Source: Roseovarius confluentis
Lineage (GTDB): Bacteria; Pseudomonadota; Alphaproteobacteria; Rhodobacterales; Rhodobacteraceae
Length of the DNA: 64,000 nt
Assembly: GCF_002917925.1 (NCBI RefSeq)
Contig: NZ_PPFE01000012.1
Location: forward strand, 62,001-126,000
Direction: 5' to 3'
In this document: in pieces, positions 1-64,000 of the stretch
Position numbering within the stretch: position 1 is the stretch's first letter
How the letters are laid out: every line of letters begins with the position of its first letter
Program-made: the position numbers and the translations under genes
Notes under the pieces: model-generated
The model's input: only the letters and a program-made list of their open reading frames with translations
Databases searched by the model: none
What the model was told of the DNA's origin: nothing

Positions 1-311
1 GCGCGGTCGGGGTAGTCCTTTTTCACCCGCGTCATCTCGTCGAGGTTGGTTTGCAGCGGGCGGTCGGTGATCAGCTCGATATTGTTCAGCCCCAGAAGGC
101 GGCGGTCGGCGCCCCAGATCGCGCCGTAGCGGGGCCCGTTGACGTTGACGACAGGTGGGCCCTCTTCGCCCAGGGTTTTCCAGACCACGCCGCCCCAGCC
201 GGCCTCGAAGGCGCGGCGGACGTTGTATTCCTTGTCGGTGGGCGGGGCGGAGGCCAGCCAGAACGGGTTGGGCGAGGTGATGCCGATGAAATTCGTCGTC
301 AGGTCAGCCAT
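1..311 (-). CDS. preA: NAD-dependent dihydropyrimidine dehydrogenase subunit PreA (N-terminal part, runs off window)
   Basis: Catalytic FMN subunit of the dihydropyrimidine dehydrogenase that reduces uracil and thymine in the cytoplasm, the first step of reductive pyrimidine degradation. The first ~103 residues are visible. They begin MADLTTNFIGITSPNPFWLA and continue with the TIM-barrel stretch GGVVWKTLGEEGPPVVNVNG, typical of the family. ATG is at 311. The frame is still open at base 1, so the 3' part lies outside the window. The start overlaps the end of the upstream methyltransferase by 13 bases, implying one transcript with preT. Confidence 0.9.
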   Translation of the reverse strand, partial: MADLTTNFIGITSPNPFWLASAPPTDKEYNVRRAFEAGWGGVVWKTLGEEGPPVVNVNGPRYGAIWGADRRLLGLNNIELITDRPLQTNLDEMTRVKKDYPDR

Positions 312-1183
312 GAGCGTGTTTCCCTTGTCTGGTGTCGCGGGGACTGGGGCGCGTTGCGGCGAAAGATCATTTCCACCGGTGCGATGTCGCCCGCCTGCAG
401 GTGTGTCACGTAATTCTTGATCTTTTCGGGCCCGGTGTCGTGCATCAGAAGGTGGATGCCGACGGGCGGCGGGCCGCCGGCCTCTTCGATGCGTTTGAAA
501 ACGCGATCGAAGAAGGCCTTTGCAAATTCGGAGCGGTCGCGCTCGCCCACTTGCGAGAAGCCGGCTGCGGCGGCGGCCTGACGGTAGGTCTCGGGCGGGG
601 CCACGAAGGAGAAATCGGCCTGTTCCGCCCAGGGGAACGGAAAGGTCAGGGGACGGTCCGAGCCGCGCATCACGTCGAAGAGCGCGAAGGTGCCGCCGGG
701 GACGAGGACGCGGGCGGCCTCGGAGAAAAGGCGGGTCTTGTCTTCGATATTCATGCCGACATGGAACATGAGGGCGAGGTCAGCGCTGGCATCCGTCTCG
801 GGCAGGTCGAGGGCGCTGCCGGTTGTGAAACTGGTGCGGTCGGCCATGTCGGTGGCGGCGCTGAGCGCCTTGGCGGCGGCGATGAAATCAGGGGTCAGGT
901 CGATACCGCGCACATGCGCGCCGGTGCGGGCAGCGACGTGGCGGGATGCGCCGCCGATGCCGCAGCCGATATCGAGAACGCGGGTCTCGGGCGTAATGCT
1001 GAGCTGGTCGATCAGGGCATCGGTGGCCTCGACGCCGCCGGTGTGGAATTCGTCCACGGGCTTGAGGTCATCAAGACCGGGCGCGTCGGGATCGACGCCG
1101 GCCTTTTCAAGGGCCGCGCGGATCGCGTCGATCAGGTTGGTGGTGGAATAATGGGTGGACACACGGGACTCGACATCGCTCAT
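299..1183 (-). CDS. class I SAM-dependent methyltransferase between preT and preA
   Basis: A 294-aa cytoplasmic class I methyltransferase. The SAM-binding motif I (VLDIGCGIGG) lies near residues 81-90. The acidic motif II (GIDLTP) and the later motif GGTFALFDV follow in order. The central layout resembles sarcosine/dimethylglycine-type and ubiquinone-type methyltransferases, but the substrate cannot be read from sequence. I chose ATG 1183 (MSDVESRVS) over an upstream in-frame start because the family fold begins just after it. It lies 38 bases after preT and overlaps preA by 13 bases, so it is probably co-expressed with pyrimidine reduction. A methyltransferase here is not part of the known pathway. 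Confidence 0.85.
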   Translation of the reverse strand: MSDVESRVSTHYSTTNLIDAIRAALEKAGVDPDAPGLDDLKPVDEFHTGGVEATDALIDQLSITPETRVLDIGCGIGGASRHVAARTGAHVRGIDLTPDFIAAAKALSAATDMADRTSFTTGSALDLPETDASADLALMFHVGMNIEDKTRLFSEAARVLVPGGTFALFDVMRGSDRPLTFPFPWAEQADFSFVAPPETYRQAAAAAGFSQVGERDRSEFAKAFFDRVFKRIEEAGGPPPVGIHLLMHDTGPEKIKNYVTHLQAGDIAPVEMIFRRNAPQSPRHQTRETRSWLT

Positions 1184-1221
1184 GGCGCTTCTCCTGCGGA
1201 ACCGGGATGGTGCGCAGTGTA

Positions 1222-2544
1222 TCACGAAACGAGGCTTTTATGGATGTCTTCGGCGGCGTCGCGGCCCTCGGCCACGGCTGTCACCGTCAGGTCGTCGCCG
1301 CCCGCGGCGCAATCGCCCCCCGCCCAGACGCCGGTGACCGAGGTGCGGCCCGCGCCCGTGATGGCGATCTTGCGGCCATCGAGATCGGGCAGGGCGTCGC
1401 CCGCGAGTGCCTGGCCGATGGCCTTGAACACCTGGTCGGCGGGGATGCGCACGGTCTCGCCCGTCGGGGTGAGGGCGTCGTCGGTATATTCGAACTCGAT
1501 CTCGCGGACGGTGCCGTTGCCGTGGATGGCGCGGGGCGTGGCATTCGTGATGATGCGCACGCCCTTGGACGCGGCGAGGTTCTGTTCATAGACGCTGGCG
1601 TTCATGCGGTCACGGCCCCGGCGGTAGACCAGCGTGACGTTGAGCGCGCCCAGCAGTTTCGCCTGCACGGCCGCGTCGATGGCGGTCATGCCGCCGCCGA
1701 TCACCACGACGTCGCGGCCCACCTGAAGCGCGCGCAGATCACTGGCCTGGCGCAGGTCGGAGATGAAATCGACCGCGTCGAGCACGCCGGTCTTGTCCTC
1801 GCCGTCGAGGCCGAGCGCGTTGACGCCACCCAGGCCGATGCCGAGGAAGATTGCGTCGAACTGGTCGCGCAGGGTGTCGAGGCTGAGGTCGGGGCCAAGG
1901 GCCTTGCCGTTTTCCAGGGTGATGCCGCCGATCTTCAGCAGCCAGTCGACCTCGCGTTCGGCGAAGCCGTCCACTGTCTTGTAGGCGGCGATGCCGTATT
2001 CGTTGAGGCCGCCTGGTTTGGGGCGGGCGTCAAAGAGCGTGACGGAATGGCCGTGCATCGCCAGACGATGGGCGCAGGCCAGACCGGCTGGTCCCGCGCC
2101 CACCACGGCGACCGACTTGCCCGTCTCGGGCGCACGGGCGAAGGGATGCGTGCCCGCGGCCTGGAGGGTGTCGGTTGCGTAACGTTGTAGTTGCCCGATC
2201 AGGACGGGCTTGCCTTCGGCGGTCTCGCGCACACAGGCCTGTTCGCAAAGCGTCTCGGTCGGGCAGACGCGGGCGCACATGCCGCCGAGGATGTTCTGGG
2301 TGAGGATCGTCCTGGCGGCGGCCTCGGGCGTGCCGGTGGCGATCTGGCGGATGAAGAGCGGGATGTCGATATCGGTGGGGCAGGCCGTGATGCAGGGCGC
2401 ATCGTGGCAGAAATAGCAGCGGTCGGCGGCCACCAGCGCCTCGTGCGGGTCTAGGGGTGGGTGCAGGTCGGAGAAGTTCCGGGCGAGGTCGTCCTCTGAC
2501 AGGCGGCCGGAGGTGATGCCGGGGGTCAGGGCGGAATGGCTCAT
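1222..2544 (-). CDS. preT: dihydropyrimidine dehydrogenase electron-transfer subunit PreT
   Basis: A 440-aa flavin/Fe-S subunit that moves electrons from NAD(P)H to PreA for pyrimidine reduction. The N-terminal cysteine cluster region has CYFCHDAPCITACPTDIDIP followed by CARVCPTETLCEQACVR, as in GltD-like electron-transfer domains. Next come an FAD Rossmann motif (VVGAGPAGLACA) and a second dinucleotide motif (VVIGGGMTAIDAA). The length fits the family. ATG 2544 is chosen over an in-frame ATG 14 codons upstream because homologues begin near the conserved N-terminal region. First gene of a preT-methyltransferase-preA transcript behind a palindromic site at 2593-2616. Confidence 0.92.
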   Translation of the reverse strand: MSHSALTPGITSGRLSEDDLARNFSDLHPPLDPHEALVAADRCYFCHDAPCITACPTDIDIPLFIRQIATGTPEAAARTILTQNILGGMCARVCPTETLCEQACVRETAEGKPVLIGQLQRYATDTLQAAGTHPFARAPETGKSVAVVGAGPAGLACAHRLAMHGHSVTLFDARPKPGGLNEYGIAAYKTVDGFAEREVDWLLKIGGITLENGKALGPDLSLDTLRDQFDAIFLGIGLGGVNALGLDGEDKTGVLDAVDFISDLRQASDLRALQVGRDVVVIGGGMTAIDAAVQAKLLGALNVTLVYRRGRDRMNASVYEQNLAASKGVRIITNATPRAIHGNGTVREIEFEYTDDALTPTGETVRIPADQVFKAIGQALAGDALPDLDGRKIAITGAGRTSVTGVWAGGDCAAGGDDLTVTAVAEGRDAAEDIHKSLVS

Positions 2545-2592
2545 GGAGGGCTCCAGTGGCTGTGCGCTTTGTAGAAAGTATTGCACAGATCA

Positions 2593-2616
2593 AAATTTTA
2601 TCAATTGGTAAAATTT
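2593..2616. promoter_or_regulatory. palindromic operator candidate upstream of preT
   Basis: A 24-bp AT-rich near-perfect palindrome: arms AAATTTTA and TAAAATTT around a CAATTG core, with one mismatched pair. It sits 49 bases upstream of the preT start in otherwise GC-rich DNA. FadR-type GntR regulators bind such dyads, and one is encoded just upstream (2750-3517). Assigning that regulator to this site is inference. Confidence 0.5.
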
Positions 2617-2691
2617 AGGCGGTTTGTGAACGGCGCGAAAAGCGGCGGCGCGGCGCGCTAAAGCCCGTGATTTGCAGGGTGTGCGGTGTAA

Positions 2692-2734
2692 CGGTGGGTG
2701 AACCTGCGCATCGCGCAGAACCACCCACCCTACG
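2692..2734. repeat. GGGTGGGT palindromic repeat, copy A
   Basis: Arms GGTGGGTG and CACCCACCCTACG flank an inner hairpin (CTGCGCATCGCGCAG). This is one copy of a dispersed palindrome family seen at seven loci in the window. It lies in the 205-base gap between the GntR gene and preT. Confidence 0.7.
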
Positions 2735-2749
2735 ATGTTGGCAATGAAT

Positions 2750-3517
2750 TCAGCGGCGGTTCTCGTGTTCGAGGCGCTGGCGGGCGATATGCTCATGCGC
2801 CTCGGCCTTGCGCTGGTCGGTCAGTGCCCGTTCGACGAAATCGAGATGGGTTTCGACGGCCGCGCGGGCCGCGACGGGGTCGCGCGCGAGGATGGCGTCG
2901 CGGATGGCGCGGTGCTGGTCCAGCAGGCTGGACCGCTTGGTGGACTGGTTGAACATGATCTGGCGGTTGTAGAACACGCCTTCCTGCATCAACTGGAACA
3001 TCGAGCGCATCATGTGCAGCATCACGACGTTGTGGCTGGCCTCGAGGATGGCCATGTGGAACTCGGCATCGAGCCGGGCCTCGCGTTCGGGGTTGGCGCG
3101 GCCCCTGGCCTGCTCCATGCGGTCGAAGGTGGACGCGATGACCTGCAGGTCGGTGTCCGAGGCCAGCCGGGCGGCGCGTTCGGCGGCGAGCCCTTCCATG
3201 TCGCGGCGAAAGGCGATGACGTCGAACACGGCCTCGTCGTCGCTGGCGAAAAGCTCGATCAGGGCGGGGGAGAAGGCGCTGCCCAGGACATCGGCCACGA
3301 AGATGCCGGAGCCGGCGCGGGAGGTCAGCAGTCCCTTCTGCTGAAGCTCGGCCACCGCCTCGCGCAGGGAGGGGCGGGAGACTCCGAAGCGGTCGGCAAG
3401 CTCGCGTTCCGAGGGCAGGCGTTCGCCGGGGCGCAGGATGCCGCGCAGGATCAGTTTCTCGATCTGGCGGGTGACCGCGAGCGAGAGTTTTTCGGGCGTG
3501 ACTTTCTGGAACGGCAT
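2750..3517 (-). CDS. FadR-subfamily GntR transcriptional regulator
   Basis: A 255-aa DNA-binding repressor or activator. The N-terminal winged helix-turn-helix (residues ~10-75) has the GntR signature LPSERELADRFGVSRPSLRE. The C-terminal all-helical FCD domain (~95-235) binds a small effector, often a carboxylate, through His/Asp-coordinated metal. ATG at 3517. It lies upstream of and co-oriented with preT, so pyrimidine degradation is its likely target. A TGGTCA/TGACCA dyad just upstream of its own start suggests autoregulation. Effector unknown. Confidence 0.88.
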   Translation of the reverse strand: MPFQKVTPEKLSLAVTRQIEKLILRGILRPGERLPSERELADRFGVSRPSLREAVAELQQKGLLTSRAGSGIFVADVLGSAFSPALIELFASDDEAVFDVIAFRRDMEGLAAERAARLASDTDLQVIASTFDRMEQARGRANPEREARLDAEFHMAILEASHNVVMLHMMRSMFQLMQEGVFYNRQIMFNQSTKRSSLLDQHRAIRDAILARDPVAARAAVETHLDFVERALTDQRKAEAHEHIARQRLEHENRR

Positions 3518-3536
3518 GGGCGCCTCGGGAGTGAAT

Positions 3537-3555
3537 TGGTCAAATCATATGACCA
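3537..3555. promoter_or_regulatory. GntR autoregulatory operator candidate
   Basis: Inverted repeat TGGTCA-N7-TGACCA, 19 bp, located 20 bases upstream of the GntR start codon. TGGTC/GACCA half-sites are typical of the FadR subfamily. The assignment is by position and motif only. Confidence 0.55.
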
Positions 3556-3590
3556 GAGGCGATACGGGGCAAGCGCCGAGCCGTTCGGGG

Positions 3591-3953
3591 TCAGCCGGCG
3601 GTGTAGTTGCCGGACTGGTCGGGCAGGAACGCCTCGACCGCCGCGGTGGCGATGACGATTGTGTCGCCGGTGTCGGGGTTCACCACGTTGTGCCCGCCGA
3701 AGGTGGCAGTCACGGTGGCGTTTCCGCGCGGCAGGCAGGCGGCGAGCGCGTCCGTGTCGATTTTGTCGGGGTCCTGCACGCCGATGGTGACCTGCACGCG
3801 CATCTGCGACGGGTCGAGGGCGGTGGTCGAATACATCGGGATGGCGGAGCGGCGGATCGCGCTTTCGATCGCGCGGGCGGCGGCCTTTTGGTAGTCCATC
3901 CCGTACTGGTCGTTGCCCATGCCCATTTCGATGATGAAGCGGTGATCGGTCAT
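3591..3953 (-). CDS. Lin0512 family protein (second of a tandem pair)
   Basis: A 120-aa protein of the Lin0512 family, named after a Listeria protein and of unknown biochemical role. The family pattern is visible: an N-terminal IIEMGMGND strand, a helix with the AAARAIESAIRRSAIP segment, VQVTIGVQDPDKIDTDAL, then a C-terminal IVIATAAVEAFL strand. The start (ATG 3953) overlaps the stop of the sister gene by 4 bases, so the two are translationally coupled and probably form a hetero-oligomer. No signal peptide or membrane segment. Confidence 0.85.
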   Translation of the reverse strand: MTDHRFIIEMGMGNDQYGMDYQKAAARAIESAIRRSAIPMYSTTALDPSQMRVQVTIGVQDPDKIDTDALAACLPRGNATVTATFGGHNVVNPDTGDTIVIATAAVEAFLPDQSGNYTAG

Positions 3954-4297
3954 TGGGCGAGCTCCAGGTTCAGGCTGACATTGATGGCGGCGTTGACGAT
4001 GACGGTAGGCTCACCGTCGGGGCGGGGGACGTCCAGGCCGCCCTTGTGGGCGGTTACGGTGACCTGGCCGTAGGGGAAGACGTCCGCGAGCGCCGTGGTG
4101 TCGACGGCGTCGGGGTCCTGCGCGGCGATTTCCACGTCGATCATCATCGCCTCTTTGGGCTGGCCGAAAAGCTCCGCGAGGTTGATGGAGTTGCGCCAGA
4201 GCGCGTCCTGCAATGCGCGGCGGGCGGCGGCGGTGTAATCGCGGTGGCGCAGGGACGAGCCGATGCCGAATTCGGTGAGGAGGCGCGTTTTGGGCAT
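3950..4297 (-). CDS. Lin0512 family protein (first of a tandem pair)
   Basis: A 115-aa paralogue of the gene that follows it, with the same segment order: LLTEFGIGSSLRHRDYTAAA, a helix, VEIAAQDPDAVDTTALADV, then a C-terminal VIVNAAINVSL strand. The two proteins differ enough to be distinct subunits rather than a fresh duplication. A good Shine-Dalgarno (GGGAG, 7 bases before ATG 4297) supports the start. Role unknown. The conserved pairing with a membrane protein gene upstream is the only functional clue. Confidence 0.82.
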   Translation of the reverse strand: MPKTRLLTEFGIGSSLRHRDYTAAARRALQDALWRNSINLAELFGQPKEAMMIDVEIAAQDPDAVDTTALADVFPYGQVTVTAHKGGLDVPRPDGEPTVIVNAAINVSLNLELAQ

Positions 4298-4326
4298 GTC
4301 TGTGCTCCCATGGGTGGCGTTGGGAT

Positions 4327-4356
4327 TTGAGTATTTTTTGAACAGTGAAAATGCAA
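4327..4356. repeat. GAGTATTTTT dispersed motif, copy 1
   Basis: TTGAGTATTTTTTGAACAGT followed by GAAAATGC. A short AT-rich intergenic motif that recurs, slightly varied, at five places in the window. Confidence 0.55.
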
Positions 4357-4360
4357 GGCG

Positions 4361-5017
4361 TCAGTGGGTCAGCAGCAGCGCGAGGACGCCGACGAGGATG
4401 AGGCTGAGCGCCCAGAGTATGTCGAGGTTGAACCACGATTTCTGAAGAAACTTGAGGCCGAGCCAATGGTAAGTGCCGAGCGCGAGTGCGCCGCCGGAGA
4501 CGATCATGGCGGCGGTGTGCGCGAGCGCCACCAGCAGCGCGGTGGAGAGCGTGCCGCGCATGAGCGTGTCGGCGGCGGTGTGGCCGGCGTCGGCTGTTTC
4601 GCAGATGCCGAGATAGATCGGCACCAGCATCAGCCCGGCGCCGTGAGCCATCGCCACGAGAAAGGACCAGAGGGCGAGGCGCGAGGGCGGCACGCGGGCG
4701 AGAAAGCGCGGGTGGCGGCGGTTGATCAGCAGGTAGATCCCGAGGGCGATGACCAAGACGGCGGCGCCGGTCTGGAGGACGGTCTGCCATTCGGCCAGCC
4801 AAAGGAGGGCCGAGAAGGGCAGGAGGATGGCGGTCATGGCGGCAAGATGGCCGAGGGCGAGGGCCGCGAGTGCCTTGAAGAGGCTGGACTGGCGGCGTTC
4901 CATCAGGGCCGAGGACACGGCAAGCGGCCAGCCCATGCCGGGATTGATGCCATGATAAAGCCCCGAGGCCAGCACCGCCCACCACAGGGCCGCCGTCGTG
5001 GAAATGTCAGCGGTCAT
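4361..5017 (-). CDS. uncharacterised multi-pass membrane protein
   Basis: A 218-aa protein with about six hydrophobic segments covering most of its length, so an inner-membrane protein. A motif HGINPGMGWPLAVSSALMER near residues 22-41, with a His and a Pro in the first membrane region, and a second HGAG motif in the middle could line a transport path. I do not recognise the family with certainty. It is upstream of and co-oriented with the Lin0512 pair (63-base gap), so the three may act together. ATG 5017. Confidence 0.7.
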   Translation of the reverse strand: MTADISTTAALWWAVLASGLYHGINPGMGWPLAVSSALMERRQSSLFKALAALALGHLAAMTAILLPFSALLWLAEWQTVLQTGAAVLVIALGIYLLINRRHPRFLARVPPSRLALWSFLVAMAHGAGLMLVPIYLGICETADAGHTAADTLMRGTLSTALLVALAHTAAMIVSGGALALGTYHWLGLKFLQKSWFNLDILWALSLILVGVLALLLTH

Positions 5018-5040
5018 GGGGCGATGTCAGCGCCGGGGAG

Positions 5041-5061
5041 GTCCCGGGTCAAGCCCGGGAC
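5041..5061. repeat. GTCCCGGG hairpin repeat, copy 1
   Basis: GTCCCGGG, five-base loop TCAAG, CCCGGGAC: an 8-bp perfect stem. A second, slightly diverged copy is at 26048-26068. No T-run, so more likely a dispersed palindrome than a terminator. Confidence 0.6.
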
Positions 5062-5076
5062 GCCGTTTTGCATGGA

Positions 5077-6477
5077 TCAGACCGAGGGGTAGCAGAAGCT
5101 GTCGGTGGAGCAGTCGCCGCCCTCGAGCCGGATCTGGTGGCTGCGATAGCCTTCGGGGAAGGACAGGTAGAAGTCCTTGTCCAGTTCCAGCCCGCCGTTT
5201 TCGCCGACATTGGCCATGACCATCTGGCCGCCTTCGTCATCCGGGTAGAACTGATCGTCCCAGGTGGAATAGAGCGAGTTGGTCCAGTAGACGCGCTTGC
5301 CGTCGCGGCTGATCTCGACCATTTGCGGGCCATAGGCGAAAGGCTGGCCGTTGGGGTGCTTTGTGCCCCGGGCGATGCCGCCGAGTTCGACCTTGCCGGC
5401 GAGCTTCGGCGCGAACGGGTCGGAGACGTCGTATTGATGCATCTCGCCCAGACCCCAGCAGGCGACGTAGAGGAAGCGGTCGTCGAGCGAGAGGTCGATA
5501 TCGGTGACCAGCGGCGGCACGGCCTCGAACCCCTGCAGCAGGGGCGGCAGGTTTTCCGGTTTCTCGGGGCGGGGGTCGATGGTGAGTGTCTTCTTGGCCT
5601 CGAACGTGCCGTCGTCCTTTTGCCACCACGTGAAGATGGAACCCTGGAGGTTTGTGGTGTCCACCACGACGCCGCAGAAGCCGTAATCCTTGCCAGGGTC
5701 GTGGGCCGGGCGGATTTCCAGCGCCATCTGGTGGTTTTCACCGAGGTCGATCGTCTGGACGTTCTTGCGCTGGCGCAGGTTCCAGAAGTGGATCGAATGG
5801 CCGTACTTGTTCGACAGCAGATCCTCGGCGACGATGCCGTTCTCGAATTGCGGGGGCAGACCCCATTCGGAACTGACCATGTAGTCGCGCGGCAGGTTCC
5901 ACCAGAAATCGTAGTGCTTATCCTGCTTGCCGCGGTCCATCTCGTAGCGGCCGAGGATCTCGAAGGTTTCGCAATCCATGATGAAGATGCCCGGAGGGCC
6001 GTCGGTGCCGTCCTTGCCGCCGCCACCCAGGGTGGAGACATAGATGCCTTCGGGACCGCAATGGATGGTATGGGGCCGGGAATAGCCGGTTTTGGCGAAG
6101 ACTTCCTCGGGCTCGATGATCTTGTGGATCTTGGCCTTGAGCGGTTCCTTGACGTCGATCACGTAGATCCGCGACGAGCGGATGCCGGGGATGATCAGGT
6201 AGCGCCGTTCGAGGAAGGCGTGACCGGAGAGCGGCGAGAGGGACGAGGAACAGGCGTTCCAGCCGAAATGGTGAAACTCGTCGCCGGTGTTGGGCATGAT
6301 CACCTGATGGACGATCTGGGAATAGGTCTTGGAGCTTGGGTCGACGTCGACGATGGCGAGGCCGTCGGGCTGGCTGCCGTCGGGGCTGAGCATGAGAGTG
6401 AAGGCGAGCTTTTCGGCGGGGGCCTCCATCGCCATTTTCGGAGTCGGGTAGAAGGTTGGGTCTGGTCTCAGGTTCAT
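5077..6477 (-). CDS. mtoX: SBP56-family methanethiol oxidase
   Basis: A 466-aa selenium-binding-protein-56 family enzyme. Bacterial members oxidise methanethiol to formaldehyde, H2S and H2O2 and take part in DMSP and methylated-sulfur metabolism. Family landmarks are present: HHFGWNACSSS, YLIIPGIRSSRIYVIDV, GYSRPHTIHCGPEGIYVSTL, and later HSIHFWNLRQRKNVQTIDLG. Length matches the family (~460). ATG 6477 is preceded by GGAGG at good spacing, while an in-frame ATG 16 codons upstream lacks this. The usual CSSC is CSSS here. No copper-loading partner genes are adjacent. The gene stands alone, divergent from the next oxidoreductase. Confidence 0.88.
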   Translation of the reverse strand: MNLRPDPTFYPTPKMAMEAPAEKLAFTLMLSPDGSQPDGLAIVDVDPSSKTYSQIVHQVIMPNTGDEFHHFGWNACSSSLSPLSGHAFLERRYLIIPGIRSSRIYVIDVKEPLKAKIHKIIEPEEVFAKTGYSRPHTIHCGPEGIYVSTLGGGGKDGTDGPPGIFIMDCETFEILGRYEMDRGKQDKHYDFWWNLPRDYMVSSEWGLPPQFENGIVAEDLLSNKYGHSIHFWNLRQRKNVQTIDLGENHQMALEIRPAHDPGKDYGFCGVVVDTTNLQGSIFTWWQKDDGTFEAKKTLTIDPRPEKPENLPPLLQGFEAVPPLVTDIDLSLDDRFLYVACWGLGEMHQYDVSDPFAPKLAGKVELGGIARGTKHPNGQPFAYGPQMVEISRDGKRVYWTNSLYSTWDDQFYPDDEGGQMVMANVGENGGLELDKDFYLSFPEGYRSHQIRLEGGDCSTDSFCYPSV

Positions 6478-6679
6478 CTGCAATTCCTCCCTTGGGTGCG
6501 GACGCTGTTCCGGTTTCGCGCGCATCAGAAGAAAATCGTCTCACAGAATCGGCAATCGGCCAATTTTTATTTCTCGCGTGCGTTGAGCGCGGCGAGGCTG
6601 CGCGGAGGCGGTGTGATATTGACGTCGGGGCATCCGCGTTTCACGGTGCCGCGGCATGGCGGGCCATGAGAGGACAACC

Positions 6680-7957
6680 GTGACAGGGGACATACCCGGC
6701 ATATCCCTTTGGGACCATTCGGCGGAGGAGCCGGAGAGCGGCACGTCGATGCGCGGCGACGTGGTGACGGACGTGGCCATCGTGGGGGGCGGCTATACCG
6801 GGCTGGCGACCGCGCTTTACTGTGCCGAACAGGGGATGGAGGCGCATGTGCTGGAGTCCGAACGGATCGGCTTTGGCGGGTCGGGGCGCAATGTGGGGCT
6901 GGTGAACGCCGGTGTGTGGTATCCGCCGGACAAGGTGCGCAAGCTGTTGGGCGACACCTACGGGCCGCGGTTCATCGAGCGGTTCGGGAACGCGCCGGGG
7001 CAGGTGTTCGACCTGATCGAGAAGCACCAGATGCGGTGCGAGGTGACGCGGACGGGGACCATCCATGCGGCCCATGCGCCCGGCGGGATGCGAGGCTTGC
7101 GGGCGCGGTACGACGCGTGGCAACGGCTGGGTGCGCCGGTGGAACTGCTGTCGCGCGACGCGGTGGCCGAGCGGACTGGCACGCGGGCGTTTCATGGCGG
7201 GTTGCTGGATCATCGTGCCGGCACGGTGAATCCGATGGGATACGTACGTGGGTTGGCGCGGGCGGCGCAGGGGGCCGGCGCGGAGGTGCATACCGGCGTG
7301 AGGGCGACGGCGCTGCGACGCGACGGGGAGGCATGGCTTGTCGAAACCGACCAGGGCACGATGCGGGCGCGGCATGTGGTTCTGGCGACGAATGCCTATA
7401 CCGACACGCTGTGGCCGGGTCTGCGCGATATATTCACGCCGATCGAATTCTTTCAACTGGCGACGCCGCCGCTGGGGGCGGAGATGGCGCACGTCCTGCT
7501 GGAGCGGCAAGGGGTCTGGGACACCGGGACTATCATGACCAGCCTGCGGCGCGACGTGCGAGGTCGGATCGTTCTCGGGTCTATGGGGCCGGTTGTGGGC
7601 AAGGCCGGGCGGGGCTTGTCGCGGCGCTGGGCGGCGAAACGGCTGGAGCGGCTGTTCCCGGAGCTTGGGGCGGTGGCTTTCGAGGAGGCCTGGCATGGGC
7701 AGATCGCGATGACGCCAGATCATTTGCCGCGGATTATCCGGCTGGCGCCCGGTGTGCTGACGCCGATCGGGTATAACGGGCGGGGGATCACGACCGGGAC
7801 GGTGTTTGGTCAGTGCATGGCGGAGCTGATCGCGGGCGGAGATCCGGCGGGCCTGCCGGTGCCGATGAGCGATCTGAAGCGTGTGCCGTTCAAGGCGATG
7901 AAGACCGGCGCGATGCGGGCGGGTTTCGTGGCGCACCAGCTTTGGAAGAGCTTTTAA
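6680..7957 (+). CDS. FAD-dependent oxidoreductase, DAO/PuuB-like
   Basis: A 425-aa flavoprotein of the D-amino-acid-oxidase superfamily, which oxidises secondary or primary amines. The FAD motif is DVAIVGGGYTGLATALYCAE near the N terminus, followed by IGFGGSGRNVGLVNAG, a stretch shared with gamma-glutamylputrescine oxidoreductase (PuuB). A C-terminal glycine-rich FAD contact (PIGYNGRGITTGT) closes the fold. I chose GTG 6680 because GAGAGGA sits 5 bases before it. An ATG at 6656 would add eight residues and has no such site. Substrate unknown. It ends convergently with the next gene at a shared hairpin. Confidence 0.82.
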   Translation: MTGDIPGISLWDHSAEEPESGTSMRGDVVTDVAIVGGGYTGLATALYCAEQGMEAHVLESERIGFGGSGRNVGLVNAGVWYPPDKVRKLLGDTYGPRFIERFGNAPGQVFDLIEKHQMRCEVTRTGTIHAAHAPGGMRGLRARYDAWQRLGAPVELLSRDAVAERTGTRAFHGGLLDHRAGTVNPMGYVRGLARAAQGAGAEVHTGVRATALRRDGEAWLVETDQGTMRARHVVLATNAYTDTLWPGLRDIFTPIEFFQLATPPLGAEMAHVLLERQGVWDTGTIMTSLRRDVRGRIVLGSMGPVVGKAGRGLSRRWAAKRLERLFPELGAVAFEEAWHGQIAMTPDHLPRIIRLAPGVLTPIGYNGRGITTGTVFGQCMAELIAGGDPAGLPVPMSDLKRVPFKAMKTGAMRAGFVAHQLWKSF

Positions 7958-7981
7958 GCCCGGCTGTTGCGCAAACGCAAA

Positions 7982-8004
7982 CCGCCGCCCGGCAAGGGCG
8001 GCGG
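7982..8004. terminator. bidirectional hairpin between convergent genes
   Basis: Nine-bp perfect stem CCGCCGCCC/GGGCGGCGG with a five-base loop, between the ends of the FAD oxidoreductase (+) and the PRC-barrel gene (-). On the minus strand it is followed by TTTGCGTTTGCG, a weak T-rich tail. Confidence 0.65.
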
Positions 8005-8026
8005 CAAAAGCGAGATACTTCTCGGC

Positions 8027-8665
8027 TTAGTTCCAGAAGGCTTCGTCAACGCCGTTCATGGCTTCGATATCTTCTTCGTTGAACTTGGTCACGAAGGTGT
8101 AGCTCATGTCATCGACGGGCACGAGTTTCGCATCTTTCACTGACAGCATGACGTGCTTGTCGCCGATGTCGAGGAAACCGCCAACTTCGACGATGATGCC
8201 GGTCAGCTTGCCGTCTTGCGACATCACGAGGTCTTCGATCTCGCCGATCTGGTTCCACTCGGAGTTGACTTCGTCATACTCGGTCATGTCCCAGCTTTCG
8301 CCTTCGTCGTTGGCTTCGTTGGTGGTGTAAACGGCACCGCCGGTGATGTCGCGGCTGCGGATCAGCTCGCCTTGCATCTGGCTCATTTCTTCACTGGACT
8401 TGTCCCAGCCCATGTCGCTGTCACCGTCACTCATGGCCGATTGCTCGGTTTCCATGTTGGACGAGTCTTCGTTCATGGCCGACTGATCGTCCTGAGCGTC
8501 ACTGCTGCTGTCGGTGGCGGTGTCATTGGCCGTGTCCATTTCGGAGTTGGATTCGACTTGGGTGTTCTGGGTGTCGGTGTCCATCTCGGTGTTCGAGTCG
8601 CTCTGGGCAAACGCGGTGGTGGCTACGAGTGCCATTGCGATGGCGGTGGTTCCAAAGAGTTTCAT
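8027..8665 (-). CDS. secreted PRC-barrel protein with acidic low-complexity linker
   Basis: A 212-aa exported protein. A signal peptide (KLFGTTAIAMALVATTAFA) is followed by a ~70-residue linker made almost only of D, S, E, N, T, M and Q. A PRC-barrel-like domain then runs from about residue 98 to the end (SRDITGGAVYTTNEA, then EIEDLVMSQDGKLTGIIVEV). PRC barrels are small beta folds found in ribosome maturation, photosynthetic reaction centres and many envelope proteins of unknown role. ATG 8665 is chosen because AGGAGA lies 6 bases upstream. An ATG six codons earlier would put that site inside the gene. Strongly acidic. Confidence 0.85.
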   Translation of the reverse strand: MKLFGTTAIAMALVATTAFAQSDSNTEMDTDTQNTQVESNSEMDTANDTATDSSSDAQDDQSAMNEDSSNMETEQSAMSDGDSDMGWDKSSEEMSQMQGELIRSRDITGGAVYTTNEANDEGESWDMTEYDEVNSEWNQIGEIEDLVMSQDGKLTGIIVEVGGFLDIGDKHVMLSVKDAKLVPVDDMSYTFVTKFNEEDIEAMNGVDEAFWN

Positions 8666-8850
8666 TATCTGTCTCCTGTTCATTTCTGTTCTGATGGATC
8701 AACGCGGCGGGGGGTGCGTGTCGTTCCGAAAAACTATTGAAAAATTGAGGCTTAGCGCGTGAAACCTTTGGCGGGGGGAGTGCGTTAGGGCGCTTGGCGC
8801 GGGCGTCGCTGCTCATGATTTCTTAACCTTGTGGCGGGCAAGCTGGGACC

Positions 8851-9231
8851 ATGCTCAGGATGCTTTTGATTTTGCTGGTGCTGGGGGCCTGCGGGACGCC
8901 CGGCCCGGAGTTCGCCGGGGTCGCGCCGGTGCGCGTCAAGTTGGGCAAGTCGGTCTTTGACATCCGCGTGGCGGGGCGGCGCGCCGAAGCGATCCGGCTG
9001 AACCCGCGACCCGCAATGCGGCTGGCCAGCGTGGGCGTGCCGGCCGTGCTGGCCATCGAGAGGGTCAGCGGGTGCCGGGTGGACCGGCTGCGCGGGGACC
9101 AGGCAATGATGCGGGCCACGCTGGATTGCGGGGCGGGCGCCCCGGCGCCACGACAGCGCGAGCCGTATCTTGAATGCGACGCGTTCGATCTGGACGCGGA
9201 TGGCGGCGCGTTGATCTGTTACCCGTTCTGA
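8851..9231 (+). CDS. small lipoprotein of unknown function
   Basis: A 126-aa protein whose N terminus MLRMLLILLVLGACGTPGPE is a classic lipoprotein signal with lipobox LGAC, so it should be acylated at Cys14 and anchored to the envelope. The rest has no recognised domain. Several cysteines (GCRVDR, LDCGAG, YLECDAF, LICYPF) may form two disulfides in the periplasm. It ends inside the convergent acetyltransferase gene (13-base overlap). Confidence 0.72.
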   Translation: MLRMLLILLVLGACGTPGPEFAGVAPVRVKLGKSVFDIRVAGRRAEAIRLNPRPAMRLASVGVPAVLAIERVSGCRVDRLRGDQAMMRATLDCGAGAPAPRQREPYLECDAFDLDADGGALICYPF

Positions 9232-9692
9232 GCCGCCACGGGGGACAGGATCTTTTCCATGAAGACGCTGGTGGTGTTCGGGCGGTAATCGCCGAAGATG
9301 CCGCGCCGGGTAAAGCCATGGCGTTCGTAAAGGCGGATGGCGGCGTCGAGCGCTTCGGCCGTTTCCAGGCGCAGGACGGTGATGTCTTCGCCCCGCGCCT
9401 CGTCTTCCAGCGCGCGCAGGATCGCGGCGGCCACGCCCCGGCCGCGGGCGGCCTCTGAGGTGAACATGGATTTCACCTCGGCATAGCCGCGCTTGAGGGC
9501 CAGCGCCCCGGTGCCCAGCGTCTCGGCCCCGTCGCGGGCGGCGTAGAAGCGGATATCGGGGCCGCGCAGCTCTTCGAGGTCCAGGAAATAGTTGTCCTCG
9601 GGCGGAAACAGGTCGCGCATCATGGCGTGGCTTTGTTCCAGCAGGGCACGGGGGCCGGGACTGGAGGGTTTGGCGATTTCGACGATGAGCAT
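9219..9692 (-). CDS. GNAT family N-acetyltransferase
   Basis: A 157-aa GNAT-fold acyl-CoA-dependent acetyltransferase. The acetyl-CoA pyrophosphate loop (motif A) is seen as VKSMFTSEAARGRGVAAAIL (R-G-R-G-V-A), and motif B is the LYERHGFTRRGIFGDY segment near the C terminus. The layout resembles PanM/YhhY-like putative acetyltransferases. The substrate may be an amine or amino acid and is not determinable. It starts 10 bases after the stop of the His-rich protein gene, so the two are probably co-transcribed. Confidence 0.88.
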   Translation of the reverse strand: MLIVEIAKPSSPGPRALLEQSHAMMRDLFPPEDNYFLDLEELRGPDIRFYAARDGAETLGTGALALKRGYAEVKSMFTSEAARGRGVAAAILRALEDEARGEDITVLRLETAEALDAAIRLYERHGFTRRGIFGDYRPNTTSVFMEKILSPVAAQNG

Positions 9693-9702
9693 GGGGCGCG
9701 GG

Positions 9703-10206
9703 CTATTCGATTGTCAGGGTCGTCATGGCCTCGATCGGCGTGCCGTTCGTGGCGAGGTGACCGTGGGTGTTGGCGTTGAGCGTGACCCGGATGTCGTGCG
9801 TGCCCTTGGGCAGTGCGTCGAGTTGCACCCACGGGCTGTAGGCGCGGGGCTGCTTGACGCCGTTGATATAGACATGCGCGTGGCCGTGGCCGGGGCGGTG
9901 ATCGCCGTTCACGCCTTCGGGGTCGAAGGTGAAGTTGGTTGTCATGATATGCAGGTTGCGGCTTTGCGGGCCGTCGGGATGAAGCTCGATGGCCAGCGTC
10001 GGGGCGGGATCGCCGGCCTCGACCATCTTGTGGTCGTGCATGGCGTTGTCCTGCCCGTGATCATGGGCGGAGTGGTCATGGGACATGCCCTTGGACGTGG
10101 CCATATTGGACATGGCCGGGCGGTCGATCACCGTGGCCGTGACCAGCGCGCCGAGACCGGCCCCGGCGGCGAGGCCGGCCACAAGAAGGGCAATCGGGTT
10201 TGACAT
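9703..10206 (-). CDS. membrane-anchored histidine-rich periplasmic protein
   Basis: A 167-aa protein. The N-terminal hydrophobic segment PIALLVAGLAAGAGLGALVT acts as an anchor or uncleaved signal. It is followed by a His/Met/Asp-rich stretch (SHDHSAHDHGQDNAMHDHKM, residues ~42-61) likely to bind copper or another soft metal. A beta-sandwich-like domain follows (TTNFTFDPEGVNGDHRPGHG, then HAHVYINGVK). Family unrecognised. Metal handling is inferred from composition only. A second His cluster (HRPGHGHAHVY) strengthens the metal idea. Confidence 0.72.
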   Translation of the reverse strand: MSNPIALLVAGLAAGAGLGALVTATVIDRPAMSNMATSKGMSHDHSAHDHGQDNAMHDHKMVEAGDPAPTLAIELHPDGPQSRNLHIMTTNFTFDPEGVNGDHRPGHGHAHVYINGVKQPRAYSPWVQLDALPKGTHDIRVTLNANTHGHLATNGTPIEAMTTLTIE

Positions 10207-10321
10207 GACGAAGCGTTCCGTGGCGTGAGCGTGATCTGCGCCGAAGCATATGTTTGGGGCGCGTGCGCCGCAATAACTGCATCGGGAGAATTCAGAATCC
10301 GCGCGAGATCACGCAATATAT

Positions 10322-10330
10322 TGTGGATAA
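10322..10330 (-). promoter_or_regulatory. perfect DnaA box consensus upstream of smc
   Basis: TGTGGATAA on the plus strand, i.e. TTATCCACA on the minus strand, the exact DnaA-box consensus. It lies in an AT-rich stretch (CGCAATATATTG just before it) 127 bases upstream of the smc start. A single box, so an origin is not implied. It could link smc expression to DnaA, or be chance. Confidence 0.4.
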
Positions 10331-10456
10331 GTGCTGGCATCGCGCCATATGCAGGGGTTTTGCGTTGACAGGGCCCAAGGTCGTGCGCTTGCATGTCCTT
10401 CCAAGGCCGGAATCACATCCGATAATCAAGCCGGCCCGACCAGAGGGACACGTGCC

Positions 10457-13400
10457 GTGCAGTTCACCAAGCTGAGATTGACCGGGTTCAAGAGCTTCGT
10501 CGACCCGACCGACCTTTTCATCCAGGACGGTCTGACCGGGGTGGTGGGGCCGAACGGCTGTGGCAAGTCGAACCTGCTGGAAGCGTTGCGCTGGGTGATG
10601 GGGGAGAACCGGCCCACCTCGATGCGTGGCTCCGGCATGGAGGACGTGATCTTTGCCGGTGCGGCCACCCGGCCCGCGCGCAACTTTGCCGAAGTGAGCA
10701 TCCATCTGGACAATTCCGACCGGCTGGCCCCCGCCGGTTTCAACGATGCGGATCACCTTGAGATCATCCGGCGGATCACGCGGGACGTCGGCAGCGCCTA
10801 CAAGGTGAATGGCAAGGACGTGCGGGCGCGGGACGTTCAGATGCTGTTTGCCGATGCCTCGACCGGTGCGCATTCGCCGGCGCTGGTGCGGCAGGGGCAG
10901 ATTTCGGAATTGATCAACGCCAAGCCCACGGCGCGGCGGCGCATCCTGGAAGAGGCGGCGGGGATTTCCGGCCTCTACCAGCGGCGACACGAGGCGGAGT
11001 TGAAGCTGAAGGGGGCCGAGAGCAACCTGGCCCGCGTCGATGACGTGATCGAGCAATTGGCGACGCAGCTGGCGCAGTTGGCGCGGCAGGCCAAGCAGGC
11101 GGCGCGGTATCGCCAGATCGGCGAGGAGTTGCGGCAGGCCGAGGGATTGCTGCTGTATCGCCGCTGGAAGGAAGCCGACCTGGCGCGGGCCAATGCGCAG
11201 AGCGAGCTGACCGAGCGGACCAGCGACGCGGCGCGGGCCGAGGCGGCGGCGCGCGAGGCGGCAAAGCTGCGGGCGCGGGCGGACGAGGCACTGCCGCCCC
11301 TGCGCGAGGAAGAGGCCATCGCGGCGGCGGTGTTGCAGCGGTTGCAAGTGAGCCGCGACACGCTGGCCGAGCAGGAAGCCGCGGCCAAGGACCGGATCGA
11401 GACGCTGCAATCCCGGATCGAACAGCTGGCCCGCGACATGGAGCGCGAGGACAGCCTGAACCGCGACGCGGGCGAGACGATCGAACGGCTGGAGTGGGAA
11501 GCGCAGGAACTGGCCAAGGCCGCCGAAGGCCACGAGGGCAAGCTGGAATCGGCGAGCGCCGAGGCGGCGGACGCCAGCCAGGTCTTGCAGGCGCGGGAAA
11601 CCGAACTGTCCGAGCTGACGGAGGATGTTGCGCGGCTGGCCGCGCGGCACCAGTCGGCGCAGCGGCTGGTCGAGGACAGCCGCAAGACCCGCGACCGGGC
11701 CGATGCCGAGGCGGCGCGGGCCAAGGACGCGGTGGAGGCGGCGCAATACACGGTGACGCGGGCCAGCGAAGAGTTCGAGGCCGCCGAGACAGCCGAGAAG
11801 GACGCGACCGAGGCGGCGCAGGCAGCCGAAACAGCGTTGACCGCGGCCGACGACGCGCGGGCCGATGCGCAGGGGCGCGAGGCGGATGCGCGGGCGGAAC
11901 GCTCCGAGGCCGAGGGCGAGGTGAGTGCCCTGTCGGCGGAGGTGTCGGCGCTGGCGCGGCTGCTGGAACGGGACACGGCAGAGGGCGGGCAGATCCTTGA
12001 CGCGGTGCAGGTGGCGCCGGGGTATGAAAAGGCGCTGGGCGCGGCGCTGGCCGATGATTTGCGCGCGCCCGAGGTCGATGCGGACGGGCCGTCGGGCTGG
12101 GTTCCGCTGGACGGGTATGCCCAGGCGCAGACTTTGCCTGAAGGTGTCGTTGCTTTGGGCGCTCATGTGAACGTGCCGGGCGTGCTGGCGCGGCGGATGG
12201 CGCAGATCGGGCTGGTGGATCCGGATGACGGGCCGCGGTTGCAGGCGCTTCTGAAACCGGGGCAGCGGCTGGTCAGCGTCGAGGGTGACCTGTGGCGCTG
12301 GGACGGGTACCGTGCCTGGGCCGAGGATGCGCCGTCTGCCGCCGCGCTGCGACTGGAGCAGTTGAACCGGCTGGAAGAGTTGAAGCAGCAATTGTCGCAT
12401 GCCACCGCGCGGGCCGAGGGTGCGCAGCGGGCGCACGAGACGCTTAAGGCGCGGCTGGTGGAGTTGACCGAGGCGGACAAGGCCGCGCGCGAGGCGCGGC
12501 GTGCTGCCGATGGCAAGGTCGCCGAGGCGAACCGGGCGCTGAGCCGGGCCGAGGCGGAGCGGAGCCTGGCTGGGTCCAAGCTGGAAAGCCTCGGGTTGGC
12601 GGTGAAGCGCCACGAGGAAGAGGCGCTGGCCGCCCGCAAGACGTTGGCCGAGGCGGAAAAGGCGATGGGCGATCTGGGTGATCTGGATACCGCGCGCGCC
12701 GAGGTGGAAGACGTCAAGATGACGGTCGAGGCGGCGCGGATGACGATGATGTCCAAGCGTTCGGCCCATGATGAGCTGCGTCGCGAGGGCGAAGCGCGGC
12801 TGAAGCGCAGCCAGGAAGTGACCAAGGAATTGTCGGGCTGGCGGCACCGGCTGGAAACGGCGAAGACGCGCAGCGCGGAGCTGGCCGAACGCAAGGAGGC
12901 GAGTGAGGCGGAACTGGCAGAGGCCGGGGCGAAGCCTGGCGAGTTGGCGGCCAAGCGCGAGGAATTGAGCGCGGACATTTCGAAGGCCGAGGCGCGGCGG
13001 GCCGAGGCGGCCGACACGCTGTCGAACGCCGAGGGCGTGGCACGTGAGGCGGTGGCGAACGAGCGTGATGCCGAGCGGCTGGCCGGCGAGGCGCGCGAGG
13101 CGCGGGCGCGGTCCGAGGCGCGGGCGGAAGCAGCGCGGGAAACCCAGGCACAGGCGGCGGCGCGGATCGAGGAGGAACTGGAGTGCTCGCCCGAGGACCT
13201 GCTGGAGACGTTGCAGGCCGATCCCGAGACAATGCCCGCGTCGGAGGCGATCGAGGCCGACGTGAACCGCCTGAAACGTCAGCGCGATGCGCTGGGGGCG
13301 GTGAACCTGCGGGCCGAGGAAGACGCGCGTGAGGTGCAGGAAGAGCATGACACGCTGGTCAATGAGAAGTCCGATCTCGAGGAAGCGATCCGCACCCTGC

Positions 13401-13912
13401 GCAATGGTATCGCGTCGCTGAACCGCGAGGGGCGCGAGCGGTTGCTGACGGCGTTCGAGCAGGTGAATTCGAACTTCTCGATGCTGTTCAAGCACCTGTT
13501 CGGCGGCGGCGAGGCGAACCTCGTGATGGTCGAGAGCGACGACCCGCTGGAGGCTGGGCTGGAGATCATGTGCCAGCCGCCGGGCAAGAAACTTGCGACG
13601 CTGAGCCTGCTGTCGGGGGGTGAGCAGACGCTGACCGCGCTGGCGCTGATCTTTGCCGTGTTCCTGGCCAACCCGGCGCCGATCTGCGTGCTGGACGAGG
13701 TGGACGCGCCCTTGGACGACGCGAATGTGGGGCGGTTCTGTGATCTGCTGGACGAGATGTGCCGCCGGACCGAGACGCGGTTCCTGATCATCACGCACCA
13801 CGCGGTGACGATGAGCCGGATGGACCGTCTTTTCGGGGTGACGATGGGCGAGCAGGGTGTCAGCCAGCTGGTGTCGGTGGATCTCAAGAAGGCGGAGCAG
13901 ATGGTGGCGTGA
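10457..13912 (+). CDS. smc: chromosome segregation ATPase SMC
   Basis: A 1151-aa condensin subunit that loads on DNA with ScpAB and compacts and segregates the chromosome. The Walker A motif GPNGCGKSN is at residues 31-39. Two long coiled coils extremely rich in A, E and R flank a hinge around residues 500-640 (QVAPGYEKALGAALADDL). The C-terminal head has the signature LSLLSGGEQTLTALAL and Walker B VLDEVDAPLDDANV. The GTG start at 10457 gives the canonical N terminus VQFTKLRLTGFKSFVDPT. Earlier in-frame codons would add an unrelated extension. Length matches alphaproteobacterial SMC. Confidence 0.97.
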   Translation: MQFTKLRLTGFKSFVDPTDLFIQDGLTGVVGPNGCGKSNLLEALRWVMGENRPTSMRGSGMEDVIFAGAATRPARNFAEVSIHLDNSDRLAPAGFNDADHLEIIRRITRDVGSAYKVNGKDVRARDVQMLFADASTGAHSPALVRQGQISELINAKPTARRRILEEAAGISGLYQRRHEAELKLKGAESNLARVDDVIEQLATQLAQLARQAKQAARYRQIGEELRQAEGLLLYRRWKEADLARANAQSELTERTSDAARAEAAAREAAKLRARADEALPPLREEEAIAAAVLQRLQVSRDTLAEQEAAAKDRIETLQSRIEQLARDMEREDSLNRDAGETIERLEWEAQELAKAAEGHEGKLESASAEAADASQVLQARETELSELTEDVARLAARHQSAQRLVEDSRKTRDRADAEAARAKDAVEAAQYTVTRASEEFEAAETAEKDATEAAQAAETALTAADDARADAQGREADARAERSEAEGEVSALSAEVSALARLLERDTAEGGQILDAVQVAPGYEKALGAALADDLRAPEVDADGPSGWVPLDGYAQAQTLPEGVVALGAHVNVPGVLARRMAQIGLVDPDDGPRLQALLKPGQRLVSVEGDLWRWDGYRAWAEDAPSAAALRLEQLNRLEELKQQLSHATARAEGAQRAHETLKARLVELTEADKAAREARRAADGKVAEANRALSRAEAERSLAGSKLESLGLAVKRHEEEALAARKTLAEAEKAMGDLGDLDTARAEVEDVKMTVEAARMTMMSKRSAHDELRREGEARLKRSQEVTKELSGWRHRLETAKTRSAELAERKEASEAELAEAGAKPGELAAKREELSADISKAEARRAEAADTLSNAEGVAREAVANERDAERLAGEAREARARSEARAEAARETQAQAAARIEEELECSPEDLLETLQADPETMPASEAIEADVNRLKRQRDALGAVNLRAEEDAREVQEEHDTLVNEKSDLEEAIRTLRNGIASLNREGRERLLTAFEQVNSNFSMLFKHLFGGGEANLVMVESDDPLEAGLEIMCQPPGKKLATLSLLSGGEQTLTALALIFAVFLANPAPICVLDEVDAPLDDANVGRFCDLLDEMCRRTETRFLIITHHAVTMSRMDRLFGVTMGEQGVSQLVSVDLKKAEQMVA

Positions 13913-13988
13913 GCCATCCGTCGTTAAGATTTTACGAACATAGAGCCGATATCTCTGGTCTCGCTGCAACCCTTTGCAGTGAGAGGAG

Positions 13989-14087
13989 GTGGTTCAACTG
14001 AAGGAAAACACCTTCCGCAAATGGATGGTCGTTCTGGCAGCGGGAACGCTGGTCGTGACGATCATTCGACTTTGTATAGGGCTTTGA
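13989..14087 (+). CDS. possible 32-residue single-pass membrane peptide
   Basis: Short frame VVQLKENTFRKWMVVLAAGT continuing LVVTIIRLCIGL and stop. A basic/polar N terminus is followed by one hydrophobic helix. GAGAGGAG directly abuts the GTG start, and the same purine-rich tract stands 7 bases before an in-frame CTG, which could be the true start (29 residues). A strong terminator follows 16 bases after the stop, so the unit looks like a complete mini-gene. No homology claimed. Confidence 0.45.
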   Translation: MVQLKENTFRKWMVVLAAGTLVVTIIRLCIGL

Positions 14088-14103
14088 TACCCTGACAAAG
14101 AAA

Positions 14104-14133
14104 GACCCCGCGAAGCAGCAACTTCGCGGGGTC
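14104..14133. terminator. strong hairpin terminator
   Basis: Twelve-bp perfect stem GACCCCGCGAAG/CTTCGCGGGGTC with a six-base loop. On the minus strand it is followed by TTTCTTTG. It closes the smc/small-peptide transcript and can also insulate the minus-strand genes starting at 16516. Confidence 0.8.
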
Positions 14134-14142
14134 ACGTCTTTG

Positions 14143-14183
14143 GTGGTTCACCTGAAAGACAACTTCCGCATTCTTAATATGAT
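14143..14183 (+). repeat. diverged partial copy of the small-peptide start region
   Basis: GTGGTTCACCTGAAAGAC followed by AACTTCCGCA closely matches the start of the small frame at 13989 (GTGGTTCAACTGAAGGAA, later CTTCCGCA): 15 of the first 18 bases are identical. Its frame (VVHLKDNFRILNMM) loses the membrane helix, so it looks like a decayed duplicate. The rest of the gap to 14234 holds nothing I recognise. Confidence 0.5.
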
Positions 14184-14234
14184 GCGCTTTTCTTACCAAA
14201 AAGTAAAGCCGAGCGCGCGACCTTGGTTAACGCC

Positions 14235-15350
14235 TTACGGCAGCGGTCCGGTCTGCCAGAGCGTGATGCGCAGGCCGCCATGGGCGACGGGCGGGCCGGG
14301 GTCGGTGAAGGGCAGGCCGGTGGCGTTGGCAAGGCTGGCGTCGGTGGTCACGAGGCCGACGCGCCAGCCTGCGAGCCGTTCCGCGAGGGTCTTGCCGAGG
14401 GCGCCATAGAGGCCGAAGAGCTGTTTGCGCTCGCCGATGCGGGTGCCGTAGGGCGGGTTCACCATGACGAGGCCGGGTGGACCGTCGGGGCGTTGGAGAT
14501 CACTGAAGGCATGGTGCGAGATCGTGACCCGGTCGCCGAGGCCGGCGGTGTCGGCGTTGGCCCGCGCGCCGGTGACGGCGCCCGCGTCACGGTCGCTGCC
14601 GTGGAAGCGGAGCGTGGTTTCGGTGTCAGTTTGGCCGCTTTTCAAGTCCTGCCATGCGCTTGCACCGAAATTGGCGAAACGCTCGAAGGCGAAGTCCCTG
14701 TCACGGCCCGGGGCGTGGCCGAGGGCCATTCCCGCGGCCTCCAGCAGGAAGGTGCCGGAACCGCACATCGGGTCCAGCACCGGCTCGGTGCCGGTGTAGC
14801 CGCATTGGCGCAGGAAGAGCGCGGCAAGGGTCTCGCGCATGGGGGCCTTGCCGACGAAGGGTTTCTGGCCGCGGCGGTGGAGTGGCTCGCCCGAGGTGTC
14901 GAGGCTGAGCAGGCACTGGTTACCCTCTATCCGCAGCTGGACGCGCACGGGGTCGTCGCCTTCGAGCGGCGCGCCGGTGACCTCGTGGATGGCGCGGGCG
15001 ACGCGTTCGGCGGCGGCGCCTTGGTGGTAGATCTTTGATTTGCGGGTCGTGGCCTCGACCGTGATCGGCACGTCGGGGCGGAGGAGACCCGCCCAGCCGA
15101 CTTCGCGCGTGCGGGTTTCGAGCTGGTCGAGATGCATCGCCTGAAAGCGGGCGACGCGGGCGAGGACCCGGCCCGCACCGCGCAGGGCGAGGTTGGCGCG
15201 CCAGACGTCCGGCCAGTGGCCGCGAAAGCGGACACCGCCGGGGGTGGCCTTGGGCTTGGCGAACCCGGCTGCCTGCGCCTCGTCCTTGAGGGTGAGTTCG
15301 AGACCGGGCGGGGCGGTGAGAAAGATCTCGAACGCGCGGCGTGGCATCAT
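14235..15350 (-). CDS. THUMP-domain RNA guanine-N2 methyltransferase, RlmL-type
   Basis: A 371-aa class I methyltransferase that methylates 23S rRNA guanine (equivalent to the N-terminal half of E. coli RlmL/YcbY). An N-terminal THUMP RNA-binding domain (~1-160, with VPITVEATTRKSKIYH) precedes the methylase fold. SAM motif I region is LDPMCGSGTFLLEAA, and the catalytic motif is MVNPPYGTRIGE (N-P-P-Y). ATG 15350 overlaps the stop of the upstream transglycosylase by 4 bases, so the two genes are coupled. The RlmK-like C-terminal half of E. coli RlmL is absent. Confidence 0.88.
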   Translation of the reverse strand: MMPRRAFEIFLTAPPGLELTLKDEAQAAGFAKPKATPGGVRFRGHWPDVWRANLALRGAGRVLARVARFQAMHLDQLETRTREVGWAGLLRPDVPITVEATTRKSKIYHQGAAAERVARAIHEVTGAPLEGDDPVRVQLRIEGNQCLLSLDTSGEPLHRRGQKPFVGKAPMRETLAALFLRQCGYTGTEPVLDPMCGSGTFLLEAAGMALGHAPGRDRDFAFERFANFGASAWQDLKSGQTDTETTLRFHGSDRDAGAVTGARANADTAGLGDRVTISHHAFSDLQRPDGPPGLVMVNPPYGTRIGERKQLFGLYGALGKTLAERLAGWRVGLVTTDASLANATGLPFTDPGPPVAHGGLRITLWQTGPLP

Positions 15351-16516
15351 AGGGCGTTCAGAAGCGCGGGCGTGGGCCAGGCGTCGGCGGGCATGCCGAG
15401 TTCCTGCTGCACGTCCTGCACGGCGGCGCGGGTGCCGGAGCCGAGGATGCCGTCGACCCCGCCCACGTCATAGCCGCGTGCGGCGAGCTTTTCCTGCAAG
15501 CGCTTCATCTGATCGCCCGAAAGGCCCGGATCCGGGTTGCCCGCGTCGAAGACAGGCGCGCCTTCCAGACGGTTGGCGAAATAGGCGGCGGTCAGGACGT
15601 AGGTGTAGCTTTGGTTCCATTCGAAATAGACGTTGAAATTGGGGTAGGCGAGAAAGGCCGGACCTTTGCGCCCCTCGGGCAGGAGAATGTTCGCGGGCAG
15701 GTCGCCGCGGATCTGGCCATGGCGGGGGGTAACCCCCATGGCGGCCCATTCGGAGGCGGGCAGCGTCGTGCGCAGGCCCGTCTTGGACCAGTCGAAGTTG
15801 TCGGGCACGTCGATTTCCTGCAACCAAGGCTCGCCCGCGCGCCAGCCGAGATGTTGCAGCATCTTGCCGCCCGACATCAGCGCGTCGGGGGCGGAGGTCT
15901 TGAGGTTGACCTCGCCGTCGCCGTCAGCGTCGACGCCGTTGTCGATGATATCCTGCGGCAGCATTTGGACCATGCCGATTTCCCCGGCCCAGGCGCCGGT
16001 GGTTCCGATGGGGTCGAAATTGCCCATCTCGTAGAGTTCCAGGGCGGCAAAGACCTGAGGCCGGAAAAGCTCGGGCCGGCGGCAATCATGCGACAGGGTG
16101 ACCAGCGCGTTGAGCGTGTTGTAATCCCCTTGAAAGCCGCCGTAGTCGGTCTCGAACGCCCAGAAGGCCAGTAGCACGCCGCGCGGCACACCGTACTCGG
16201 CCTCGATCCGGTCGAAGACGGCATCGAACTGCTGCGACTTGGCGCGGCCGGTGTTGAGCCGGTTCGCGCTGATCAGGCGACGGGCAAAGTCGGTGAAGGG
16301 TTTCTGGAAAACACCCTGGCGACGGTCGGCCTGCAGGACGCTTTGGTCCTGGCGCACCGAGGCGAAAAAGCTGTTCACGCTGTCGGGCGCGTGGCCGCGG
16401 GCAATCGCCTCTTGCCGCAGCGCGTCGACGAAACCGGAAAACGAGCCGCCGCAACTTTGACCATAGGCGGTGGTGGCGGTGCAGAGCGACAGGGCGAGGG
16501 CGAGGCAGCGGATCAT
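15347..16516 (-). CDS. lytic murein transglycosylase (MltB family) with peptidoglycan-binding domain
   Basis: A 389-aa exported enzyme that cleaves the glycan strands of peptidoglycan to 1,6-anhydromuramic products. The signal peptide is LALALSLCTATTAYG. The SLT-type domain carries the catalytic Glu in LLAFWAFETDYGGFQG and the family motif GEIGMVQMLPQDI. A C-terminal PG_binding_1 repeat (residues ~330-389, MKRLQEKLAARGYDVGGVDG) anchors it to the wall. Length is normal for MltB-like proteins of this group. First gene of a two-gene unit with the RNA methyltransferase. Confidence 0.93.
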   Translation of the reverse strand: MIRCLALALSLCTATTAYGQSCGGSFSGFVDALRQEAIARGHAPDSVNSFFASVRQDQSVLQADRRQGVFQKPFTDFARRLISANRLNTGRAKSQQFDAVFDRIEAEYGVPRGVLLAFWAFETDYGGFQGDYNTLNALVTLSHDCRRPELFRPQVFAALELYEMGNFDPIGTTGAWAGEIGMVQMLPQDIIDNGVDADGDGEVNLKTSAPDALMSGGKMLQHLGWRAGEPWLQEIDVPDNFDWSKTGLRTTLPASEWAAMGVTPRHGQIRGDLPANILLPEGRKGPAFLAYPNFNVYFEWNQSYTYVLTAAYFANRLEGAPVFDAGNPDPGLSGDQMKRLQEKLAARGYDVGGVDGILGSGTRAAVQDVQQELGMPADAWPTPALLNAL

Positions 16517-16517
16517 T

Positions 16518-16868
16518 CAGTACTTCCTTTTCCGGGTGAGAGTGCAGCAGCGGATTGGCCTTGGCCAGTCCGGAAAACCTGTATTCGGGCATTGTGTTAT
16601 TCAATATCGGAGGGGCAACGCCCCCGGGGCGTCGGGGTTTCATCTGCCGGGTTCGCGCTAGGCGACGTCGAACTGGACGACTTGATGGAGTCTGGTGTAC
16701 CGTTTCTTGTGCACTGAGTGTCCGGCGGAGCCTGGACTGACGTCACGTAAGGTGTTAAGTCCTTATATCGTTTTCTTTTTCCAGAACTAACTGATCATAT
16801 TCAGCGTTTATCTAGACATGCAGACCGAGGTGCTGTGCGTGCTGGGTTAAAGTACGGAAGTCGTTTGA
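16518..16868. other. 351-base gap without a supported gene
   Basis: The left part holds a GGAGGGGC/GCCCCC hairpin near 16612. The right ~120 bases turn AT-rich (TTAAGTCCTTATATCGTTTT around 16755) and probably carry the promoter of the receiver gene at 16869. Frames crossing it have no start site or recognisable protein. Confidence 0.5.
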
Positions 16869-17246
16869 GTGAGAAAGAGCCAACTGAACGTTCTGATCGT
16901 GGAGAGCGACGCGTCGCTCGGCCAGCTGTGGCAGCGTCACCTGGAACGGCAAGGCTTGCGCGTGCGACTGGAGCATGATCAGGCCGGGGCGATAGAGGCG
17001 CTGGACTTGCGGCCCTTCGACCTGATCGTGCTGAACCTGTTGTTGACGCGCAGCAGTTCTTTTTCCATCGCCGACGCGGCCGAGGCGCGTCATCCCGGTA
17101 TCCCGATCCTGTTCGTCACGAATACCTCGTTTTTTTCGGACGGGTCGGTTTTTGGATATTGCGCCAATGCTCGGGCTTACGTGAATGCCGCGACGCCGCC
17201 GGAAGACCTGACGGCGATGGTGGAGCACTACGCCCGCTCGGGCTGA
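16869..17246 (+). CDS. degenerate response-regulator receiver domain (pseudo-receiver)
   Basis: A 125-aa stand-alone receiver-like fold: LNVLIVESDASLGQLWQRHL, then FDLIVLNLLLTRSS, then PGIPILFVTNTSFFSD, then ARAYVNAATPPEDL. The phosphoacceptor Asp of the usual LxDLxLP motif is Asn (N56), and the conserved Lys of the last loop is Asn, so it should not be phosphorylated normally. GTG start at 16869 with a weak ribosome site. No kinase or output domain nearby. The 3' end overlaps the convergent hydrolase gene by 19 bases. Partner unknown. Confidence 0.75.
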   Translation: MRKSQLNVLIVESDASLGQLWQRHLERQGLRVRLEHDQAGAIEALDLRPFDLIVLNLLLTRSSSFSIADAAEARHPGIPILFVTNTSFFSDGSVFGYCANARAYVNAATPPEDLTAMVEHYARSG

Positions 17247-18472
17247 GGCCTGGTGTCCGGGTCGGCCAGCCGGGTTTCGATCTTCGACGCGTTTTCCAGC
17301 GTCCGGTGCACGGGGCATTTGTCCGCAATCTCGAGCAGGCGCTGGCGCTGGTCGTCGCTGAGATCCCCCTTGAGGCGGATGGTGCGAATGAAGCTGTCGA
17401 TCTTGGCCGGGCTGCTGCCATCGGCATCCTGGGCATGGACCTTGTCATGGGTGACGTCGACCGAGACATGATCCAGCGGCCAGCCTTTGCGACGGGCATA
17501 CATGCGAATGGTCATCGACGTGCAGGCGCCGAGACCCGAGGCGAGAAAGCCGTAGGGGCTCATGCCGCGGTCGGTGCCGCCATAGGCCTCTGGCTCGTCG
17601 GCGCGGACATGGTGATGTGGTCCCGCATGTATGTCCTGCAGAAAGCCGTCTGGGTCCACTTCGCAGACACGCACGACGCCTTCGGGCGCGCCGGGGGGCG
17701 GCGCGGGGCGCTTGAGGTCGAGATAGCGTTGTGCCCAGGCGGCGATGACCCCGGCGGCGTACTCGGCATCGCCGGGATCGGTGATCAGGTGGTCGGCGCT
17801 GTCGAGGGTGACGAAGCTCTTGGGATGCTTCGCGGCCTTGAAGATCTCGGTGGCGTTGTCGATGCCGACGGTCTCGTCAAGCGGGGCGTGCAGCACTAGA
17901 AGCGCGCGCTTGAGGCCGGCAATGCGTGGAGCGAGGTTTTCGGCGCGGACATCCTCGACGAATTTCTGGCCGATGCGGATGGGGCGGCCGCCCAGTTCGA
18001 CTTCGGCGGCGCCGTCGGCCGCGATTTTTTCGAGCGCGCCGTCGAAATTGTGGGTGACGTGGCCGGGATCGAAGGGCGCGGCGATGGTGGCCACGGCGCG
18101 GGCGCTGTCGATACTCGACGCGGCCGCCAGAACGGCGGCGCCGCCGAGCGAGTGGCCGATCAGCAGGCTGGGAGGCATGTCGCGGGCCGCCAGCGCGTTG
18201 GCGGCCAACACGAGATCCTCGACATTCGAGGTGAAAGACGTGTTCTCGAACTCGCCTTCGGAATGGCCCAACCCAGTGAAATCGAAGCGCAGCACGGCGA
18301 TCCCGGCCCCCACCAGCCGAGCCGCGATCCGGCGTGCGGCGGGAATGTCCTTGGAGCAGGTGAAGCAATGCGCAAAGAGCGCGGTGGCCATGTGCGGGCC
18401 TTCGGGCAGGTCGAGCCGGGCGGCGAGCTCATGCCCGTCATGGCCTTTGAAAGTGAAGCGTTCGCTTGGCAT
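17228..18472 (-). CDS. alpha/beta hydrolase fused to an OsmC-like domain
   Basis: A 414-aa bifunctional protein. The N-terminal alpha/beta hydrolase (~1-245) has the nucleophile elbow GHSLGG and a late DSADHLITD likely carrying the catalytic His. The C-terminal OsmC/Ohr-like domain (~265-405) has the family cysteines in GLGACTSMTIRMYARRKGWP and DKCPVHRTLE. OsmC domains reduce organic hydroperoxides through two cysteines, so the enzyme may handle peroxidised esters. This domain fusion is known in proteobacteria. Physiological substrate unproven. Likely cytoplasmic. Confidence 0.9.
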   Translation of the reverse strand: MPSERFTFKGHDGHELAARLDLPEGPHMATALFAHCFTCSKDIPAARRIAARLVGAGIAVLRFDFTGLGHSEGEFENTSFTSNVEDLVLAANALAARDMPPSLLIGHSLGGAAVLAAASSIDSARAVATIAAPFDPGHVTHNFDGALEKIAADGAAEVELGGRPIRIGQKFVEDVRAENLAPRIAGLKRALLVLHAPLDETVGIDNATEIFKAAKHPKSFVTLDSADHLITDPGDAEYAAGVIAAWAQRYLDLKRPAPPPGAPEGVVRVCEVDPDGFLQDIHAGPHHHVRADEPEAYGGTDRGMSPYGFLASGLGACTSMTIRMYARRKGWPLDHVSVDVTHDKVHAQDADGSSPAKIDSFIRTIRLKGDLSDDQRQRLLEIADKCPVHRTLENASKIETRLADPDTRPQPERA

Positions 18473-18701
18473 GGGTGGTCCTTTCGGTTGCCTTCAAGAT
18501 GGCAGTTCGGATCGCATGCGTAAGGAGTGTTTCACGGTCGTCTCGGGATTGTGAGGCGCCTGCGCGGACGGTCAGCATCCCGGGGCGGCCGAGTTTCAGA
18601 TTTGTCCCGTGACAGCCTTCCCGTCATTCTGCGCGGAATCGTTGATGGGCTGGGAGCGCTGTGCAATGGTGGGCGCATTGTCGTCAAATAATAACAGTCG
18701 C

Positions 18702-19250
18702 ATGTCCACAAATTCCTTCATGGCCAAGTCGGTCATCCTTGTGAGTGCCCTTGTGGGTGGGGTCGTCGGCTTGTTTGAACTCAGCGACAGGCTCATGGTC
18801 GCGACCGAAGAGGATGGCGAGGTCACCACCCAGTCAATTACGGGTGCTCTGGACAACAGTCAGACGGGCGCCACGGGGGGCGAGAGCGGCGGGGGGCAAG
18901 CGGCATCCGTTGAAACACGCGACGCGCCCACGCGCAGCGTTCTGGAGCGCGAGTTGGCCACGCGGATTGAACAGCAGCTACAGAGATACGACTGCGCCGG
19001 TGTCGCGGTGGAGCAGGTCACGGCAACGGCGCTTGTGGTGCCTGACGAAGAGACGACCCACGGTTTCGAGGGCCATACGCTGGAAGCTGCGGTGGTTCTG
19101 GCCGGGTCCGATGGGCCGGAGCGAATGCGTCTGGTCGGGTCGGGAAAGGGCCCGACGGGAGCAATCGGCGCCACCGACATGGCCCTGCGCGGCTTTGAGG
19201 AGCAGGTGACGCAGACCGGAATTTTCAAGGCGAATTGCAAAGGGGAGTGA
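18702..19250 (+). CDS. uncharacterised membrane-anchored protein paired with a CsgG/FlgO-like gene
   Basis: About 182 aa if started at ATG 18702 (MSTNSFMAKSVILVSALVGG). Longer in-frame starts exist at 18609 and 18666, and none has a clear ribosome site. One N-terminal membrane helix is followed by a Gly/Ser/Thr-rich linker and a ~110-residue soluble domain (VLERELATRIEQQLQRYDCA to the end) that I do not recognise. It ends 2 bases before the next gene, so they are one operon and probably one envelope system. Confidence 0.6.
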   Translation: MSTNSFMAKSVILVSALVGGVVGLFELSDRLMVATEEDGEVTTQSITGALDNSQTGATGGESGGGQAASVETRDAPTRSVLERELATRIEQQLQRYDCAGVAVEQVTATALVVPDEETTHGFEGHTLEAAVVLAGSDGPERMRLVGSGKGPTGAIGATDMALRGFEEQVTQTGIFKANCKGE

Positions 19251-19252
19251 AC

Positions 19253-20341
19253 ATGGGGTTGAGAAAAGCGGTGATTGCCTGCCTTCTGTCGGGTCTGACC
19301 GGGATGGCGGGTCTAGCGGGGACTGCGGAGGCGGCCTCGTCCGTGGACGAAAGCCTGGACGAGATCGCGGGCCAGATCGTGGAGCGGACGCGCACGGACG
19401 GAACGGCGACCATCGGCATTTCGACCTTCACGCACAGTGACGGCACCTGTTCCGATCTGTCGAATTACGTGAGCGAGTTCGTGGTGGACAGCCTGTTCAA
19501 TGCGGGCGAGGGCAAGATCGACATCATCGAGCGGTCGCAGCTGAGCGCGATTTTCCGGGAGATGGAGTTGGTGTTCGACGGGACCATCGCACCGGATGCC
19601 GCGAAGCGGTTGGGCGAGATCGAGGGGGTTGACGCGCTGGTGACCGGCTCGCTGATACAGTTCGGCGAACAGGTGAAGGTGCAGGCACGCATGATCGGCA
19701 CACAGGACGGCCGGCTGTTTGCCACCGCGAGGTCGGAGTTTCCCAGCGTGGGCAGTGTGGCCGAGATGATGGCGAAGCGCAGCCGCACGGCCTGCGGGTT
19801 CTCCGAGACGGCGGACGGCGCTGAAGCGGCGCCGACAACACAGGTTGTCGTGGTCGAGGGCGGCGGACAGCCGAGCGGGCAGGGTCAGAGCCTTGTGGAA
19901 CCCTCGCGCAGATACGCGTCGGATGTCTACGACGCCGAGGTATCGACCCTCGTCTATTCGAAATCCTCGGGCGATACGACATTCGCGATGCGCTTCAAGA
20001 ACACGACGGAGAAAACGATCGCGCTTGCCTATATGCCGAAATCGATATCCGTCGCGGATGGCCGTGGCGGCTTCCTGACACCCTCAAGCAATTGGTCTGG
20101 CCTGAGGACGTGCTACAGCGAAAGCGCCCTGCAATACTGCAATTCGAGCGATCCGAAATATGCGACCGTGCTGCCCCCCGGGAAAGCGGCGCAGCTCAAC
20201 TTTCAGATGCGGGGTGAAAAGGATGTTGAAGACCCGAAATTCACCTTGGCGCTGGAACTCGTGGTGACACCCGATGTCGATGACAAGGAAAGCTACACAG
20301 TGCAGTCGCTTGGGTTCTACGACATGCCGCCGGACAGTTGA
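19253..20341 (+). CDS. exported CsgG/FlgO-type domain protein
   Basis: A 362-aa exported protein. The signal peptide ends near GLAGTAEAASS. Residues ~35-175 form a CsgG/FlgO/LpoB-like fold: IGISTFTHSDGTCSDLSNYV, then IDIIERSQLSAIFREMEL, then GVDALVTGSLIQFGEQVKVQ. A second beta-rich region (~230-362) follows a Gly/Gln linker. Proteins with this domain assemble at the outer membrane in curli, flagellar or penicillin-binding systems. Which applies here is unknown. ATG 19253 has GGGGAG at proper spacing and follows the partner gene by 2 bases. No lipobox. Confidence 0.72.
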   Translation: MGLRKAVIACLLSGLTGMAGLAGTAEAASSVDESLDEIAGQIVERTRTDGTATIGISTFTHSDGTCSDLSNYVSEFVVDSLFNAGEGKIDIIERSQLSAIFREMELVFDGTIAPDAAKRLGEIEGVDALVTGSLIQFGEQVKVQARMIGTQDGRLFATARSEFPSVGSVAEMMAKRSRTACGFSETADGAEAAPTTQVVVVEGGGQPSGQGQSLVEPSRRYASDVYDAEVSTLVYSKSSGDTTFAMRFKNTTEKTIALAYMPKSISVADGRGGFLTPSSNWSGLRTCYSESALQYCNSSDPKYATVLPPGKAAQLNFQMRGEKDVEDPKFTLALELVVTPDVDDKESYTVQSLGFYDMPPDS

Positions 20342-20347
20342 GCGCGG

Positions 20348-21691
20348 TCAGGAGAGACCCATCAGAGCGGGGTCGAAGGGGTACTTCGTCAGGTTTTCAA
20401 AGCCCGTCTCGGTGATCAACACCTGGTCTTCGAGCTTGATCGAGAAATCGCCGCCAACCTCGCCCACCAGCGCCTCGACGCAGAGGGTCATGCCGGGTTC
20501 CAGCGGGTAGTCGAAGGCGCCGGGCACGGCCTGGTCGGGATAGGCGACGAGGGGCCATTCGTCGCAAAGGCCGACGCCGTGCATGAGGCAGCCATATTTC
20601 TGCGCCTGGTATCGGTCGTCAAGCACGTGGGTGCCGGCGGTGAGTTCGGGGATCGTGACGCCGGGTTTGAGCATTTCCATGTTGGTCATGATGTGCTCAT
20701 GCGCGTGCTGCATGGCGTAGATCATGTCGGGGCGCGGTTTGGCGTCACCGATCCACCAGCTGCGCGAGATGTCGACGCAGATGCCGTAGCTGCCAACGAG
20801 ATCGGTGTCGAACGAGATGATCTCGTTCATCTGGGTGATGCGCGGGCCGCATTCCTGGAACCACGGGTTGGAGCGGGGGCCTGAGGCGAGCAGGCGGGTT
20901 TCGATCCATTCGCCGCCGCGGCGGATGTTCTCGGCGTGCAGGACCGACCAGATATCGTCTTCGCTGGTGCTGCCCAAGGGCACGTTGAGGCGCGCGAAGC
21001 GCTCCATTTCGGTCACCGCGACCTCGCAGGCGTGGGAGGCGCAGCGCATGGCGAGGATCTCGTCGGGGCCTTTGACGGCGCGGCACTTTTCCGTCAGTTC
21101 CTCGCCTTCCATGATCTCGAAGCCCTGAGCCTCGAGCGCGCGGAGGCCGTGGAGCATGATCTTGTCCACCGCGAGGCGTTTGTTCCCCGGGGCGTGCTCG
21201 GCCAAGAGCGCGCGCACTTCGTTCGAGAAGGTATCGGCGGCCACGTCCACCTTGTCGCCGCGGTCGAAGTAGAACAGATCGGCGCCGGAGCGTTGTTCGC
21301 GCACCAGCGGGTTGAACGTGCTGAGGAACGGTGAGTTCTTGTAGTCCCACATCACCATGTAGCCGTCAGCGCAGACCAGCAGGGCGCGGAACGGGTTGTG
21401 TGTGTTCCAGAGCTGCATGTTCGTCGAGTCGGTGGCGTAGCGGATGTTCAGCGGATCGAAGACCAGCAGCCCGGCATAATCACGGTCCTGGACGAAGCGG
21501 GTCAGGCGTTCCCAGCGGTAGCGGCGCATGGCTTGCAGATCGGGGAGTTGAAGATCTGCCGCCTCCCACTCGCGGAAGGCCAGTTGGGTCGGGCCGATCT
21601 CGATCCGGTCGGCGTCGTTGGGGGTGTTGTCGCCCAGAACGGGCCCTCGGGTGGGGTCGATCTTGCGTGTGTCGCGGAAATGGATGTTCAT
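20348..21691 (-). CDS. dddP: DMSP lyase DddP (M24 peptidase fold)
   Basis: A 447-aa cytoplasmic metalloenzyme that cleaves dimethylsulfoniopropionate to acrylate and dimethyl sulfide. It starts [20 protein letters not shown], as in roseobacter DddP. All six metal ligands described for the Ruegeria enzyme fall at the same numbers: D295 and D297 (SFDTD), D307 (CVDISR), H371 (MHGVGL), E406 (VEALVG) and E421 (KLEDQ). This registers the start at 21691 rather than the longer in-frame ATG at 21760. It belongs to the M24 aminopeptidase superfamily but is not a peptidase. No other ddd gene is adjacent. The gene is divergent from a glycerophosphodiesterase. Confidence 0.96.
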
Positions 21692-21874
21692 CGTCGGGCT
21701 CTTCGAGTCTGGTTCAAGATTGGGCGCCCGAGCCGCGATTTGCTCGACGGAATGCGACATCGGGAATGTCGGAACTGCGCCGGCGCGTCACAAAGGTTTT
21801 GCGAAACCGTCACGATCTTTTTGGAAGAGCAGGGATACTCCCGGGCGATGAAAACACGTCATGGGAGATCGAGA

Positions 21875-23089
21875 ATGATCCGTTTCACATTCGCCGCGTT
21901 GCCTATTGCCATTGCCGGGTTGGCGACGCCGCTGGCCGCCGAAGAGGTCGGGTACGGGCCGCGCCCGGGCTACCTGATCGACCGGATGGCCGAAGGACCG
22001 TTGAAGGAGAAGCTGGCCGGGTGCACGGGCCAGACGCCGGCGCGGTCGGATTTTTCTATCGGACACCGGGGGGCGCCGCTGCTCTTTCCGGAACATACGG
22101 TTGAATCCAACAAGGCGGCGGCGCGGATGGGTGCGGGCATCCTGGAGTGCGACGTGACCTTCACCAAGGATCATGAACTGGTCTGCCGCCACGCGCAGAA
22201 CGATCTGCACACGACGACCGATATCCTGGCGTCGGACCTGGCGGGGACCTGCGTGACCCCGTTCAGCCCCGCCGATGGCGAGACGGACGCGACGGCGGAA
22301 TGCCGGGCCTCGGAAGTCACGCTGGCCGAGTTCCGCACGCTGACCGGCAAGATGGATGCGGCGGACACGTCGGCCACGACGGTCGAGGGGTACATGGACG
22401 GCACGGCCAGTTGGCGCACCGATCTTTACGCGTTCGCGGGCGGAACGCTGATGACCCATGCCGAGTCGATCGCGCTGTTCCGAGACCTGGGCGCGAAATT
22501 CACGCCCGAGCTGAAGAGCCCGGCGGTGGAGATGCCGCATGACGGGTTCAGCCAGCAGGATTATGCGCAGAAGATGATCGACGAGTACAAGGCGGCGGGC
22601 GTGCCGGCCTCGGACGTTTGGCCGCAAAGTTTCAACCTGGACGATGTGCTTTACTGGATCGAGAACGAGCCGGAGTTCGGTGCGCAGGCGGTGTACCTGG
22701 ACGGCCGGTATGACGTGGAGGGGTTCGACTACATGGACCCGGCGACGTTCGAGCCGTCGATGCAGGAACTGGCGGATCAGGGCGTCAATTACATCGCGCC
22801 GCCGATGTGGATGCTGGTGACGCTGGAGGGCGACGAGATCGTGCCGTCTCCCTATGCCACGGCGGCCAGCGAGGCCGGGCTGAACATCATCACCTGGACG
22901 CTGGAACGCTCTGGCCCGCTGACCGGCGGTGGCGGATGGTATTTCCAATCGGTGGCGGACACGATCGACACCGATGCGGATTATTTCACCATGCTGCAGG
23001 CGCTGCATGACAAGGTCGGCGTGGTCGGTGTGTTCAGCGACTGGCCCGCGACGGTGACCTATTACGCGAATTGCATGGGGCTGGACTGA
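21875..23089 (+). CDS. secreted glycerophosphodiester phosphodiesterase
   Basis: A 404-aa exported enzyme that hydrolyses glycerophosphodiesters to glycerol-3-phosphate and an alcohol, a way to recover phosphorus from lipid headgroups. Signal peptide [19 protein letters not shown]. The GDPD catalytic signature is present: [17 protein letters not shown], then [20 protein letters not shown] (His, Arg, Glu, Asp, His). ATG 21875 has GGGAGA six bases upstream. ATG 21848 is a less good alternative. A hairpin terminator with T-run follows the stop. Confidence 0.9.
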
Positions 23090-23101
23090 GCCACGCCAGA
23101 G

Positions 23102-23136
23102 CCGCCCGGTGCGTGTGCGTCGGGCGGGTTTTCTTT
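23102..23136 (+). terminator. rho-independent terminator of the glycerophosphodiesterase gene
   Basis: Stem CCGCCCG/CGGGCGG with a 12-base loop followed by GTTTTCTTT, beginning 13 bases after the stop codon. Confidence 0.75.
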
Positions 23137-23159
23137 GAGTATTTTGGAACGATGAAAGG
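23134..23159. repeat. GAGTATTTTT dispersed motif, copy 2
   Basis: TTTGAGTATTTTGGAACGAT followed by GAAAGG, overlapping the T-run of the preceding terminator and 6 bases from the hemE stop. Same family as 4327-4356. Confidence 0.6.
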
Positions 23160-23164
23160 CGCGG

Positions 23165-24199
23165 TCAGGTGCTGCGGACCGTATCGATCATCAGTTGCAC
23201 GTTGTCGGGGTCGGCGTCGGGCGTGATGCCGTGCCCGAGGTTGAAGATGTGCGGGCCGCCGCGGAACGCCTCGACCACTTGGCGCGTCTCGCGCACCAGG
23301 GCGTCGCCGCCGGTGACCATGTGCGACGAGGCGAGGTTGCCCTGCACGCAGCCGTCCTTTTGCACGTGTTCCGCGGCCCATTCGGGGCTGACCGAATTGT
23401 CGATAGCCACGCAATCGGCGCCGGTCTTTTCATGGAAACCGATATAGCCGTCGCCGGCCTCGCGCGGGAACGCGATGACCGGGATGCCGGGGTGCTTTTC
23501 CTTGAGCGCGGAGATGATGCGCTTGGTCGGCGCCACGGCGAAATCTTCGAAGTCTTGGCCCTTGAGCGATCCGGCCCAGCTGTCGAAGACCTTGACCACC
23601 TCGGCGCCGGCGTCGATCTGGGCCGACAGGTAATGGATCGTGGCCTCTGTGATGCGCTGCATCAGCGCCTCGAACAGGGGGCGGTTTTCGGATTTGAGCG
23701 CGTGGGCGGGGCCCTGGTCGGGCGTGCCGCGGCCGGCGATCATGTAGGTGGCGACGGTCCAAGGCGCGCCGGCGAAGCCGATGAGCGTGGTCTCGGGCGG
23801 CAGGGCGCCGGAGAGATTGCGGACGGTCTGGTAGATCGGGTTGAGCGTCTCGTGCACCTCGTCCGCTGGGCCGAGCTTGTCGAAATCGGCCTGCTGGGTG
23901 ACGGTCGACAGGCGTGGGCCCTCGCCGGTGACGAACCACAGATCGGCGCCGAGGGCCTGTGGGACCAAGAGGATATCGGCAAAAAGGATCGCCCCGTCAA
24001 AGCCGTAGCGGCGGATCGGTTGCAGCGTGACCTCGGTTGCGAGGTCGGGGTTGTAGCAGAGCGACAGGAAATCCCCAGCCTGTTCGCGCGTCGCGCGATA
24101 CTCGGGTAGATACCGCCCGGCCTGGCGCATCATCCAGATCGGCGGCGTTGCCTGCGTCTCGCCGGCGAGGGCCTTGAGGATGGTTTTTTGTGACGCCAT
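23165..24199 (-). CDS. hemE: uroporphyrinogen decarboxylase
   Basis: A 344-aa cytoplasmic enzyme that decarboxylates four acetate groups of uroporphyrinogen III to give coproporphyrinogen III in heme and bacteriochlorophyll synthesis. The N-terminal signature [20 protein letters not shown] carries the catalytic arginines. The substrate-binding Asp is in [15 protein letters not shown], and the second signature is [20 protein letters not shown] 24199 has GGGAGA upstream. An in-frame ATG 17 codons earlier is rejected. It is divergent from hemC, a common alphaproteobacterial arrangement. Confidence 0.97.
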
Positions 24200-24257
24200 G
24201 TCCGGTCTCCCTTTTGCGAGTTTGGTCCCCTTTGAGCCTTGGAAAGTCAACCAAAAC

Positions 24258-24286
24258 TTGTCAGCCCAGATTTACACGTCTAGACC
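24258..24286 (+). promoter_or_regulatory. putative hemC promoter close to a leaderless start
   Basis: TTGTCA, 17-base spacer, TAGACC (weak -10), then only six bases to the hemC ATG. No Shine-Dalgarno is visible, so transcription may begin at or within a base or two of the start codon. Low to moderate support. Confidence 0.35.
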
Positions 24287-24292
24287 GTCTGC

Positions 24293-25240
24293 ATGACTGT
24301 GACCATGCCCACCCCCGCCGCGCCGTTGAAGATCGGTACACGAGGTTCCCCGCTTGCGCTGGCGCAGGCGAACGAGACGCGCGACCGTCTGGCCGACGCC
24401 TTTGACCTGCCGCACGAGGCGTTCCAGATCGTCGTCATCAAGACAACCGGCGACCGGGTGATCGACCGGCCGCTGAAAGAGATCGGCGGCAAGGGGTTGT
24501 TCACCCGCGAGATCGAGGAGGCGATGCTGTCGGGCGAGATCGACCTCGCGGTTCACTCGATGAAGGACATGCCTGTGTTGCAGCCCGAGGGGCTGATGCT
24601 GGACACCTACCTGCCGCGCGAGGATGTGCGCGATGCGTTCGTGTCGCCGCGCTACGAGGGGCTGGCGGGGCTGCCCGAGGGCGCCAAGGTGGGCACGTCG
24701 AGCCTGCGGCGCAAGGCGCAGGTGCTGGTGAAATTTCCGCATCTTGAGGTGGTGGAGTTTCGCGGTAACGTTCAGACAAGATTGAAGAAACTGGATGACG
24801 GCGTGGCGGAATGCACGTTTCTCGCCATGGCCGGGCTGAACCGTCTTGGGCAGCCCGAGGTGGCGGTCGGTGCGGTGGATACCGAGGACATGCTGCCCGC
24901 CGTGGCGCAGGGGGCCATCGGGATCGAGCGGCGTGCGGATGACAGCCGCGCGGCCGAGATGCTGGCGGCGATCCATGACGTCGAGACGGGTAAGCGGCTG
25001 GCGGCGGAACGGGCCTTTCTGGCGACGTTGGACGGTTCCTGCGAGACGCCGATTGCTGGGCTGGCGGAGTTGCAGGGCGACAGGATCCGGCTGCGCGGCG
25101 AAGTGCTGCGGCCCGATGGCAGCGAGAGCCTCAGCGACGAGGGCGAGGCGCCGGTCGAGGACGGGGCCAAGCTGGGCGACGCGCTGGCGCGCGGATTGCT
25201 GGAGCGCGCGGGGCCGGGATTTTTCGACTGGCGCGAGTAA
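24293..25240 (+). CDS. hemC: hydroxymethylbilane synthase
   Basis: A 315-aa cytoplasmic porphobilinogen deaminase, which joins four porphobilinogens into hydroxymethylbilane. The N-terminal KIGTRGSPLALAQANETRD signature is clear. The catalytic-Asp region is DLAVHSMKDMP, the central arginine motif is GTSSLRRKAQ, and the dipyrromethane cofactor cysteine is in FLATLDGSCETPIAG. Length is typical. ATG 24293; a second Met four codons on is a less likely start. Paired divergently with hemE, so two steps of tetrapyrrole synthesis share one short control region. Confidence 0.97.
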   Translation: MTVTMPTPAAPLKIGTRGSPLALAQANETRDRLADAFDLPHEAFQIVVIKTTGDRVIDRPLKEIGGKGLFTREIEEAMLSGEIDLAVHSMKDMPVLQPEGLMLDTYLPREDVRDAFVSPRYEGLAGLPEGAKVGTSSLRRKAQVLVKFPHLEVVEFRGNVQTRLKKLDDGVAECTFLAMAGLNRLGQPEVAVGAVDTEDMLPAVAQGAIGIERRADDSRAAEMLAAIHDVETGKRLAAERAFLATLDGSCETPIAGLAELQGDRIRLRGEVLRPDGSESLSDEGEAPVEDGAKLGDALARGLLERAGPGFFDWRE

Positions 25241-25360
25241 AAAGTTTAACGGCCTTGTTTGGCTGATTTGGGACGTCGGTATCGCGTCGGTATCCGGGTG
25301 GTATCGCGGCGGTGGGGGCGTCGGCAGATCGGGTCGTTAATGCGGCGTGCGGTGGTAAGC

Positions 25361-25383
25361 GTGGGTTGTCACCCACCCTACGT
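25361..25383. repeat. GGGTGGGT palindromic repeat, copy B
   Basis: GTGGGT, loop TGTC, ACCCACCCTACG. It sits in the 184-base gap after hemC. Just before it, 25268-25306 contains a short cluster of GGTATCG-type direct repeats. Nothing else recognised there. Confidence 0.65.
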
Positions 25384-25424
25384 GCAGGATTGACGGAACT
25401 CGGGACGCGGGGCATCGTCGATGG

Positions 25425-25976
25425 ATGCGGATCGAGGACAAGACCGACACCACCCTGACCCTGGTGGATGACCAGAAGGACAAGAAGCTGGGCCTGACGC
25501 TGGCTGGCGTGTTCGTGGCCGGCATGAGCCTCTTCATGGCGTGGGAGGGGTTTCCCGAGTTGCTGTTGCCGGGAGCGGTGCTGATCGTCGGGATGGTGGT
25601 CTACTGGAAGCGCAGCAAGATGCGGTCTGTGCTGGTCTTCGACCGGGCGGCGGACCGGGTGCATCTGACGGTGACGGACCGCAAGGGTGCCAAGGAATGG
25701 GAGTGGCGGTTGAGCGACGTCGAAACCGCCGTGATCGGCACGGTGGGCGCCCAGGGCACGGATAGCGGGATCGACCGGCCACATTTGCTCTTGAAGGATG
25801 GGACCTACGTGCCGATGCGGCCCTATCACGCGGCGGGCAGCCAGAGCTGGCACGCGGTGGCGGCGGTGAAGCTGTTCCTGGGGCAGGAGCTGGAGGATGC
25901 GCCGGTGGGGTGGTTGCCGCCGGAGGAGTTCGACCGGCTCTTCGGGGACGAGATGGCGCGGCTTTACAAGAAGTAG
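25425..25976 (+). CDS. membrane protein of unknown function with two transmembrane helices
   Basis: A 183-aa protein. A short polar N terminus is followed by two adjacent hydrophobic helices (GLTLAGVFVAGMSLFMAWEG and LLLPGAVLIVGMVVYW, residues ~23-61), then a ~120-residue cytoplasmic-type domain (SVLVFDRAADRVHLTVTDRK, then EWEWRLSDVETAVIG). The tail has the flavour of bacterial PH-like or photosystem-assembly membrane proteins, but I assign no family. Start ATG 25425. It is isolated between two palindromic repeats, with no operon partner. Confidence 0.65.
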   Translation: MRIEDKTDTTLTLVDDQKDKKLGLTLAGVFVAGMSLFMAWEGFPELLLPGAVLIVGMVVYWKRSKMRSVLVFDRAADRVHLTVTDRKGAKEWEWRLSDVETAVIGTVGAQGTDSGIDRPHLLLKDGTYVPMRPYHAAGSQSWHAVAAVKLFLGQELEDAPVGWLPPEEFDRLFGDEMARLYKK

Positions 25977-25991
25977 CGGGCGTCGCGGCGC

Positions 25992-26013
25992 GTGGGGTTT
26001 CACCCACCCTACG
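25992..26013. repeat. GGGTGGGT palindromic repeat, copy C
   Basis: GTGGGGTTTCACCCACCCTA then CG. A one-sided copy of the dispersed palindrome, 15 bases after the preceding stop codon. Confidence 0.6.
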
Positions 26014-26047
26014 CGGGTAGCGGTGGGCAGTCCCTTCGCGTCAAGAG

Positions 26048-26068
26048 GTCCTGGGTCAGGCCCGGGAC
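26048..26068. repeat. GTCCCGGG hairpin repeat, copy 2
   Basis: GTCCTGGG, loop TCAGG, CCCGGGAC: the same element as 5041-5061 with one G-T wobble. It ends 5 bases from the GntR stop codon and could also slow transcription of that gene. Confidence 0.6.
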
Positions 26069-26072
26069 GGCT

Positions 26073-26756
26073 TCACGTCTCGGAGGCGCGGGTGAGGGAC
26101 AGGCGGGCGGTTTCCAGGTGTTCCTTCATGATGGTCGCGGCGCGTTCGGGTTCGCGGGCGCGCAGGGCCTCGAGAATCTGGCGGTGTTGCCGGTTGTAGG
26201 TGTTGATGGTCGGCTCATCCAGCGTCAGGCGTCGCATGCGGGTCCAGTCGTCCTGGCCGCGGACGCTGCCGATCTGGGTAAGGATCCACACCAGGAGACC
26301 GTTGCGGGTGCTGTCGGCGATGGCGCGGTGAAACTGCGTGTCGGCCTCGGAGAACGCGGCGGGGTCGTCGACGCTGGCCTCCATCTGCTCGCAGAGCTCT
26401 TCCATCCGGTCGAAATCGGCGTGGCGGCCGTGCAGGACCGACAGGCGGCAGCTGTGCGGCTCGAGCGCGAATCGGGCATCCATCAATTCCAGGGGTGTAG
26501 CGTTGTCAATGGCGCTGGCCGCGGCTGTCTCGGTCTTGTGCATGACATAGGTGCCGCTGCCTGGCCGGATCTCGACAAAACCTTCGGATTCCAACTGCAT
26601 GAGCGCCTTGCGCACGGTGCCGCGGGCGGCGCCGTATGTCTCGGACAGCACCCGTTCGGGTGGCAGGCGGTCATGCTGTTGCAGCGTGCCCTTGGATATT
26701 TCGCGCCGGATGAGGCCGGCGATATCCGCCGCGCCCATTCTTTGTGCGTCGCTCAC
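26073..26756 (-). CDS. FadR-subfamily GntR regulator divergent from the glutamine-synthetase-like operon
   Basis: A 227-aa regulator with N-terminal winged helix (LPPERVLSETYGAARGTVRK, residues ~30-75) and C-terminal FCD ligand domain (~95-215). The GTG start at 26756 has a perfect GGAGGA site; an ATG 62 codons upstream would run through the promoter region and is rejected. Divergent from the ligase/glxBCD operon, so it most likely controls it in response to an amine or acid intermediate. A TATAT-ACC-ATATA dyad lies 28 bases upstream. Confidence 0.88.
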   Translation of the reverse strand: MSDAQRMGAADIAGLIRREISKGTLQQHDRLPPERVLSETYGAARGTVRKALMQLESEGFVEIRPGSGTYVMHKTETAAASAIDNATPLELMDARFALEPHSCRLSVLHGRHADFDRMEELCEQMEASVDDPAAFSEADTQFHRAIADSTRNGLLVWILTQIGSVRGQDDWTRMRRLTLDEPTINTYNRQHRQILEALRAREPERAATIMKEHLETARLSLTRASET

Positions 26757-26783
26757 TGTGATTCCTCCGTTAACTGGACCAAT

Positions 26784-26796
26784 TATATACCATATA
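26784..26796. promoter_or_regulatory. AT-rich dyad in the GntR / ligase divergent region
   Basis: TATAT, ACC, ATATA inverted repeat in an AT-rich patch between the divergent start codons at 26756 and 26974. Candidate operator or -10 region. Motif and position only. Confidence 0.35.
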
Positions 26797-26973
26797 GCGG
26801 CTATTTCCAGCAGAATCTGCATGTTTGGATCAAATTCGGTTGACTTTTGGATTGAGCCTCGGAATCGTGAAGGTGCTGGGCGGCATCGCGATGCCTGCTC
26901 ATGCCACCTAAAATACCAGCCGCTTCTTGGGTCCAGACACAAGCAAGGCGGCGCAACATCAGGGAGCTAAACC

Positions 26974-28452
26974 GTGGCTGAAATGGATCTTGAGAAATTT
27001 GTCGAGGCCCCCGGGCGCGACGAGAAAATCAAAGAAGTCCGCAAGATGATCGATGCGAAAGGCATCGAGTACCTTTATCTGCAATTCGTGTCGGTGACCG
27101 GCAAGATCATGGGCAAGGGCATTCCTGCCGATCACTGGGAAACCGTCGCGAAGAAGGGCTTTCAGCTGGTCTATGGCGCCACGGTGAACCTGTTCACCAA
27201 CCGCGCGGGCGAGTACCTGGGCTATGGCCCGGAAGCGGCCGAGCTGGTGGGCATTCCGGAACCTGAAACCTTCATGCAGTTGCCCTGGGCGCCGACGATC
27301 GGCCGCTTCTACTGCACGCTGTTCCGCAACCGCGAGGAAAAGGAAAATCCGGGTGGGTTCCTGACCAGCGATTGCCGGGGCAACCTGCGCCGGATGCACG
27401 AAGACTTCAAAAAGAAGCATGGCCGGAGCCTGCGGATCGGGACCGAACCCGAGATGATGTGGCTGAAGTTCGACGAGAACGGCAAGCCGCGCGACGGCTA
27501 TTCCAAGCCCTATTGCTATCACATCGACCAGTTCGAAAGCCTGCGCCCGGTGTCGATGCAGGTGATCAAGTATGCCCGCATGATGGGCTTGGACATGATC
27601 CAGGGCGACCACGAGGACGCACCCGGCCAGCTGGAGCTGAACTGGATGTTCGACGACGTGCTGCGCAACGCGGACCGTCTGACCACCTATCGCCAGATCT
27701 GTGCGCAGGTGGCGCGCGAGAACGGCATTTTCGCCTGCTTCATGACCAAGCCGTTCATGGGCGTGTCGGCGAGCGGCTGTCACCACAACATGAGCCTGTG
27801 GCGCGGCGGCGAGGACGAGTTCGTCAAGTGCGGCAACGATCCCAAGGATCTGCCGGGGATGAAAGAGAACTACATGTACGTCAAGGGCGGCGACAACACG
27901 TTCATGCCCGATGACGACGATCCGCAGATGCCCGGCAAGGAAGGCCTGGAGGCGATCGGCGGCGTGGTGCATCACCTTCAGGCGCTGACGGCCGTGGGCT
28001 GTTCGACGGTGAACTCCTACCGTCGTCTGTGGGACACGGGCTTCTGGGCGCCGGTCTTTGCCGACTGGGGGTTCCAGAACCGCACCACGGGCCTGCGCGT
28101 TTCGGCGCCGGGGCGGTTCGAGTACCGCTCGGTCGACAGCATGGTGAACCCGTACCTGATGGGCACGACCCTGCTGGCGGCGATGGACGACGGTATCGAC
28201 AACAAGCTGGACCCGGGCGAGCCCGAAGAGCGCAACATCTACGCCGCGATCGAGGCCGGCAAGCAGGTGAAGAAGCTGCCGATGTCGCTTGGCGAGGCGC
28301 TGGACTTCCTCAAGAAGGACGAAGTGGTGCAGCGCGGGATGCCCGGCGAGATGTACCGCCTGTTCGACGAGTACAAGCACGATGAATATGCCCGGTTCAT
28401 GTCCACCGTGACGGATTGGGACAAGGACACGTACATGGAATGCCTGCCCTGA
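26974..28452 (+). CDS. glutamine-synthetase-family ligase (GlnT / gamma-glutamylamide synthetase type)
   Basis: A 492-aa ATP-dependent ligase of the GS superfamily that joins ammonia or an amine to the gamma-carboxyl of glutamate. GS landmarks: RIGTEPEMMWLKFDENG (metal Glu), GDHEDAPGQLELNW, then SASGCHHNMSLWRGG (ATP and Glu contacts), then NSYRRLWDT with NRTTGLRVSAPGRFEYRSVD (phosphate-binding Arg). It is longer than typical GlnT or gamma-glutamylmethylamide synthetase (~440), mainly at the N terminus and in the middle. GTG start with AGGGAG seven bases before it. It leads an operon with glxBCD. Whether it uses ammonia, methylamine or another amine cannot be read from sequence. Confidence 0.85.
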   Translation: MAEMDLEKFVEAPGRDEKIKEVRKMIDAKGIEYLYLQFVSVTGKIMGKGIPADHWETVAKKGFQLVYGATVNLFTNRAGEYLGYGPEAAELVGIPEPETFMQLPWAPTIGRFYCTLFRNREEKENPGGFLTSDCRGNLRRMHEDFKKKHGRSLRIGTEPEMMWLKFDENGKPRDGYSKPYCYHIDQFESLRPVSMQVIKYARMMGLDMIQGDHEDAPGQLELNWMFDDVLRNADRLTTYRQICAQVARENGIFACFMTKPFMGVSASGCHHNMSLWRGGEDEFVKCGNDPKDLPGMKENYMYVKGGDNTFMPDDDDPQMPGKEGLEAIGGVVHHLQALTAVGCSTVNSYRRLWDTGFWAPVFADWGFQNRTTGLRVSAPGRFEYRSVDSMVNPYLMGTTLLAAMDDGIDNKLDPGEPEERNIYAAIEAGKQVKKLPMSLGEALDFLKKDEVVQRGMPGEMYRLFDEYKHDEYARFMSTVTDWDKDTYMECLP

Positions 28453-28468
28453 GGCATCCCATGCGCCT

Positions 28469-28494
28469 GGCGGCGGGTTGAGGAGCCCGCCGCC
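28469..28494 (+). promoter_or_regulatory. strong intercistronic hairpin between ligase and glxB
   Basis: Nine-bp GGCGGCGGG/CCCGCCGCC stem with an eight-base loop and no T-run. It could protect or process the upstream mRNA, giving the ligase a different level from glxBCD. Inference. Confidence 0.45.
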
Positions 28495-28532
28495 GATCTA
28501 ACGACTATGCAACCCAGAGGAGGCGTTTCCAG

Positions 28533-29468
28533 ATGTGTGGAATTGCTGGACTAATCTACAAGGGCAAGAGCAGCGACGTGGGGTCGGAGATGACCTCGAT
28601 GCTGCTGGCGCTCAAGCACCGTGGGCCGGACAGCACCGGCTACGCGGTATACGGTGAACCGACCGAGGGCGATTACATCATGCGCCTAAAGGTGGCCGAG
28701 GCCGAGGACATGGAAAAGGGCCGTGGCGTTCACAAGGTGATCGAGGACCGCATCGCCTATGTCGAACAGGTGATGGAAGAGCATGGCGCCAAGATCAAGT
28801 CCAAGGAAGCGCCCTTGGAATACGCGCTGCGCTACGTGTTCAGCGGGGCCGACAATGTCGGCGAGATGGCCGAGCATATCGAGGAAACCGATGGGATCGA
28901 GATCCTGTCGATGGGCAACGGCCTGGAGCTGATCAAGGATCTGGGCGATGCGTCGGTGGTGTCGAAGGCGTACGGCCTCAACGATTTCAAGGGCACGCAT
29001 GCCATCGGGCATACGCGGATGGCCACGGAATCGGACGTCGACATCAAGTCGGCACACCCCTACTGGGCGTTTCCCTATAACGACGTGAGCGTGGTGCATA
29101 ACGGCCAGATCACCAACTACTGGATCATGCGCCGCGAGATGGAGCGCAAGGGCCACCGGTTCATGTCGAACTGCGACAGCGAACTGCTGGCGGTCTATAC
29201 CGCGCACAACCTGGCCAACGGCATCACGCTGGAAGAGTCCCTGCGCAAGTCGATCGAGGAGATCGACGGGGTGTTCACCTATCTTGTGGCCACCAAGGAT
29301 CAGCTGGGCATGGCGAAGGACACGATGGCGGCGAAACCGCTGGTTCTTTACGAATCCGACGACCTGATCGCCATGGCGAGCGAAGAGGTGGCGATCCGCG
29401 CGATCCTTCCGCAGGAAATCGACACGACAGATCCCTATGATGAGGAGGTCCGGGTATGGCAAGCGTAA
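28533..29468 (+). CDS. glxB: class II glutamine amidotransferase subunit (GlxB/MgsA-like)
   Basis: A 311-aa subunit equal to the amidotransferase domain of glutamate synthase. The N-terminal nucleophile Cys follows Met in MCGIAGLIYKGKSS. Further family motifs are HRGPDSTGYAVYG, GTHAIGHTRMATESDVDIKS and VHNGQITNYW, then SNCDSELLAVY. It releases ammonia (or an amine, in N-methylglutamate synthase) from glutamine or a gamma-glutamylamide. A clear GGAGG precedes ATG 28533. Its end overlaps glxC by 13 bases, so the two are coupled. A ~70-residue insert relative to minimal amidotransferase domains (around 70-140) is usual for GlxB. Confidence 0.88.
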   Translation: MCGIAGLIYKGKSSDVGSEMTSMLLALKHRGPDSTGYAVYGEPTEGDYIMRLKVAEAEDMEKGRGVHKVIEDRIAYVEQVMEEHGAKIKSKEAPLEYALRYVFSGADNVGEMAEHIEETDGIEILSMGNGLELIKDLGDASVVSKAYGLNDFKGTHAIGHTRMATESDVDIKSAHPYWAFPYNDVSVVHNGQITNYWIMRREMERKGHRFMSNCDSELLAVYTAHNLANGITLEESLRKSIEEIDGVFTYLVATKDQLGMAKDTMAAKPLVLYESDDLIAMASEEVAIRAILPQEIDTTDPYDEEVRVWQA

Positions 29469-30325
29469 GCGACGCAGAACTGAAGAAGATGACCCAGGAA
29501 GAGCGGGTGACCGCGCTGGGCATGCGGACCGAACAGCTGACGGGCAAGTCGCTTTACGTCGAGTTCGACCCGGATGCCGAGGAGCGTTTCACCTATCCGT
29601 GGGCGCCCGACGTGGACTTCAACAAGCGGACCGAGATCGACTGTGACGGCAAGACCGTGACGGAAGTGAACTCGAACATCCGCGAGTTGATGAAGGAAGG
29701 TTACGGCACGATCGTGCTGCAGAACCCGCGGGGCATGCACAGCCTTGGCGTGGGGATCCTGAGCAAGCTGAACCTGATCATCGAAGGCTCGACCGGGTAC
29801 TTTTCCGTCGGCCTGATCGACGGGCCGAACGTGCGCATCAGCGGACGTGTGGGCTGGTCCTGTGGCGAGAACATGATGTCCGGGACGATCATGATCGAGA
29901 AGAACGCAGGCTCGACCTTTGGCGCGGCCATCCGGGGCGGCGACCTTGTGTGCCGGGGCTCGGTGGGCTCGCGCACGGGGATCGACCAGAAGGGCGGCAC
30001 GATCATCGTCGGTGGCGATACCGGCGCGCTGAGTGGCTTCATGATGCAAAGGGGCCGGATGGTGGTCTGCGGCAACGCGGGCAAGAACCTGGGCGACTCG
30101 ATGTATGACGGCACGATCTACGTGGGCGGCGACATCAAGAGCCTGGGCGTGGATGCTGTCGAGGCGGAGTTGACCGAGCTCGACAAGAAGTGGCTGACAC
30201 GGAAGCTGACGCAATATGGCCTGATGCCCGACAAGGGGGTGGATCACTTCACCAAGGTCGTCGCCGGCAAGATGCTGTGGAACTACGACAACCTCGAGCC
30301 GTCCGAGAAGAAACTGATTTTGTAA
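29456..30325 (+). CDS. glxC: glutamate-synthase GXGXG-domain subunit (GlxC/MgsB-like)
   Basis: A 289-aa beta-helix subunit matching the C-terminal GXGXG domain of glutamate synthase, a structural part of the ammonia tunnel. Repeated Gly-rich turns are visible: GRVGWSCGENMMSGTIMIEK, then GGTIIVGGDTGALSGFMMQ, then GTIYVGGDIKSLG. ATG 29456 has GAGGAGG upstream. It lies between glxB and glxD as in the rhizobial glxABCD and the methylotroph mgsABC loci. No catalytic residues of its own. Confidence 0.88.
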   Translation: MASVSDAELKKMTQEERVTALGMRTEQLTGKSLYVEFDPDAEERFTYPWAPDVDFNKRTEIDCDGKTVTEVNSNIRELMKEGYGTIVLQNPRGMHSLGVGILSKLNLIIEGSTGYFSVGLIDGPNVRISGRVGWSCGENMMSGTIMIEKNAGSTFGAAIRGGDLVCRGSVGSRTGIDQKGGTIIVGGDTGALSGFMMQRGRMVVCGNAGKNLGDSMYDGTIYVGGDIKSLGVDAVEAELTELDKKWLTRKLTQYGLMPDKGVDHFTKVVAGKMLWNYDNLEPSEKKLIL

Positions 30326-30326
30326 T

Positions 30327-30382
30327 GGTGGGGTGAAACCCCACCCTACGCCGGACGTGTAGGGTGGGTTTGCAACCCACCT
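30327..30382. repeat. GGGTGGGT palindromic repeat, copy D (two hairpins)
   Basis: Hairpin one GGTGGGGT-GAA-ACCCCACC, then a second TAGGGTGGGTT-TGC-AACCCACCT. It fills the 80-base gap between glxC and glxD, so it is transcribed. Confidence 0.7.
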
Positions 30383-30405
30383 CACCATGCACGAAGGAGA
30401 CAATC

Positions 30406-31770
30406 ATGGCTGATGGTGATCTGCCGCAGAAAAAACAGCTGGACCGCGATGTAAACCGCATCGGTGACAGCTTCATCTTCCCGCCGCGTGTGATGGATGA
30501 CATCCACATCAAGTCCGAGCTTGGCCGGTACCGGATGCGGGGCTTCTCGCTGTTCAAGAAAATCCCGCACTGGGATGACCTGACCTTTTTGCCCGGCACG
30601 CTGACGCGGTTCGTGATCGAAGGGTATCGCGAGAAATGCGAGACCAAGACAGTGATCGGTCCGCGCGCCAAGGTGCCGCTGGAGCTGGATATCCCAGTCT
30701 ATATCACGGGCATGTCGTTCGGCGCATTGTCCTACGAGGCGAAGACCGCGCTGGCGCGGGGCGCCACGATGGCGGGCACGGCGACCTGTTCGGGCGAGGG
30801 GGGCATGATCCCCGACGAGCGGCGCTATAGCTCGAAGTGGTTCTACCAGTGCATCCAGTCGCGCTATGGCTTCAACCCCAACCACCTTGTTCTGGCCGAT
30901 GGCTGTGAATTCTTCATCGGGCAGGGCTGCAAGGTGGGTCTGGGCGGGCACCTGATGGGTCAGAAAGTGACCGACCAGGTGGCCGAGATGCGGTCGCTGC
31001 CCGCGGGGATCGACCAACGCTCGCCGGCGCGGCACCCCGACTGGCTGGGTCCGGACGACCTGGCGCTGAAGATCCAGGAGATCCGCGAGGCGACCGACTG
31101 GCAGATCCCGATCCAGCTGAAGCTGGGGGCCTCCCGCGTGTTCGACGACGTGCGGATGGCGGTGAAGTGCGACCCGGATTCGATCTATATCGACGGGATG
31201 GAAGGTGGCACGGGCGCGGGCCCGCACCTGGCCACGGAAGATACCGGTGTGCCGGGCATGGCGGCGATCCGTCAGGCGCGGAAAGCCATCGACAGCCTTG
31301 GCAAGCGCGGCGAGATCAGCCTGGTCTACGCGGGCGGGATCCGGAACGGCGCGGACGTGGCCAAGGCCATCGCGCTGGGCGCGGATGCCATCGCGATCGG
31401 TCACTCGGCCATGATGGCGCTGAACTGCAACAAGGACATCCCCGAGGCCAATTATCCCGAGGAAATCGGGGCCGAGCCGGGCTATTGCTATCACTGTCAC
31501 ACGGGGCGCTGCCCGGTGGGCGTGGCGACGCAGGATCCCAAGCTGCGCGAGCGGCTGGACCCGGACGAGGCGGCGGAGCGCGTGTACAACTTCCTGCACA
31601 CGCTGACCATCGAGGCGCAGTTGTTCGCACGGGCGTGCGGCAAGACCTACCTGCACTCGCTGGAGCCGGAGGACCTGGCCGCGTTGACGATGGAGGCCTC
31701 GGCCATGGCGGGGGTTCCGCTGGCAGGCACCGGCCATACGGTTGGCGTCGAGGATTATCACCATTTCTAA
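30406..31770 (+). CDS. glxD: FMN-binding glutamate synthase subunit (GlxD/MgsC-like)
   Basis: A 454-aa catalytic subunit equal to the FMN/2-oxoglutarate domain of glutamate synthase. It reductively aminates 2-oxoglutarate to glutamate, or N-methylglutamate in MgsC. FMN-barrel motifs: PVYITGMSFGALSYEAKTAL, then YIDGMEGGTGAGPHLATEDT, then SLVYAGGIRNGADVAKAIAL. The [3Fe-4S] ligands lie in GYCYHCHTGRCPVGVATQDP. ATG 30406 has AAGGAGA upstream. No separate electron-donor (GltD) gene is in the operon, so electrons must come from elsewhere. Confidence 0.9.
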   Translation: MADGDLPQKKQLDRDVNRIGDSFIFPPRVMDDIHIKSELGRYRMRGFSLFKKIPHWDDLTFLPGTLTRFVIEGYREKCETKTVIGPRAKVPLELDIPVYITGMSFGALSYEAKTALARGATMAGTATCSGEGGMIPDERRYSSKWFYQCIQSRYGFNPNHLVLADGCEFFIGQGCKVGLGGHLMGQKVTDQVAEMRSLPAGIDQRSPARHPDWLGPDDLALKIQEIREATDWQIPIQLKLGASRVFDDVRMAVKCDPDSIYIDGMEGGTGAGPHLATEDTGVPGMAAIRQARKAIDSLGKRGEISLVYAGGIRNGADVAKAIALGADAIAIGHSAMMALNCNKDIPEANYPEEIGAEPGYCYHCHTGRCPVGVATQDPKLRERLDPDEAAERVYNFLHTLTIEAQLFARACGKTYLHSLEPEDLAALTMEASAMAGVPLAGTGHTVGVEDYHHF

Positions 31771-31771
31771 A

Positions 31772-31828
31772 CGGTGGGTTGGAAACCCACCCTACGTGTA
31801 CGGCGTAGGGTGGGGTTTACCCCACCTC
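31772..31828. repeat. GGGTGGGT palindromic repeat, copy E (two hairpins)
   Basis: CGGTGGGTTGGAAACCCACC then CTACG, followed by GTAGGGTGGGGTTTACCCCA then CC. It begins 2 bases after the glxD stop and ends before the SD of the next gene. Confidence 0.7.
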
Positions 31829-31847
31829 CCGATAAGGAGGGAAAACA

Positions 31848-32261
31848 ATGGCTGGAACACAATATCGCGGCTCGGAGATTACCGATGTCGACCAGTTCCT
31901 GAAGGACAAGGACGGGCTCGGCTCGGAGCGGGAAAAGGAAATCGGCCAGCATATCGGCTATCGCTATGACGTGAACCTCGTGCCGGATTATGACCGGATC
32001 ACGCCGTTCCTGGAAAAGTACATCGAGACCATGGGCTGGGACGACCTCAACTGGCTGGAAGACGTGCACATGGGTTACGAGGAAGGCTCGCCGGCGGTGT
32101 TCGACCGCAACAACAACGGCTGGGTGCGGGTGCCCGACACGATCGAGCTGCCCGACAACCAGCAGGACCGGGACATGATCGCGCGGGAACTCCTGATCAA
32201 GTTCCAGATGTCGGATCGGCACCCTTTGGTGAACCTGCGCAAGGCCTATATGAAGTTCTGA
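31848..32261 (+). CDS. uncharacterised 137-aa protein in the glx operon
   Basis: A soluble acidic protein, no signal or membrane segment. Features: QYRGSEITDVDQFLKDKDGL, EKEIGQHIGYRYDVNLVPDY, ETMGWDDLNWLEDVHMGYEE, and a basic C terminus NLRKAYMKF. I do not recognise the family. A strong GGAGGG stands 7 bases before ATG 31848, and it is followed 22 bases later by the amidase gene, so it is co-expressed with both the GlxBCD set and the amidase. It might be a small subunit or an adaptor. No function assigned. Confidence 0.75.
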   Translation: MAGTQYRGSEITDVDQFLKDKDGLGSEREKEIGQHIGYRYDVNLVPDYDRITPFLEKYIETMGWDDLNWLEDVHMGYEEGSPAVFDRNNNGWVRVPDTIELPDNQQDRDMIARELLIKFQMSDRHPLVNLRKAYMKF

Positions 32262-32283
32262 AGGAACTTTGAAAGGACCAGAC

Positions 32284-33135
32284 ATGACGCGCCCGATCAA
32301 CATCGCCTGCCTGCAGACGCGGCCCATGCCCGATTTCGCATCGGCCTGGGCGGAAGCGCGGCCTTTGGCCGAACAGGCGGTGGCCGACGGGGCGCAGGTT
32401 CTTTTCCTGCCGGAATATTGCGGTGGGTTGAAAACGGAGGGTGCGGCTGTGGCGGCGCCCTCTGCCCCGGAGGACGAGCAACCGTTCCTGCGCGAGGCGC
32501 AGGCCTTTGCGCGGGCGGCGGGGGTGTGGATGAACCTCGGCTCCATCGCCGTCGATGGCCCGGATGGGCGGATCATCAATCGCGGGATCATGCTGGACGA
32601 TTCCGGCGTGATCCGCGGACGGTATGACAAGATCCACATGTTCGACATCCAGCTGAGCGAAACGGAAGTCTATCGCGAAAGCGAGCGGGTGGCGCCGGGC
32701 AGTCGCGCGGTCATTCACGACACGCCGTTCGGGCGGATCGGGCACACGATCTGTTACGATCTGCGGTTTCCGATGCTGTGGCGCGGCCTGGCGCAGGCCG
32801 GGGCGGAGATGCTGATTTGCCCCGCGGCCTTTACCAGGAAGACGGGCGAGGCGCATTGGCATGTGCTGAACCGGGCGCGGGCGATCGAGACTACGCGGTT
32901 CGTGGTGTCGCCTTGTGCCATAGGTCCGGTGCCGGGCGGGGGCGAATGCTTTGGCCATTCGCTGATTGTCGGACCGTGGGGCGAGGTGCTGGCCGAGGGC
33001 GGCACGGAGCCGGGCGTGGTGCAGGCGGAGATCGACCTTGATGGCGTGGAAAAGGCCGCGGGCCGGGTGCCGAGCCTGATGAGTGACCGGGAGTTCGACA
33101 TGGAAACGCCAGACCCCGAGAGGAGCGTGGCATGA
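32284..33135 (+). CDS. nitrilase-superfamily carbon-nitrogen hydrolase
   Basis: A 283-aa cytoplasmic amidase or nitrilase. The Glu-Lys-Cys catalytic set is seen in VLFLPEYCGG (Glu), GRYDKIHMFDIQLSE (Lys) and IGHTICYDLRFPML (Cys). The C-terminal motif GHSLIVGPWGEVLAE is typical. Overall it is most like the Nit1/omega-amidase branch, which cleaves alpha-ketoacid amides and deaminated glutathione, so an amide made by the ligase upstream is a reasonable substrate. ATG 32284 has GAAAGGA upstream. It overlaps the next gene by 4 bases. Confidence 0.9.
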   Translation: MTRPINIACLQTRPMPDFASAWAEARPLAEQAVADGAQVLFLPEYCGGLKTEGAAVAAPSAPEDEQPFLREAQAFARAAGVWMNLGSIAVDGPDGRIINRGIMLDDSGVIRGRYDKIHMFDIQLSETEVYRESERVAPGSRAVIHDTPFGRIGHTICYDLRFPMLWRGLAQAGAEMLICPAAFTRKTGEAHWHVLNRARAIETTRFVVSPCAIGPVPGGGECFGHSLIVGPWGEVLAEGGTEPGVVQAEIDLDGVEKAAGRVPSLMSDREFDMETPDPERSVA

Positions 33136-33731
33136 CATCTTTGGCGGCCCAACTGGGGCAAAGCTATTCCGACAACCCGCTGCGGCTGGGGTTCCTGAAG
33201 TGGCAGTGCCACGTGCGGCAGCTGGCGATGCGCAACAATGATGGGCGGCCGGATGATGCGATCATGCCGGAAGTCACGCCGGAGGGGCATGATCAGCCGA
33301 TGGGCGTTGTGATCACGCTGTTGAACAAGGCGCCGGGGTATTCGGTGACGCCCGAGTTGCAGCACATGGCGGCCAAGACCAACGACCCGGCGCAGCGGCG
33401 GCAGACCGCGCTGCAATTCCTGTCGGCGACATATTACCAGAAGGCCAAGGAATTTTCTGATATCCTGACCGCGACGTTCCCGCCGGGCAGCGAAGGCGCC
33501 AGGGCGCTGCACGAGGCGGGGCATGCGACGCTGCGCTTCGCGGCTTACGGGCAGGAGTTCGAGCTGGCTTGCAAGGTCTGGCGGTTGGCGCCGCACAACC
33601 TGCTGCACCAGTCGACGATGGCGCATAACGTCCTGTTCAACCCGGCCCTGCCGCCGGCGACCGAGGTTCTGGGGTTCGAGCCCGACTGGGACGCGAGCCG
33701 GGCCGATCCGCCGGTGGGCGCACGGCGGTAA
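33132..33731 (+). CDS. uncharacterised 199-aa protein, last gene of the glx operon
   Basis: A soluble protein with no signal peptide: QLGQSYSDNPLRLGFLKWQC, RQLAMRNNDGRPDDAIMPEV, FLSATYYQKAKEFSDILTAT, ALHEAGHATLRFAAYGQEFE. The HEAGH pentapeptide resembles a zinc-protease HExxH site (here H-E-A-G-H), but the surroundings do not look like a known metallopeptidase, so I do not call it one. Translationally coupled to the amidase (ATGA overlap). Family unknown. Confidence 0.72.
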   Translation: MTSLAAQLGQSYSDNPLRLGFLKWQCHVRQLAMRNNDGRPDDAIMPEVTPEGHDQPMGVVITLLNKAPGYSVTPELQHMAAKTNDPAQRRQTALQFLSATYYQKAKEFSDILTATFPPGSEGARALHEAGHATLRFAAYGQEFELACKVWRLAPHNLLHQSTMAHNVLFNPALPPATEVLGFEPDWDASRADPPVGARR

Positions 33732-33860
33732 TTTTTCAACCAGATTGAGCGCGTATCACGCGCGCAGGGTTGTCTCGGCCTTGTGGCCTCGGGGGGCGTG
33801 AGGGCGGCGTGACGCGCTGTGCCTGACGGTACGCGTATGGCCGGCGGGGGCCTGCGGCGC

Positions 33861-33883
33861 GAGTATTTTTGGCAAGAAAAAGA
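33861..33883. repeat. GAGTATTTTT dispersed motif, copy 3
   Basis: GAGTATTTTTGGCAAGAAAA followed by AGA, in the 243-base gap between the glx operon and the next regulator. Apart from this and the operator I see nothing in that gap. Confidence 0.6.
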
Positions 33884-33930
33884 TAGGCTTGGGGCAATCG
33901 GTCGGGCGATATCGAATTGAATCGACGTAT

Positions 33931-33958
33931 GAATACGAAATGTATACATTATGTATTC
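33931..33958. promoter_or_regulatory. 28-bp palindromic operator upstream of the second GntR operon
   Basis: GAATAC, two bases, AATGTATACATT, two bases, GTATTC. Both arms and the 12-bp core are perfectly symmetric. The core ATGTATACAT is a typical GntR (FCD) operator. It ends 16 bases before the TTG start of the GntR gene, so it should control that gene and the catabolic operon behind it. Confidence 0.75.
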
Positions 33959-33974
33959 AGCAAGGAGATTCGTT

Positions 33975-34679
33975 TTGACCGCCGACAAGAAGACCCAGTG
34001 CCTGGAAGACCTGCGGATGCGCATACTGACGCAGGATATCGCGCCGGGCAGCGACCTGGACGAGGCGACGCTGTGCGAGCGGTATGCCATGTCGCGCACG
34101 CCGATGCGGGAGATCCTGCAGCGGCTGGGCGGTGAGGGGTATGTGGACCTGACGCAGAATCGCGGAGCCAAGGTGGCGTCGATGGACCTGCCGGTGCTGC
34201 GGACGTTCTTTCAGACCGCGCCGATGATCTATGCCAACGTGGCGCGGCTGGCCGCGGAGAACCGACGCGAAGGCGAGATTGACGGGTTGAAGGAGATCCA
34301 GGACTCGTTTCGCCGGGCCACCCAAAGCGGCGACGCGGCGAAGGCGGCGTTGCAGAACCACCGCTTTCACCTGGCGATGGGGGAGATGGCGCACAATCCC
34401 TACCTGCTGCCCAGCCTGAAGCGCATGCTGATCGACCATACGCGGCTGAGCCAGACATTCTATCGCCCCGCATCGGCGGACGAGTCGCTGCGGGTGGTGA
34501 AGGCCTGCGACCACCATGACGCGATGATCGTGGCCATCGAGCGGCAGGAGTCGGGCCTGATGGTGGATCTGACGATCGAGCACTGGAACCTGTCGCGCGA
34601 CCGGCTGGAGCGGTTCGTGAGCCCGGATCCGTTGCCGATTGACGTTTTGCCGATGAAGGATCGTGAAGATGCAGTTTGA
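33975..34679 (+). CDS. GntR-family regulator of the amine-catabolic operon
   Basis: A 234-aa regulator: N-terminal winged helix (LDEATLCERYAMSRTPMREI, residues ~30-60) and a C-terminal FCD domain (~85-215) with the metal-ligand pattern NHRFHLAMGEMAHN and later ACDHHDAMI. I place the start at TTG 33975 because AAGGAG lies eight bases before it and because the in-frame ATG 33951 falls inside the 28-bp operator. First gene of the operon. It overlaps the next gene by 11 bases, so it is probably autoregulated with it. Confidence 0.85.
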   Translation: MTADKKTQCLEDLRMRILTQDIAPGSDLDEATLCERYAMSRTPMREILQRLGGEGYVDLTQNRGAKVASMDLPVLRTFFQTAPMIYANVARLAAENRREGEIDGLKEIQDSFRRATQSGDAAKAALQNHRFHLAMGEMAHNPYLLPSLKRMLIDHTRLSQTFYRPASADESLRVVKACDHHDAMIVAIERQESGLMVDLTIEHWNLSRDRLERFVSPDPLPIDVLPMKDREDAV

Positions 34680-35577
34680 GGGGATCTGGACGCCCATCGT
34701 GACGCCCTATCGTGAGGATTTCACGGTGGACGAGGGCGCGTTGGGCGACGTGGTGGAGCAGTTGATCGCGGGTGGTGTGGCCGGGATCATCAGTGCGGGG
34801 ACCACGGGCGAATATTACGCGCAGAGCTTTGAAGAGCGGGCGTGGCTGGCGGCCAAGACGCATGAGCTGATCCGTGGCCGTGTGCCGCTGGTCGTGGGCA
34901 CGGGCGCGTTGCGCACCGAGGACAGCATCGAATTCGCGAAAATGGCGAAGGACGTGGGCGCGGATGCGATCCTCGTGGCGACGCCGCCTTATTCGGTGCC
35001 GACGGGGCGCGAGATTGCGCTGCACGCGCTGGCGATCGACCGGGCGGTGGATATGCCGGTGATGCTGTACAATTACCCGGGCCGGATGGGCGTGAACATG
35101 GACGAGGAGACCTTGGATCGCCTGGGCCGCTCGGCCAATTTCTGCGGCATCAAGGAGAGCAGCGGCGACATCAACCGGCTGCACCTGATCGCGCGGGACT
35201 ATCCGCATCTGGGCCTTCTCTGCGGGATGGATGACCAGGCGCTGGAGTTCTTTGCCTGGGGCGCGAAGGGCTGGGTCTGTGCCGGGTCGAATTTCGCGCC
35301 CGAGGCGCATGTGGCGCTGTACCGGGCCTGCGTGGTGGAGGGGGATTTCACCAAGGGGCGGGCGATCATGAGTGCGATGATGCCGCTGATGCGGGTGTTG
35401 GAGCAGGGCGGCAAGTTCATCCAGTGCATCAAGCATGGCGTGACGATGCGGGGCATTCCGGCGGGGCCGCCGCGCAAGCCGCTGTTGCCGCTGAACAAGG
35501 ATGACAAGCGTAGCCTCGAAGAGGTGATCCGCACGATGAACACGGCCATTGCCGCGATCGAAGGGGGCAAGAAATGA
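34669..35577 (+). CDS. dihydrodipicolinate-synthase-family lyase/aldolase
   Basis: A 302-aa class I aldolase fold. The Schiff-base Lys is K162 (FCGIKESSGDI), the proton-relay Tyr is Y134 (VMLYNYPGRMG), and the pyruvate-binding loop is SAGTTGEYYAQS. This family includes lysine-biosynthetic DapA, but also catabolic lyases and deaminases such as the hydroxyproline-pathway pyrroline carboxylate deaminase. Its place in a catabolic operon favours the latter sort. ATG 34669 has AAGGA upstream; GTG 34663 is a near alternative. Overlaps ALDH by 4 bases. Confidence 0.87.
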   Translation: MQFEGIWTPIVTPYREDFTVDEGALGDVVEQLIAGGVAGIISAGTTGEYYAQSFEERAWLAAKTHELIRGRVPLVVGTGALRTEDSIEFAKMAKDVGADAILVATPPYSVPTGREIALHALAIDRAVDMPVMLYNYPGRMGVNMDEETLDRLGRSANFCGIKESSGDINRLHLIARDYPHLGLLCGMDDQALEFFAWGAKGWVCAGSNFAPEAHVALYRACVVEGDFTKGRAIMSAMMPLMRVLEQGGKFIQCIKHGVTMRGIPAGPPRKPLLPLNKDDKRSLEEVIRTMNTAIAAIEGGKK

Positions 35578-37067
35578 GCGAGCTTCTGACACGGGACGAG
35601 TATGGCGCGATTGCCGCCGAGATCGATCTGCCCAAGGCGCCCTTTGTCGATGGCAAGTTCCGCAAGGGATCGGGGCCGGTGATGGAGACTGTGAACCCCG
35701 CGACGGGGGACGTGCTGGCGAAGATCTCGACCGCGAACACGAAGGACGTGGATTTCGCGGTGGAGAAGGCGCGGCAGGCGTTTGAGCGCGGGGAGTGGGC
35801 GAAGGCGCATCCGAGCGCGCGGAAGGATGTGCTGATCCGGTTTGCCAAATTGATCACGCGGCGGCGGCATGAGTTCGCGGTGATGGAGAGCCTCGATAGT
35901 GGCAAGCCGATCCGCGATTGCGAGGCCGTGGACATTCCCGAGGTCATTCACACGATCAAGTGGCATGCCGAGTTGATCGACAAGATCTATGACCAGGTGG
36001 GGCCGTCGGGCGACGACGCGCTGAGCCTGATCGTGCGGGAGCCGCTGGGCGTGGTGGCCTGCGTGCTGCCGTGGAACTTTCCTCTGCTGATGATGGCGTG
36101 GAAGATCGGGCCGGCGCTGGCCGCCGGAAACTCGGTGATCGTGAAGCCCGCCGAGCAGACCTCGCTGACCGCGTTGCGGCTGGCGGAAGTGGCGCATATG
36201 GCGGGCGTGCCGCGCGGCGTGTTGCAGGTGCTGCCGGGGGATGGGCCGAGCGTGGGCGAGCCGCTGGGCCTGCATATGGGCGTGGACATGGTGAGCTTTA
36301 CCGGCTCGACCGAGACCGGCAAGCGGTTCCTGCGCTATGCGGCGGACAGCAACATGAAGAAGGTCACGCTGGAATGCGGGGGCAAGAACCCCGCTGTTGT
36401 CCTGGAGGATGCCGAGAACCTCGATCACGTGGCCGAGCACGTGGTGAACGCGGCGTTCTGGAACATGGGTGAGAACTGTTCGGCGGCCAGCCGGGTGATC
36501 GTGCACAAGGCCGTCAAGGCACCGCTGATGGAGCGGATCGTGGCGCGGATGCGCGACTGGAAGACCGGCGATCCGTTGGACCCGGCGAACCATCTGGGCG
36601 CGCTGGTGGATGCCGAGCATTGCAAGAAGGTGGCCGGCTATCTCAAAGGCAAGGCGGTGGCCGGGGGCGGCAAGCCAAAGGGCAATTTCATCGAGCCGAC
36701 GGTGTACGAGGTGAAGAAGGACGACAAGCGGGCAAAGGAGGAGATCTTTGGCCCGGTCCTGTCGGTGATCGAGGTGGCGAGCGAGGCCGAGGCGATCGAA
36801 TTGGCCAATGACACGGCGTATGGGCTGGCGGCGTCCGTCTTTACCGGGAACGTGCGCCGCGCGATCCGGGCGGCGCGGGAGATCCGGGCGGGGACGGTGA
36901 CGGTGAACTGCTACGGCGAGGGGGACATCGCCACGCCCTTTGGTGGGTACAAGCAGTCAGGCTTTGGCGGGCGGGACAATGGCGTGCATGCGCATGACCA
37001 GTTCACCGAGGTGAAAACGATCTGGGTCGATCTGAGCGATCCCAAGGATGGGGACAACGTCGGGTAG
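35574..37067 (+). CDS. NAD(P)-dependent aldehyde dehydrogenase, PuuC/betaine-aldehyde type
   Basis: A 497-aa aldehyde dehydrogenase, oxidising an aldehyde to the acid. The cofactor region is VACVLPWNFPLLMMAWKIGP, then SFTGSTETGKRFL. The general-base Glu is in VTLECGGKNPAVV and the nucleophile Cys in NMGENCSAASRV. The C-terminal FGGRDNGVHAHDQFTEVKTI matches the amino-aldehyde subgroup that includes gamma-glutamyl-gamma-aminobutyraldehyde dehydrogenase (PuuC). Coupled to the lyase by ATGA. Its stop codon is the TAG at the start of palindromic repeat F. Confidence 0.9.
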   Translation: MSELLTRDEYGAIAAEIDLPKAPFVDGKFRKGSGPVMETVNPATGDVLAKISTANTKDVDFAVEKARQAFERGEWAKAHPSARKDVLIRFAKLITRRRHEFAVMESLDSGKPIRDCEAVDIPEVIHTIKWHAELIDKIYDQVGPSGDDALSLIVREPLGVVACVLPWNFPLLMMAWKIGPALAAGNSVIVKPAEQTSLTALRLAEVAHMAGVPRGVLQVLPGDGPSVGEPLGLHMGVDMVSFTGSTETGKRFLRYAADSNMKKVTLECGGKNPAVVLEDAENLDHVAEHVVNAAFWNMGENCSAASRVIVHKAVKAPLMERIVARMRDWKTGDPLDPANHLGALVDAEHCKKVAGYLKGKAVAGGGKPKGNFIEPTVYEVKKDDKRAKEEIFGPVLSVIEVASEAEAIELANDTAYGLAASVFTGNVRRAIRAAREIRAGTVTVNCYGEGDIATPFGGYKQSGFGGRDNGVHAHDQFTEVKTIWVDLSDPKDGDNVG

Positions 37068-37121
37068 GGTGGGTGTGAACCCACCAGCGCAGCAACGGTG
37101 GGTTGGCACCCACCCTACGAG
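37064..37121. repeat. GGGTGGGT palindromic repeat, copy F (two hairpins)
   Basis: GTAGGGTGGGTGTGAACCCA then CC, then GGTGGGTTGGCACCCACC and CTACGA. The first arm supplies the TAG stop of the aldehyde dehydrogenase gene, and the second ends 11 bases before the next start. Confidence 0.7.
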
Positions 37122-37131
37122 GAATAACGCG

Positions 37132-38688
37132 ATGGATGAGGTTATGGAAAAGAAGTCCGCAAGGCGGGGGCGCGGGGCACGCACGGCGCAGCGCGCGGTG
37201 CGGGACGTGAAGATGTTGCCCAGCCTGAAGCGGGGGCTGCCGCTGACCGAGCCGATGAGTGCGGAAGAGATCGAGCGGATTGACGCTGCGAGCATGGATA
37301 TCCTTGAGACTGTCGGCGTGGTGTTCCGCGACGAGATCGCGATTGCCGACTGGAAGCGGGTCGGCGCGGAGGTGCGCGACGGCGACCGGGTGCATCTGGA
37401 CCGGGGGCTGGTGCGGGAGTTGATCAAGTCGATCCCCGAGACGTTCACTTATCACGCGCGGAACCCGGCGCATAACCTGCCCTTCGGCAAGGATCATGCG
37501 ATTTTCGTGCCGATGACGGGCGCGCCGTTCCTGCGGGATCTGGACGATGTGCGGCGGAACCCGACGCTGGACGACCTGGCGAACTTCCACAAGCTGGCGC
37601 AGATGTCGCCCGCGCTGCATTCCAGCGCGCATCATATCGTGGAGCCTTATGACCACCCGATCAGCCAGCGGCATTTGCGGATCACCTATTCGTCGATGAA
37701 GCATTCGGACAAGACGTTCATGGGGATGACGACCAGCCCCAAGAACGCCGAGGACGTGATTGAGATGTGTGCGATCCTCTTCGGAGAAGACTTCCTTGAG
37801 GATCATCCGGTGGCGACGGGGAACTGCAACGGCAACAGCCCGCTTGTGTGGGACGAGACGATGCTGGGCGCGATGCGGGCGTTCTGCAAGCGTAACCAGC
37901 CGGTGCTGTGCAGCCCGTTCGTGCTGGGCGGGGCCAATACGCCGGCGTCCGTGGCACCGGCGGTGGCGCAGTTGAATGCCGAGGCGCTGAGCGCGCTGGC
38001 CTATACACAGGTCATTCGCAAGGGGGCGCCGGCGATCTATGGGCATTACCTGTCGACGGTCAGCATGAAGTCGGGCGCGCCGATGGCGGGGACGCCGGAA
38101 ATTTCCCTGATGAACATGATGATCGGGCAGATGGCGCGGTTTTATGGCGTGCCGTGGCGGTCCTCGACCAACTTGGGTGGGGCCAAGACGCTGGACGCGC
38201 AGGCGGGGTACGAGAGTGCCACGACCCTGATGGCGTTGCAGATGGCGGGGACGAATTACATGTGGCACGCGGCAGGTTGGAACGAGGCCGGGATGCATTG
38301 TTCGATGGCGAAGTTCGTGATCGACGCCGAGCAATGCGCGATGGCCTACCGGATGGCCGAGGGCATCCGCTGGGACGATTTCGACGAGGCTGTGGCAGCC
38401 GTGGGCGATATCGGGCCGGGGGGGCATTACCTGGGCCACCCCCATACGTTGGCGAATTTTCAGCGGGCGTTCTTCATGCCGGATCTGTTCGACAACAACT
38501 CGATCGAGCAATGGCAGGCCGAGGGTGCGGTCGAGGCGAATGCAAGGGCGCAGGCCTATGCGCGCAAGATGCTGAACGAGTACGAAGAACCGAAGCTGGA
38601 CGAGGGTGTGAACGAGGCGCTGCTGGCGTATATTGCGAAGCGGGAGGCCGAGATCCCGGCGGCGGATGCGCTGAACCAGGAGTATTGA
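37132..38688 (+). CDS. MttB-family (trimethylamine methyltransferase-like) protein without pyrrolysine
   Basis: A 518-aa TIM-barrel protein of the MttB superfamily. Non-pyrrolysine members demethylate quaternary amines such as glycine betaine, passing the methyl to a corrinoid protein. Landmarks: DAASMDILETVGVVFRDE, GNCNGNSPLVWDETMLGAMR, SPFVLGGANTPASVAPAVAQ, HYLGHPHTLANFQRAFFMPD. No internal TAG codon, so no pyrrolysine. No corrinoid-protein gene is in the operon. ATG 37132 has GAGGA eight bases upstream. Likely a methylated-amine or betaine demethylase. Substrate unproven. Confidence 0.85.
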   Translation: MDEVMEKKSARRGRGARTAQRAVRDVKMLPSLKRGLPLTEPMSAEEIERIDAASMDILETVGVVFRDEIAIADWKRVGAEVRDGDRVHLDRGLVRELIKSIPETFTYHARNPAHNLPFGKDHAIFVPMTGAPFLRDLDDVRRNPTLDDLANFHKLAQMSPALHSSAHHIVEPYDHPISQRHLRITYSSMKHSDKTFMGMTTSPKNAEDVIEMCAILFGEDFLEDHPVATGNCNGNSPLVWDETMLGAMRAFCKRNQPVLCSPFVLGGANTPASVAPAVAQLNAEALSALAYTQVIRKGAPAIYGHYLSTVSMKSGAPMAGTPEISLMNMMIGQMARFYGVPWRSSTNLGGAKTLDAQAGYESATTLMALQMAGTNYMWHAAGWNEAGMHCSMAKFVIDAEQCAMAYRMAEGIRWDDFDEAVAAVGDIGPGGHYLGHPHTLANFQRAFFMPDLFDNNSIEQWQAEGAVEANARAQAYARKMLNEYEEPKLDEGVNEALLAYIAKREAEIPAADALNQEY

Positions 38689-38718
38689 GAACGCGCCGCG
38701 GCGCGGGGAGTGACGCAC

Positions 38719-39903
38719 ATGGGCAACCTGCCGTATCTGGACCTGAAAGACCCGGAGTTTTCGACCCGGGGGGCGGAGGTCGTCGCGGCGCGCAAGGCCC
38801 ATTGGTGCGCCGAGACGCCCTTTGGCCTGGCGGTGCTGCGGTATCGGCAGGTGGGCAAGATCCTGCGCGACCGGCGGTTTCGACAGGGCAGCCATAACTG
38901 GCCGGATACGGTCGGGATCGAAGGGCGCTTCGCGGATTTCTGGCGGGATTCGGTGATCGGGCGCGAAGGCGACGCGCATCAGAAGCTGCGGGCACTTGCG
39001 GTGCCGGCGCTGAGCGAGGACTACGTGCTGTCGCTGGTCCCGGCCTTTGATGAGATTGCGCGGGACCTTTGTGCTGACCTGCGCGGCAAATCTTCCTGCG
39101 AGTTTCAATCGGCGTTTTGCGAACCCTTCGCGGGGCAGGCGATCACGACCCTGCTGGGGATGGAGCGCGAGGCGTGGCCGCTGGTGGCGCATAATGCCGC
39201 GGATCTGGGGCTGGCGATGGGGATCGAGGCGCCGAAATACCAGGAGCGGTTCAACGCGGCCTGCGAGACGCTGTTTCAACTGGCCGATCAACTGGTGGTC
39301 AAGGTGCGGCGCGGCGAGGATAGCGAGAGTTACGTTGCGCGCATGGTGGCGGAGTTCGACCGCAACGGGGACTGCACGCATGAGGAATTGCTGAATACCA
39401 TCGTGATTTCGATCTTCGGGGGTGTGGATACGACGCGGGCGTTGCTGGGGCTTGGCCTGTCGCTGTTCATCGAGAACCCCGGGCAGTGGCAGATGCTGTG
39501 CGAGGACGAGAGCCTGATCCCGAACGCGGTGGAAGAGTTCATCCGCGCGCGGCCGACGACCACCTGGTCCACGCGCGAGGCGGTCGAGGACGTCGAGATG
39601 GACGGGATGATGATCCCCAAGGGCACGGTGCTGAACCTGCTGGTCCATGCGTCGGCGCGGGATCCGGAGATTTGCGAGGACCCGGGCTTTGACATCACGG
39701 TCAAGCGCAAGCGGCATTTCGGGTTCGGCGGCGGGGCGCATCACTGCATCGGGCATTTCGTGGCGCGGACGGACACGGGATGCGCACTGGATGCGTTGCG
39801 GCAGACTTTTCGGACGGTGGACTATGACGGCGCGCCGGAATGGCTTCCGGATAGCGGCAATACCGGAGCGTTGAGGTTGCCCGTTCGTTACGAGGTCGCG
39901 TGA
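38719..39903 (+). CDS. cytochrome P450
   Basis: A 394-aa soluble bacterial P450 monooxygenase. Heme-binding loop FGFGGGAHHCIGHFVAR with axial Cys C343. The I-helix oxygen motif is ISIFGGVDTTRALLG, and the K-helix ExxR is in VEEFIRARPTT. It probably hydroxylates or N-demethylates a small molecule. No ferredoxin or reductase gene is in the operon, so partners are encoded elsewhere. ATG 38719 has GGGGAG eight bases upstream; GTG 38710 is less well placed. Overlaps the next gene by one base (TGATG). Confidence 0.93.
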   Translation: MGNLPYLDLKDPEFSTRGAEVVAARKAHWCAETPFGLAVLRYRQVGKILRDRRFRQGSHNWPDTVGIEGRFADFWRDSVIGREGDAHQKLRALAVPALSEDYVLSLVPAFDEIARDLCADLRGKSSCEFQSAFCEPFAGQAITTLLGMEREAWPLVAHNAADLGLAMGIEAPKYQERFNAACETLFQLADQLVVKVRRGEDSESYVARMVAEFDRNGDCTHEELLNTIVISIFGGVDTTRALLGLGLSLFIENPGQWQMLCEDESLIPNAVEEFIRARPTTTWSTREAVEDVEMDGMMIPKGTVLNLLVHASARDPEICEDPGFDITVKRKRHFGFGGGAHHCIGHFVARTDTGCALDALRQTFRTVDYDGAPEWLPDSGNTGALRLPVRYEVA

Positions 39904-40634
39904 TGCGATTCGACGGCAAGGTCGCGCTGGTCACGGGGGCCGCAGGCGGCATCGGGGCTGCGCTGGTGCGGGCGCTCCGGGCGGAGGGCGCACGACTTGC
40001 GGTGAGTGACCGCGACAGTTCTGCCGTCGAGGCGGAGGCGCATCTGGATGGCGACCTTTTGGATGGTGCCTTCTGCGATGCATTGCCCGGGCGGGTCGAG
40101 AATGCCTTGGGCGGTCTGGACTTGGTGTTCAACAATGCCGGCGTCATCACGCGCGGCGATATCACCACGACGCGCGATGACGACTGGCGCCTGACCATTG
40201 GGGTGAACGTGGAGGCGCCGTTTCGGATTTGCCGGGCGGCGATCCCGATCCTGGCCGCGCGGGGCGGCGGGGCGATCGTGAACACGTCTTCCTGTTGGGG
40301 TTTGCGGCCGGGACCGAACCATCCGGTCTACGTGACGAGCAAGGCGGCGATTGCCAGCCTGACGCAATGCCTGGGCCGGGATCATGCGCATCAGGGAATA
40401 CGCGTGAACGCGGTCTGCCCCAACGAGGTGGACACACCGATGCTGCGCACGGGCTTTGCGGCACGCGGGCTGGACCCGGAGCAGGCGATCAAAGACCTGA
40501 ACGCGAGCGTGCCTGTGGGGCATATCGCAAGCCCGGAAGAGATCGTGGACGTGATGCTGTTCCTGGCGTCGGACGCGGCGCGGTACATGTGCGGGGCGCT
40601 GGTCGAAGTGAATGGTGGAAAAGCCGTGATATGA
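39903..40634 (+). CDS. short-chain dehydrogenase/reductase (first of two)
   Basis: A 243-aa classical SDR. The NAD(P) motif is VALVTGAAGGIGAAL and the NNAG motif LVFNNAGVIT. The catalytic Ser is in AIVNTSSCWG, with Tyr and Lys in VYVTSKAAIAS. C-terminal DTPML and VNGGKA motifs are normal. Acidic residues after the second strand (VSDRDSS) suggest NAD(H). It oxidises an alcohol or reduces a ketone in the pathway. ATG 39903 overlaps the P450 stop, and its own stop overlaps the second SDR by 4 bases. Confidence 0.92.
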   Translation: MRFDGKVALVTGAAGGIGAALVRALRAEGARLAVSDRDSSAVEAEAHLDGDLLDGAFCDALPGRVENALGGLDLVFNNAGVITRGDITTTRDDDWRLTIGVNVEAPFRICRAAIPILAARGGGAIVNTSSCWGLRPGPNHPVYVTSKAAIASLTQCLGRDHAHQGIRVNAVCPNEVDTPMLRTGFAARGLDPEQAIKDLNASVPVGHIASPEEIVDVMLFLASDAARYMCGALVEVNGGKAVI

Positions 40635-41362
40635 GCAGGTTCGAAGGCAAGGTCGCGCTGGTAACCGGCGGGTCGAGCGGCATGGGCGCGGCCACTGCGG
40701 CGATCCTGGCCGAGGGCGGCGCGCGGGTGTTCTGTGCGCAGCGCGGCGGGTCGGCGCACGAGGATATCGCGGCGGATTTCAGCGATGACTCCGTGCCCGA
40801 GCGGGTGATGGCGGCGGTTGCCCAGAAGGCAGGTACGCTCGACATCCTGGTGAACAATGCCGGGATGATGCGCGAGGGCACGGTCGAGGAAACGTCGAAG
40901 GCGGACTGGGATATCCAGTTGCATATGAACCTGACGGTGCCGTTTCTGCTGATCCGTCACGGAATGGCGATGCTGCGCGAGGGCGGTGGCGCGATCGTCA
41001 ATCTCGGCTCGGTCGAGGGGCTTGGAGCGAACCCGCGGCACCCGGCCTATTGTGCATCGAAGGCGGGTTTGCACGGGTTGACACGGTCCGTGGCGGTGGA
41101 CCACGGCAAGGATGGCGTGCGCTGCAACGCGGTGGCGCCGGGGTGGATCGACACGCCGCTGAACGAGGGTTTCATCGACAGCATGCCGGACCCGGCGGCG
41201 TTTCGCGCCGGGATCGCGGGGATACACCCGGTGCGGCGGACGGGCAAACCCGAGGAAGTGTCGCAATTGATCTGCTGGCTGGCAAGCGACGAGGCGAGTT
41301 TCGTGACGGGACAGGTCTGGACCATTGACGGCGGCCGGATGGCCCAGTTGAGCCTGCCATGA
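40631..41362 (+). CDS. short-chain dehydrogenase/reductase (second of two)
   Basis: A 243-aa classical SDR distinct from its neighbour. Cofactor motif VALVTGGSSGMGAATA, then DILVNNAGMMREG. The catalytic Ser lies in IVNLGSVEGLG, with Tyr and Lys in AYCASKAGLHGL. C-terminal WIDTPLN and TIDGGRM. A Gln-Arg pair after the second strand (CAQRGGS) hints at NADP(H), the opposite of the first SDR; this is only a hint. Coupled on both sides by ATGA overlaps. Confidence 0.92.
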   Translation: MSRFEGKVALVTGGSSGMGAATAAILAEGGARVFCAQRGGSAHEDIAADFSDDSVPERVMAAVAQKAGTLDILVNNAGMMREGTVEETSKADWDIQLHMNLTVPFLLIRHGMAMLREGGGAIVNLGSVEGLGANPRHPAYCASKAGLHGLTRSVAVDHGKDGVRCNAVAPGWIDTPLNEGFIDSMPDPAAFRAGIAGIHPVRRTGKPEEVSQLICWLASDEASFVTGQVWTIDGGRMAQLSLP

Positions 41363-42687
41363 AGGTGCGCCAGTTGCCCTGTGATCCGGGTGTGACCGGG
41401 TGGAACGCGATCCTGCCCGAAGCGGAGCCGGCGAAGCCGCTGGAAGGGGCGATGACGGCGGATTGGCTGGTGATCGGCGGCGGGTTCGCGGGGCTGGCGG
41501 CCGTGCGGCGGTTGAGCCAGCTGCACCCCGAGGCGAAGATCGTCCTTTTGGAAGCCAAGCGGATCGGGGAGGGGCCTGCGGGGCGGAACTCGGGCTTCAT
41601 GATCGATTTGCCGCATGACCTGTCATCGAAGGATTATGGCGGGGCGCTGGAGAAGGACGTCAGGCAGACGCGGATGAACCGGACGGCCATCGGTTTCGCC
41701 GGAGAGATGGCGGAGGCCTTCGGGTTGGGCGCGGAGGCATGGCAGCAGACGGGAAAGACCAACGCGGCGGCGAGCGGGAAAGGGCATCGGCACAATCTTG
41801 ATTATGCCGCGCATCTTGAAGCGATGGGCGAGGCGCATGAATTGCTGGATGCTGGTGCCATGCACGACATGACCGGATCGGAGTATTATCGCAGCGGGCT
41901 CTATACGCCCGGCACGGCGATGATCCAGCCGGCGCTGTTCGTGCGCGGCGTGGCGCGGGGCCTGGTCAGCAACCGGGTGCGCATTTGCGAGGGGTCGCCG
42001 GTGACCGAATTGCGGCGCGACGGCGATTGGGTGGCCGTGACTCCGAAGGGCCGGGTGACGGCGCCGAAGGTGATCCTGGCGGTGAATGGTCATGCCGAGA
42101 GTTTCGGGCAGTTCAAGGGACGCCTGTTGCACCTGTTCCTGTATGCCTCGATGACGCGGCCGCTGACCAACGGCGAGAATGCCCGGCTTGGCGCGGAACG
42201 CTGGGGACTGACCCCGGCGGACCCGATGGGCAGCACGGTGCGCAAGATCAGCGGCACGGGCGGCACGCGGATCATCATGCGCAACCGTGTGACTTATGAT
42301 CCGTCACTGAAGGTCTCCCAAGGGCGCGTGGCACGGATGAGCCGGTCGCATGACAGGGCCCTCGCGGCACGGTTTCCCCAGCTTGCGGGTGTCGAGATGG
42401 AGTATCGCTGGGGTGGGCGGCTGTGCCTGAGCTGGAACGGCGCGCCGGCGCTGGGTGAGGTGGAGGAGGGGCTGTTCTCGGCCTGTTGCCAGAACGGGCT
42501 TGGCACGGCGCGGGGCACGCTCCATGGGATGGCGATGGCGGAGCTGGCCTCGGGCGTCGAGAGCGATATCGTGGAGCATGTCATGGCGCAGGGGGAGCCG
42601 TCGCGCCTACCGCCGTTGCCGTTCACCTATGTCGGGGCAAATGCCACGATGAAGTGGGGGGAATGGAAGGCGGGGGCGGAGCTGTAG
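41359..42687 (+). CDS. FAD-dependent amine/amino-acid oxidoreductase (DAO family), last gene of operon
   Basis: A 442-aa flavoprotein of the D-amino-acid-oxidase family. FAD motif DWLVIGGGFAGLAAVRRLSQ near residue 35, then RIGEGPAGRNSGFMIDLPHD, and a C-terminal flavin contact FSACCQNGLGTARGTLHGMA. It resembles PuuB-type and sarcosine/dimethylglycine-type oxidases, which oxidise secondary amines and release aldehydes or formaldehyde. The start overlaps the SDR stop by 4 bases. It may complete N-demethylation after the MttB or P450 step. Cytoplasmic. Confidence 0.88.
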   Translation: MKVRQLPCDPGVTGWNAILPEAEPAKPLEGAMTADWLVIGGGFAGLAAVRRLSQLHPEAKIVLLEAKRIGEGPAGRNSGFMIDLPHDLSSKDYGGALEKDVRQTRMNRTAIGFAGEMAEAFGLGAEAWQQTGKTNAAASGKGHRHNLDYAAHLEAMGEAHELLDAGAMHDMTGSEYYRSGLYTPGTAMIQPALFVRGVARGLVSNRVRICEGSPVTELRRDGDWVAVTPKGRVTAPKVILAVNGHAESFGQFKGRLLHLFLYASMTRPLTNGENARLGAERWGLTPADPMGSTVRKISGTGGTRIIMRNRVTYDPSLKVSQGRVARMSRSHDRALAARFPQLAGVEMEYRWGGRLCLSWNGAPALGEVEEGLFSACCQNGLGTARGTLHGMAMAELASGVESDIVEHVMAQGEPSRLPPLPFTYVGANATMKWGEWKAGAEL

Positions 42688-42717
42688 CCCAAGATTATTC
42701 GTGCGAATAATCTTGGG
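42688..42717. terminator. perfect 14-bp hairpin after the catabolic operon
   Basis: CCCAAGATTATTCG, two-base loop TG, CGAATAATCTTGGG. It starts at the first base after the stop codon. AT-rich in a GC-rich region. Probably the operon terminator, shared with the convergent cueR. Confidence 0.6.
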
Positions 42718-42719
42718 TG

Positions 42720-42741
42720 AGAATTTTCGTACGAAAATTCT
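42720..42741. repeat. 22-bp perfect palindrome
   Basis: AGAATTTTCGT followed by its exact reverse complement. Two bases after the previous hairpin and 5 bases from the cueR stop. With that hairpin it forms a double palindrome between convergent genes. Confidence 0.6.
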
Positions 42742-42746
42742 GGCGC

Positions 42747-43133
42747 TCAGTGGCGGGCGAGGTCGTTCAGGATCGGGCAATCGGGGCGGTTGTCGCCGGC
42801 GCAGCAGTCGATGAGGTGGCCGAGCGTGTCGGCCATGGATTGCAGTTGCGCGATTTTCTCGTTGATCTGTTCCAGGTGCTGGCGGGCGATGGATTTGACG
42901 TCGGCGCTGGCGCGGGTGTCGTCCTCGTAAAGTGCCAGCAGCGTGCGGCAATCCTCGATGGAAAAGCCCAAGGTCCGGGCGCGGCCCAGGAAGGCCAGCT
43001 TGTGCAGGTGGCTGTCGGTGAAGACGCGATAGCCGTTGGCGCCACGGTCGGGCGTGATGAGGCCGATCTCCTCGTAGTAACGGATGGTTTTGGGCGGCAG
43101 GCCGGTCTTGTCTGCGATCTGCGAGATGTTCAT
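42747..43133 (-). CDS. cueR: copper-responsive MerR-family regulator CueR
   Basis: A 128-aa MerR-type activator of copper efflux. The N-terminal helix-turn-helix is NISQIADKTGLPPKTIRYYE, followed by EIGLITPDRGANGYR. A coiled-coil dimer helix leads to a C-terminal Cu(I) site with the CueR spacing: CCAGDNRPDCPIL. It overlaps the copA stop by 4 bases and follows it in the same operon. Its likely binding site is the promoter at 45584-45614. Confidence 0.93.
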   Translation of the reverse strand: MNISQIADKTGLPPKTIRYYEEIGLITPDRGANGYRVFTDSHLHKLAFLGRARTLGFSIEDCRTLLALYEDDTRASADVKSIARQHLEQINEKIAQLQSMADTLGHLIDCCAGDNRPDCPILNDLARH

Positions 43134-45577
43134 TGCGGGGTCTCCGGGGTCAGGCGGCGCAGGCGCAGGGCGTTGGTCAGCACGAATACTGAAGAGAGCG
43201 CCATGGCGCCGGCGGCGAGCATGGGCGACAGGAGCGCGCCCGTGACAGGGTAGAGCGCGCCGGCGGCGACGGGGATGAGCGCGGCGTTGTAGGCGAAGGC
43301 CCAGAACAGGTTCTGGCGGATGTTGCGCAGGGTGCGGCGCGAGACATGGAGCGCGGTCAGCACGTTTGCGGGGTTGCCGGAGACGAGCACCACGTCGGCG
43401 CTTTCGATGGCGACGTCCGTGCCGGTGCCCATGGCGATGCCGATATCGGCCTGTGCCAGCGCGGGCGCATCGTTTATGCCGTCGCCGACGAAGGCGGTTG
43501 CGCCATGCGCCTCTTGCAGGCGGGCGATGGTGTCGCGCTTGTCGCCGGGCAGGACCTCGGCCTCGACGTGGTCGATGCCCAGGCGCGCGGCGACGGCGTG
43601 AGCCGTGGCTGCCGTGTCGCCGGTGATGAGGGCGGTTTGCAGGCCCATGCCATGGAGGGCTTGGATCGTATCCCTTGCCTGATCCTTGATTGGATCGGAG
43701 ACCGCGAGCAAGGCGGCGATCCGGGTGTCGATGGCGGCGAAGACGGGCGTTTCGCCTTTGCTGGCAAGCTCATCAAGCTCGGCCTTGAGGGGGGCGGTGT
43801 CGATGTCGTGCATCTGCATCAGGCGCGCGGTGCCGACCAGAATGTCTTGATGGTCCACGGTCGCGGTGAGACCGTGACCGGACTTGGCCTTGAACGCCTT
43901 GACCGCGGGCAGAGTAAGGCCTTCGGCTTGGGCGGCGGCCTCGATGGCGCGGGCGATGGGGTGCTCGGACTGTGCCTCTGCCGCGGCGATGGCGGCGAGG
44001 GTTTCGGCGCGGTCGAAGCCGGGGGCGAGGTGCAGGGCGGTGAGGCTTGGGCGGCCCATCGTGAGCGTGCCGGTCTTGTCGAAGGCGACGACCTTTGCCT
44101 CGGCCAGGGTCTGGAGCGCGTCGCCCTTGCGGAAGAGCACGCCGAGTTCGGCGGCGCGACCGGTGCCGACCATGATCGAGGTGGGCGTGGCGAGGCCCAT
44201 GGCGCAGGGGCAGGCGATAATCAGGACCGAGACGCCTGCCACGAGGGCGAGACCGAGGGCGGGATTGGGGCCGAAGGTGAGCCATGTAAGGACGGTCAGG
44301 ACGGCGGTGGCGATGACCACGGGCACGAAGATGCGCACCACGCGGTCGGCCAGCGCCTGGATCGGGAGTTTGGCGCCCTGGGCCTCTTGGACCATGGCGA
44401 CGATGCGGGCGAGCATGGTGTCGCGGCCGACGCCGGTGGCGGTCATGGTCAACGCGCCGTCGCCGTTGATCGTGCCGGCGATGAGGGCGTCCCCGTCGGA
44501 TTTGGAGACCGGGAGTGGCTCGCCCGAGATCATGGATTCGTCCACGTAGGACGTGCCGTCGGTGACGGTGCCGTCGACGGGGATGCGTTCGCCGGGGCGC
44601 AGTTGGATCCTGTCGCCGACGCCGACCTGCGCGACGGGGATTTCGGTGGTTTCACCGTTTCGTATCACGCGGGCGGTGTCGGGTTGCAGCCCGATGAGGC
44701 GGCGGATGGCGGCGCCGGTCTGGCCGCGGGCGCGGGCCTCCATCCAGCGGCCCAGAAGGATGAGGGTAACGATGACGGCGGCGGCCTCGAAATAGACGGC
44801 GACGGTGCCGGGGGGCAGGACGGTCGGCGCGAAGAGCGCGAGGGTCGAGTAGCCCCAGGCGGCAAGGGTGCCGAGGGCGACGAGGCTGTTCATGTCGGGC
44901 GCGCCGCGAAAGAGCGCGGGCAGGCCGAGGGTGAAGAATTGCCGGCCGGGAAAGGCGAGCACGAGGGTGGTGAGGATGAATTGCAGGGTCCAGAGCGTTG
45001 GCTGGCCGATCAGGCCGTGCAGCCAGTGGTGGAATGCAGGGATGAGGTGCCCGCCCATTTCGGTGACGAAGACCGGCAGGGTCAACGCCCCGGCGAGCAG
45101 GGTCATGCGGCGGGCATGGGTGATCTCTGCGGCGCGGCGCGAAGCAGCGGGATCGGGCGTGTCTTCCTCGGACGGGCGGGCCGGGTAGCCGGACTGCGTG
45201 ACGACGCGGGCGAGGTCGGCGGGCGTGGCGGTGCCCGCCAGGTAGGTGACCTGCGCCGTCTGGGTCGCGAGGTTGACGGTGGCGGTCAGCACGCCTGGGG
45301 TTGCCGTCAGGCTGTCTTCGACCCGGCCCACGCAGGAGGCGCAATGCATGCCGTCGATCGAGAGGGTCGTCTGCGCCGTGCGGGCAGGATAGCCCGCAGA
45401 GGAGAGCGCGCCGGTGATGGCGTCGAGCGACGCGGTGCCGGTGTCTACCTGCGCGGTGCCGGTGGCGAAGTTCACGGTTGCGGCGTCCACGCCCGGCAGG
45501 GACGTGAGCGCGCGTTCGGCGCGGCCCGCGCAGCCGGCGCAGGACATGCCGTCAATCTCTAGGCGAAGCGTTGTCAT
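43130..45577 (-). CDS. copA: copper-exporting P1B-type ATPase
   Basis: An 815-aa inner-membrane Cu(I) pump. Two N-terminal metal-binding HMA domains carry MSCAGCAGR and MHCASCVGR. Eight membrane helices follow. The transmembrane metal motif is CPCAMGLATPTS, and the phosphorylated Asp is in VVAFDKTGTLTMG. The nucleotide motif is AQSEHPIARAIE and the hinge motif VGDGINDAPALAQADIG. ATG 45577 has no Shine-Dalgarno, and a MerR-type promoter ends only six bases upstream, so the message is probably leaderless. Cotranscribed with cueR. Confidence 0.96.
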   Translation of the reverse strand: MTTLRLEIDGMSCAGCAGRAERALTSLPGVDAATVNFATGTAQVDTGTASLDAITGALSSAGYPARTAQTTLSIDGMHCASCVGRVEDSLTATPGVLTATVNLATQTAQVTYLAGTATPADLARVVTQSGYPARPSEEDTPDPAASRRAAEITHARRMTLLAGALTLPVFVTEMGGHLIPAFHHWLHGLIGQPTLWTLQFILTTLVLAFPGRQFFTLGLPALFRGAPDMNSLVALGTLAAWGYSTLALFAPTVLPPGTVAVYFEAAAVIVTLILLGRWMEARARGQTGAAIRRLIGLQPDTARVIRNGETTEIPVAQVGVGDRIQLRPGERIPVDGTVTDGTSYVDESMISGEPLPVSKSDGDALIAGTINGDGALTMTATGVGRDTMLARIVAMVQEAQGAKLPIQALADRVVRIFVPVVIATAVLTVLTWLTFGPNPALGLALVAGVSVLIIACPCAMGLATPTSIMVGTGRAAELGVLFRKGDALQTLAEAKVVAFDKTGTLTMGRPSLTALHLAPGFDRAETLAAIAAAEAQSEHPIARAIEAAAQAEGLTLPAVKAFKAKSGHGLTATVDHQDILVGTARLMQMHDIDTAPLKAELDELASKGETPVFAAIDTRIAALLAVSDPIKDQARDTIQALHGMGLQTALITGDTAATAHAVAARLGIDHVEAEVLPGDKRDTIARLQEAHGATAFVGDGINDAPALAQADIGIAMGTGTDVAIESADVVLVSGNPANVLTALHVSRRTLRNIRQNLFWAFAYNAALIPVAAGALYPVTGALLSPMLAAGAMALSSVFVLTNALRLRRLTPETPQ

Positions 45578-45583
45578 GAGGCG

Positions 45584-45614
45584 TAGATAAGGGTTCCAGT
45601 GACTGGAAGGTCAA
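45584..45614 (-). promoter_or_regulatory. CueR-type promoter of copA
   Basis: Read on the minus strand: TTGACC (-35), a 19-base spacer holding the dyad TTCCAG-TCA-CTGGAA, then TATCTA (-10). The over-long 19-base spacer with a dyad inside is the hallmark of MerR-family promoters. The -10 ends six bases before the copA ATG. Confidence 0.85.
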
Positions 45615-45644
45615 GGGGGTTTTCAGGAAATACATGGGTGCCGC

Positions 45645-45666
45645 GTGGGTTTTCACCCACCTTACG
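45645..45666. repeat. GGGTGGGT palindromic repeat, copy G
   Basis: GTGGGTTTTCACCCAC then CTTACG. Lies between copA and the thioesterase gene. Confidence 0.6.
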
Positions 45667-45715
45667 CACAGGGGATGTGTGAGGTGCGTGAGATCGCGCC
45701 CGCGGGCGCGGCCGG

Positions 45716-46129
45716 TTATGTCCGGGAGCGCAGTTTGAAGACGCCGGTGGCCTCGGCGATGAGGGCGCCGGTGTCGTCGTGGACCTCGCCCTTGGCGAAG
45801 AAGGTGGAGCGGCCGCCGCCCGTCACGCGGGCCTCTGCCACAAGGTGCGTGCCGGTGGCGCGGGCGAGGTAGTTGACCGTCATGCTGAGCGTCAGGGCAT
45901 TCTGTTTGACCTTCGGGTCGCCGGTAAAGCAGCCGCAAAAGCCCATCGCCGTATCGAGGATCGCCGCGTAGACGCCCCCGTGGGGCAGGCCCTGGCGGTT
46001 CATCAGGTGCGGCGCGAGGGGGGCTTCGACCCGGGCATAGCCTTCGGACCAGTCGGTCATGTCGAAGCCGAGGGTTGCGGAGAGCGGCGAGGGCGCCTCG
46101 CGCAGGTTGGGATTGAACGTGTCGGTCAT
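45716..46129 (-). CDS. PaaI-family hotdog-fold acyl-CoA thioesterase
   Basis: A 137-aa hotdog thioesterase that hydrolyses acyl- or aryl-CoA. The motif HLMNRQGLPHGGVYAAILDT carries the conserved His-Gly-Gly and the catalytic Asp, with the later GRSTFFAKGEVHDDTGALI strand typical of PaaI. ATG 46129 overlaps the stop of the upstream kinase-like gene by 4 bases. With an acyl-CoA synthetase in the same operon, it forms a CoA activation/release set for a fatty or aromatic acid. Cytoplasmic. Confidence 0.88.
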   Translation of the reverse strand: MTDTFNPNLREAPSPLSATLGFDMTDWSEGYARVEAPLAPHLMNRQGLPHGGVYAAILDTAMGFCGCFTGDPKVKQNALTLSMTVNYLARATGTHLVAEARVTGGGRSTFFAKGEVHDDTGALIAEATGVFKLRSRT

Positions 46130-47141
46130 TGGGTGGCTGCTTTCAGGCCCGAGCGGGCAAAGAAGGGAACATAGGCGCCCAGTTTCAGGGCGCGGTCGGG
46201 GTCCGACGCGTTGCCGTCGAGGGCGCGTTTCTTGACGCCTTGGAGGATGGCGGCCATGCGGAAATAGGTGAAGGCGAGGTAGAAGTGGAAATCCGCGATG
46301 CCGGGGATGCCGCGCCTTTCGCAATAGGTATCGATGAACTGCCTGTCGGACCAGAGGCCGTGGGCGGCGCGGTCGATCCCCTCCAGCCCGCGCCCTTCGG
46401 TGGTGGCGGGCATGGACCATTGCATGATGACCGCTGCCAGATCGGCATAGGGGTGGCCGGTGGTCGACAGCTCCCAATCCAGAACGGCGGCGACGCGGGG
46501 GGCGTCGGGCGCGAAGAGCAGGTTGTCGAGGCGGTAGTCGCCATGGACCAGCGTGCGCTGGCCGTCATCGGGAGGCATGTTGGCGAAAAGCCAGTCGATG
46601 AGGGCATCCATCTCGGCGATATCCTCGGTCGCGGTGGCGCGGTATTGCTTGGTCCAGCGTTCGGTCTGGCGTTCGCAGTAGTGGCCGGGGGGGCCGTAAT
46701 CGGCGAGGCCGCTGGCGTCGAGGTCGACGGAATGGATGGCCACCAGGGTGCGGTTCATGGCGTCGATGAGGGGGCCACGGGCTTCGGGCGCGACGTCTGG
46801 CAGGGACGGCTGATCGAAATTGCGGCCCTCGACATGGTCCATGATGTAGAAGGCCGAGCCGATCACGCTGTCGTCTTCGCAGAGGGCGTGCATCTTCGGC
46901 ACCGGCACGTCGGTGTCCGCCAGTGCCTTTTGCACGCGGTATTCGCGGTCGACGGCATGGGCGGATTTGAGCAGCACGCCGGGGGGTTTGCGGCGGAGCA
47001 CGAAGCGGCCCGAAGGCGTGTCGAGCATGTAGGTGGGGTTGGATTGCCCGCCGGAGAACTTGGTGGCCGTGACCGGACCGCCGAGGGCGGGCAGGTGGGT
47101 CTTGGCCCAGGCCTCGAGCGCAGCGGTGTCGAGCGACAGGC

Positions 47142-47145
<4 letters not shown>
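46126..47145 (-). CDS. phosphotransferase-family protein (ACAD10/APH-like kinase fold)
   Basis: A 339-aa aminoglycoside-phosphotransferase fold protein. N-terminal TKFSGGQSNPTYMLDTPSGR and FVLRRKPPG (nucleotide loop and Lys). Catalytic loop LVHGDYRLDNLLFAP and metal motif AAVLDWELSTTGHPYADLA. This subgroup, also fused to acyl-CoA dehydrogenase in human ACAD10/11, phosphorylates hydroxy-acyl-CoAs so they can be dehydrated. The GTG start at 47145 overlaps the acyl-CoA synthetase stop (GTGA). A role in degrading 4-hydroxy acids is a fair inference. Confidence 0.87.
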
Positions 47146-48779
<1,634 letters not shown>

Positions 48780-48915
48780 GGCGCGGGTCCCCCTTGACGG
48801 AATGGCGGGATCAATTGGTGGCACGAATGGCGGTGCGGTGCAATCCGGCGGCGCGAGACTTGACGGCGTGCGCCAAACCCCGCAAGAGCAGGGCAAACCC
48901 CAAGGAGAGCCTGCC

Positions 48916-49599
48916 ATGCCGTTCGACCGTTCCGTCAAGATCGCACCGTCCATCCTGTCCGCCGATTTCGCCAATTTCGGGGCCGAGATCCGGGCGATCG
49001 AGGATCAGGGTGCGGACTGGGTGCATGTGGACGTGATGGACGGGCATTTCGTGCCGAACCTCACCTTCGGCCCCCCGGCGGTCAAGGCGTTCCGTCCGCA
49101 TGTGAAAACGTTCATGGACGTGCACCTGATGATTGCGCCGGTGGATCAGTATATCGACGCCTATGCCGAGGCGGGCGCGGACATGATCAGCGCCCATGTC
49201 GAGGCCGGGCCGCATATTCACCGGACCTTGCAAGCCATTCGCGGGGCGGGGTGCAAGGCGGGGGTTTGCGTGAACCCCGGCACGCCGCTGGAGAGCATCG
49301 AATACGTGCTCGACATGGTGGACATGGTGGTGCTGATGACGGTGAACCCCGGCTTTGGCGGGCAGAAGTTCATCACGTCCGGGGTCGAGAAGACGCGCCG
49401 GCTGCGCCAGATGATCGGGGACCGCGAGGTGCATATCCAGATCGACGGCGGCGTGACGCCGGAAACCGCACCGCTGGTGGTGGAGGCGGGCGCGGATGTG
49501 CTGGTGGCCGGGTCCGCCGTGTTCAAGGGCGGCTCGGTGGAGAAGCCCGAGGTTTACGGGCAGAACATGCAGGCCATTCGGGCAGCGGTGGCGGACTGA
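48916..49599 (+). CDS. rpe: ribulose-phosphate 3-epimerase
   Basis: A 227-aa TIM-barrel enzyme interconverting ribulose-5-P and xylulose-5-P in the pentose phosphate and Calvin pathways. Catalytic and metal residues appear in [46 protein letters not shown] and the second catalytic Asp in [15 protein letters not shown] 48916 has AAGGAGA upstream. Divergent from the acyl-CoA synthetase gene. Normal length. Confidence 0.97.
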
Positions 49600-49696
49600 A
49601 GCGCACGCCGTCAACCGATAGGGTTGGACCGTGTGGATCGCATCTTCGGCCGATGTCCTTTTTGTGGACTGAGCTGCCATTTGCCAAACGTCTGCG

Positions 49697-50320
49697 TTAC
49701 CGCTCGTTGGCCCCTTTCCCGTCGATGATCTTCTCTCGGAACTTCTCGATCCGGTTCACTCGAGTTTCTGACTTCTTTGCGCCATTAAGATTGATGACAT
49801 AGCTGCGCTGCCGACCCGGCGTCAGCCCGTGGAATGCTTCCGAAAGTTCAGGGTCCGCATCGAGGGCCTCGACAAGCTCCTCTGGCAGGTCGAGTTCGTG
49901 CTCGGTCTTGGAAGGCTTCTTTCCTTCATCAGCATAGGCCTTCGCCTCGTCCAGATAGGCGAGGATCACATTCTCTTGCTTTGCAGGGCCGTCGTTCGAG
50001 GTGAAGCGGATCATGTCTGCGTGTCGAGTGTTCGGTCCCTGCTTTTCAAGCACGCCCTCGCTGTCTTGCATCAGCGCAGCGTTGAAGAAGCTGAGCCGAA
50101 AATTCTCCCGAAACGCGCCGATGATGACGATGTTGCGATCCGCATGCATATAGCAGGGGTGGCCCCATTTGACCGTCTCTTTCAGATCGGCAGATAGGCA
50201 GATGTCCCGCAGCTTCGCCAGTCCCTTCTCCCAAACCTTCGTCGAGCAGTTGGATGAGCCGAATCGCTCGCACCGGCCGCATCCTTTTAAAAAATAGTCC
50301 TCGATATCCGAGATCATCAT
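49697..50320 (-). CDS. YdeI/DUF1801-type protein with N-terminal cysteine cluster
   Basis: About 207 aa. A DUF1801-like fold (VKWGHPCYMHADRNIVIIGA, then FNAALMQDSEGVLEKQGPNT) followed by a C-terminal YdeI helix bundle (ELDLPEELVEALDADPELSE, then FHGLTPGRQRSYVINLNGAK). An N-terminal C14-x2-C17-x7-C25 set could bind a metal. Function unknown. GC content is clearly below the neighbours (three 60-base lines counted by hand: 52, 60 and 53%), which suggests recent acquisition. The start at ATG 50320 or 50317 is uncertain and lacks a good ribosome site. Confidence 0.75.
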   Translation of the reverse strand: MMISDIEDYFLKGCGRCERFGSSNCSTKVWEKGLAKLRDICLSADLKETVKWGHPCYMHADRNIVIIGAFRENFRLSFFNAALMQDSEGVLEKQGPNTRHADMIRFTSNDGPAKQENVILAYLDEAKAYADEGKKPSKTEHELDLPEELVEALDADPELSEAFHGLTPGRQRSYVINLNGAKKSETRVNRIEKFREKIIDGKGANER

Positions 50321-50443
50321 TCGGCAAGTATACCACGCTGCGTCGTCCTGCGCACTTTTAGACGCCACCATTCGCTGCGCCCGCCCTCGGTGTGAGTTTG
50401 GGCTCGAAGCCGGCCTTCGCTCATGAAGCGGAGAGACGGCCGC

Positions 50444-50472
50444 AAAAGAAAAGCCCCGCCAAATGGCAGGGC
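50444..50472 (-). terminator. rho-independent terminator of rpmB
   Basis: On the minus strand: GCCCTGCC, loop ATTT, GGCGGGGC, then TTTTCTTTT. A textbook terminator 28 bases after the rpmB stop. Confidence 0.88.
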
Positions 50473-50500
50473 CTTCGTCTCTTTGGATGCCGAGTGGCGA

Positions 50501-50791
50501 TCAGGCGCTAGCGGCCTGCGCCTTGGCGATCTCTTTCTTGACCTTGAGCACGCGGTCCGAAAGCTCGGTGTCCTTGGCCTTGGCCAGGAAGCGGTCCAGC
50601 CCGCCGCGGTGGTCGACGCTGCGCAGGGCTGCGGCGGTGATGCGCAGCTTGATGCCGCGGCCCAGCGTTTCGGATTGCAGGGTCACGTCGTTCAGGTTGG
50701 GCAGGTAGCGACGCTTGGTCTTGTTGTTGGCGTGGCTGGAGTTGTTGCCAACCATCGGGCCTTTTCCGGTCAGTTCGCAGCGGCGCGACAT
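50501..50791 (-). CDS. rpmB: 50S ribosomal protein L28
   Basis: A 96-aa ribosomal protein. It begins [20 protein letters not shown], a family signature, with the later [20 protein letters not shown] and [22 protein letters not shown] 50791 has GAGGA upstream. Usually followed by rpmG in some genomes, but here the gene is monocistronic with its own terminator. Confidence 0.97.
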
Positions 50792-51022
50792 GGGTTCATC
50801 CTCGTGTTTGTCGGGCCGCACGGGCGGACCCACTCAATGCAAAGGGGCACCGCCATAGGCAGCGCCCTGAATTCCGTTGCGCGTATCTACGGCCATTGGG
50901 ACAGGCCGTCAAGGGATTCGGGCGCGCTTTTTGCAGGCCTGCGTTACCCCATGCAGATGCGCGGCCGGTTTTTCCGGCCGGCTAAACCTGCTGTTAGGGT
51001 TTCTACCTCTAAAACCCGCGAT

Positions 51023-51328
51023 ATGCGACGGTCATTTGTCATCGATTCCTGCCTTGCAGGGTTTCTCGCCGTGCAGCTTCTTGCGACGCTGCCCGTGACA
51101 TTGATGATGTCCGGCCCTGCTAAGGCGGGGCGGCCGGCGCTGGTCCTGGTGCCGCCATGGGGCGCGGACCCGGGCCGGATCATCGCGGCGGCCGGAGGCC
51201 GGGAAATCGGGCTGGTGGTGGCGCCATTGGCGCGGCTTGCCGTGCTGGAGAGGCCGGAGGACGCGGTCGCGGGCGGCGCGTGGGCAGTTCTCGACGCGAC
51301 GGCGCTGGCGTCAATTTGTGGTTTCTAG
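51023..51328 (+). CDS. small exported or membrane protein upstream of a chemoreceptor gene
   Basis: A 101-aa protein with a basic N terminus and one hydrophobic segment ([20 protein letters not shown]), ending near a possible signal cleavage site. A hydrophobic domain rich in A, V and L follows ([20 protein letters not shown], then [17 protein letters not shown]). No family recognised. No clear ribosome site before ATG 51023, but its stop lies 10 bases before the chemoreceptor start, whose own site overlaps it. The two look like an operon. Confidence 0.55.
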
Positions 51329-51338
51329 GGAGCCTGAC

Positions 51339-52919
51339 ATGACAGAGTACGGTAGCGACGACGATGAGAAGCGCATGAAATTCGCGGCACTTATGCTGCT
51401 GCTGATGATGCCGCTACCGGCGGCGGCTGCATGGGTCGTCGGCAATGCCGCCCTGCCGCTCATGCTTCTGTCGCTTGGTTTCGCCGGAGCGGGCCTGCTG
51501 GCGCATCGGGGGCGCAGCAGACTGACGCGCGGAATACTGGCAGCAGGACTCGTGGGGCAATCGGCCCTGCTGACGGCGGCGCTGTCAGGGCACCCGTGGC
51601 AGATCGACACCCATATGATGTTCTTTGCCGTGCTGGCGGTGGTTTCCACCATGGGCAGTATCCGGGTGTTGATCATGGCCTGCGGGCTGACGGCGGTGCA
51701 TCACCTTGGCCTGACGCTGGCGCTGCCGGCGATGGTCTATCCTGCGGCGGACCTTCTGAGCAACGTGATGCGCACGGCCATCCACGGTACGATCGTCGTT
51801 ATCGAGGGCGGCATCCTGTCCCTGTCGATGCTGGACGCGAAACGGCGTCGCGCGACGATGATCGAGCAGCGCAGCGAGGCATTGCGGCTGACGGAAGAGG
51901 CGGACACCGCGCGGAAGGCGGCGCAGCGGGCGGGCCAGGAGGCGCGTGACCTCGTGGGTGTGCTGCGCGACCGGCTTAACACGCTTGCGGCCGGCGACCT
52001 GAGCGAGACGATCGAAGATCCGTTCCCGCCCGAGTATGAAAGCCTGCGAGAGGACTTCAACACCACGGTCAGGAGCCTGCGCGACCTGATCGGCGCGGTC
52101 GCCGAGAATGCGACGGAGATTCATCTGCGCGCCGAAGAGCTGAGCGTCGGGTCGCTGGACTTGTCCCGACGGACGGAAGGTCAGGCTGCCACGCTGGAGG
52201 AAACAGCCGCGGCGCTTGAAGAGATGACATCCAGCGTGCGATCGGCCGCCGAGGGCACCACGCGCGTCAAGGAGGTCGTACAACAGACCCGCGGCAAGGC
52301 CGAGACCAGTGGAGACGTCGTGCGTGACGCGATAGGGGCAATGTCCGAGATCAAGAAGTCGTCGGACGAAATCAATCAGATCATCGGCGTGATCGACGAC
52401 ATCGCTTTCCAGACCAATCTTCTGGCGTTGAACGCCGGGGTAGAGGCGGCGCGTGCGGGCGATGCGGGACGCGGTTTCGCAGTCGTCGCCTCCGAGGTCC
52501 GGGCACTGGCGCAGCGTAGTGCGGAATCGGCACGCGAAATCAAGAGCTTGATTGGGGCGGGTGGCGCGCATGTGGAGAATGGCGTGTCATTGGTCAACAG
52601 CGCGGGCGACGCGCTGACCGACATCGTCACGCGCGTCGGGAACATCGCGGACCTGATCGGCGATATTGCCAATGGTGCGAACGAACAGTCGACCAGCCTT
52701 TCGGAACTGAACACCAGCGTCGCGCAGCTTGACCAGGTCACGCAGCAGAACGCCGCGATGGTCGAGGAATCGTCAGCAGCCTCGAATTCGCTCAAAAAGG
52801 AAGCCGAAACCCTGCATGGAATGGTGACAGCGTTCCGCCTGAAGGGGCGCAAATCCGAAGGCGCAGCAGGTGCCAACGCCGGTACGGAGCCAGACGCCGG
52901 TGACTGGCGCGCCGCCTGA
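51339..52919 (+). CDS. methyl-accepting chemotaxis protein with multi-pass membrane input domain
   Basis: A 526-aa chemoreceptor. About five to six membrane helices (residues ~12-160) replace the usual periplasmic sensor, so it senses something in or near the membrane. A HAMP-like region follows ([20 protein letters not shown]), then a long coiled-coil signalling domain whose tip [20 protein letters not shown] contacts CheA/CheW. The tail ([19 protein letters not shown]) lacks a CheR-binding pentapeptide. ATG 51339 has GGGAG upstream. Coupled with the small gene before it. Ligand unknown. Confidence 0.92.
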
Positions 52920-52928
52920 CCGGCCTTG

Positions 52929-53903
52929 TCAGCCGCGCCCGTGGGGCGCGGTGAGGTCGAGATCGGGGCCGATAGGGATGATGCGGTGCGGGTTCACGCT
53001 GTCATGACTGTAATGGTAGTGCCGGGTGATGTGGTCGAAATTCACGGTCATCGACACCTCGGGCCATTGATAGAGTTCCCGCAGGAAACCCCAAAGGTTG
53101 GGATAGTCCACGATCCGGGCCCGATTGCATTTGAAATGCCCGTGATAGACCTTGTCGAAGCGGATGAGCGTGGTGAACAGCCGCCAATCGGCTTCGGTCA
53201 CCCGATCGCCGGCAAGATAGCGCCGCTTTGACAGCAGGTTTTCAAGCCAGTCCAGCGACTCGAAAAGCGGTGTGACCGCATCGTCATAGGCGTCTTGGGT
53301 GGTTGCGAACCCGGCCTTGTAGACGCCATTGTTCACGGTGTTGTAGACGCGCTCATTGATCGGGTCGATCTCGCCGCGCAGGTCCTCGGGATAGTAGTCG
53401 TCGGTATTGCCGGTGATGTCGTTGAAGGCGGTGTTGAACATGCGGATGATCTCGGCGCTTTCGTTCGACACGATGGTTTCGCGCTGCATGTCCCACAGGA
53501 TCGGGACAGTGACGTGGCCGGTCGTGTTCGGGTCCGCGCGGATATACAGGTCGCGCGCAAAGGGGAGTCCGAACAGCTTGTCACCCGTCGCGCCGGGGTA
53601 CTCGGAGTCGAAGGTCCAGCCATCCGACAGCATGTCGGGATGCACGACGGAAACGTCGATCAGGTCCGCCAGCGCCTTCAGGCGGCGGAAGATCAGCGCG
53701 CGGTGCGCCCAAGGGCATGCCAGCGAAACATAAAGGTGATAGCGACCTGGCTCGGCCTTGAAACCGCCTTCGCCGCTCGGACCGGGGCTGCCGTCGGAGG
53801 TGATCCAGTTGCGGAATTTCGACGTTTCGCGTTTAAAAGCGCCGCCGTGTTTCTTGGTGTCGTACCAGCCGGTGTGCCAGGTGCCGTCTATCAGTTCGCC
53901 CAT
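52929..53903 (-). CDS. glutathionyl-hydroquinone reductase-like glutathione transferase
   Basis: A 324-aa glutathione transferase of the Xi class (YqjG/ECM4 type), which reduces glutathionyl-hydroquinones. The active-site Cys is C63 in VSLACPWAHRALIFRR. Further motifs are TVPILWDMQRETIVSNESAE, and a C-terminal helical domain with NERVYNTVNNGVYKAGFATT, LAGDRVTEADWRLFTTLIRF. ATG 53903 has a perfect AAGGAGG site. An upstream in-frame start 38 codons earlier is rejected. Single gene. Protects against quinones. Confidence 0.93.
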   Translation of the reverse strand: MGELIDGTWHTGWYDTKKHGGAFKRETSKFRNWITSDGSPGPSGEGGFKAEPGRYHLYVSLACPWAHRALIFRRLKALADLIDVSVVHPDMLSDGWTFDSEYPGATGDKLFGLPFARDLYIRADPNTTGHVTVPILWDMQRETIVSNESAEIIRMFNTAFNDITGNTDDYYPEDLRGEIDPINERVYNTVNNGVYKAGFATTQDAYDDAVTPLFESLDWLENLLSKRRYLAGDRVTEADWRLFTTLIRFDKVYHGHFKCNRARIVDYPNLWGFLRELYQWPEVSMTVNFDHITRHYHYSHDSVNPHRIIPIGPDLDLTAPHGRG

Positions 53904-54118
53904 CGGAGCCTCCTTTGTCCTTGGGTCAACACATAGCGGCACAGATGGTTTCGGGCAGGACCAATCGCCGCGCAGAGGCTGTGCAGGCACACACAAGGGC
54001 GACGCAATGGGCACCATGTGCCCGCTTTGGTTTGCCCGTTCGTGACGCCTGCTGTAGGTGTCTTCGCGACAGGTGGAGTAGCGCCCGGCGAGGCCCTCGC
54101 GCCAGGGAGGGACGAGCG

Positions 54119-55321
54119 ATGGAAACAGCCTGGTTGCATGTCGTAGGCATCGGCGAGGACGGCATGGAAGGCCTCTTGCCCGCGACTCGGGCCGTGGTCG
54201 AGTCCGCCGAATTCATCATCGGCGGCGACCGTCATCCGGCATTGAAGGGCGCGGGCGAGGCCGAGCGCCTGGCGTGGCCCGAGGCGTTCGACGACCTGAT
54301 CGCGCTGTTGCGCAGCCTGCGCGGGCGGCGTGTGGTGGTGCTGGCGGCGGGGGACCCCCTGTGGTTTTCAATAGGGGCCCGGATCGGGCGCGTTCTCGAT
54401 CCCGCAGACATCACCTATCATCCGCAGGTGAGCGCATTTCAACTGGCTGCCGCCCGGATGGGCTGGAGCTTGCCGGACGTGGAAACGCTGACCGTGCATG
54501 GCCGTCCGGTGGAACAGATGATTGCCTTTATCCAGCCGGAGGCGCGGTTGATCATCCTGGCCACAGGCGCTGGCACACCGGGCCGGATCGCTCGGTTTCT
54601 GACCGAGCGGGGGTTCGGCGCGTCCCGCATGACGGTGCTTGCCGCGATGGGCGGCGCGCAGGAAATGCGCTTTGATGGCATGGCGGAAACGTGGGATCAC
54701 GTAGTGCCCGCGTTCAACACCTTGGCGGTGGACTGCGTGGCCGCGCCGGACGCAGCACTATTGCTGCGCGTGCCCGGGTTGTCGGACGAGTTGTTCGAGC
54801 ATGACGGCACAGTGACCCCGAGCGAGGTACGTGCCGTGACGCTGGCCAGACTGATGCCCATGCGCGGCGCGGTCCTGTGGGATATCGGGACCGGATGCGG
54901 CTCGGTCGCCGTGGAATGGATGCGCGGCGCGCGCTATGCCCGGGCCATCGGGGTCGAGCCACGGGCCGACCGGCGGGCGATGGCCGCGGCGAACGCGCTG
55001 GCGCTTGGCGTTCCGAAGCTCGACCTTGTCGATGGCAGCGCGCCGGCCGCGTTCGAGGGACTGCCCGCGCCGGACGCCGTGTACATCGGCGGAGGGATGA
55101 GCCGCGAGGTGTTCGACGCGGCGTGGTCGCGGCTGCGTCCGCTGGGGCGGTTGGTGGCGAATGCGGACACGCCGGAAACCGAAGCTGTGCTGTCGGATCT
55201 CCATGGTGCACATGGCGGAGATCTTGTCAGACTGTCGGTCGAGCGGGCCGAGCCGGTGGAGGGCGAGATCCGGTGGCGCGCACTGGAGACGGTCATGCAA
55301 TGGAGCATGGTGAAGCGTTAA
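54119..55321 (+). CDS. cobL: precorrin-6Y C5,15-methyltransferase (decarboxylating) CobL (CbiE-CbiT fusion)
   Basis: A 400-aa fusion enzyme in cobalamin corrin-ring synthesis. The N-terminal CbiE tetrapyrrole methylase (~1-205) has LHVVGIGEDGMEGLLPATRA and VVVLAAGDPLWFSIGARIG. The C-terminal CbiT methylase/decarboxylase (~215-400) has AVLWDIGTGCGSVAVEWMRG and DAVYIGGGMSREVFDAAWSR. ATG 54119 has GGGAGG close upstream. No other cob gene is adjacent. I looked for a B12 riboswitch upstream and did not find the B12 box. Confidence 0.94.
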   Translation: METAWLHVVGIGEDGMEGLLPATRAVVESAEFIIGGDRHPALKGAGEAERLAWPEAFDDLIALLRSLRGRRVVVLAAGDPLWFSIGARIGRVLDPADITYHPQVSAFQLAAARMGWSLPDVETLTVHGRPVEQMIAFIQPEARLIILATGAGTPGRIARFLTERGFGASRMTVLAAMGGAQEMRFDGMAETWDHVVPAFNTLAVDCVAAPDAALLLRVPGLSDELFEHDGTVTPSEVRAVTLARLMPMRGAVLWDIGTGCGSVAVEWMRGARYARAIGVEPRADRRAMAAANALALGVPKLDLVDGSAPAAFEGLPAPDAVYIGGGMSREVFDAAWSRLRPLGRLVANADTPETEAVLSDLHGAHGGDLVRLSVERAEPVEGEIRWRALETVMQWSMVKR

Positions 55322-55395
55322 CCACGATGGCAGGTGACGCTGGTTGCGCTGCGGCGCAACGCCGCCCCACCCGCCATCCCGAAAGGAACGAGAGA

Positions 55396-55926
55396 ATGAA
55401 CGAGATCCTGTTGGAATTCGCCGGTCGCCAGGCCGATGCCGGAGCGACGCAATTGCCGGAGAGCTATCGGCAACTGGCGGTCAACGCGGGCTTTTTCCTG
55501 AAGACCCGCATGGCCGGTGGCCGTTTCACACCGCCGCGGGACGGATCGAGCGCGTTTCGACTGAACCTGAAGAAAGGCCGGATCGTTTTCTTCCCCGATG
55601 GCGGGCAGGAGACCGCGGCGCAGGCGCAGGTGATCGGCACCTATTCCGACGATGGCAGTTGGATGTGGGCCTGGGGTCATCCGGACGTGCCCCTGCCGAT
55701 GCAGCAGGCGGCCTGGGCGGTACAGCAATTCGGGGAGCGGCAGGAGATCGAGGACCTGCTGAGCCGGGGCGGGCCGGTGGACGCGGCGCGGCTGGCGGAG
55801 TTCCAGGCGATCTGCGCCTACATCTCGGATGCAGACGGGGTTTTCATGGGGCCGCATGGCGCAGGCGGGCAGGTGGCTGTCTGCTATTATCTGGGCGATC
55901 AGCTGACCGGACTTCTGGGCGAGTGA
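55396..55926 (+). CDS. DUF6882-like protein of unknown function
   Basis: A 176-aa soluble protein: ESYRQLAVNAGFFLKTRMAG, then GRIVFFPDGGQETAAQAQVI, then GTYSDDGSWMWAWGHPDVPL, then YLGDQLTG at the end. The SWMWAWGHPD stretch points to the DUF6882 family, whose function is unknown. ATG 55396 has AAGGAA upstream. The 74-base gap after cobL holds a GTTGCGC/GCGCAAC hairpin, so it may be separately expressed. Confidence 0.7.
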   Translation: MNEILLEFAGRQADAGATQLPESYRQLAVNAGFFLKTRMAGGRFTPPRDGSSAFRLNLKKGRIVFFPDGGQETAAQAQVIGTYSDDGSWMWAWGHPDVPLPMQQAAWAVQQFGERQEIEDLLSRGGPVDAARLAEFQAICAYISDADGVFMGPHGAGGQVAVCYYLGDQLTGLLGE

Positions 55927-56027
55927 CGCGCCGCGCCTGCATTGCGGCAATGCGGCGAAATTTTCACGTGACTGTCATGGTTTAGCCCTACATTCTATCG
56001 GGACGATTCTTTGCACAGGTGCTGGCC

Positions 56028-56378
56028 ATGACGACTTTTCTTTCCCCGGAGATCCTTGCGGGCCTCGAAGAAGCGCGGATGCGTGGCTGGCAGAAAAGCA
56101 ACCGTTTGAGGGTCGAGGCCGGGGCGCAATCGCACGCCGTTCTGCGGGCTTGGAATGACGGTTTTGCCCTGCCTGCCGGGGCGGCGCCGCATCTGCGCGG
56201 GCTGGTGGACCTTTACGATGGGGCGCGGCACCTCAAGCGGTGCCTTATCGTGGCGTCCGAAGAGGACGGACGCGAGATCCGGTTTGAGCTGAAGGTCGTC
56301 AACGAGGCTACGGGCGAGCAGCCGGTGGATTTCGAACGCCCCGATGACGCGCCGGTGGCGCTGATCGCGGAAGGCTGA
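56028..56378 (+). CDS. uncharacterised 116-aa protein
   Basis: A small soluble protein: FLSPEILAGLEEARMRGWQK, RVEAGAQSHAVLRAWNDGFA, GLVDLYDGARHLKRCLIVAS, EIRFELKVVNEATGEQPVDF. No signal, membrane segment or recognised motif. The CLIVASEEDGREIRFELKVV strand pair suggests a beta fold. ATG 56028 is chosen; a GTG at 56019 is in frame. Single gene, ending near a GATATTTT-type motif. Confidence 0.65.
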   Translation: MTTFLSPEILAGLEEARMRGWQKSNRLRVEAGAQSHAVLRAWNDGFALPAGAAPHLRGLVDLYDGARHLKRCLIVASEEDGREIRFELKVVNEATGEQPVDFERPDDAPVALIAEG

Positions 56379-56383
56379 TCCGG

Positions 56384-56413
56384 CCTTTTCCTCTGGCCGA
56401 AAATATCCCGGGG
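56384..56413. repeat. GAGTATTTTT-type motif on the minus strand, copy 4
   Basis: On the plus strand CCTTTTCCTCTGGCCGAAAA then TATCCCGGGG, i.e. GGGATATTTTCGGCCAGAGG on the minus strand. A variant of the motif at 4327 and 23134. Confidence 0.6.
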
Positions 56414-56483
56414 AGCGCGAGGGGCTGGCCCCTCGTATCATTCGCATTGAGCTGCGCGCAATGCGAAATCCCCGAGGGCGACC

Positions 56484-57671
56484 CTACTGCAAGTCCGAGA
56501 ACGCGTCCTGCAGCCGTGCTGCCGCCTCCGACAGACGCGCACGCGGCGTGGCGATGTTGAAACGCAGGAAGCTTTCGCCCCCGCTGCCGAACTCGGCGCC
56601 GACGGACGGCGCGATACGCGCGTCTGATTTGACCCGGCGCAGCACCTCGCTCATGTCCATGCCGGTATCGGTGAAATCGACCCATGCCAGGTACGTCGCC
56701 TGCATCGGCATCGCGCGCAGGCCGGGAATTTGCCGTATCGCCTCGAGAAACGTGACGCGGTTCCGGTCGAGGTAGCCCACCAGGGCATCGACCCAGTCAG
56801 CGCCCCGCTGGGTGTAGGCGGCGCGTGTCAGGACGTAGCCCAGCAGATTGGGCGACAGGTTCAGCGCTTTGAGGGCATCGACGAAGCGCGCGCGCAGATC
56901 GGCGCCCGGGATCGTGACGGTGCCAAGCCGCGACCCGGCAGTGTTGAAGGTCTTGGACGACGAGGTGAGCATGATCAGCCGCTCAATGATCTCTGGCGCG
57001 GCGATCGGCATCGGCACATGCGTGGCGCCGGGAAACACAAGGTCATGGTGGATTTCGTCCGACATCAGGATCAGGTCGTGCTTGATACAGAAGGCCGCGA
57101 GCGCCTGTTGCTCCTCGACGGACCAGACACGGCCCGCCGGGTTGTGCGGCGAGCAGAACAGCACGATCTTTTCGCGTCCCGTCATCGCCGTTTCGAGCGT
57201 TTCAAGATCCATGCGATACATGCCGTCCGCGTCGCGAAGAAGCGGGCTTTCCTTGACCGTGCGGCCCGCGTTCACGATCTTGTTGGTAAACTCGTGATAA
57301 ACCGGCGTGAAGATGATGATCTCGTCGCCCGGATCGCTGTAGGTCTGCAAACAGAGCGCGATCGCATTGCCGAGACCGGCGGTGGAAAACATGTGGCGCG
57401 GGTCGGGGGACCAGCCGTGGCGCGTCTCCATCCACCAGGCCACGGCCGTCTTCATTTCGGCCTCGCCGGTGAAATAGCCGTAATTGGCCTTCTCCAGAAG
57501 CTGCTGCACCGCCTCTTGCAGCACGTCGGCGGCGGAGAAATCCATGTCGGCCACCCACATCGGAATGCCATCCACGGGATCGACTCCGTAGGCTTTTTGC
57601 ATCGCATCCCATTTCGCGCAGTTGGTACCGCGCCGGTCGATAAGACGGTCGAAATCGGGATGGATGGTCAT
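56484..57671 (-). CDS. MalY/PatB-family aminotransferase or C-S lyase
   Basis: A 395-aa PLP enzyme of fold type I. The PLP Lys is in MLTSSSKTFNTAGSRLG. PLP contacts are STAGLGNAIALCLQTYSDPG and CSPHNPAGRVWSVEE, and DLILMSDEIHHDLVF. N-terminal WDAMQKAYGVDPVDGIPMWV is typical of PatB-type cystathionine beta-lyases, which split C-S bonds releasing thiols and pyruvate. ATG 57671 has GGAGGA upstream. Divergent from the deformylase gene. It could supply methanethiol or H2S to sulfur metabolism, but its substrate is unproven. Confidence 0.9.
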   Translation of the reverse strand: MTIHPDFDRLIDRRGTNCAKWDAMQKAYGVDPVDGIPMWVADMDFSAADVLQEAVQQLLEKANYGYFTGEAEMKTAVAWWMETRHGWSPDPRHMFSTAGLGNAIALCLQTYSDPGDEIIIFTPVYHEFTNKIVNAGRTVKESPLLRDADGMYRMDLETLETAMTGREKIVLFCSPHNPAGRVWSVEEQQALAAFCIKHDLILMSDEIHHDLVFPGATHVPMPIAAPEIIERLIMLTSSSKTFNTAGSRLGTVTIPGADLRARFVDALKALNLSPNLLGYVLTRAAYTQRGADWVDALVGYLDRNRVTFLEAIRQIPGLRAMPMQATYLAWVDFTDTGMDMSEVLRRVKSDARIAPSVGAEFGSGGESFLRFNIATPRARLSEAAARLQDAFSDLQ

Positions 57672-57768
57672 GGTGTCCTCCGGTTGTGCCTCGGGCGGGA
57701 AGCTAGCGGAAAGTGCCGCAGGTGCAAGGGCGTTGCGCCGCGCTGATCTATCGCCTAAATGGACGCCC

Positions 57769-58293
57769 ATGCTGCGACCGATCCTGATCCATCCCGACCC
57801 GCGCCTGAAAAAGGTGTGCGACCCGGTATCCGACCTGAGCGACGAATTGCGCGCGCTGGCCGACGACATGCTGGAGACGATGTATGACGCGCCTGGCATT
57901 GGCCTCGCCGCGCCGCAGATCGGCGTGATGGACCGGCTGATCGTGCTGGATTGCGCCAAGGACGAGGAGGCCGGCGAGCCGCCGCGTCCGCTGGTGATGT
58001 TCAACCCCGAGGTGGTGGCGTCGTCGGACGAGACGAACGTCTACGAGGAAGGCTGCCTGTCGATCCCCGACCAGTTCGCCGAGGTGACGCGGCCAAAGGT
58101 GGTGGACGTGACGTGGATCGACCGGGACGGGAACGAACAGTCCGACACGTTCGACGGGCTGTGGGCTACTTGCGTGCAGCACGAGATCGACCACCTGAAC
58201 GGCAAGCTGTTCATCGACTACCTGGGCCCGATGAAACGCCAGCTGATCACGCGTAAAATGCAGAAGCTGAAGCGCGAAAAGGCGCGGGGCTAG
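57769..58293 (+). CDS. def: peptide deformylase (active)
   Basis: A 174-aa metal-dependent enzyme that removes the N-formyl group of nascent proteins. All three motifs are intact: GIGLAAPQIG (residues 43-52), EEGCLSIP with metal ligand C96, and QHEIDHLNG with ligands H138/H142 and catalytic E139. First of the def, def-like, fmt series, so formylation and deformylation genes are clustered as in many bacteria. ATG 57769. The 97-base gap upstream probably holds the shared promoter region with patB. Confidence 0.95.
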   Translation: MLRPILIHPDPRLKKVCDPVSDLSDELRALADDMLETMYDAPGIGLAAPQIGVMDRLIVLDCAKDEEAGEPPRPLVMFNPEVVASSDETNVYEEGCLSIPDQFAEVTRPKVVDVTWIDRDGNEQSDTFDGLWATCVQHEIDHLNGKLFIDYLGPMKRQLITRKMQKLKREKARG

Positions 58294-58297
58294 CCGC

Positions 58298-58792
58298 GTG
58301 GCCGTGCGCCCCTTCGTGCCCTGGCCGGACAAGCGGTTGCGCACGCCCGCGGCGCCGGTCGCTGCGGTCACCGATGCCGAGCGCGCGATCTGGGACGACA
58401 TGATCGAGACGATGGACGCGATGCCGGGCGTGGGGCTGGCCGCCGTGCAGATCGGCGTGATGAAGCGGCTGGCCGTGGTCGATGCCAGCGATGCGCGCGG
58501 TCAGGCGGTGCGCTTGGCGAACCCCGAGATCCTGCACGCCAGCGCCCAGATGCGCGAGCATGACGAGGCCAGCCCGAACCTGCCCGGCGTGCATGCCAGG
58601 ATCAGTCGCCCGCGCGCCGTGACGGTGCGGTTCCTGAACGCTGAAGGTGAGGTCGAGGAGCGGGATTTCGTCGGGCTTTGGGCGACCAGCGTGCAACACC
58701 AGGTCGATCATCTGAACGGGCGCATGTATTTCGACCGATTGAGCAAGGTGAAGCGCGACATGCTGCTGCGCCGCGCCCGCAAACAGCGCTGA
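58298..58792 (+). CDS. degenerate peptide deformylase paralogue, catalytic residues lost
   Basis: A 164-aa sister of the preceding deformylase. The first motif is nearly intact ([10 protein letters not shown]). The EGCLS motif is EASPNLP, with the metal-ligand Cys replaced by S92, and HEIDH is HQVDH, with the catalytic Glu replaced by Q135. Both His ligands remain. It cannot work by the standard mechanism, and may be a regulator, a binding protein or an enzyme of other type. GTG 58298, 4 bases after the def stop. Co-transcribed with def and fmt. Confidence 0.9.
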
Positions 58793-58812
58793 GGCGCCAG
58801 CAGGAGAGTGTC

Positions 58813-59718
58813 ATGCGCCTGATCTTCATGGGAACGCCCGAATTTTCGGTGCCGGTGCTGGACGCGCTGGTGGATGCCGGGCACGAGATCGCGGCGGTCT
58901 ATTGCCAGCCGCCCCGCCCGGCAGGGCGCGGCAAGAAGGACCGCCCCAGCCCGGTCCAGGCGCGGGCCGAGGCGCTGGGTCTGGCCGTGCGCCATCCCGT
59001 CAGTCTGAAAGGCGAGGCCGAGCAGGCGGATTTTGCCGCACTGAACGCCGACGCGGCGGTGGTGGTCGCCTATGGGCTGATCCTGCCGCAAGCCATTCTG
59101 GACGCGCCGAAGCGAGGCTGCCTGAATATCCACGCCAGCCTGCTGCCGCGCTGGCGCGGGGCGGCGCCGATCCACCGCGCGATCATGGCGGGGGATGACA
59201 AGACCGGCGTCTGCATCATGCAGATGGAGGCGGGTCTGGACACCGGGCCGGTGCTGTTGCGTCGCGAGACACCGATCGGCGCGGAGGAGACAACCGGAGC
59301 GCTGCATGATCGCCTGTCGCGTTTGGGTGCGGAGGCGATTACCGAGGCTCTGGCACAGCTCGATACGCTGACGCCCGAGCCGCAGCCGGAGGACGGCGTC
59401 ACCTATGCCGACAAGATCGACAAGGCGGAGGCGCGGATCGACTGGACCCGTCCTGCTGAAGCTGTCGACCGCCAGATCCGTGGCCTTTCACCCTTTCCCG
59501 GCGCGTGGATCGACCACGAGGGCACGCGGATCAAGTTCCTTGCCTCGCAAATTGGCGCGGGCAACGGGACGCCCGGCGAGGTGCTCGACGACGCGCTGAC
59601 CATCGCGTGTGGCAGCGGCGCGGTGAAAGTCCTGCGTTTGCAAAAGGCCGGACGTGGGCCGCAGGGGACGGAGGACTTTCTGCGCGGCATGGCGCTCCCC
59701 AAGGGAACCCGCCTTTGA
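58813..59718 (+). CDS. fmt: methionyl-tRNA formyltransferase
   Basis: A 301-aa enzyme that formylates initiator Met-tRNA using 10-formyl-tetrahydrofolate. The N-terminal [20 protein letters not shown] and the folate/catalytic motif [20 protein letters not shown] carry the catalytic Asn and His. The C-terminal OB-like domain starts near residue 205 ([20 protein letters not shown], then [12 protein letters not shown]). ATG 58813 has GGAGAG upstream. Follows the def pair, as is common. Normal length. Confidence 0.96.
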
Positions 59719-59720
59719 CC

Positions 59721-59751
59721 CTCCTTTTCCTCTGGCCAAGAATATCCCAGT
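59721..59751. repeat. GAGTATTTTT-type motif on the minus strand, copy 5
   Basis: On the plus strand CTCCTTTTCCTCTGGCCAAG then AATATCCCAGT, nearly the same as 56384-56413. It starts 2 bases after the fmt stop. Confidence 0.6.
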
Positions 59752-59815
59752 GACCCGCGCTTGCGTCCGGTCCGGAAACAGGCCAGCATCGCGCCAACCA
59801 GAGCAACGAGGTCTC

Positions 59816-60058
59816 ATGTATCTGCAACTGTTCGGCACCGTGGTGATCGCCGGGATCGTCGGCTATCTCAGCGAGAAATCCGGCTTCACCCGCAACGGGA
59901 TCCTGCAATCGATCATCATCTGCGTCGGTGGGGCCTTTTTGTTCTACTTCATCCGCATCATGTTCGGCTTTCGTTTCGGTGCGCCGGGGGTGGATGCGAT
60001 CATCTCGTCCATCGGGGCGCTGATCATAATTCCGACGCACTGGCGTAGAGGCCGCTGA
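59816..60058 (+). CDS. small membrane protein, GlsB/YeaQ-like
   Basis: An 80-aa protein with three likely membrane helices (LFGTVVIAGIVGYLSEKSG, then GILQSIIICVGGAFLFYFIR, then AIISSIGALIIIP). It matches the layout of the GlsB/YeaQ/YmgE family, also called transglycosylase-associated, though the function is not enzymatic as far as known. ATG 59816. Paired with a second member 14 bases downstream, so the two are probably co-expressed, maybe in envelope stress. Confidence 0.7.
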   Translation: MYLQLFGTVVIAGIVGYLSEKSGFTRNGILQSIIICVGGAFLFYFIRIMFGFRFGAPGVDAIISSIGALIIIPTHWRRGR

Positions 60059-60072
60059 GAGGGAGGCGCAGC

Positions 60073-60312
60073 ATGGGACTGATCTATCTCATCGTCATCG
60101 GGGCCGTTGCGGGCTATCTTGCGACACGGATCATGCGCATCGACGCCGACCCGCTGGTGACGATCGGCATTGGTGTGGCCGGGGCGCTGCTGGGTGGGCT
60201 GATCCTGCAAGGTATCCTGGCCTTCCTTGGCCTGCTGGGCGGTATCATTGGCGCGGTGCTGGGGGCGCTCGTGCTGATCTGGGGCTACCAGGCGTACAAG
60301 GCGCGGAAATAG
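60073..60312 (+). CDS. small membrane protein, GlsB/YeaQ/YmgE family
   Basis: A 79-aa protein with glycine-zipper helices: LIYLIVIGAVAGYLATRIMR, then VTIGIGVAGALLGGLILQGI, then LLGGIIGAVLGALVLIWGYQ, and a short basic tail. Typical of the GlsB/YeaQ family of stress-linked membrane proteins. ATG 60073 with GAGAGGGAGG upstream. Its stop is 2 bases from the convergent TRIC gene. Confidence 0.8.
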   Translation: MGLIYLIVIGAVAGYLATRIMRIDADPLVTIGIGVAGALLGGLILQGILAFLGLLGGIIGAVLGALVLIWGYQAYKARK

Positions 60313-60313
60313 C

Positions 60314-60937
60314 TTACGCCCGCGGCGGGCGCGAGCGGTAGACCGGAAGGCGCCAGCCGAAAGCCAATGACCCCGCGCGCAAGGCCCAGGTGACGCCGGC
60401 GCAGGCGATCAGGATAAAGATCTCCTGCCGCGTGATCAGCGATACCGCCACGGCGGCCAGCGACCCTGCGAAGGCGGCGGTGACGTAGAGTTCGCCTTGC
60501 TTCAACACCAGAGGCAGCTCGTTGCACACAACGTCGCGCATCAACCCGCCGAGGCAGCCTGTGACCATGCCCATGATCACCACGATGGGCAGCGGTTGCG
60601 CCATGGCCAGCGCAGTGGCGACCCCGGCCGGAACCGCCACGGCCAGCGCAAGGCTGTCGAGCCAGAGCAGGAGGCGGTACCGGCTCTCGAACAGATGCGC
60701 AGTGAAGAAGATCAGGATCGCGGCGGCGCAGGCGGTGGCGATGAAGCTGGGGTTGGCGATCCAGAAGACCGGGTTGCGATCAAGAAGCACATCGCGAACG
60801 GTGCCGCCGCCCACCGCCGTCAGGCAGGCGATGAAGGCGAAGCCCACCACGTCGAGCTGCGCCCGCGACGCCACCAGCGCCCCGGTCAGCGCGAAGATCA
60901 GAACCGAGGCGTGGTCCAGCAGGAAAAGCGCCGTCAT
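60314..60937 (-). CDS. TRIC-type (UPF0126/YicG) cation channel family protein
   Basis: A 207-aa membrane protein with two repeats of three helices, as in trimeric intracellular cation channels. Repeat motifs are [20 protein letters not shown] and [20 protein letters not shown], each with the conserved GG...RD pattern. It probably forms a trimeric potassium-type channel in the inner membrane. The physiological ion is unproven in bacteria. ATG 60937 overlaps the RNase HI stop by 4 bases. Confidence 0.9.
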
Positions 60938-61401
60938 GACTTGGCTTTGCCGGGCTTGAAGGGGGCCATGCCGGCGCGGGCGAGTTCGTCGGCGCGTTCG
61001 TTTTCCGGGTGGCCGGCATGGCCCTTGACCCATTCCCAGGTCACGTCATGGCGGTTGGCCGCGGCGTCGAGCCTTTGCCACAGATCGACATTCTTGACCG
61101 GCTTCTTGTTCGAGGTTTTCCAGCCGTTCCGCTTCCAGCCGTGAATCCAGCCGGTGACGCCGTTCTTCACATAGGCGCTGTCGGTGACGATGGTGATCTG
61201 CGTGGGCTTTGACAGCGTCTCGAGCGCGGTGATGGCCGCCAGCAATTCCATCCGGTTGTTCGTGGTCTCGGCCTCGCCGCCGCTGAGTTCGCGTTCCTTG
61301 ACGATGTCGTCGCCGTCCTTGGCCTGGAGCAGCGCCCCCCAGCCGCCGGGGCCGGGATTGCCGGAACAGGCGCCATCGGTATAGGCGAAAAGCTCAGTCA
61401 T
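60934..61401 (-). CDS. rnhA: ribonuclease HI
   Basis: A 155-aa nuclease that cuts RNA in RNA-DNA hybrids such as Okazaki primers and R-loops. Metal ligands and motifs: [20 protein letters not shown] (first Asp), [14 protein letters not shown] (Glu), [20 protein letters not shown] (Asp), and the last [18 protein letters not shown] with catalytic His and Asp. ATG 61401 overlaps the preceding methyltransferase gene by 8 bases. Normal length. Confidence 0.96.
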
Positions 61402-61999
61402 CAGCGGGCTTTCTTGCAAGGAGGGTCACCCACTCGGCCAGACTGCCATCAAGGCCTTTGTCGGCGCCGGTGCGCGTCTTGAACGGGTGCAGGCCCGCCG
61501 CGGTCAGAAGGTCGGAAAGCTCGGCCTCGGTGACATAGGTATAGAGCCGTCCGAGCGTGTCGCGATGTTCGCCGGTGCCGGTTTTCATGCCGATATGCAG
61601 CAGCCCGCCGGGTTTCAGCGCGGTCGCCAGTGCCGCAATATACCGGGGCAGGTCGGCGCGGGGCGCGTGCAGGAGCGAGAAATTGGCCCAGACCGCGTCA
61701 TAGGCCGCGACCTCGTCGATCTCGTCGAAAGTGGCGCGCCGGGCGGTGACGCCCGGTCGCGCCTCGGCGAGGGCGACCATTTCCGGCGTGGCGTCGGTGG
61801 CGGTGACCGCGTGTCCCTCGGACGCCATGATGCCCGAGGCGATGCCGGGGCCGCAGCCGAGATCGAGAATGCGGCTGCCGGGGGCGAGATGGTCGAGAAA
61901 GAGACGCAGCGCCGGGTCCTTGCCCGCATTCTTCGTCATGTCGGCATAGCGCGCGGCCTCGGACCCGTAGACCCGGATGGTCTCGTCGTCATGGCTCAT
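61394..61999 (-). CDS. class I SAM-dependent methyltransferase
   Basis: A 201-aa methyltransferase. SAM motif I is [19 protein letters not shown], motif [12 protein letters not shown]. The [20 protein letters not shown] segment is typical of tellurite-resistance (TehB-like) and general small-molecule methylases. Substrate unknown. ATG 61999 overlaps the upstream DUF3429 stop by 4 bases and is followed by rnhA. Part of a tightly packed operon running from 62448 down to 60314. Confidence 0.87.
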
Positions 62000-62448
62000 T
62001 GCGTGAGGCCGATCACGAGGCAGAGCACGACAACGGCGGTGATGATCAGGCGCAGGTGCATCCACCAGTTCGGCGTCACCCCGTCGCGCCAGAACAGCCA
62101 GTCGAGCGCGAGGATACCGGCGAAGCCGACGATCAGCATGATCCCGGCCTTGTAGGCGCCGCCGCCTTGGGTGAAGAACACCCAGAGCGCGGGAATGACC
62201 GAGAGCACGTAGCCGGTGGTGGCCGAAGGGCCGGTCATGCGCGTGGCGAACCCCCAGAGCACGCCGGACATGAAGCTGAGGATCACCGCGCCGTAGAACA
62301 GCCCCACGTAAGGCCCGACGAAGCGCGGCCCGACCACGCGCTGGGTCCAGATCGCCAGATCGGGCCAGAGCACGGTCGCGGCGCTCCACAGGAACGGCAG
62401 CAGGCCGGCCAGTGCAAGGATCAGGGGTGTGCGGGGAATCTCGTTCAC
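61996..62448 (-). CDS. DUF3429-family membrane protein
   Basis: A 150-aa protein with about five membrane helices: ILALAGLLPFLWSAATVLWP, FVGPYVGLFYGAVILSFMSG, VLWGFATR, GYVLSVIPALWVFFTQGG, AGIMLIVGFAGILALDWLFW, then a final hydrophobic helix. The YGAVILSFMSGVLWG stretch is the hallmark of DUF3429. Function unknown. First gene of the packed operon. Confidence 0.83.
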   Translation of the reverse strand: MNEIPRTPLILALAGLLPFLWSAATVLWPDLAIWTQRVVGPRFVGPYVGLFYGAVILSFMSGVLWGFATRMTGPSATTGYVLSVIPALWVFFTQGGGAYKAGIMLIVGFAGILALDWLFWRDGVTPNWWMHLRLIITAVVVLCLVIGLTQ

Positions 62449-62509
62449 GGGGCGGGGCGGTCCTTGGCTGCAAGCGTCGGACTTGGTTTAGAAGGCCGCC
62501 CCGGCGGGA

Positions 62510-63166
62510 TCAAGTGTCAGACATGTCGCGCGCCTGGTGTTTCATGGCGCGGATCATGCGGGCGGAGCGGGCGAGGGCGGTGGTGCCCGTGCCGAGAGCG
62601 GTCACGATCAGCGCGACAAGCAAGGCGTAGCGCGTGTCGAATAGCGCCAGTTCGATCGCGGTCAGGACTGCGCCGGCGGTGATCGCGGCCATGCGCTGCG
62701 GTTTGGCGAAGGGGCCCGAGAAATCCGGGCCCAGCCCCTCGGCCCGGCCCAGTTCGCGGATATAGGCGGTGGCGATGGCCAATGCTCCGGCCAGCAGGCC
62801 GAGCGCGAGTTGTCCGGTGGCCAGCCCCGCGCCGGTCAGGATCAGCAGATCGGCGGCGCGGTCGGGGGCCTCGTTCCAGAAGGGGCCGTCGGGTTCGGAC
62901 TTGCCGCCTTCGACGGCGACCATGCCGTCGAAAAGATTGCAGAGCAGGCGCACCTGACAGCCGAGCGCGGCAATCAGCAGCAGGACGATGGCGGCGGTCG
63001 TGCCGGTGTGCGCGGAGGCCCAGAACGCGAGGCAGGCGAGGGCCGAGAAGAGGATCGAGCCCTGGCTGATGCGGTTGGGTGTGAGCGACGTGCGGCTGAG
63101 CCAGCGCGCGATGCGGCGGGCCCAGCCGGTGTCTCGGCTGTTCAGGGGGCGGCGGGTGTCGGTCAT
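62510..63166 (-). CDS. CDP-alcohol phosphatidyltransferase-family protein with variant motif
   Basis: A 218-aa membrane enzyme of the CDP-alcohol transferase fold, which moves a phosphatidyl group from CDP-diacylglycerol to an alcohol. The motif is NLFDGMVAVEGGKSEPDGPF followed by WNEAPDRAAD. Relative to the canonical D-x2-DG-x2-AR-x8-G-x3-D-x3-D, the first Asp is Asn, AR is AV, and the last Asp pair is displaced by about four residues. Several membrane helices follow. Coupled with the 122-aa gene by ATGA. The product lipid is unknown. Confidence 0.83.
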   Translation of the reverse strand: MTDTRRPLNSRDTGWARRIARWLSRTSLTPNRISQGSILFSALACLAFWASAHTGTTAAIVLLLIAALGCQVRLLCNLFDGMVAVEGGKSEPDGPFWNEAPDRAADLLILTGAGLATGQLALGLLAGALAIATAYIRELGRAEGLGPDFSGPFAKPQRMAAITAGAVLTAIELALFDTRYALLVALIVTALGTGTTALARSARMIRAMKHQARDMSDT

Positions 63167-63531
63167 GGGGTGTGCCTCAGGCGGTAATTGTAGAGTGCGG
63201 CGTAACAGGTGGCGACGGTGACGGGCAGGGCGAGGGTCGCCGCGATTTCCGGCGTGCCGACGGTGCGATGCACGAGGAACAGCACCGTGATCGACACCGC
63301 GGCACAGGCGAGCGGCGGCAGGATCAGGCCGGGGGTTTCGGAGATGCGCGGCAGCAGGCGTTCGATCACCGATTTCAGCACCAGCGTGATGCCGGCGGAC
63401 AGTGCGCCCTGAACGATGCCGGCGATCACCGGCGCCGGCGTCGGGTGGCCCGCGTTGGCAAGGACCGCCCAGCCGCCCATCAGGACGAAGCCACCGGCCA
63501 TATGCACGAGGTTCGAGCGCAAGAGGCTCAT
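63163..63531 (-). CDS. small membrane protein between cdsA and the CDP-alcohol transferase
   Basis: A 122-aa protein with about four hydrophobic helices: LVHMAGGFVLMGGWAVLANA, PVIAGIVQGALSAGITLVLK, LILPPLACAAVSITVLFLVH, ATLALPVTVATCYAALYNYR. The layout resembles small flippase-like or GtrA-like membrane proteins, but I do not claim the family. Overlaps cdsA by 4 bases and the transferase by 4, so all three are translated together. Likely a lipid-synthesis accessory. Confidence 0.72.
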   Translation of the reverse strand: MSLLRSNLVHMAGGFVLMGGWAVLANAGHPTPAPVIAGIVQGALSAGITLVLKSVIERLLPRISETPGLILPPLACAAVSITVLFLVHRTVGTPEIAATLALPVTVATCYAALYNYRLRHTP

Positions 63532-64000
63532 GTGAGCGACCAGTAATACCGCGTCAGGTGGAAGAAGAGCGGGGCCGAGAACACCACCGAATCGAGCCGG
63601 TCGATGAAGCCGCCGTGGCCTGCGATCATGTGGCCCCAGTCCTTGACGCCCCGGTCGCGCTTGATCGCGGACATCACCAGCCCGCCGAAAAAGCCCGCGA
63701 GTGTGATGACGAGCGACATGCCGGCGGCCTGAAGCGGGGTGAAGGGCGTGATCCAGAACAGCGCCGTGCCGATCAGCGTGGCCGAGGCGACGCCGCCGAT
63801 CAGTCCTTCCCATGTCTTCGACGGCGAGAGCGAGGGCGCGACCGGGTGGCGTCCGAAGAGCTTGCCCCACGTGTATTGCAGCACGTCCGACAGCTGGACC
63901 ACGACGATGAGGAAGGCGATCAGCAGGACGTTGCGGGCCTCGAAGCCGGGGATTTCGAGGAAGAGGAGCGCGGGCACGTGGCTGGCGCAGAAAACGCAGA
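63528..64000 (-). CDS. cdsA: phosphatidate cytidylyltransferase (C-terminal part, runs off window)
   Basis: The last ~156 residues of a CdsA-type membrane enzyme that makes CDP-diacylglycerol from phosphatidate and CTP. The family signature is complete: SAIKRDRGVKDWGHMIAGHG followed by GFIDRLDS. Upstream helices are visible (LLIAFLIVVVQLSDVLQYTW, then GKLFGRHPVAPSLSPSKTWE). The frame is open to base 64000 (CVFCASHVPALLF), so the start lies outside. Being beside a CDP-alcohol transferase, it may be a second cdsA dedicated to one lipid. Confidence 0.9.
   Translation of the reverse strand, partial: CVFCASHVPALLFLEIPGFEARNVLLIAFLIVVVQLSDVLQYTWGKLFGRHPVAPSLSPSKTWEGLIGGVASATLIGTALFWITPFTPLQAAGMSLVITLAGFFGGLVMSAIKRDRGVKDWGHMIAGHGGFIDRLDSVVFSAPLFFHLTRYYWSLT

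Follow-up and report, generated by a model that had tools for sequence, protein, structure and literature searches.

The window analysed, a 64,000-nucleotide stretch of the Roseovarius confluentis genome, hosts eight plus-strand genes that fill the interval 33975-42687. These genes, the flanking signals and the genes located upstream are listed below.

26983..33731, plus strand: GlnIII-like ligase, MgsA-, MgsB- and MgsC-like proteins, hyp137, nitrilase-type hydrolase and hyp199 (Pfam; the Mgs names are our own)
33930..33959, no strand: putative GntR operator, the palindrome TGAATAC-N16-GTATTCA centred on TGTATACA (33941-33948)
33975..34679, plus strand: GntR/FCD transcriptional regulator (Pfam PF00392 and PF07729)
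34669..35577, plus strand: DHDPS-superfamily lyase, DapA (Pfam PF00701)
35574..37067, plus strand: aldehyde dehydrogenase, ALDH (Pfam PF00171)
37068..37131, no strand: ALDH/MttB gap, which contains an inverted repeat (sequence)
37132..38688, plus strand: MttB-superfamily quaternary-amine:corrinoid methyltransferase, non-pyrrolysine (PF06253)
38719..39903, plus strand: cytochrome P450, CYP151-like (PF00067)
39903..40634, plus strand: short-chain dehydrogenase 1, SDR1 (Pfam PF13561)
40631..41362, plus strand: short-chain dehydrogenase 2, SDR2 (Pfam PF13561)
41359..42687, plus strand: FAD-dependent DAO-family amino-acid oxidase/dehydrogenase, DAO (PF01266)
42688..42717, no strand: perfect 14-base inverted repeat, directly 3' of the last stop (sequence)

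Adjacent coding sequences overlap at five of the seven junctions, as read from the sequence (11, 4, 1, 4 and 4 bases in gene order; the overlap of 1 becomes 4 if GTG is taken as the SDR1 start). The remaining junctions are gaps, of 64 bases between the ALDH and MttB genes and of 30 bases between the MttB and P450 genes. An earlier note on this DNA had described an eight-gene GntR operon, mostly coupled by overlaps of 1-11 bases; the operon and its family assignments are borne out by Pfam matches, coordinates and conservation in other genera, and the coupling holds for the five junctions mentioned. The ORFs of the operon were preferred over longer antisense ORFs by a codon-usage caller written for this study and partly trained on the operon's own genes, and conservation across other genera establishes that the genes are real. 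Genes of relatives were called by our own codon-model caller, trained per locus. No NCBIfam family was over its cut-off for GntR, MttB, P450 and DAO among the matches listed, or for ALDH and the SDRs among the best 25 matches listed. The repeat at 42688..42717 is possibly a two-way terminator, placed ahead of a convergent gene. The upstream block is read here as a methylamine-type module, separate from the operon.

Conservation of the core and of the operator-like site

Relatives were compared at 80 named loci, which are the best-matching 80 of the scan and hence close relatives; loci truncated at contig ends were kept in the denominators. GntR is found near MttB in 60 of these loci, DapA in 68 and ALDH in 73, and the full core GntR-DapA-ALDH-MttB-DAO in 54. 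The P450 (only 9/80) and the two SDRs (29/80) are optional additions outside the core. Of 62 loci, the window counted, 42 have an exact TGTATACA in the region that starts about 260 bases upstream of GntR and reaches 30 bases into the gene, where 0.8 would be expected from the frequency of the motif in those loci. The three plasmid loci examined (L237-L239) showed none. The conserved palindrome is a putative GntR operator.

MttB-type genes of the operon kind have been identified in 77 of 295 genomes of the family. Neighbourhoods were inspected at 40 of the 78 MttB places, mostly the best-scoring ones. The hpbD gene is present in 16 of the 295 genomes, 15 of which also host the MttB gene (p=7.5e-9; this and the Fisher p-value given further on overstate independence, the genomes being related), and 11 of 17 hpbD copies lie at most about 6 kb from an operon-type MttB. 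At the 80 loci HpbD is found near MttB in eight, and most core loci have no adjacent HpbD. Homologues in Paracoccus carry the RefSeq name hpbD, 4-hydroxyproline betaine 2-epimerase, and the P. pantotrophus protein shares 77.7% identity with that of Cereibacter sphaeroides. In the latter species (strain 2.4.1, pB) the order is GlxA regulator, ProX, permease, ProV / GntR-DapA-ALDH-DAO / SDR-SDR-HpbD-MttB. HpbA-like genes (43-50% identity to P. pantotrophus HpbA) occur near MttB in 5/80 loci, and pyrroline-carboxylate-reductase-like (ProC-like) genes in 12/80. The ProC-like gene, which scores 103.5 bits against a cut-off of 254, sits between ALDH and MttB in L141, L147, L149 and others. In P. denitrificans the DAO, DapA and ALDH trio is present and MttB is not adjacent.

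The methyltransferase, the lyase and the oxidase

The MttB protein scores 707.8 bits against PF06253 (cut-off 25), which confirms the earlier assignment to MttB-type methyltransferases. Among solved structures it matches 4yyc (489 bits), and 2qne and the glycine betaine methyltransferase 9yce (362-363 bits). The MttB of Roseovarius atlanticus is 96% identical. Neither the gene itself nor the relatives' matches listed contain an in-frame stop/pyrrolysine codon. The enzyme would methylate a Co(I)-corrinoid from a quaternary amine. The absence of transporter, ferredoxin and corrinoid genes, remarked in the same note, holds inside the operon, but the genome has, at another place, the gene of a standalone MtgC-like corrinoid protein of 234 aa, separated from a DUF1638 gene by one small ORF. 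Its best NCBIfam match is MtgC, at 200.9 bits, under the cut-off of 370; the protein would plausibly serve the operon MttB. For the aerobic Ruegeria pomeroyi, parts of PMC12478193 describe an MttB-family enzyme that demethylates glycine betaine with MtgC and MtgD (MtgBCD). Both systems feature a PF06253 enzyme in an aerobic roseobacter and an MtgC-like protein close to a DUF1638 gene; they differ in the operon partners, and the betaine suggested here as substrate is cyclic, unlike glycine betaine.

In DapA, residues T46, Y108, Y134, R139 and K162, which we take to be the DHDPS active-site residues, are invariant across 20 orthologues, and T45, presumably the catalytic Thr position, varies. The protein scores 206.5 bits against NCBIfam dapA, barely over the cut-off of 206.15. 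This is regarded as a signal of the superfamily, since three further DHDPS-family genes are present in the genome and one of them scores far higher with the Pfam DHDPS profile (301.7 bits versus 213.7 for the operon DapA).

DAO has no solved relative at 1e-5 by phmmer, and a fold search was therefore used. The best folds matched by the AlphaFold model (pLDDT 89.8) are glycine oxidase, D-arginine dehydrogenase, sarcosine oxidase and L-proline dehydrogenase, at 13-19% identity. DAO had been listed among the N-demethylases; given the glycine/D-amino-acid/sarcosine oxidase fold of the model, it is better read as an oxidase of the ring amino acid. Of the two activities suggested for the lyase, cleavage or deamination of a keto-acid, deamination is retained, at a step following DAO.

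A proline-ring betaine as the probable substrate

The neighbours of the operon in relatives are hpbD, HpbA-like, ProC-like and ProXWV genes, which points to a proline-ring betaine; to regard the operon as having no recognised substrate, as previously done, was too pessimistic. We propose that the operon directs the GntR-controlled aerobic catabolism of such a compound, most likely 4-hydroxyproline betaine, and assign to this reading a probability of about 0.6. Hydroxyproline betaine is a natural osmolyte. A Hpb pathway for hydroxyproline betaine and proline betaine has reportedly been described in Paracoccus and Pelagibaca (Zhao in 2013, Kumar in 2014). Some operons of relatives resemble it in hosting HpbD, HpbA-like, ProC-like and betaine ABC genes, and the end steps share the DAAO, DHDPS and ALDH superfamilies. 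The 4-hydroxyproline route, as outlined in parts of PMC4113996, draws on the same three superfamilies, and Pfam places members of all three in the operon. In contrast, hpbD adjoins a Rieske oxygenase and a reductase in P. pantotrophus, in place of the MttB found here. No Rieske demethylase was detected by Pfam among the ten window proteins scanned. HpbD itself is absent from the operon and from the R. confluentis genome, where the best match is 30% identical. That genome also has no 4-hydroxyproline epimerase over the cut-off; of its two proline-racemase-family genes, one is a trans-3-hydroxyproline dehydratase and the other is under all cut-offs among the matches listed.

Gene content, linkage, conservation and the conserved operator-like site are observed, and each chemical step of the route is proposed. 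MttB would take one N-methyl off the quaternary nitrogen and pass it to the MtgC-like corrinoid protein, and then to tetrahydrofolate, in the place that a Rieske demethylase has in the known Hpb pathway. The second methyl would be taken off N-methyl-hydroxyproline by HpbA, the CYP151-like P450, or both; a full-length HpbA N-methylproline demethylase (69% identical) is encoded outside the operon (G000 C1:404161-406200). DAO would convert cis-4-hydroxy-D-proline to the cyclic imine, DapA would open the ring and deaminate it to 2-oxoglutarate semialdehyde, and ALDH, as a probable 2-oxoglutarate semialdehyde dehydrogenase, would produce 2-oxoglutarate. A 4-oxo intermediate may allow the SDR pair to invert C4, and HpbD, in the relatives that have it, would invert C2; various stereoisomers could therefore enter one route. 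Breakdown of a betaine by stepwise N-demethylation and then oxidation, as already surmised from the gene families, is supported.

Unhydroxylated proline betaine (stachydrine) or N-methylproline is an unlikely substrate, with the DAO/DapA/ALDH trio serving another branch. The ProC-like and HpbA-like genes near the operons of relatives would fit such compounds, and the MttB superfamily includes MtpB of Eubacterium limosum, a methyltransferase for proline betaine (PMC12155760, in part). As there described, MtpB is similarly a non-pyrrolysine enzyme acting on a cyclic betaine, though its host is an anaerobic acetogen. Proline, however, requires no DHDPS-family deaminase and semialdehyde dehydrogenase, yet DapA and ALDH lie near MttB in 68 and 73 of the 80 loci. 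Even less probable as the main substrate is some other cyclic betaine, such as 3-hydroxyproline betaine or pipecolate betaine. The best NCBIfam match of the HpbD relatives is cis-3-hydroxy-L-proline dehydratase (259.8-261.4 bits) and DAO matches L-pipecolate oxidase (122.4 bits), but both scores are far under the cut-offs (500 and 600, respectively), and the linked epimerase is a 4-hydroxyproline betaine 2-epimerase according to RefSeq. An acyclic hydroxylated betaine, such as N,N,N-trimethylhomoserine, the head group of betaine lipids, is a very improbable substrate. MttB would demethylate it, DAO would form a 4-hydroxy-2-oxo acid and DapA would act as a pyruvate-releasing aldolase, an activity that its DHDPS-type residues could suit too; the methylamine-type block upstream is compatible with this scheme, whereas the HpbD, HpbA-like and ProC-like neighbours indicate a proline ring.

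The trans-4-hydroxy-L-proline (hyp) locus of Sinorhizobium meliloti 1021 pSymB resembles the operon in grouping GntR, DHDPS-family, ALDH-like and DAO-like ORFs (partly named by eye), and has its own 4-hydroxyproline epimerase, over its cut-off. The two DapA proteins are only 26% identical, and neither ALDH nor DAO of the operon has a match below 1e-8 in the 45-kb hyp region. By sequence comparison, DapA, DAO and ALDH are not orthologous to the S. meliloti hydroxyproline enzymes.

Among titles of the literature on MttB and roseobacters, hydroxyproline/proline betaine and homarine, none describing this gene set was found. In the parts of PMC12478193 considered, marine bacteria with mtgC often have several MttB-family genes, up to seven, diverse substrates are suggested for them, and other PF06253 genes are unassigned. 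4-Hydroxyproline betaine is offered as a specific, testable substrate for one widespread MttB-family group and, if the proposal is true, one orphan group of marine bacteria would gain its substrate. The operon also illustrates how a known pathway could run by a corrinoid route instead of an oxygenase route.

The P450 and the methylamine genes

The operon P450 has intact heme-Cys (FGGGAHHCIGH) and I-helix (GGVDTT) motifs. It is 40.2% identical to the P450 of Gordonia pGKT2, which we take to be cyp151C (CYP151C) and which is followed by a glutamine-synthetase-like frame. P450 family membership is usually assigned at 40% identity or above, and the operon P450 is a candidate member of CYP151. CYP151 enzymes such as PipA and MorA act on cyclic secondary amines, as stated in parts of PMC9477822 and PMC10516948. 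Relatives of the operon P450 are similarly linked to glutamine-synthetase-like genes; the operon P450, CYP151-like by sequence, differs in sitting inside a betaine operon. It is a putative dealkylase of secondary or N-methyl amines, and a candidate secondary-amine demethylase.

P450 homologues were found in 17 of the 295 family genomes, 15 of which also encode the TMAO demethylase. In several genomes they adjoin Tmm/Tdm or glutamine-synthetase-like genes, and L034 has a block of the upstream type on the same stretch as Tmm, TmoX, Tdm and P450. These associations favour a role of the operon in trimethylamine/dimethylamine catabolism, with the P450 as key enzyme. This view is most improbable, and is rejected for the operon as a whole, as the P450 adjoins MttB in so few of the 80 loci and many genera hold the core without it. 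The use of every P450 homologue as an operon marker was likewise rejected: one of 16 homologues in other genomes of the family is inside the operon (G109).

PF11927 is presumably the Dmm heme subunit. Any match to it is found in 228/295 family genomes; genes scoring at least 215 bits (41 genomes) were called Dmm-type, a threshold set at the gap between 215.1 and 199 bits with no curated cut-off. A Dmm-type gene is present in one of the 15 genomes having both P450 and TMAO demethylase, versus 38 of 53 others (p=7e-6). It is conceivable, though doubtful, that MttB replaces the Rieske oxygenase and a P450 lineage of secondary-amine N-demethylases replaces Dmm, as linked novelties. The B12-type first demethylation would concern aerobic roseobacters, C. 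sphaeroides and some rhizobia, and the replacement of Dmm would concern trimethylamine-degrading roseobacters lacking it. This joint reading is lowered because lower-scoring PF11927 genes are found in 12 of the 17 P450 genomes, the exceptions being R. confluentis (G000), G001, G201, G219 and G267. In bacteria without dmmDABC the dimethylamine step is a metabolic bottleneck, according to parts of PMC5520151, and the distribution of the P450 makes it a candidate for this step where dmmDABC is lacking.

Organization, probable control and core genes of the operon

The gene families assigned to the eight-gene set by the earlier note are borne out, as is the coupling by overlaps, since five of the seven junctions share 1-11 bases. 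The features of interest are:

26983-33731: upstream block encoding a GlnIII-like ligase, MgsA/B/C-like proteins, a 137-aa protein, a nitrilase-type hydrolase and a 199-aa protein
33975-42687, + strand: operon GntR-DapA-ALDH-MttB-P450-SDR-SDR-DAO
37068-37131: ALDH-MttB gap, 64 bases
MttB-P450 junction: gap, 30 bases
42747-45577, - strand: gene pair convergent to the operon, assigned by eye as a MerR-like regulator and heavy-metal ATPase-like

A perfect inverted repeat directly follows the final stop codon of the operon. A palindrome holding TGTATACA is located immediately 5' of GntR, and the 8-mer TGTATACA recurs at this position in 42 of 62 loci, the window counted (expected 0.8), but is absent there from plasmid loci L237, L238 and L239. 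The operon is probably controlled by its own GntR. The ALDH-MttB gap hosts an inverted-repeat element of the GTAGGGTGGGT type, at the place where the sister locus L141 has a pyrroline-carboxylate-reductase-like gene; traces resembling this element were noticed by eye in translations of other window ORFs. The MerR-like/ATPase-like pair stays beside the operon in at least 12 of the clustered loci.

In the family survey (295 genomes, 294 genera), MttB matches at 1e-150 were found in 77 genomes, DAO matches at 1e-80 in 78, and both in 73.

Genes found near MttB in the 80 best-matching named loci among the matches listed
ALDH: 73
DAO: 69
DapA: 68
GntR: 60
SDRs: 29
ProC-like: 12
P450: 9
HpbD: 8
HpbA-like: 5
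ProV-like: 4
ProW-like: 2

On these counts the core is GntR-DapA-ALDH-MttB-DAO; the four partners are all near MttB in 54 of the 80 loci. The operon family is real and widespread, and the P450 is an unusual addition in the window's lineage: six of the nine P450-bearing named loci are labelled Roseovarius, and SDRs are distributed more widely. The closest named relative among the matches listed is Roseovarius atlanticus R12B (MttB 96%). The same operon is found in S. meliloti AK57 pSymA (L238), where tblastn matches to ALDH, DAO, MttB and HpbD are fragmented, possibly because of decay or assembly errors.

Hydroxyproline betaine as probable substrate

The best reading makes the operon family a version of the established hydroxyproline-betaine pathway that starts with a corrinoid step. 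By sequence similarity, the enolase-family gene linked to MttB in relatives is HpbD (4-hydroxyproline betaine 2-epimerase, as RefSeq names the Paracoccus hpbD homologues). The linked genes reach 611-671 bits against PDB 4e8g/4izg/4j1o and 525-548 against 2pmq/4h2h, all of which we take to be hydroxyproline-betaine epimerases. HpbD occurs in 16 of the 295 genomes, 15 of which have MttB (p=7.5e-9; here and below Fisher tests, in which relatedness of the genomes overstates independence), and 11 of 17 copies lie within ~6 kb of MttB. C. sphaeroides 2.4.1 plasmid pB carries, in three sets, GlxA regulator, ProX, permease, ProV; GntR, DapA, ALDH, DAO; and SDR, SDR, HpbD, MttB. In the hpbD/hpbA-annotated locus of P. 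pantotrophus pPAN2, which also encodes an ABC transporter for betaine and has a gene of the pyrroline-5-carboxylate reductase type, a Rieske oxygenase and reductase are found instead beside hpbD, where the present operons have MttB. On this reading the first demethylation would be corrinoid-dependent, with MttB in place of the Rieske oxygenase.

HpbA-like (N-methylproline demethylase) genes located close to MttB share 43-50% identity with pPAN2 HpbA; those of L109 and L118, 7-10 kb from MttB, reach 67-68%. The HpbA of the window's genome (69%) is on contig C1, away from the operon, and adjoins an ORF resembling a TetR regulator (by eye); three weaker relatives share 32% identity with the query used. 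On plasmid 1 of P. denitrificans PD1222, a DapA-ALDH-DAO trio (61, 60 and 50% identity) lies close to an ABC transporter for glycine betaine; the examined stretch around it has no MttB.

DapA retains T46, Y108, Y134, R139 and K162, presumably counterparts of DHDPS active-site residues; unlike these, the catalytic-Thr position varies in the ortholog alignment. Its substrate may be an analogue of the DHDPS product with a five-membered ring. The predicted DAO fold resembles glycine, D-arginine, sarcosine and L-proline oxidases/dehydrogenases (13-19% identity).

Against this reading, DapA, ALDH and DAO lack orthology to the hyp enzymes of S. meliloti, and most core loci lack a nearby HpbD. The window's genome has neither HpbD nor a 4-hydroxyproline epimerase above cut-off, so that the reading does not account for the handling of C2 stereochemistry in this copy. 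Linkage places the operon family in the pathway with greater confidence than it does the window's own copy.

Possible corrinoid partner of MttB

A study on an aerobic roseobacter (PNAS 2025, PMC12478193) describes cobalamin-dependent betaine demethylation via MtgC and MtgD, notes RamA and DUF1638 as helpers, and leaves the remaining PF06253 genes open. The window's genome has five PF06253 genes and one standalone MtgC-like protein, whose gene is separated by a single small ORF from a DUF1638 gene. In the same genome, ORFs of 357 and 888 aa lying side by side (L137:7828-11564) together look like MetH. Given these genes, the corrinoid protein absent from the operon is plausibly supplied in trans.

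The P450 and methylamine genes

P450 homologues (1e-60) were found in 17 of 295 genomes, outside the operon everywhere except in the window's genome and G109. These CYP151-like P450s are near Tmm/Tdm (trimethylamine monooxygenase, TMAO demethylase) in L026, L028, L034, L036 and L038; both enzymes pass curated cut-offs in the two loci checked, L026 and L036. Glutamine-synthetase-like genes are near the P450 in L030, L032, L033, L035, L036 and L038, and more distant in L034. Neither kind of neighbour was found in L024, L025, L027, L029, L031 and L037; at the end of the L029 stretch, the oxidase gene of L026 is partly matched. L034 has on one stretch Tmm, TmoX, Tdm, P450 and the GlnIII-MgsABC-hyp137-hydrolase-hyp199 block that in the window precedes the operon. 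To judge from gene content, the window's 26983-33731 block is methylamine-type; its 137-aa and 199-aa proteins have no Pfam match.

Tdm is above cut-off in 15 of the 17 P450 genomes vs 68 of 295 overall (p=6.9e-9). PF11927 matches of at least 215 bits (high-scoring) were taken as Dmm-type (dimethylamine monooxygenase). Among the 68 Tdm genomes they occur in 1 of 15 with P450 vs 38 of 53 without (p=7e-6), and 15 genomes have neither. Replacement of Dmm by the P450 would fit this distribution, but is countered by PF11927 matches of some score, mostly lower, in 12 of the 17 P450 genomes (228 of 295 overall). The window's genome has Tdm and no PF11927 match.

The window's P450, which is CYP151-like, is 40.2% identical to a P450 of Gordonia pGKT2 that adjoins a glutamine-synthetase-like frame. 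Two papers (PMC10516948, PMC9477822) describe CYP151/PipA together with genes for ferredoxin and glutamine synthetase, and cyclic secondary amines as substrates of PipA/MorA. In the tree, operon P450s form a single clade (100/99), joined (94/86) to one including trimethylamine-locus P450s; those of L036 and L038 fall into a different deep clade. We infer that the P450 is a secondary or N-methyl amine dealkylase, with N-methyl-hydroxyproline, dimethylamine or both as candidate substrates.

Ferredoxin and reductase genes accompany the P450/glutamine-synthetase-like genes in L030, L032 and L033, and an ABC transporter and glutamine amidotransferase those in L242; these four sets look like a gamma-glutamylated amine pathway.
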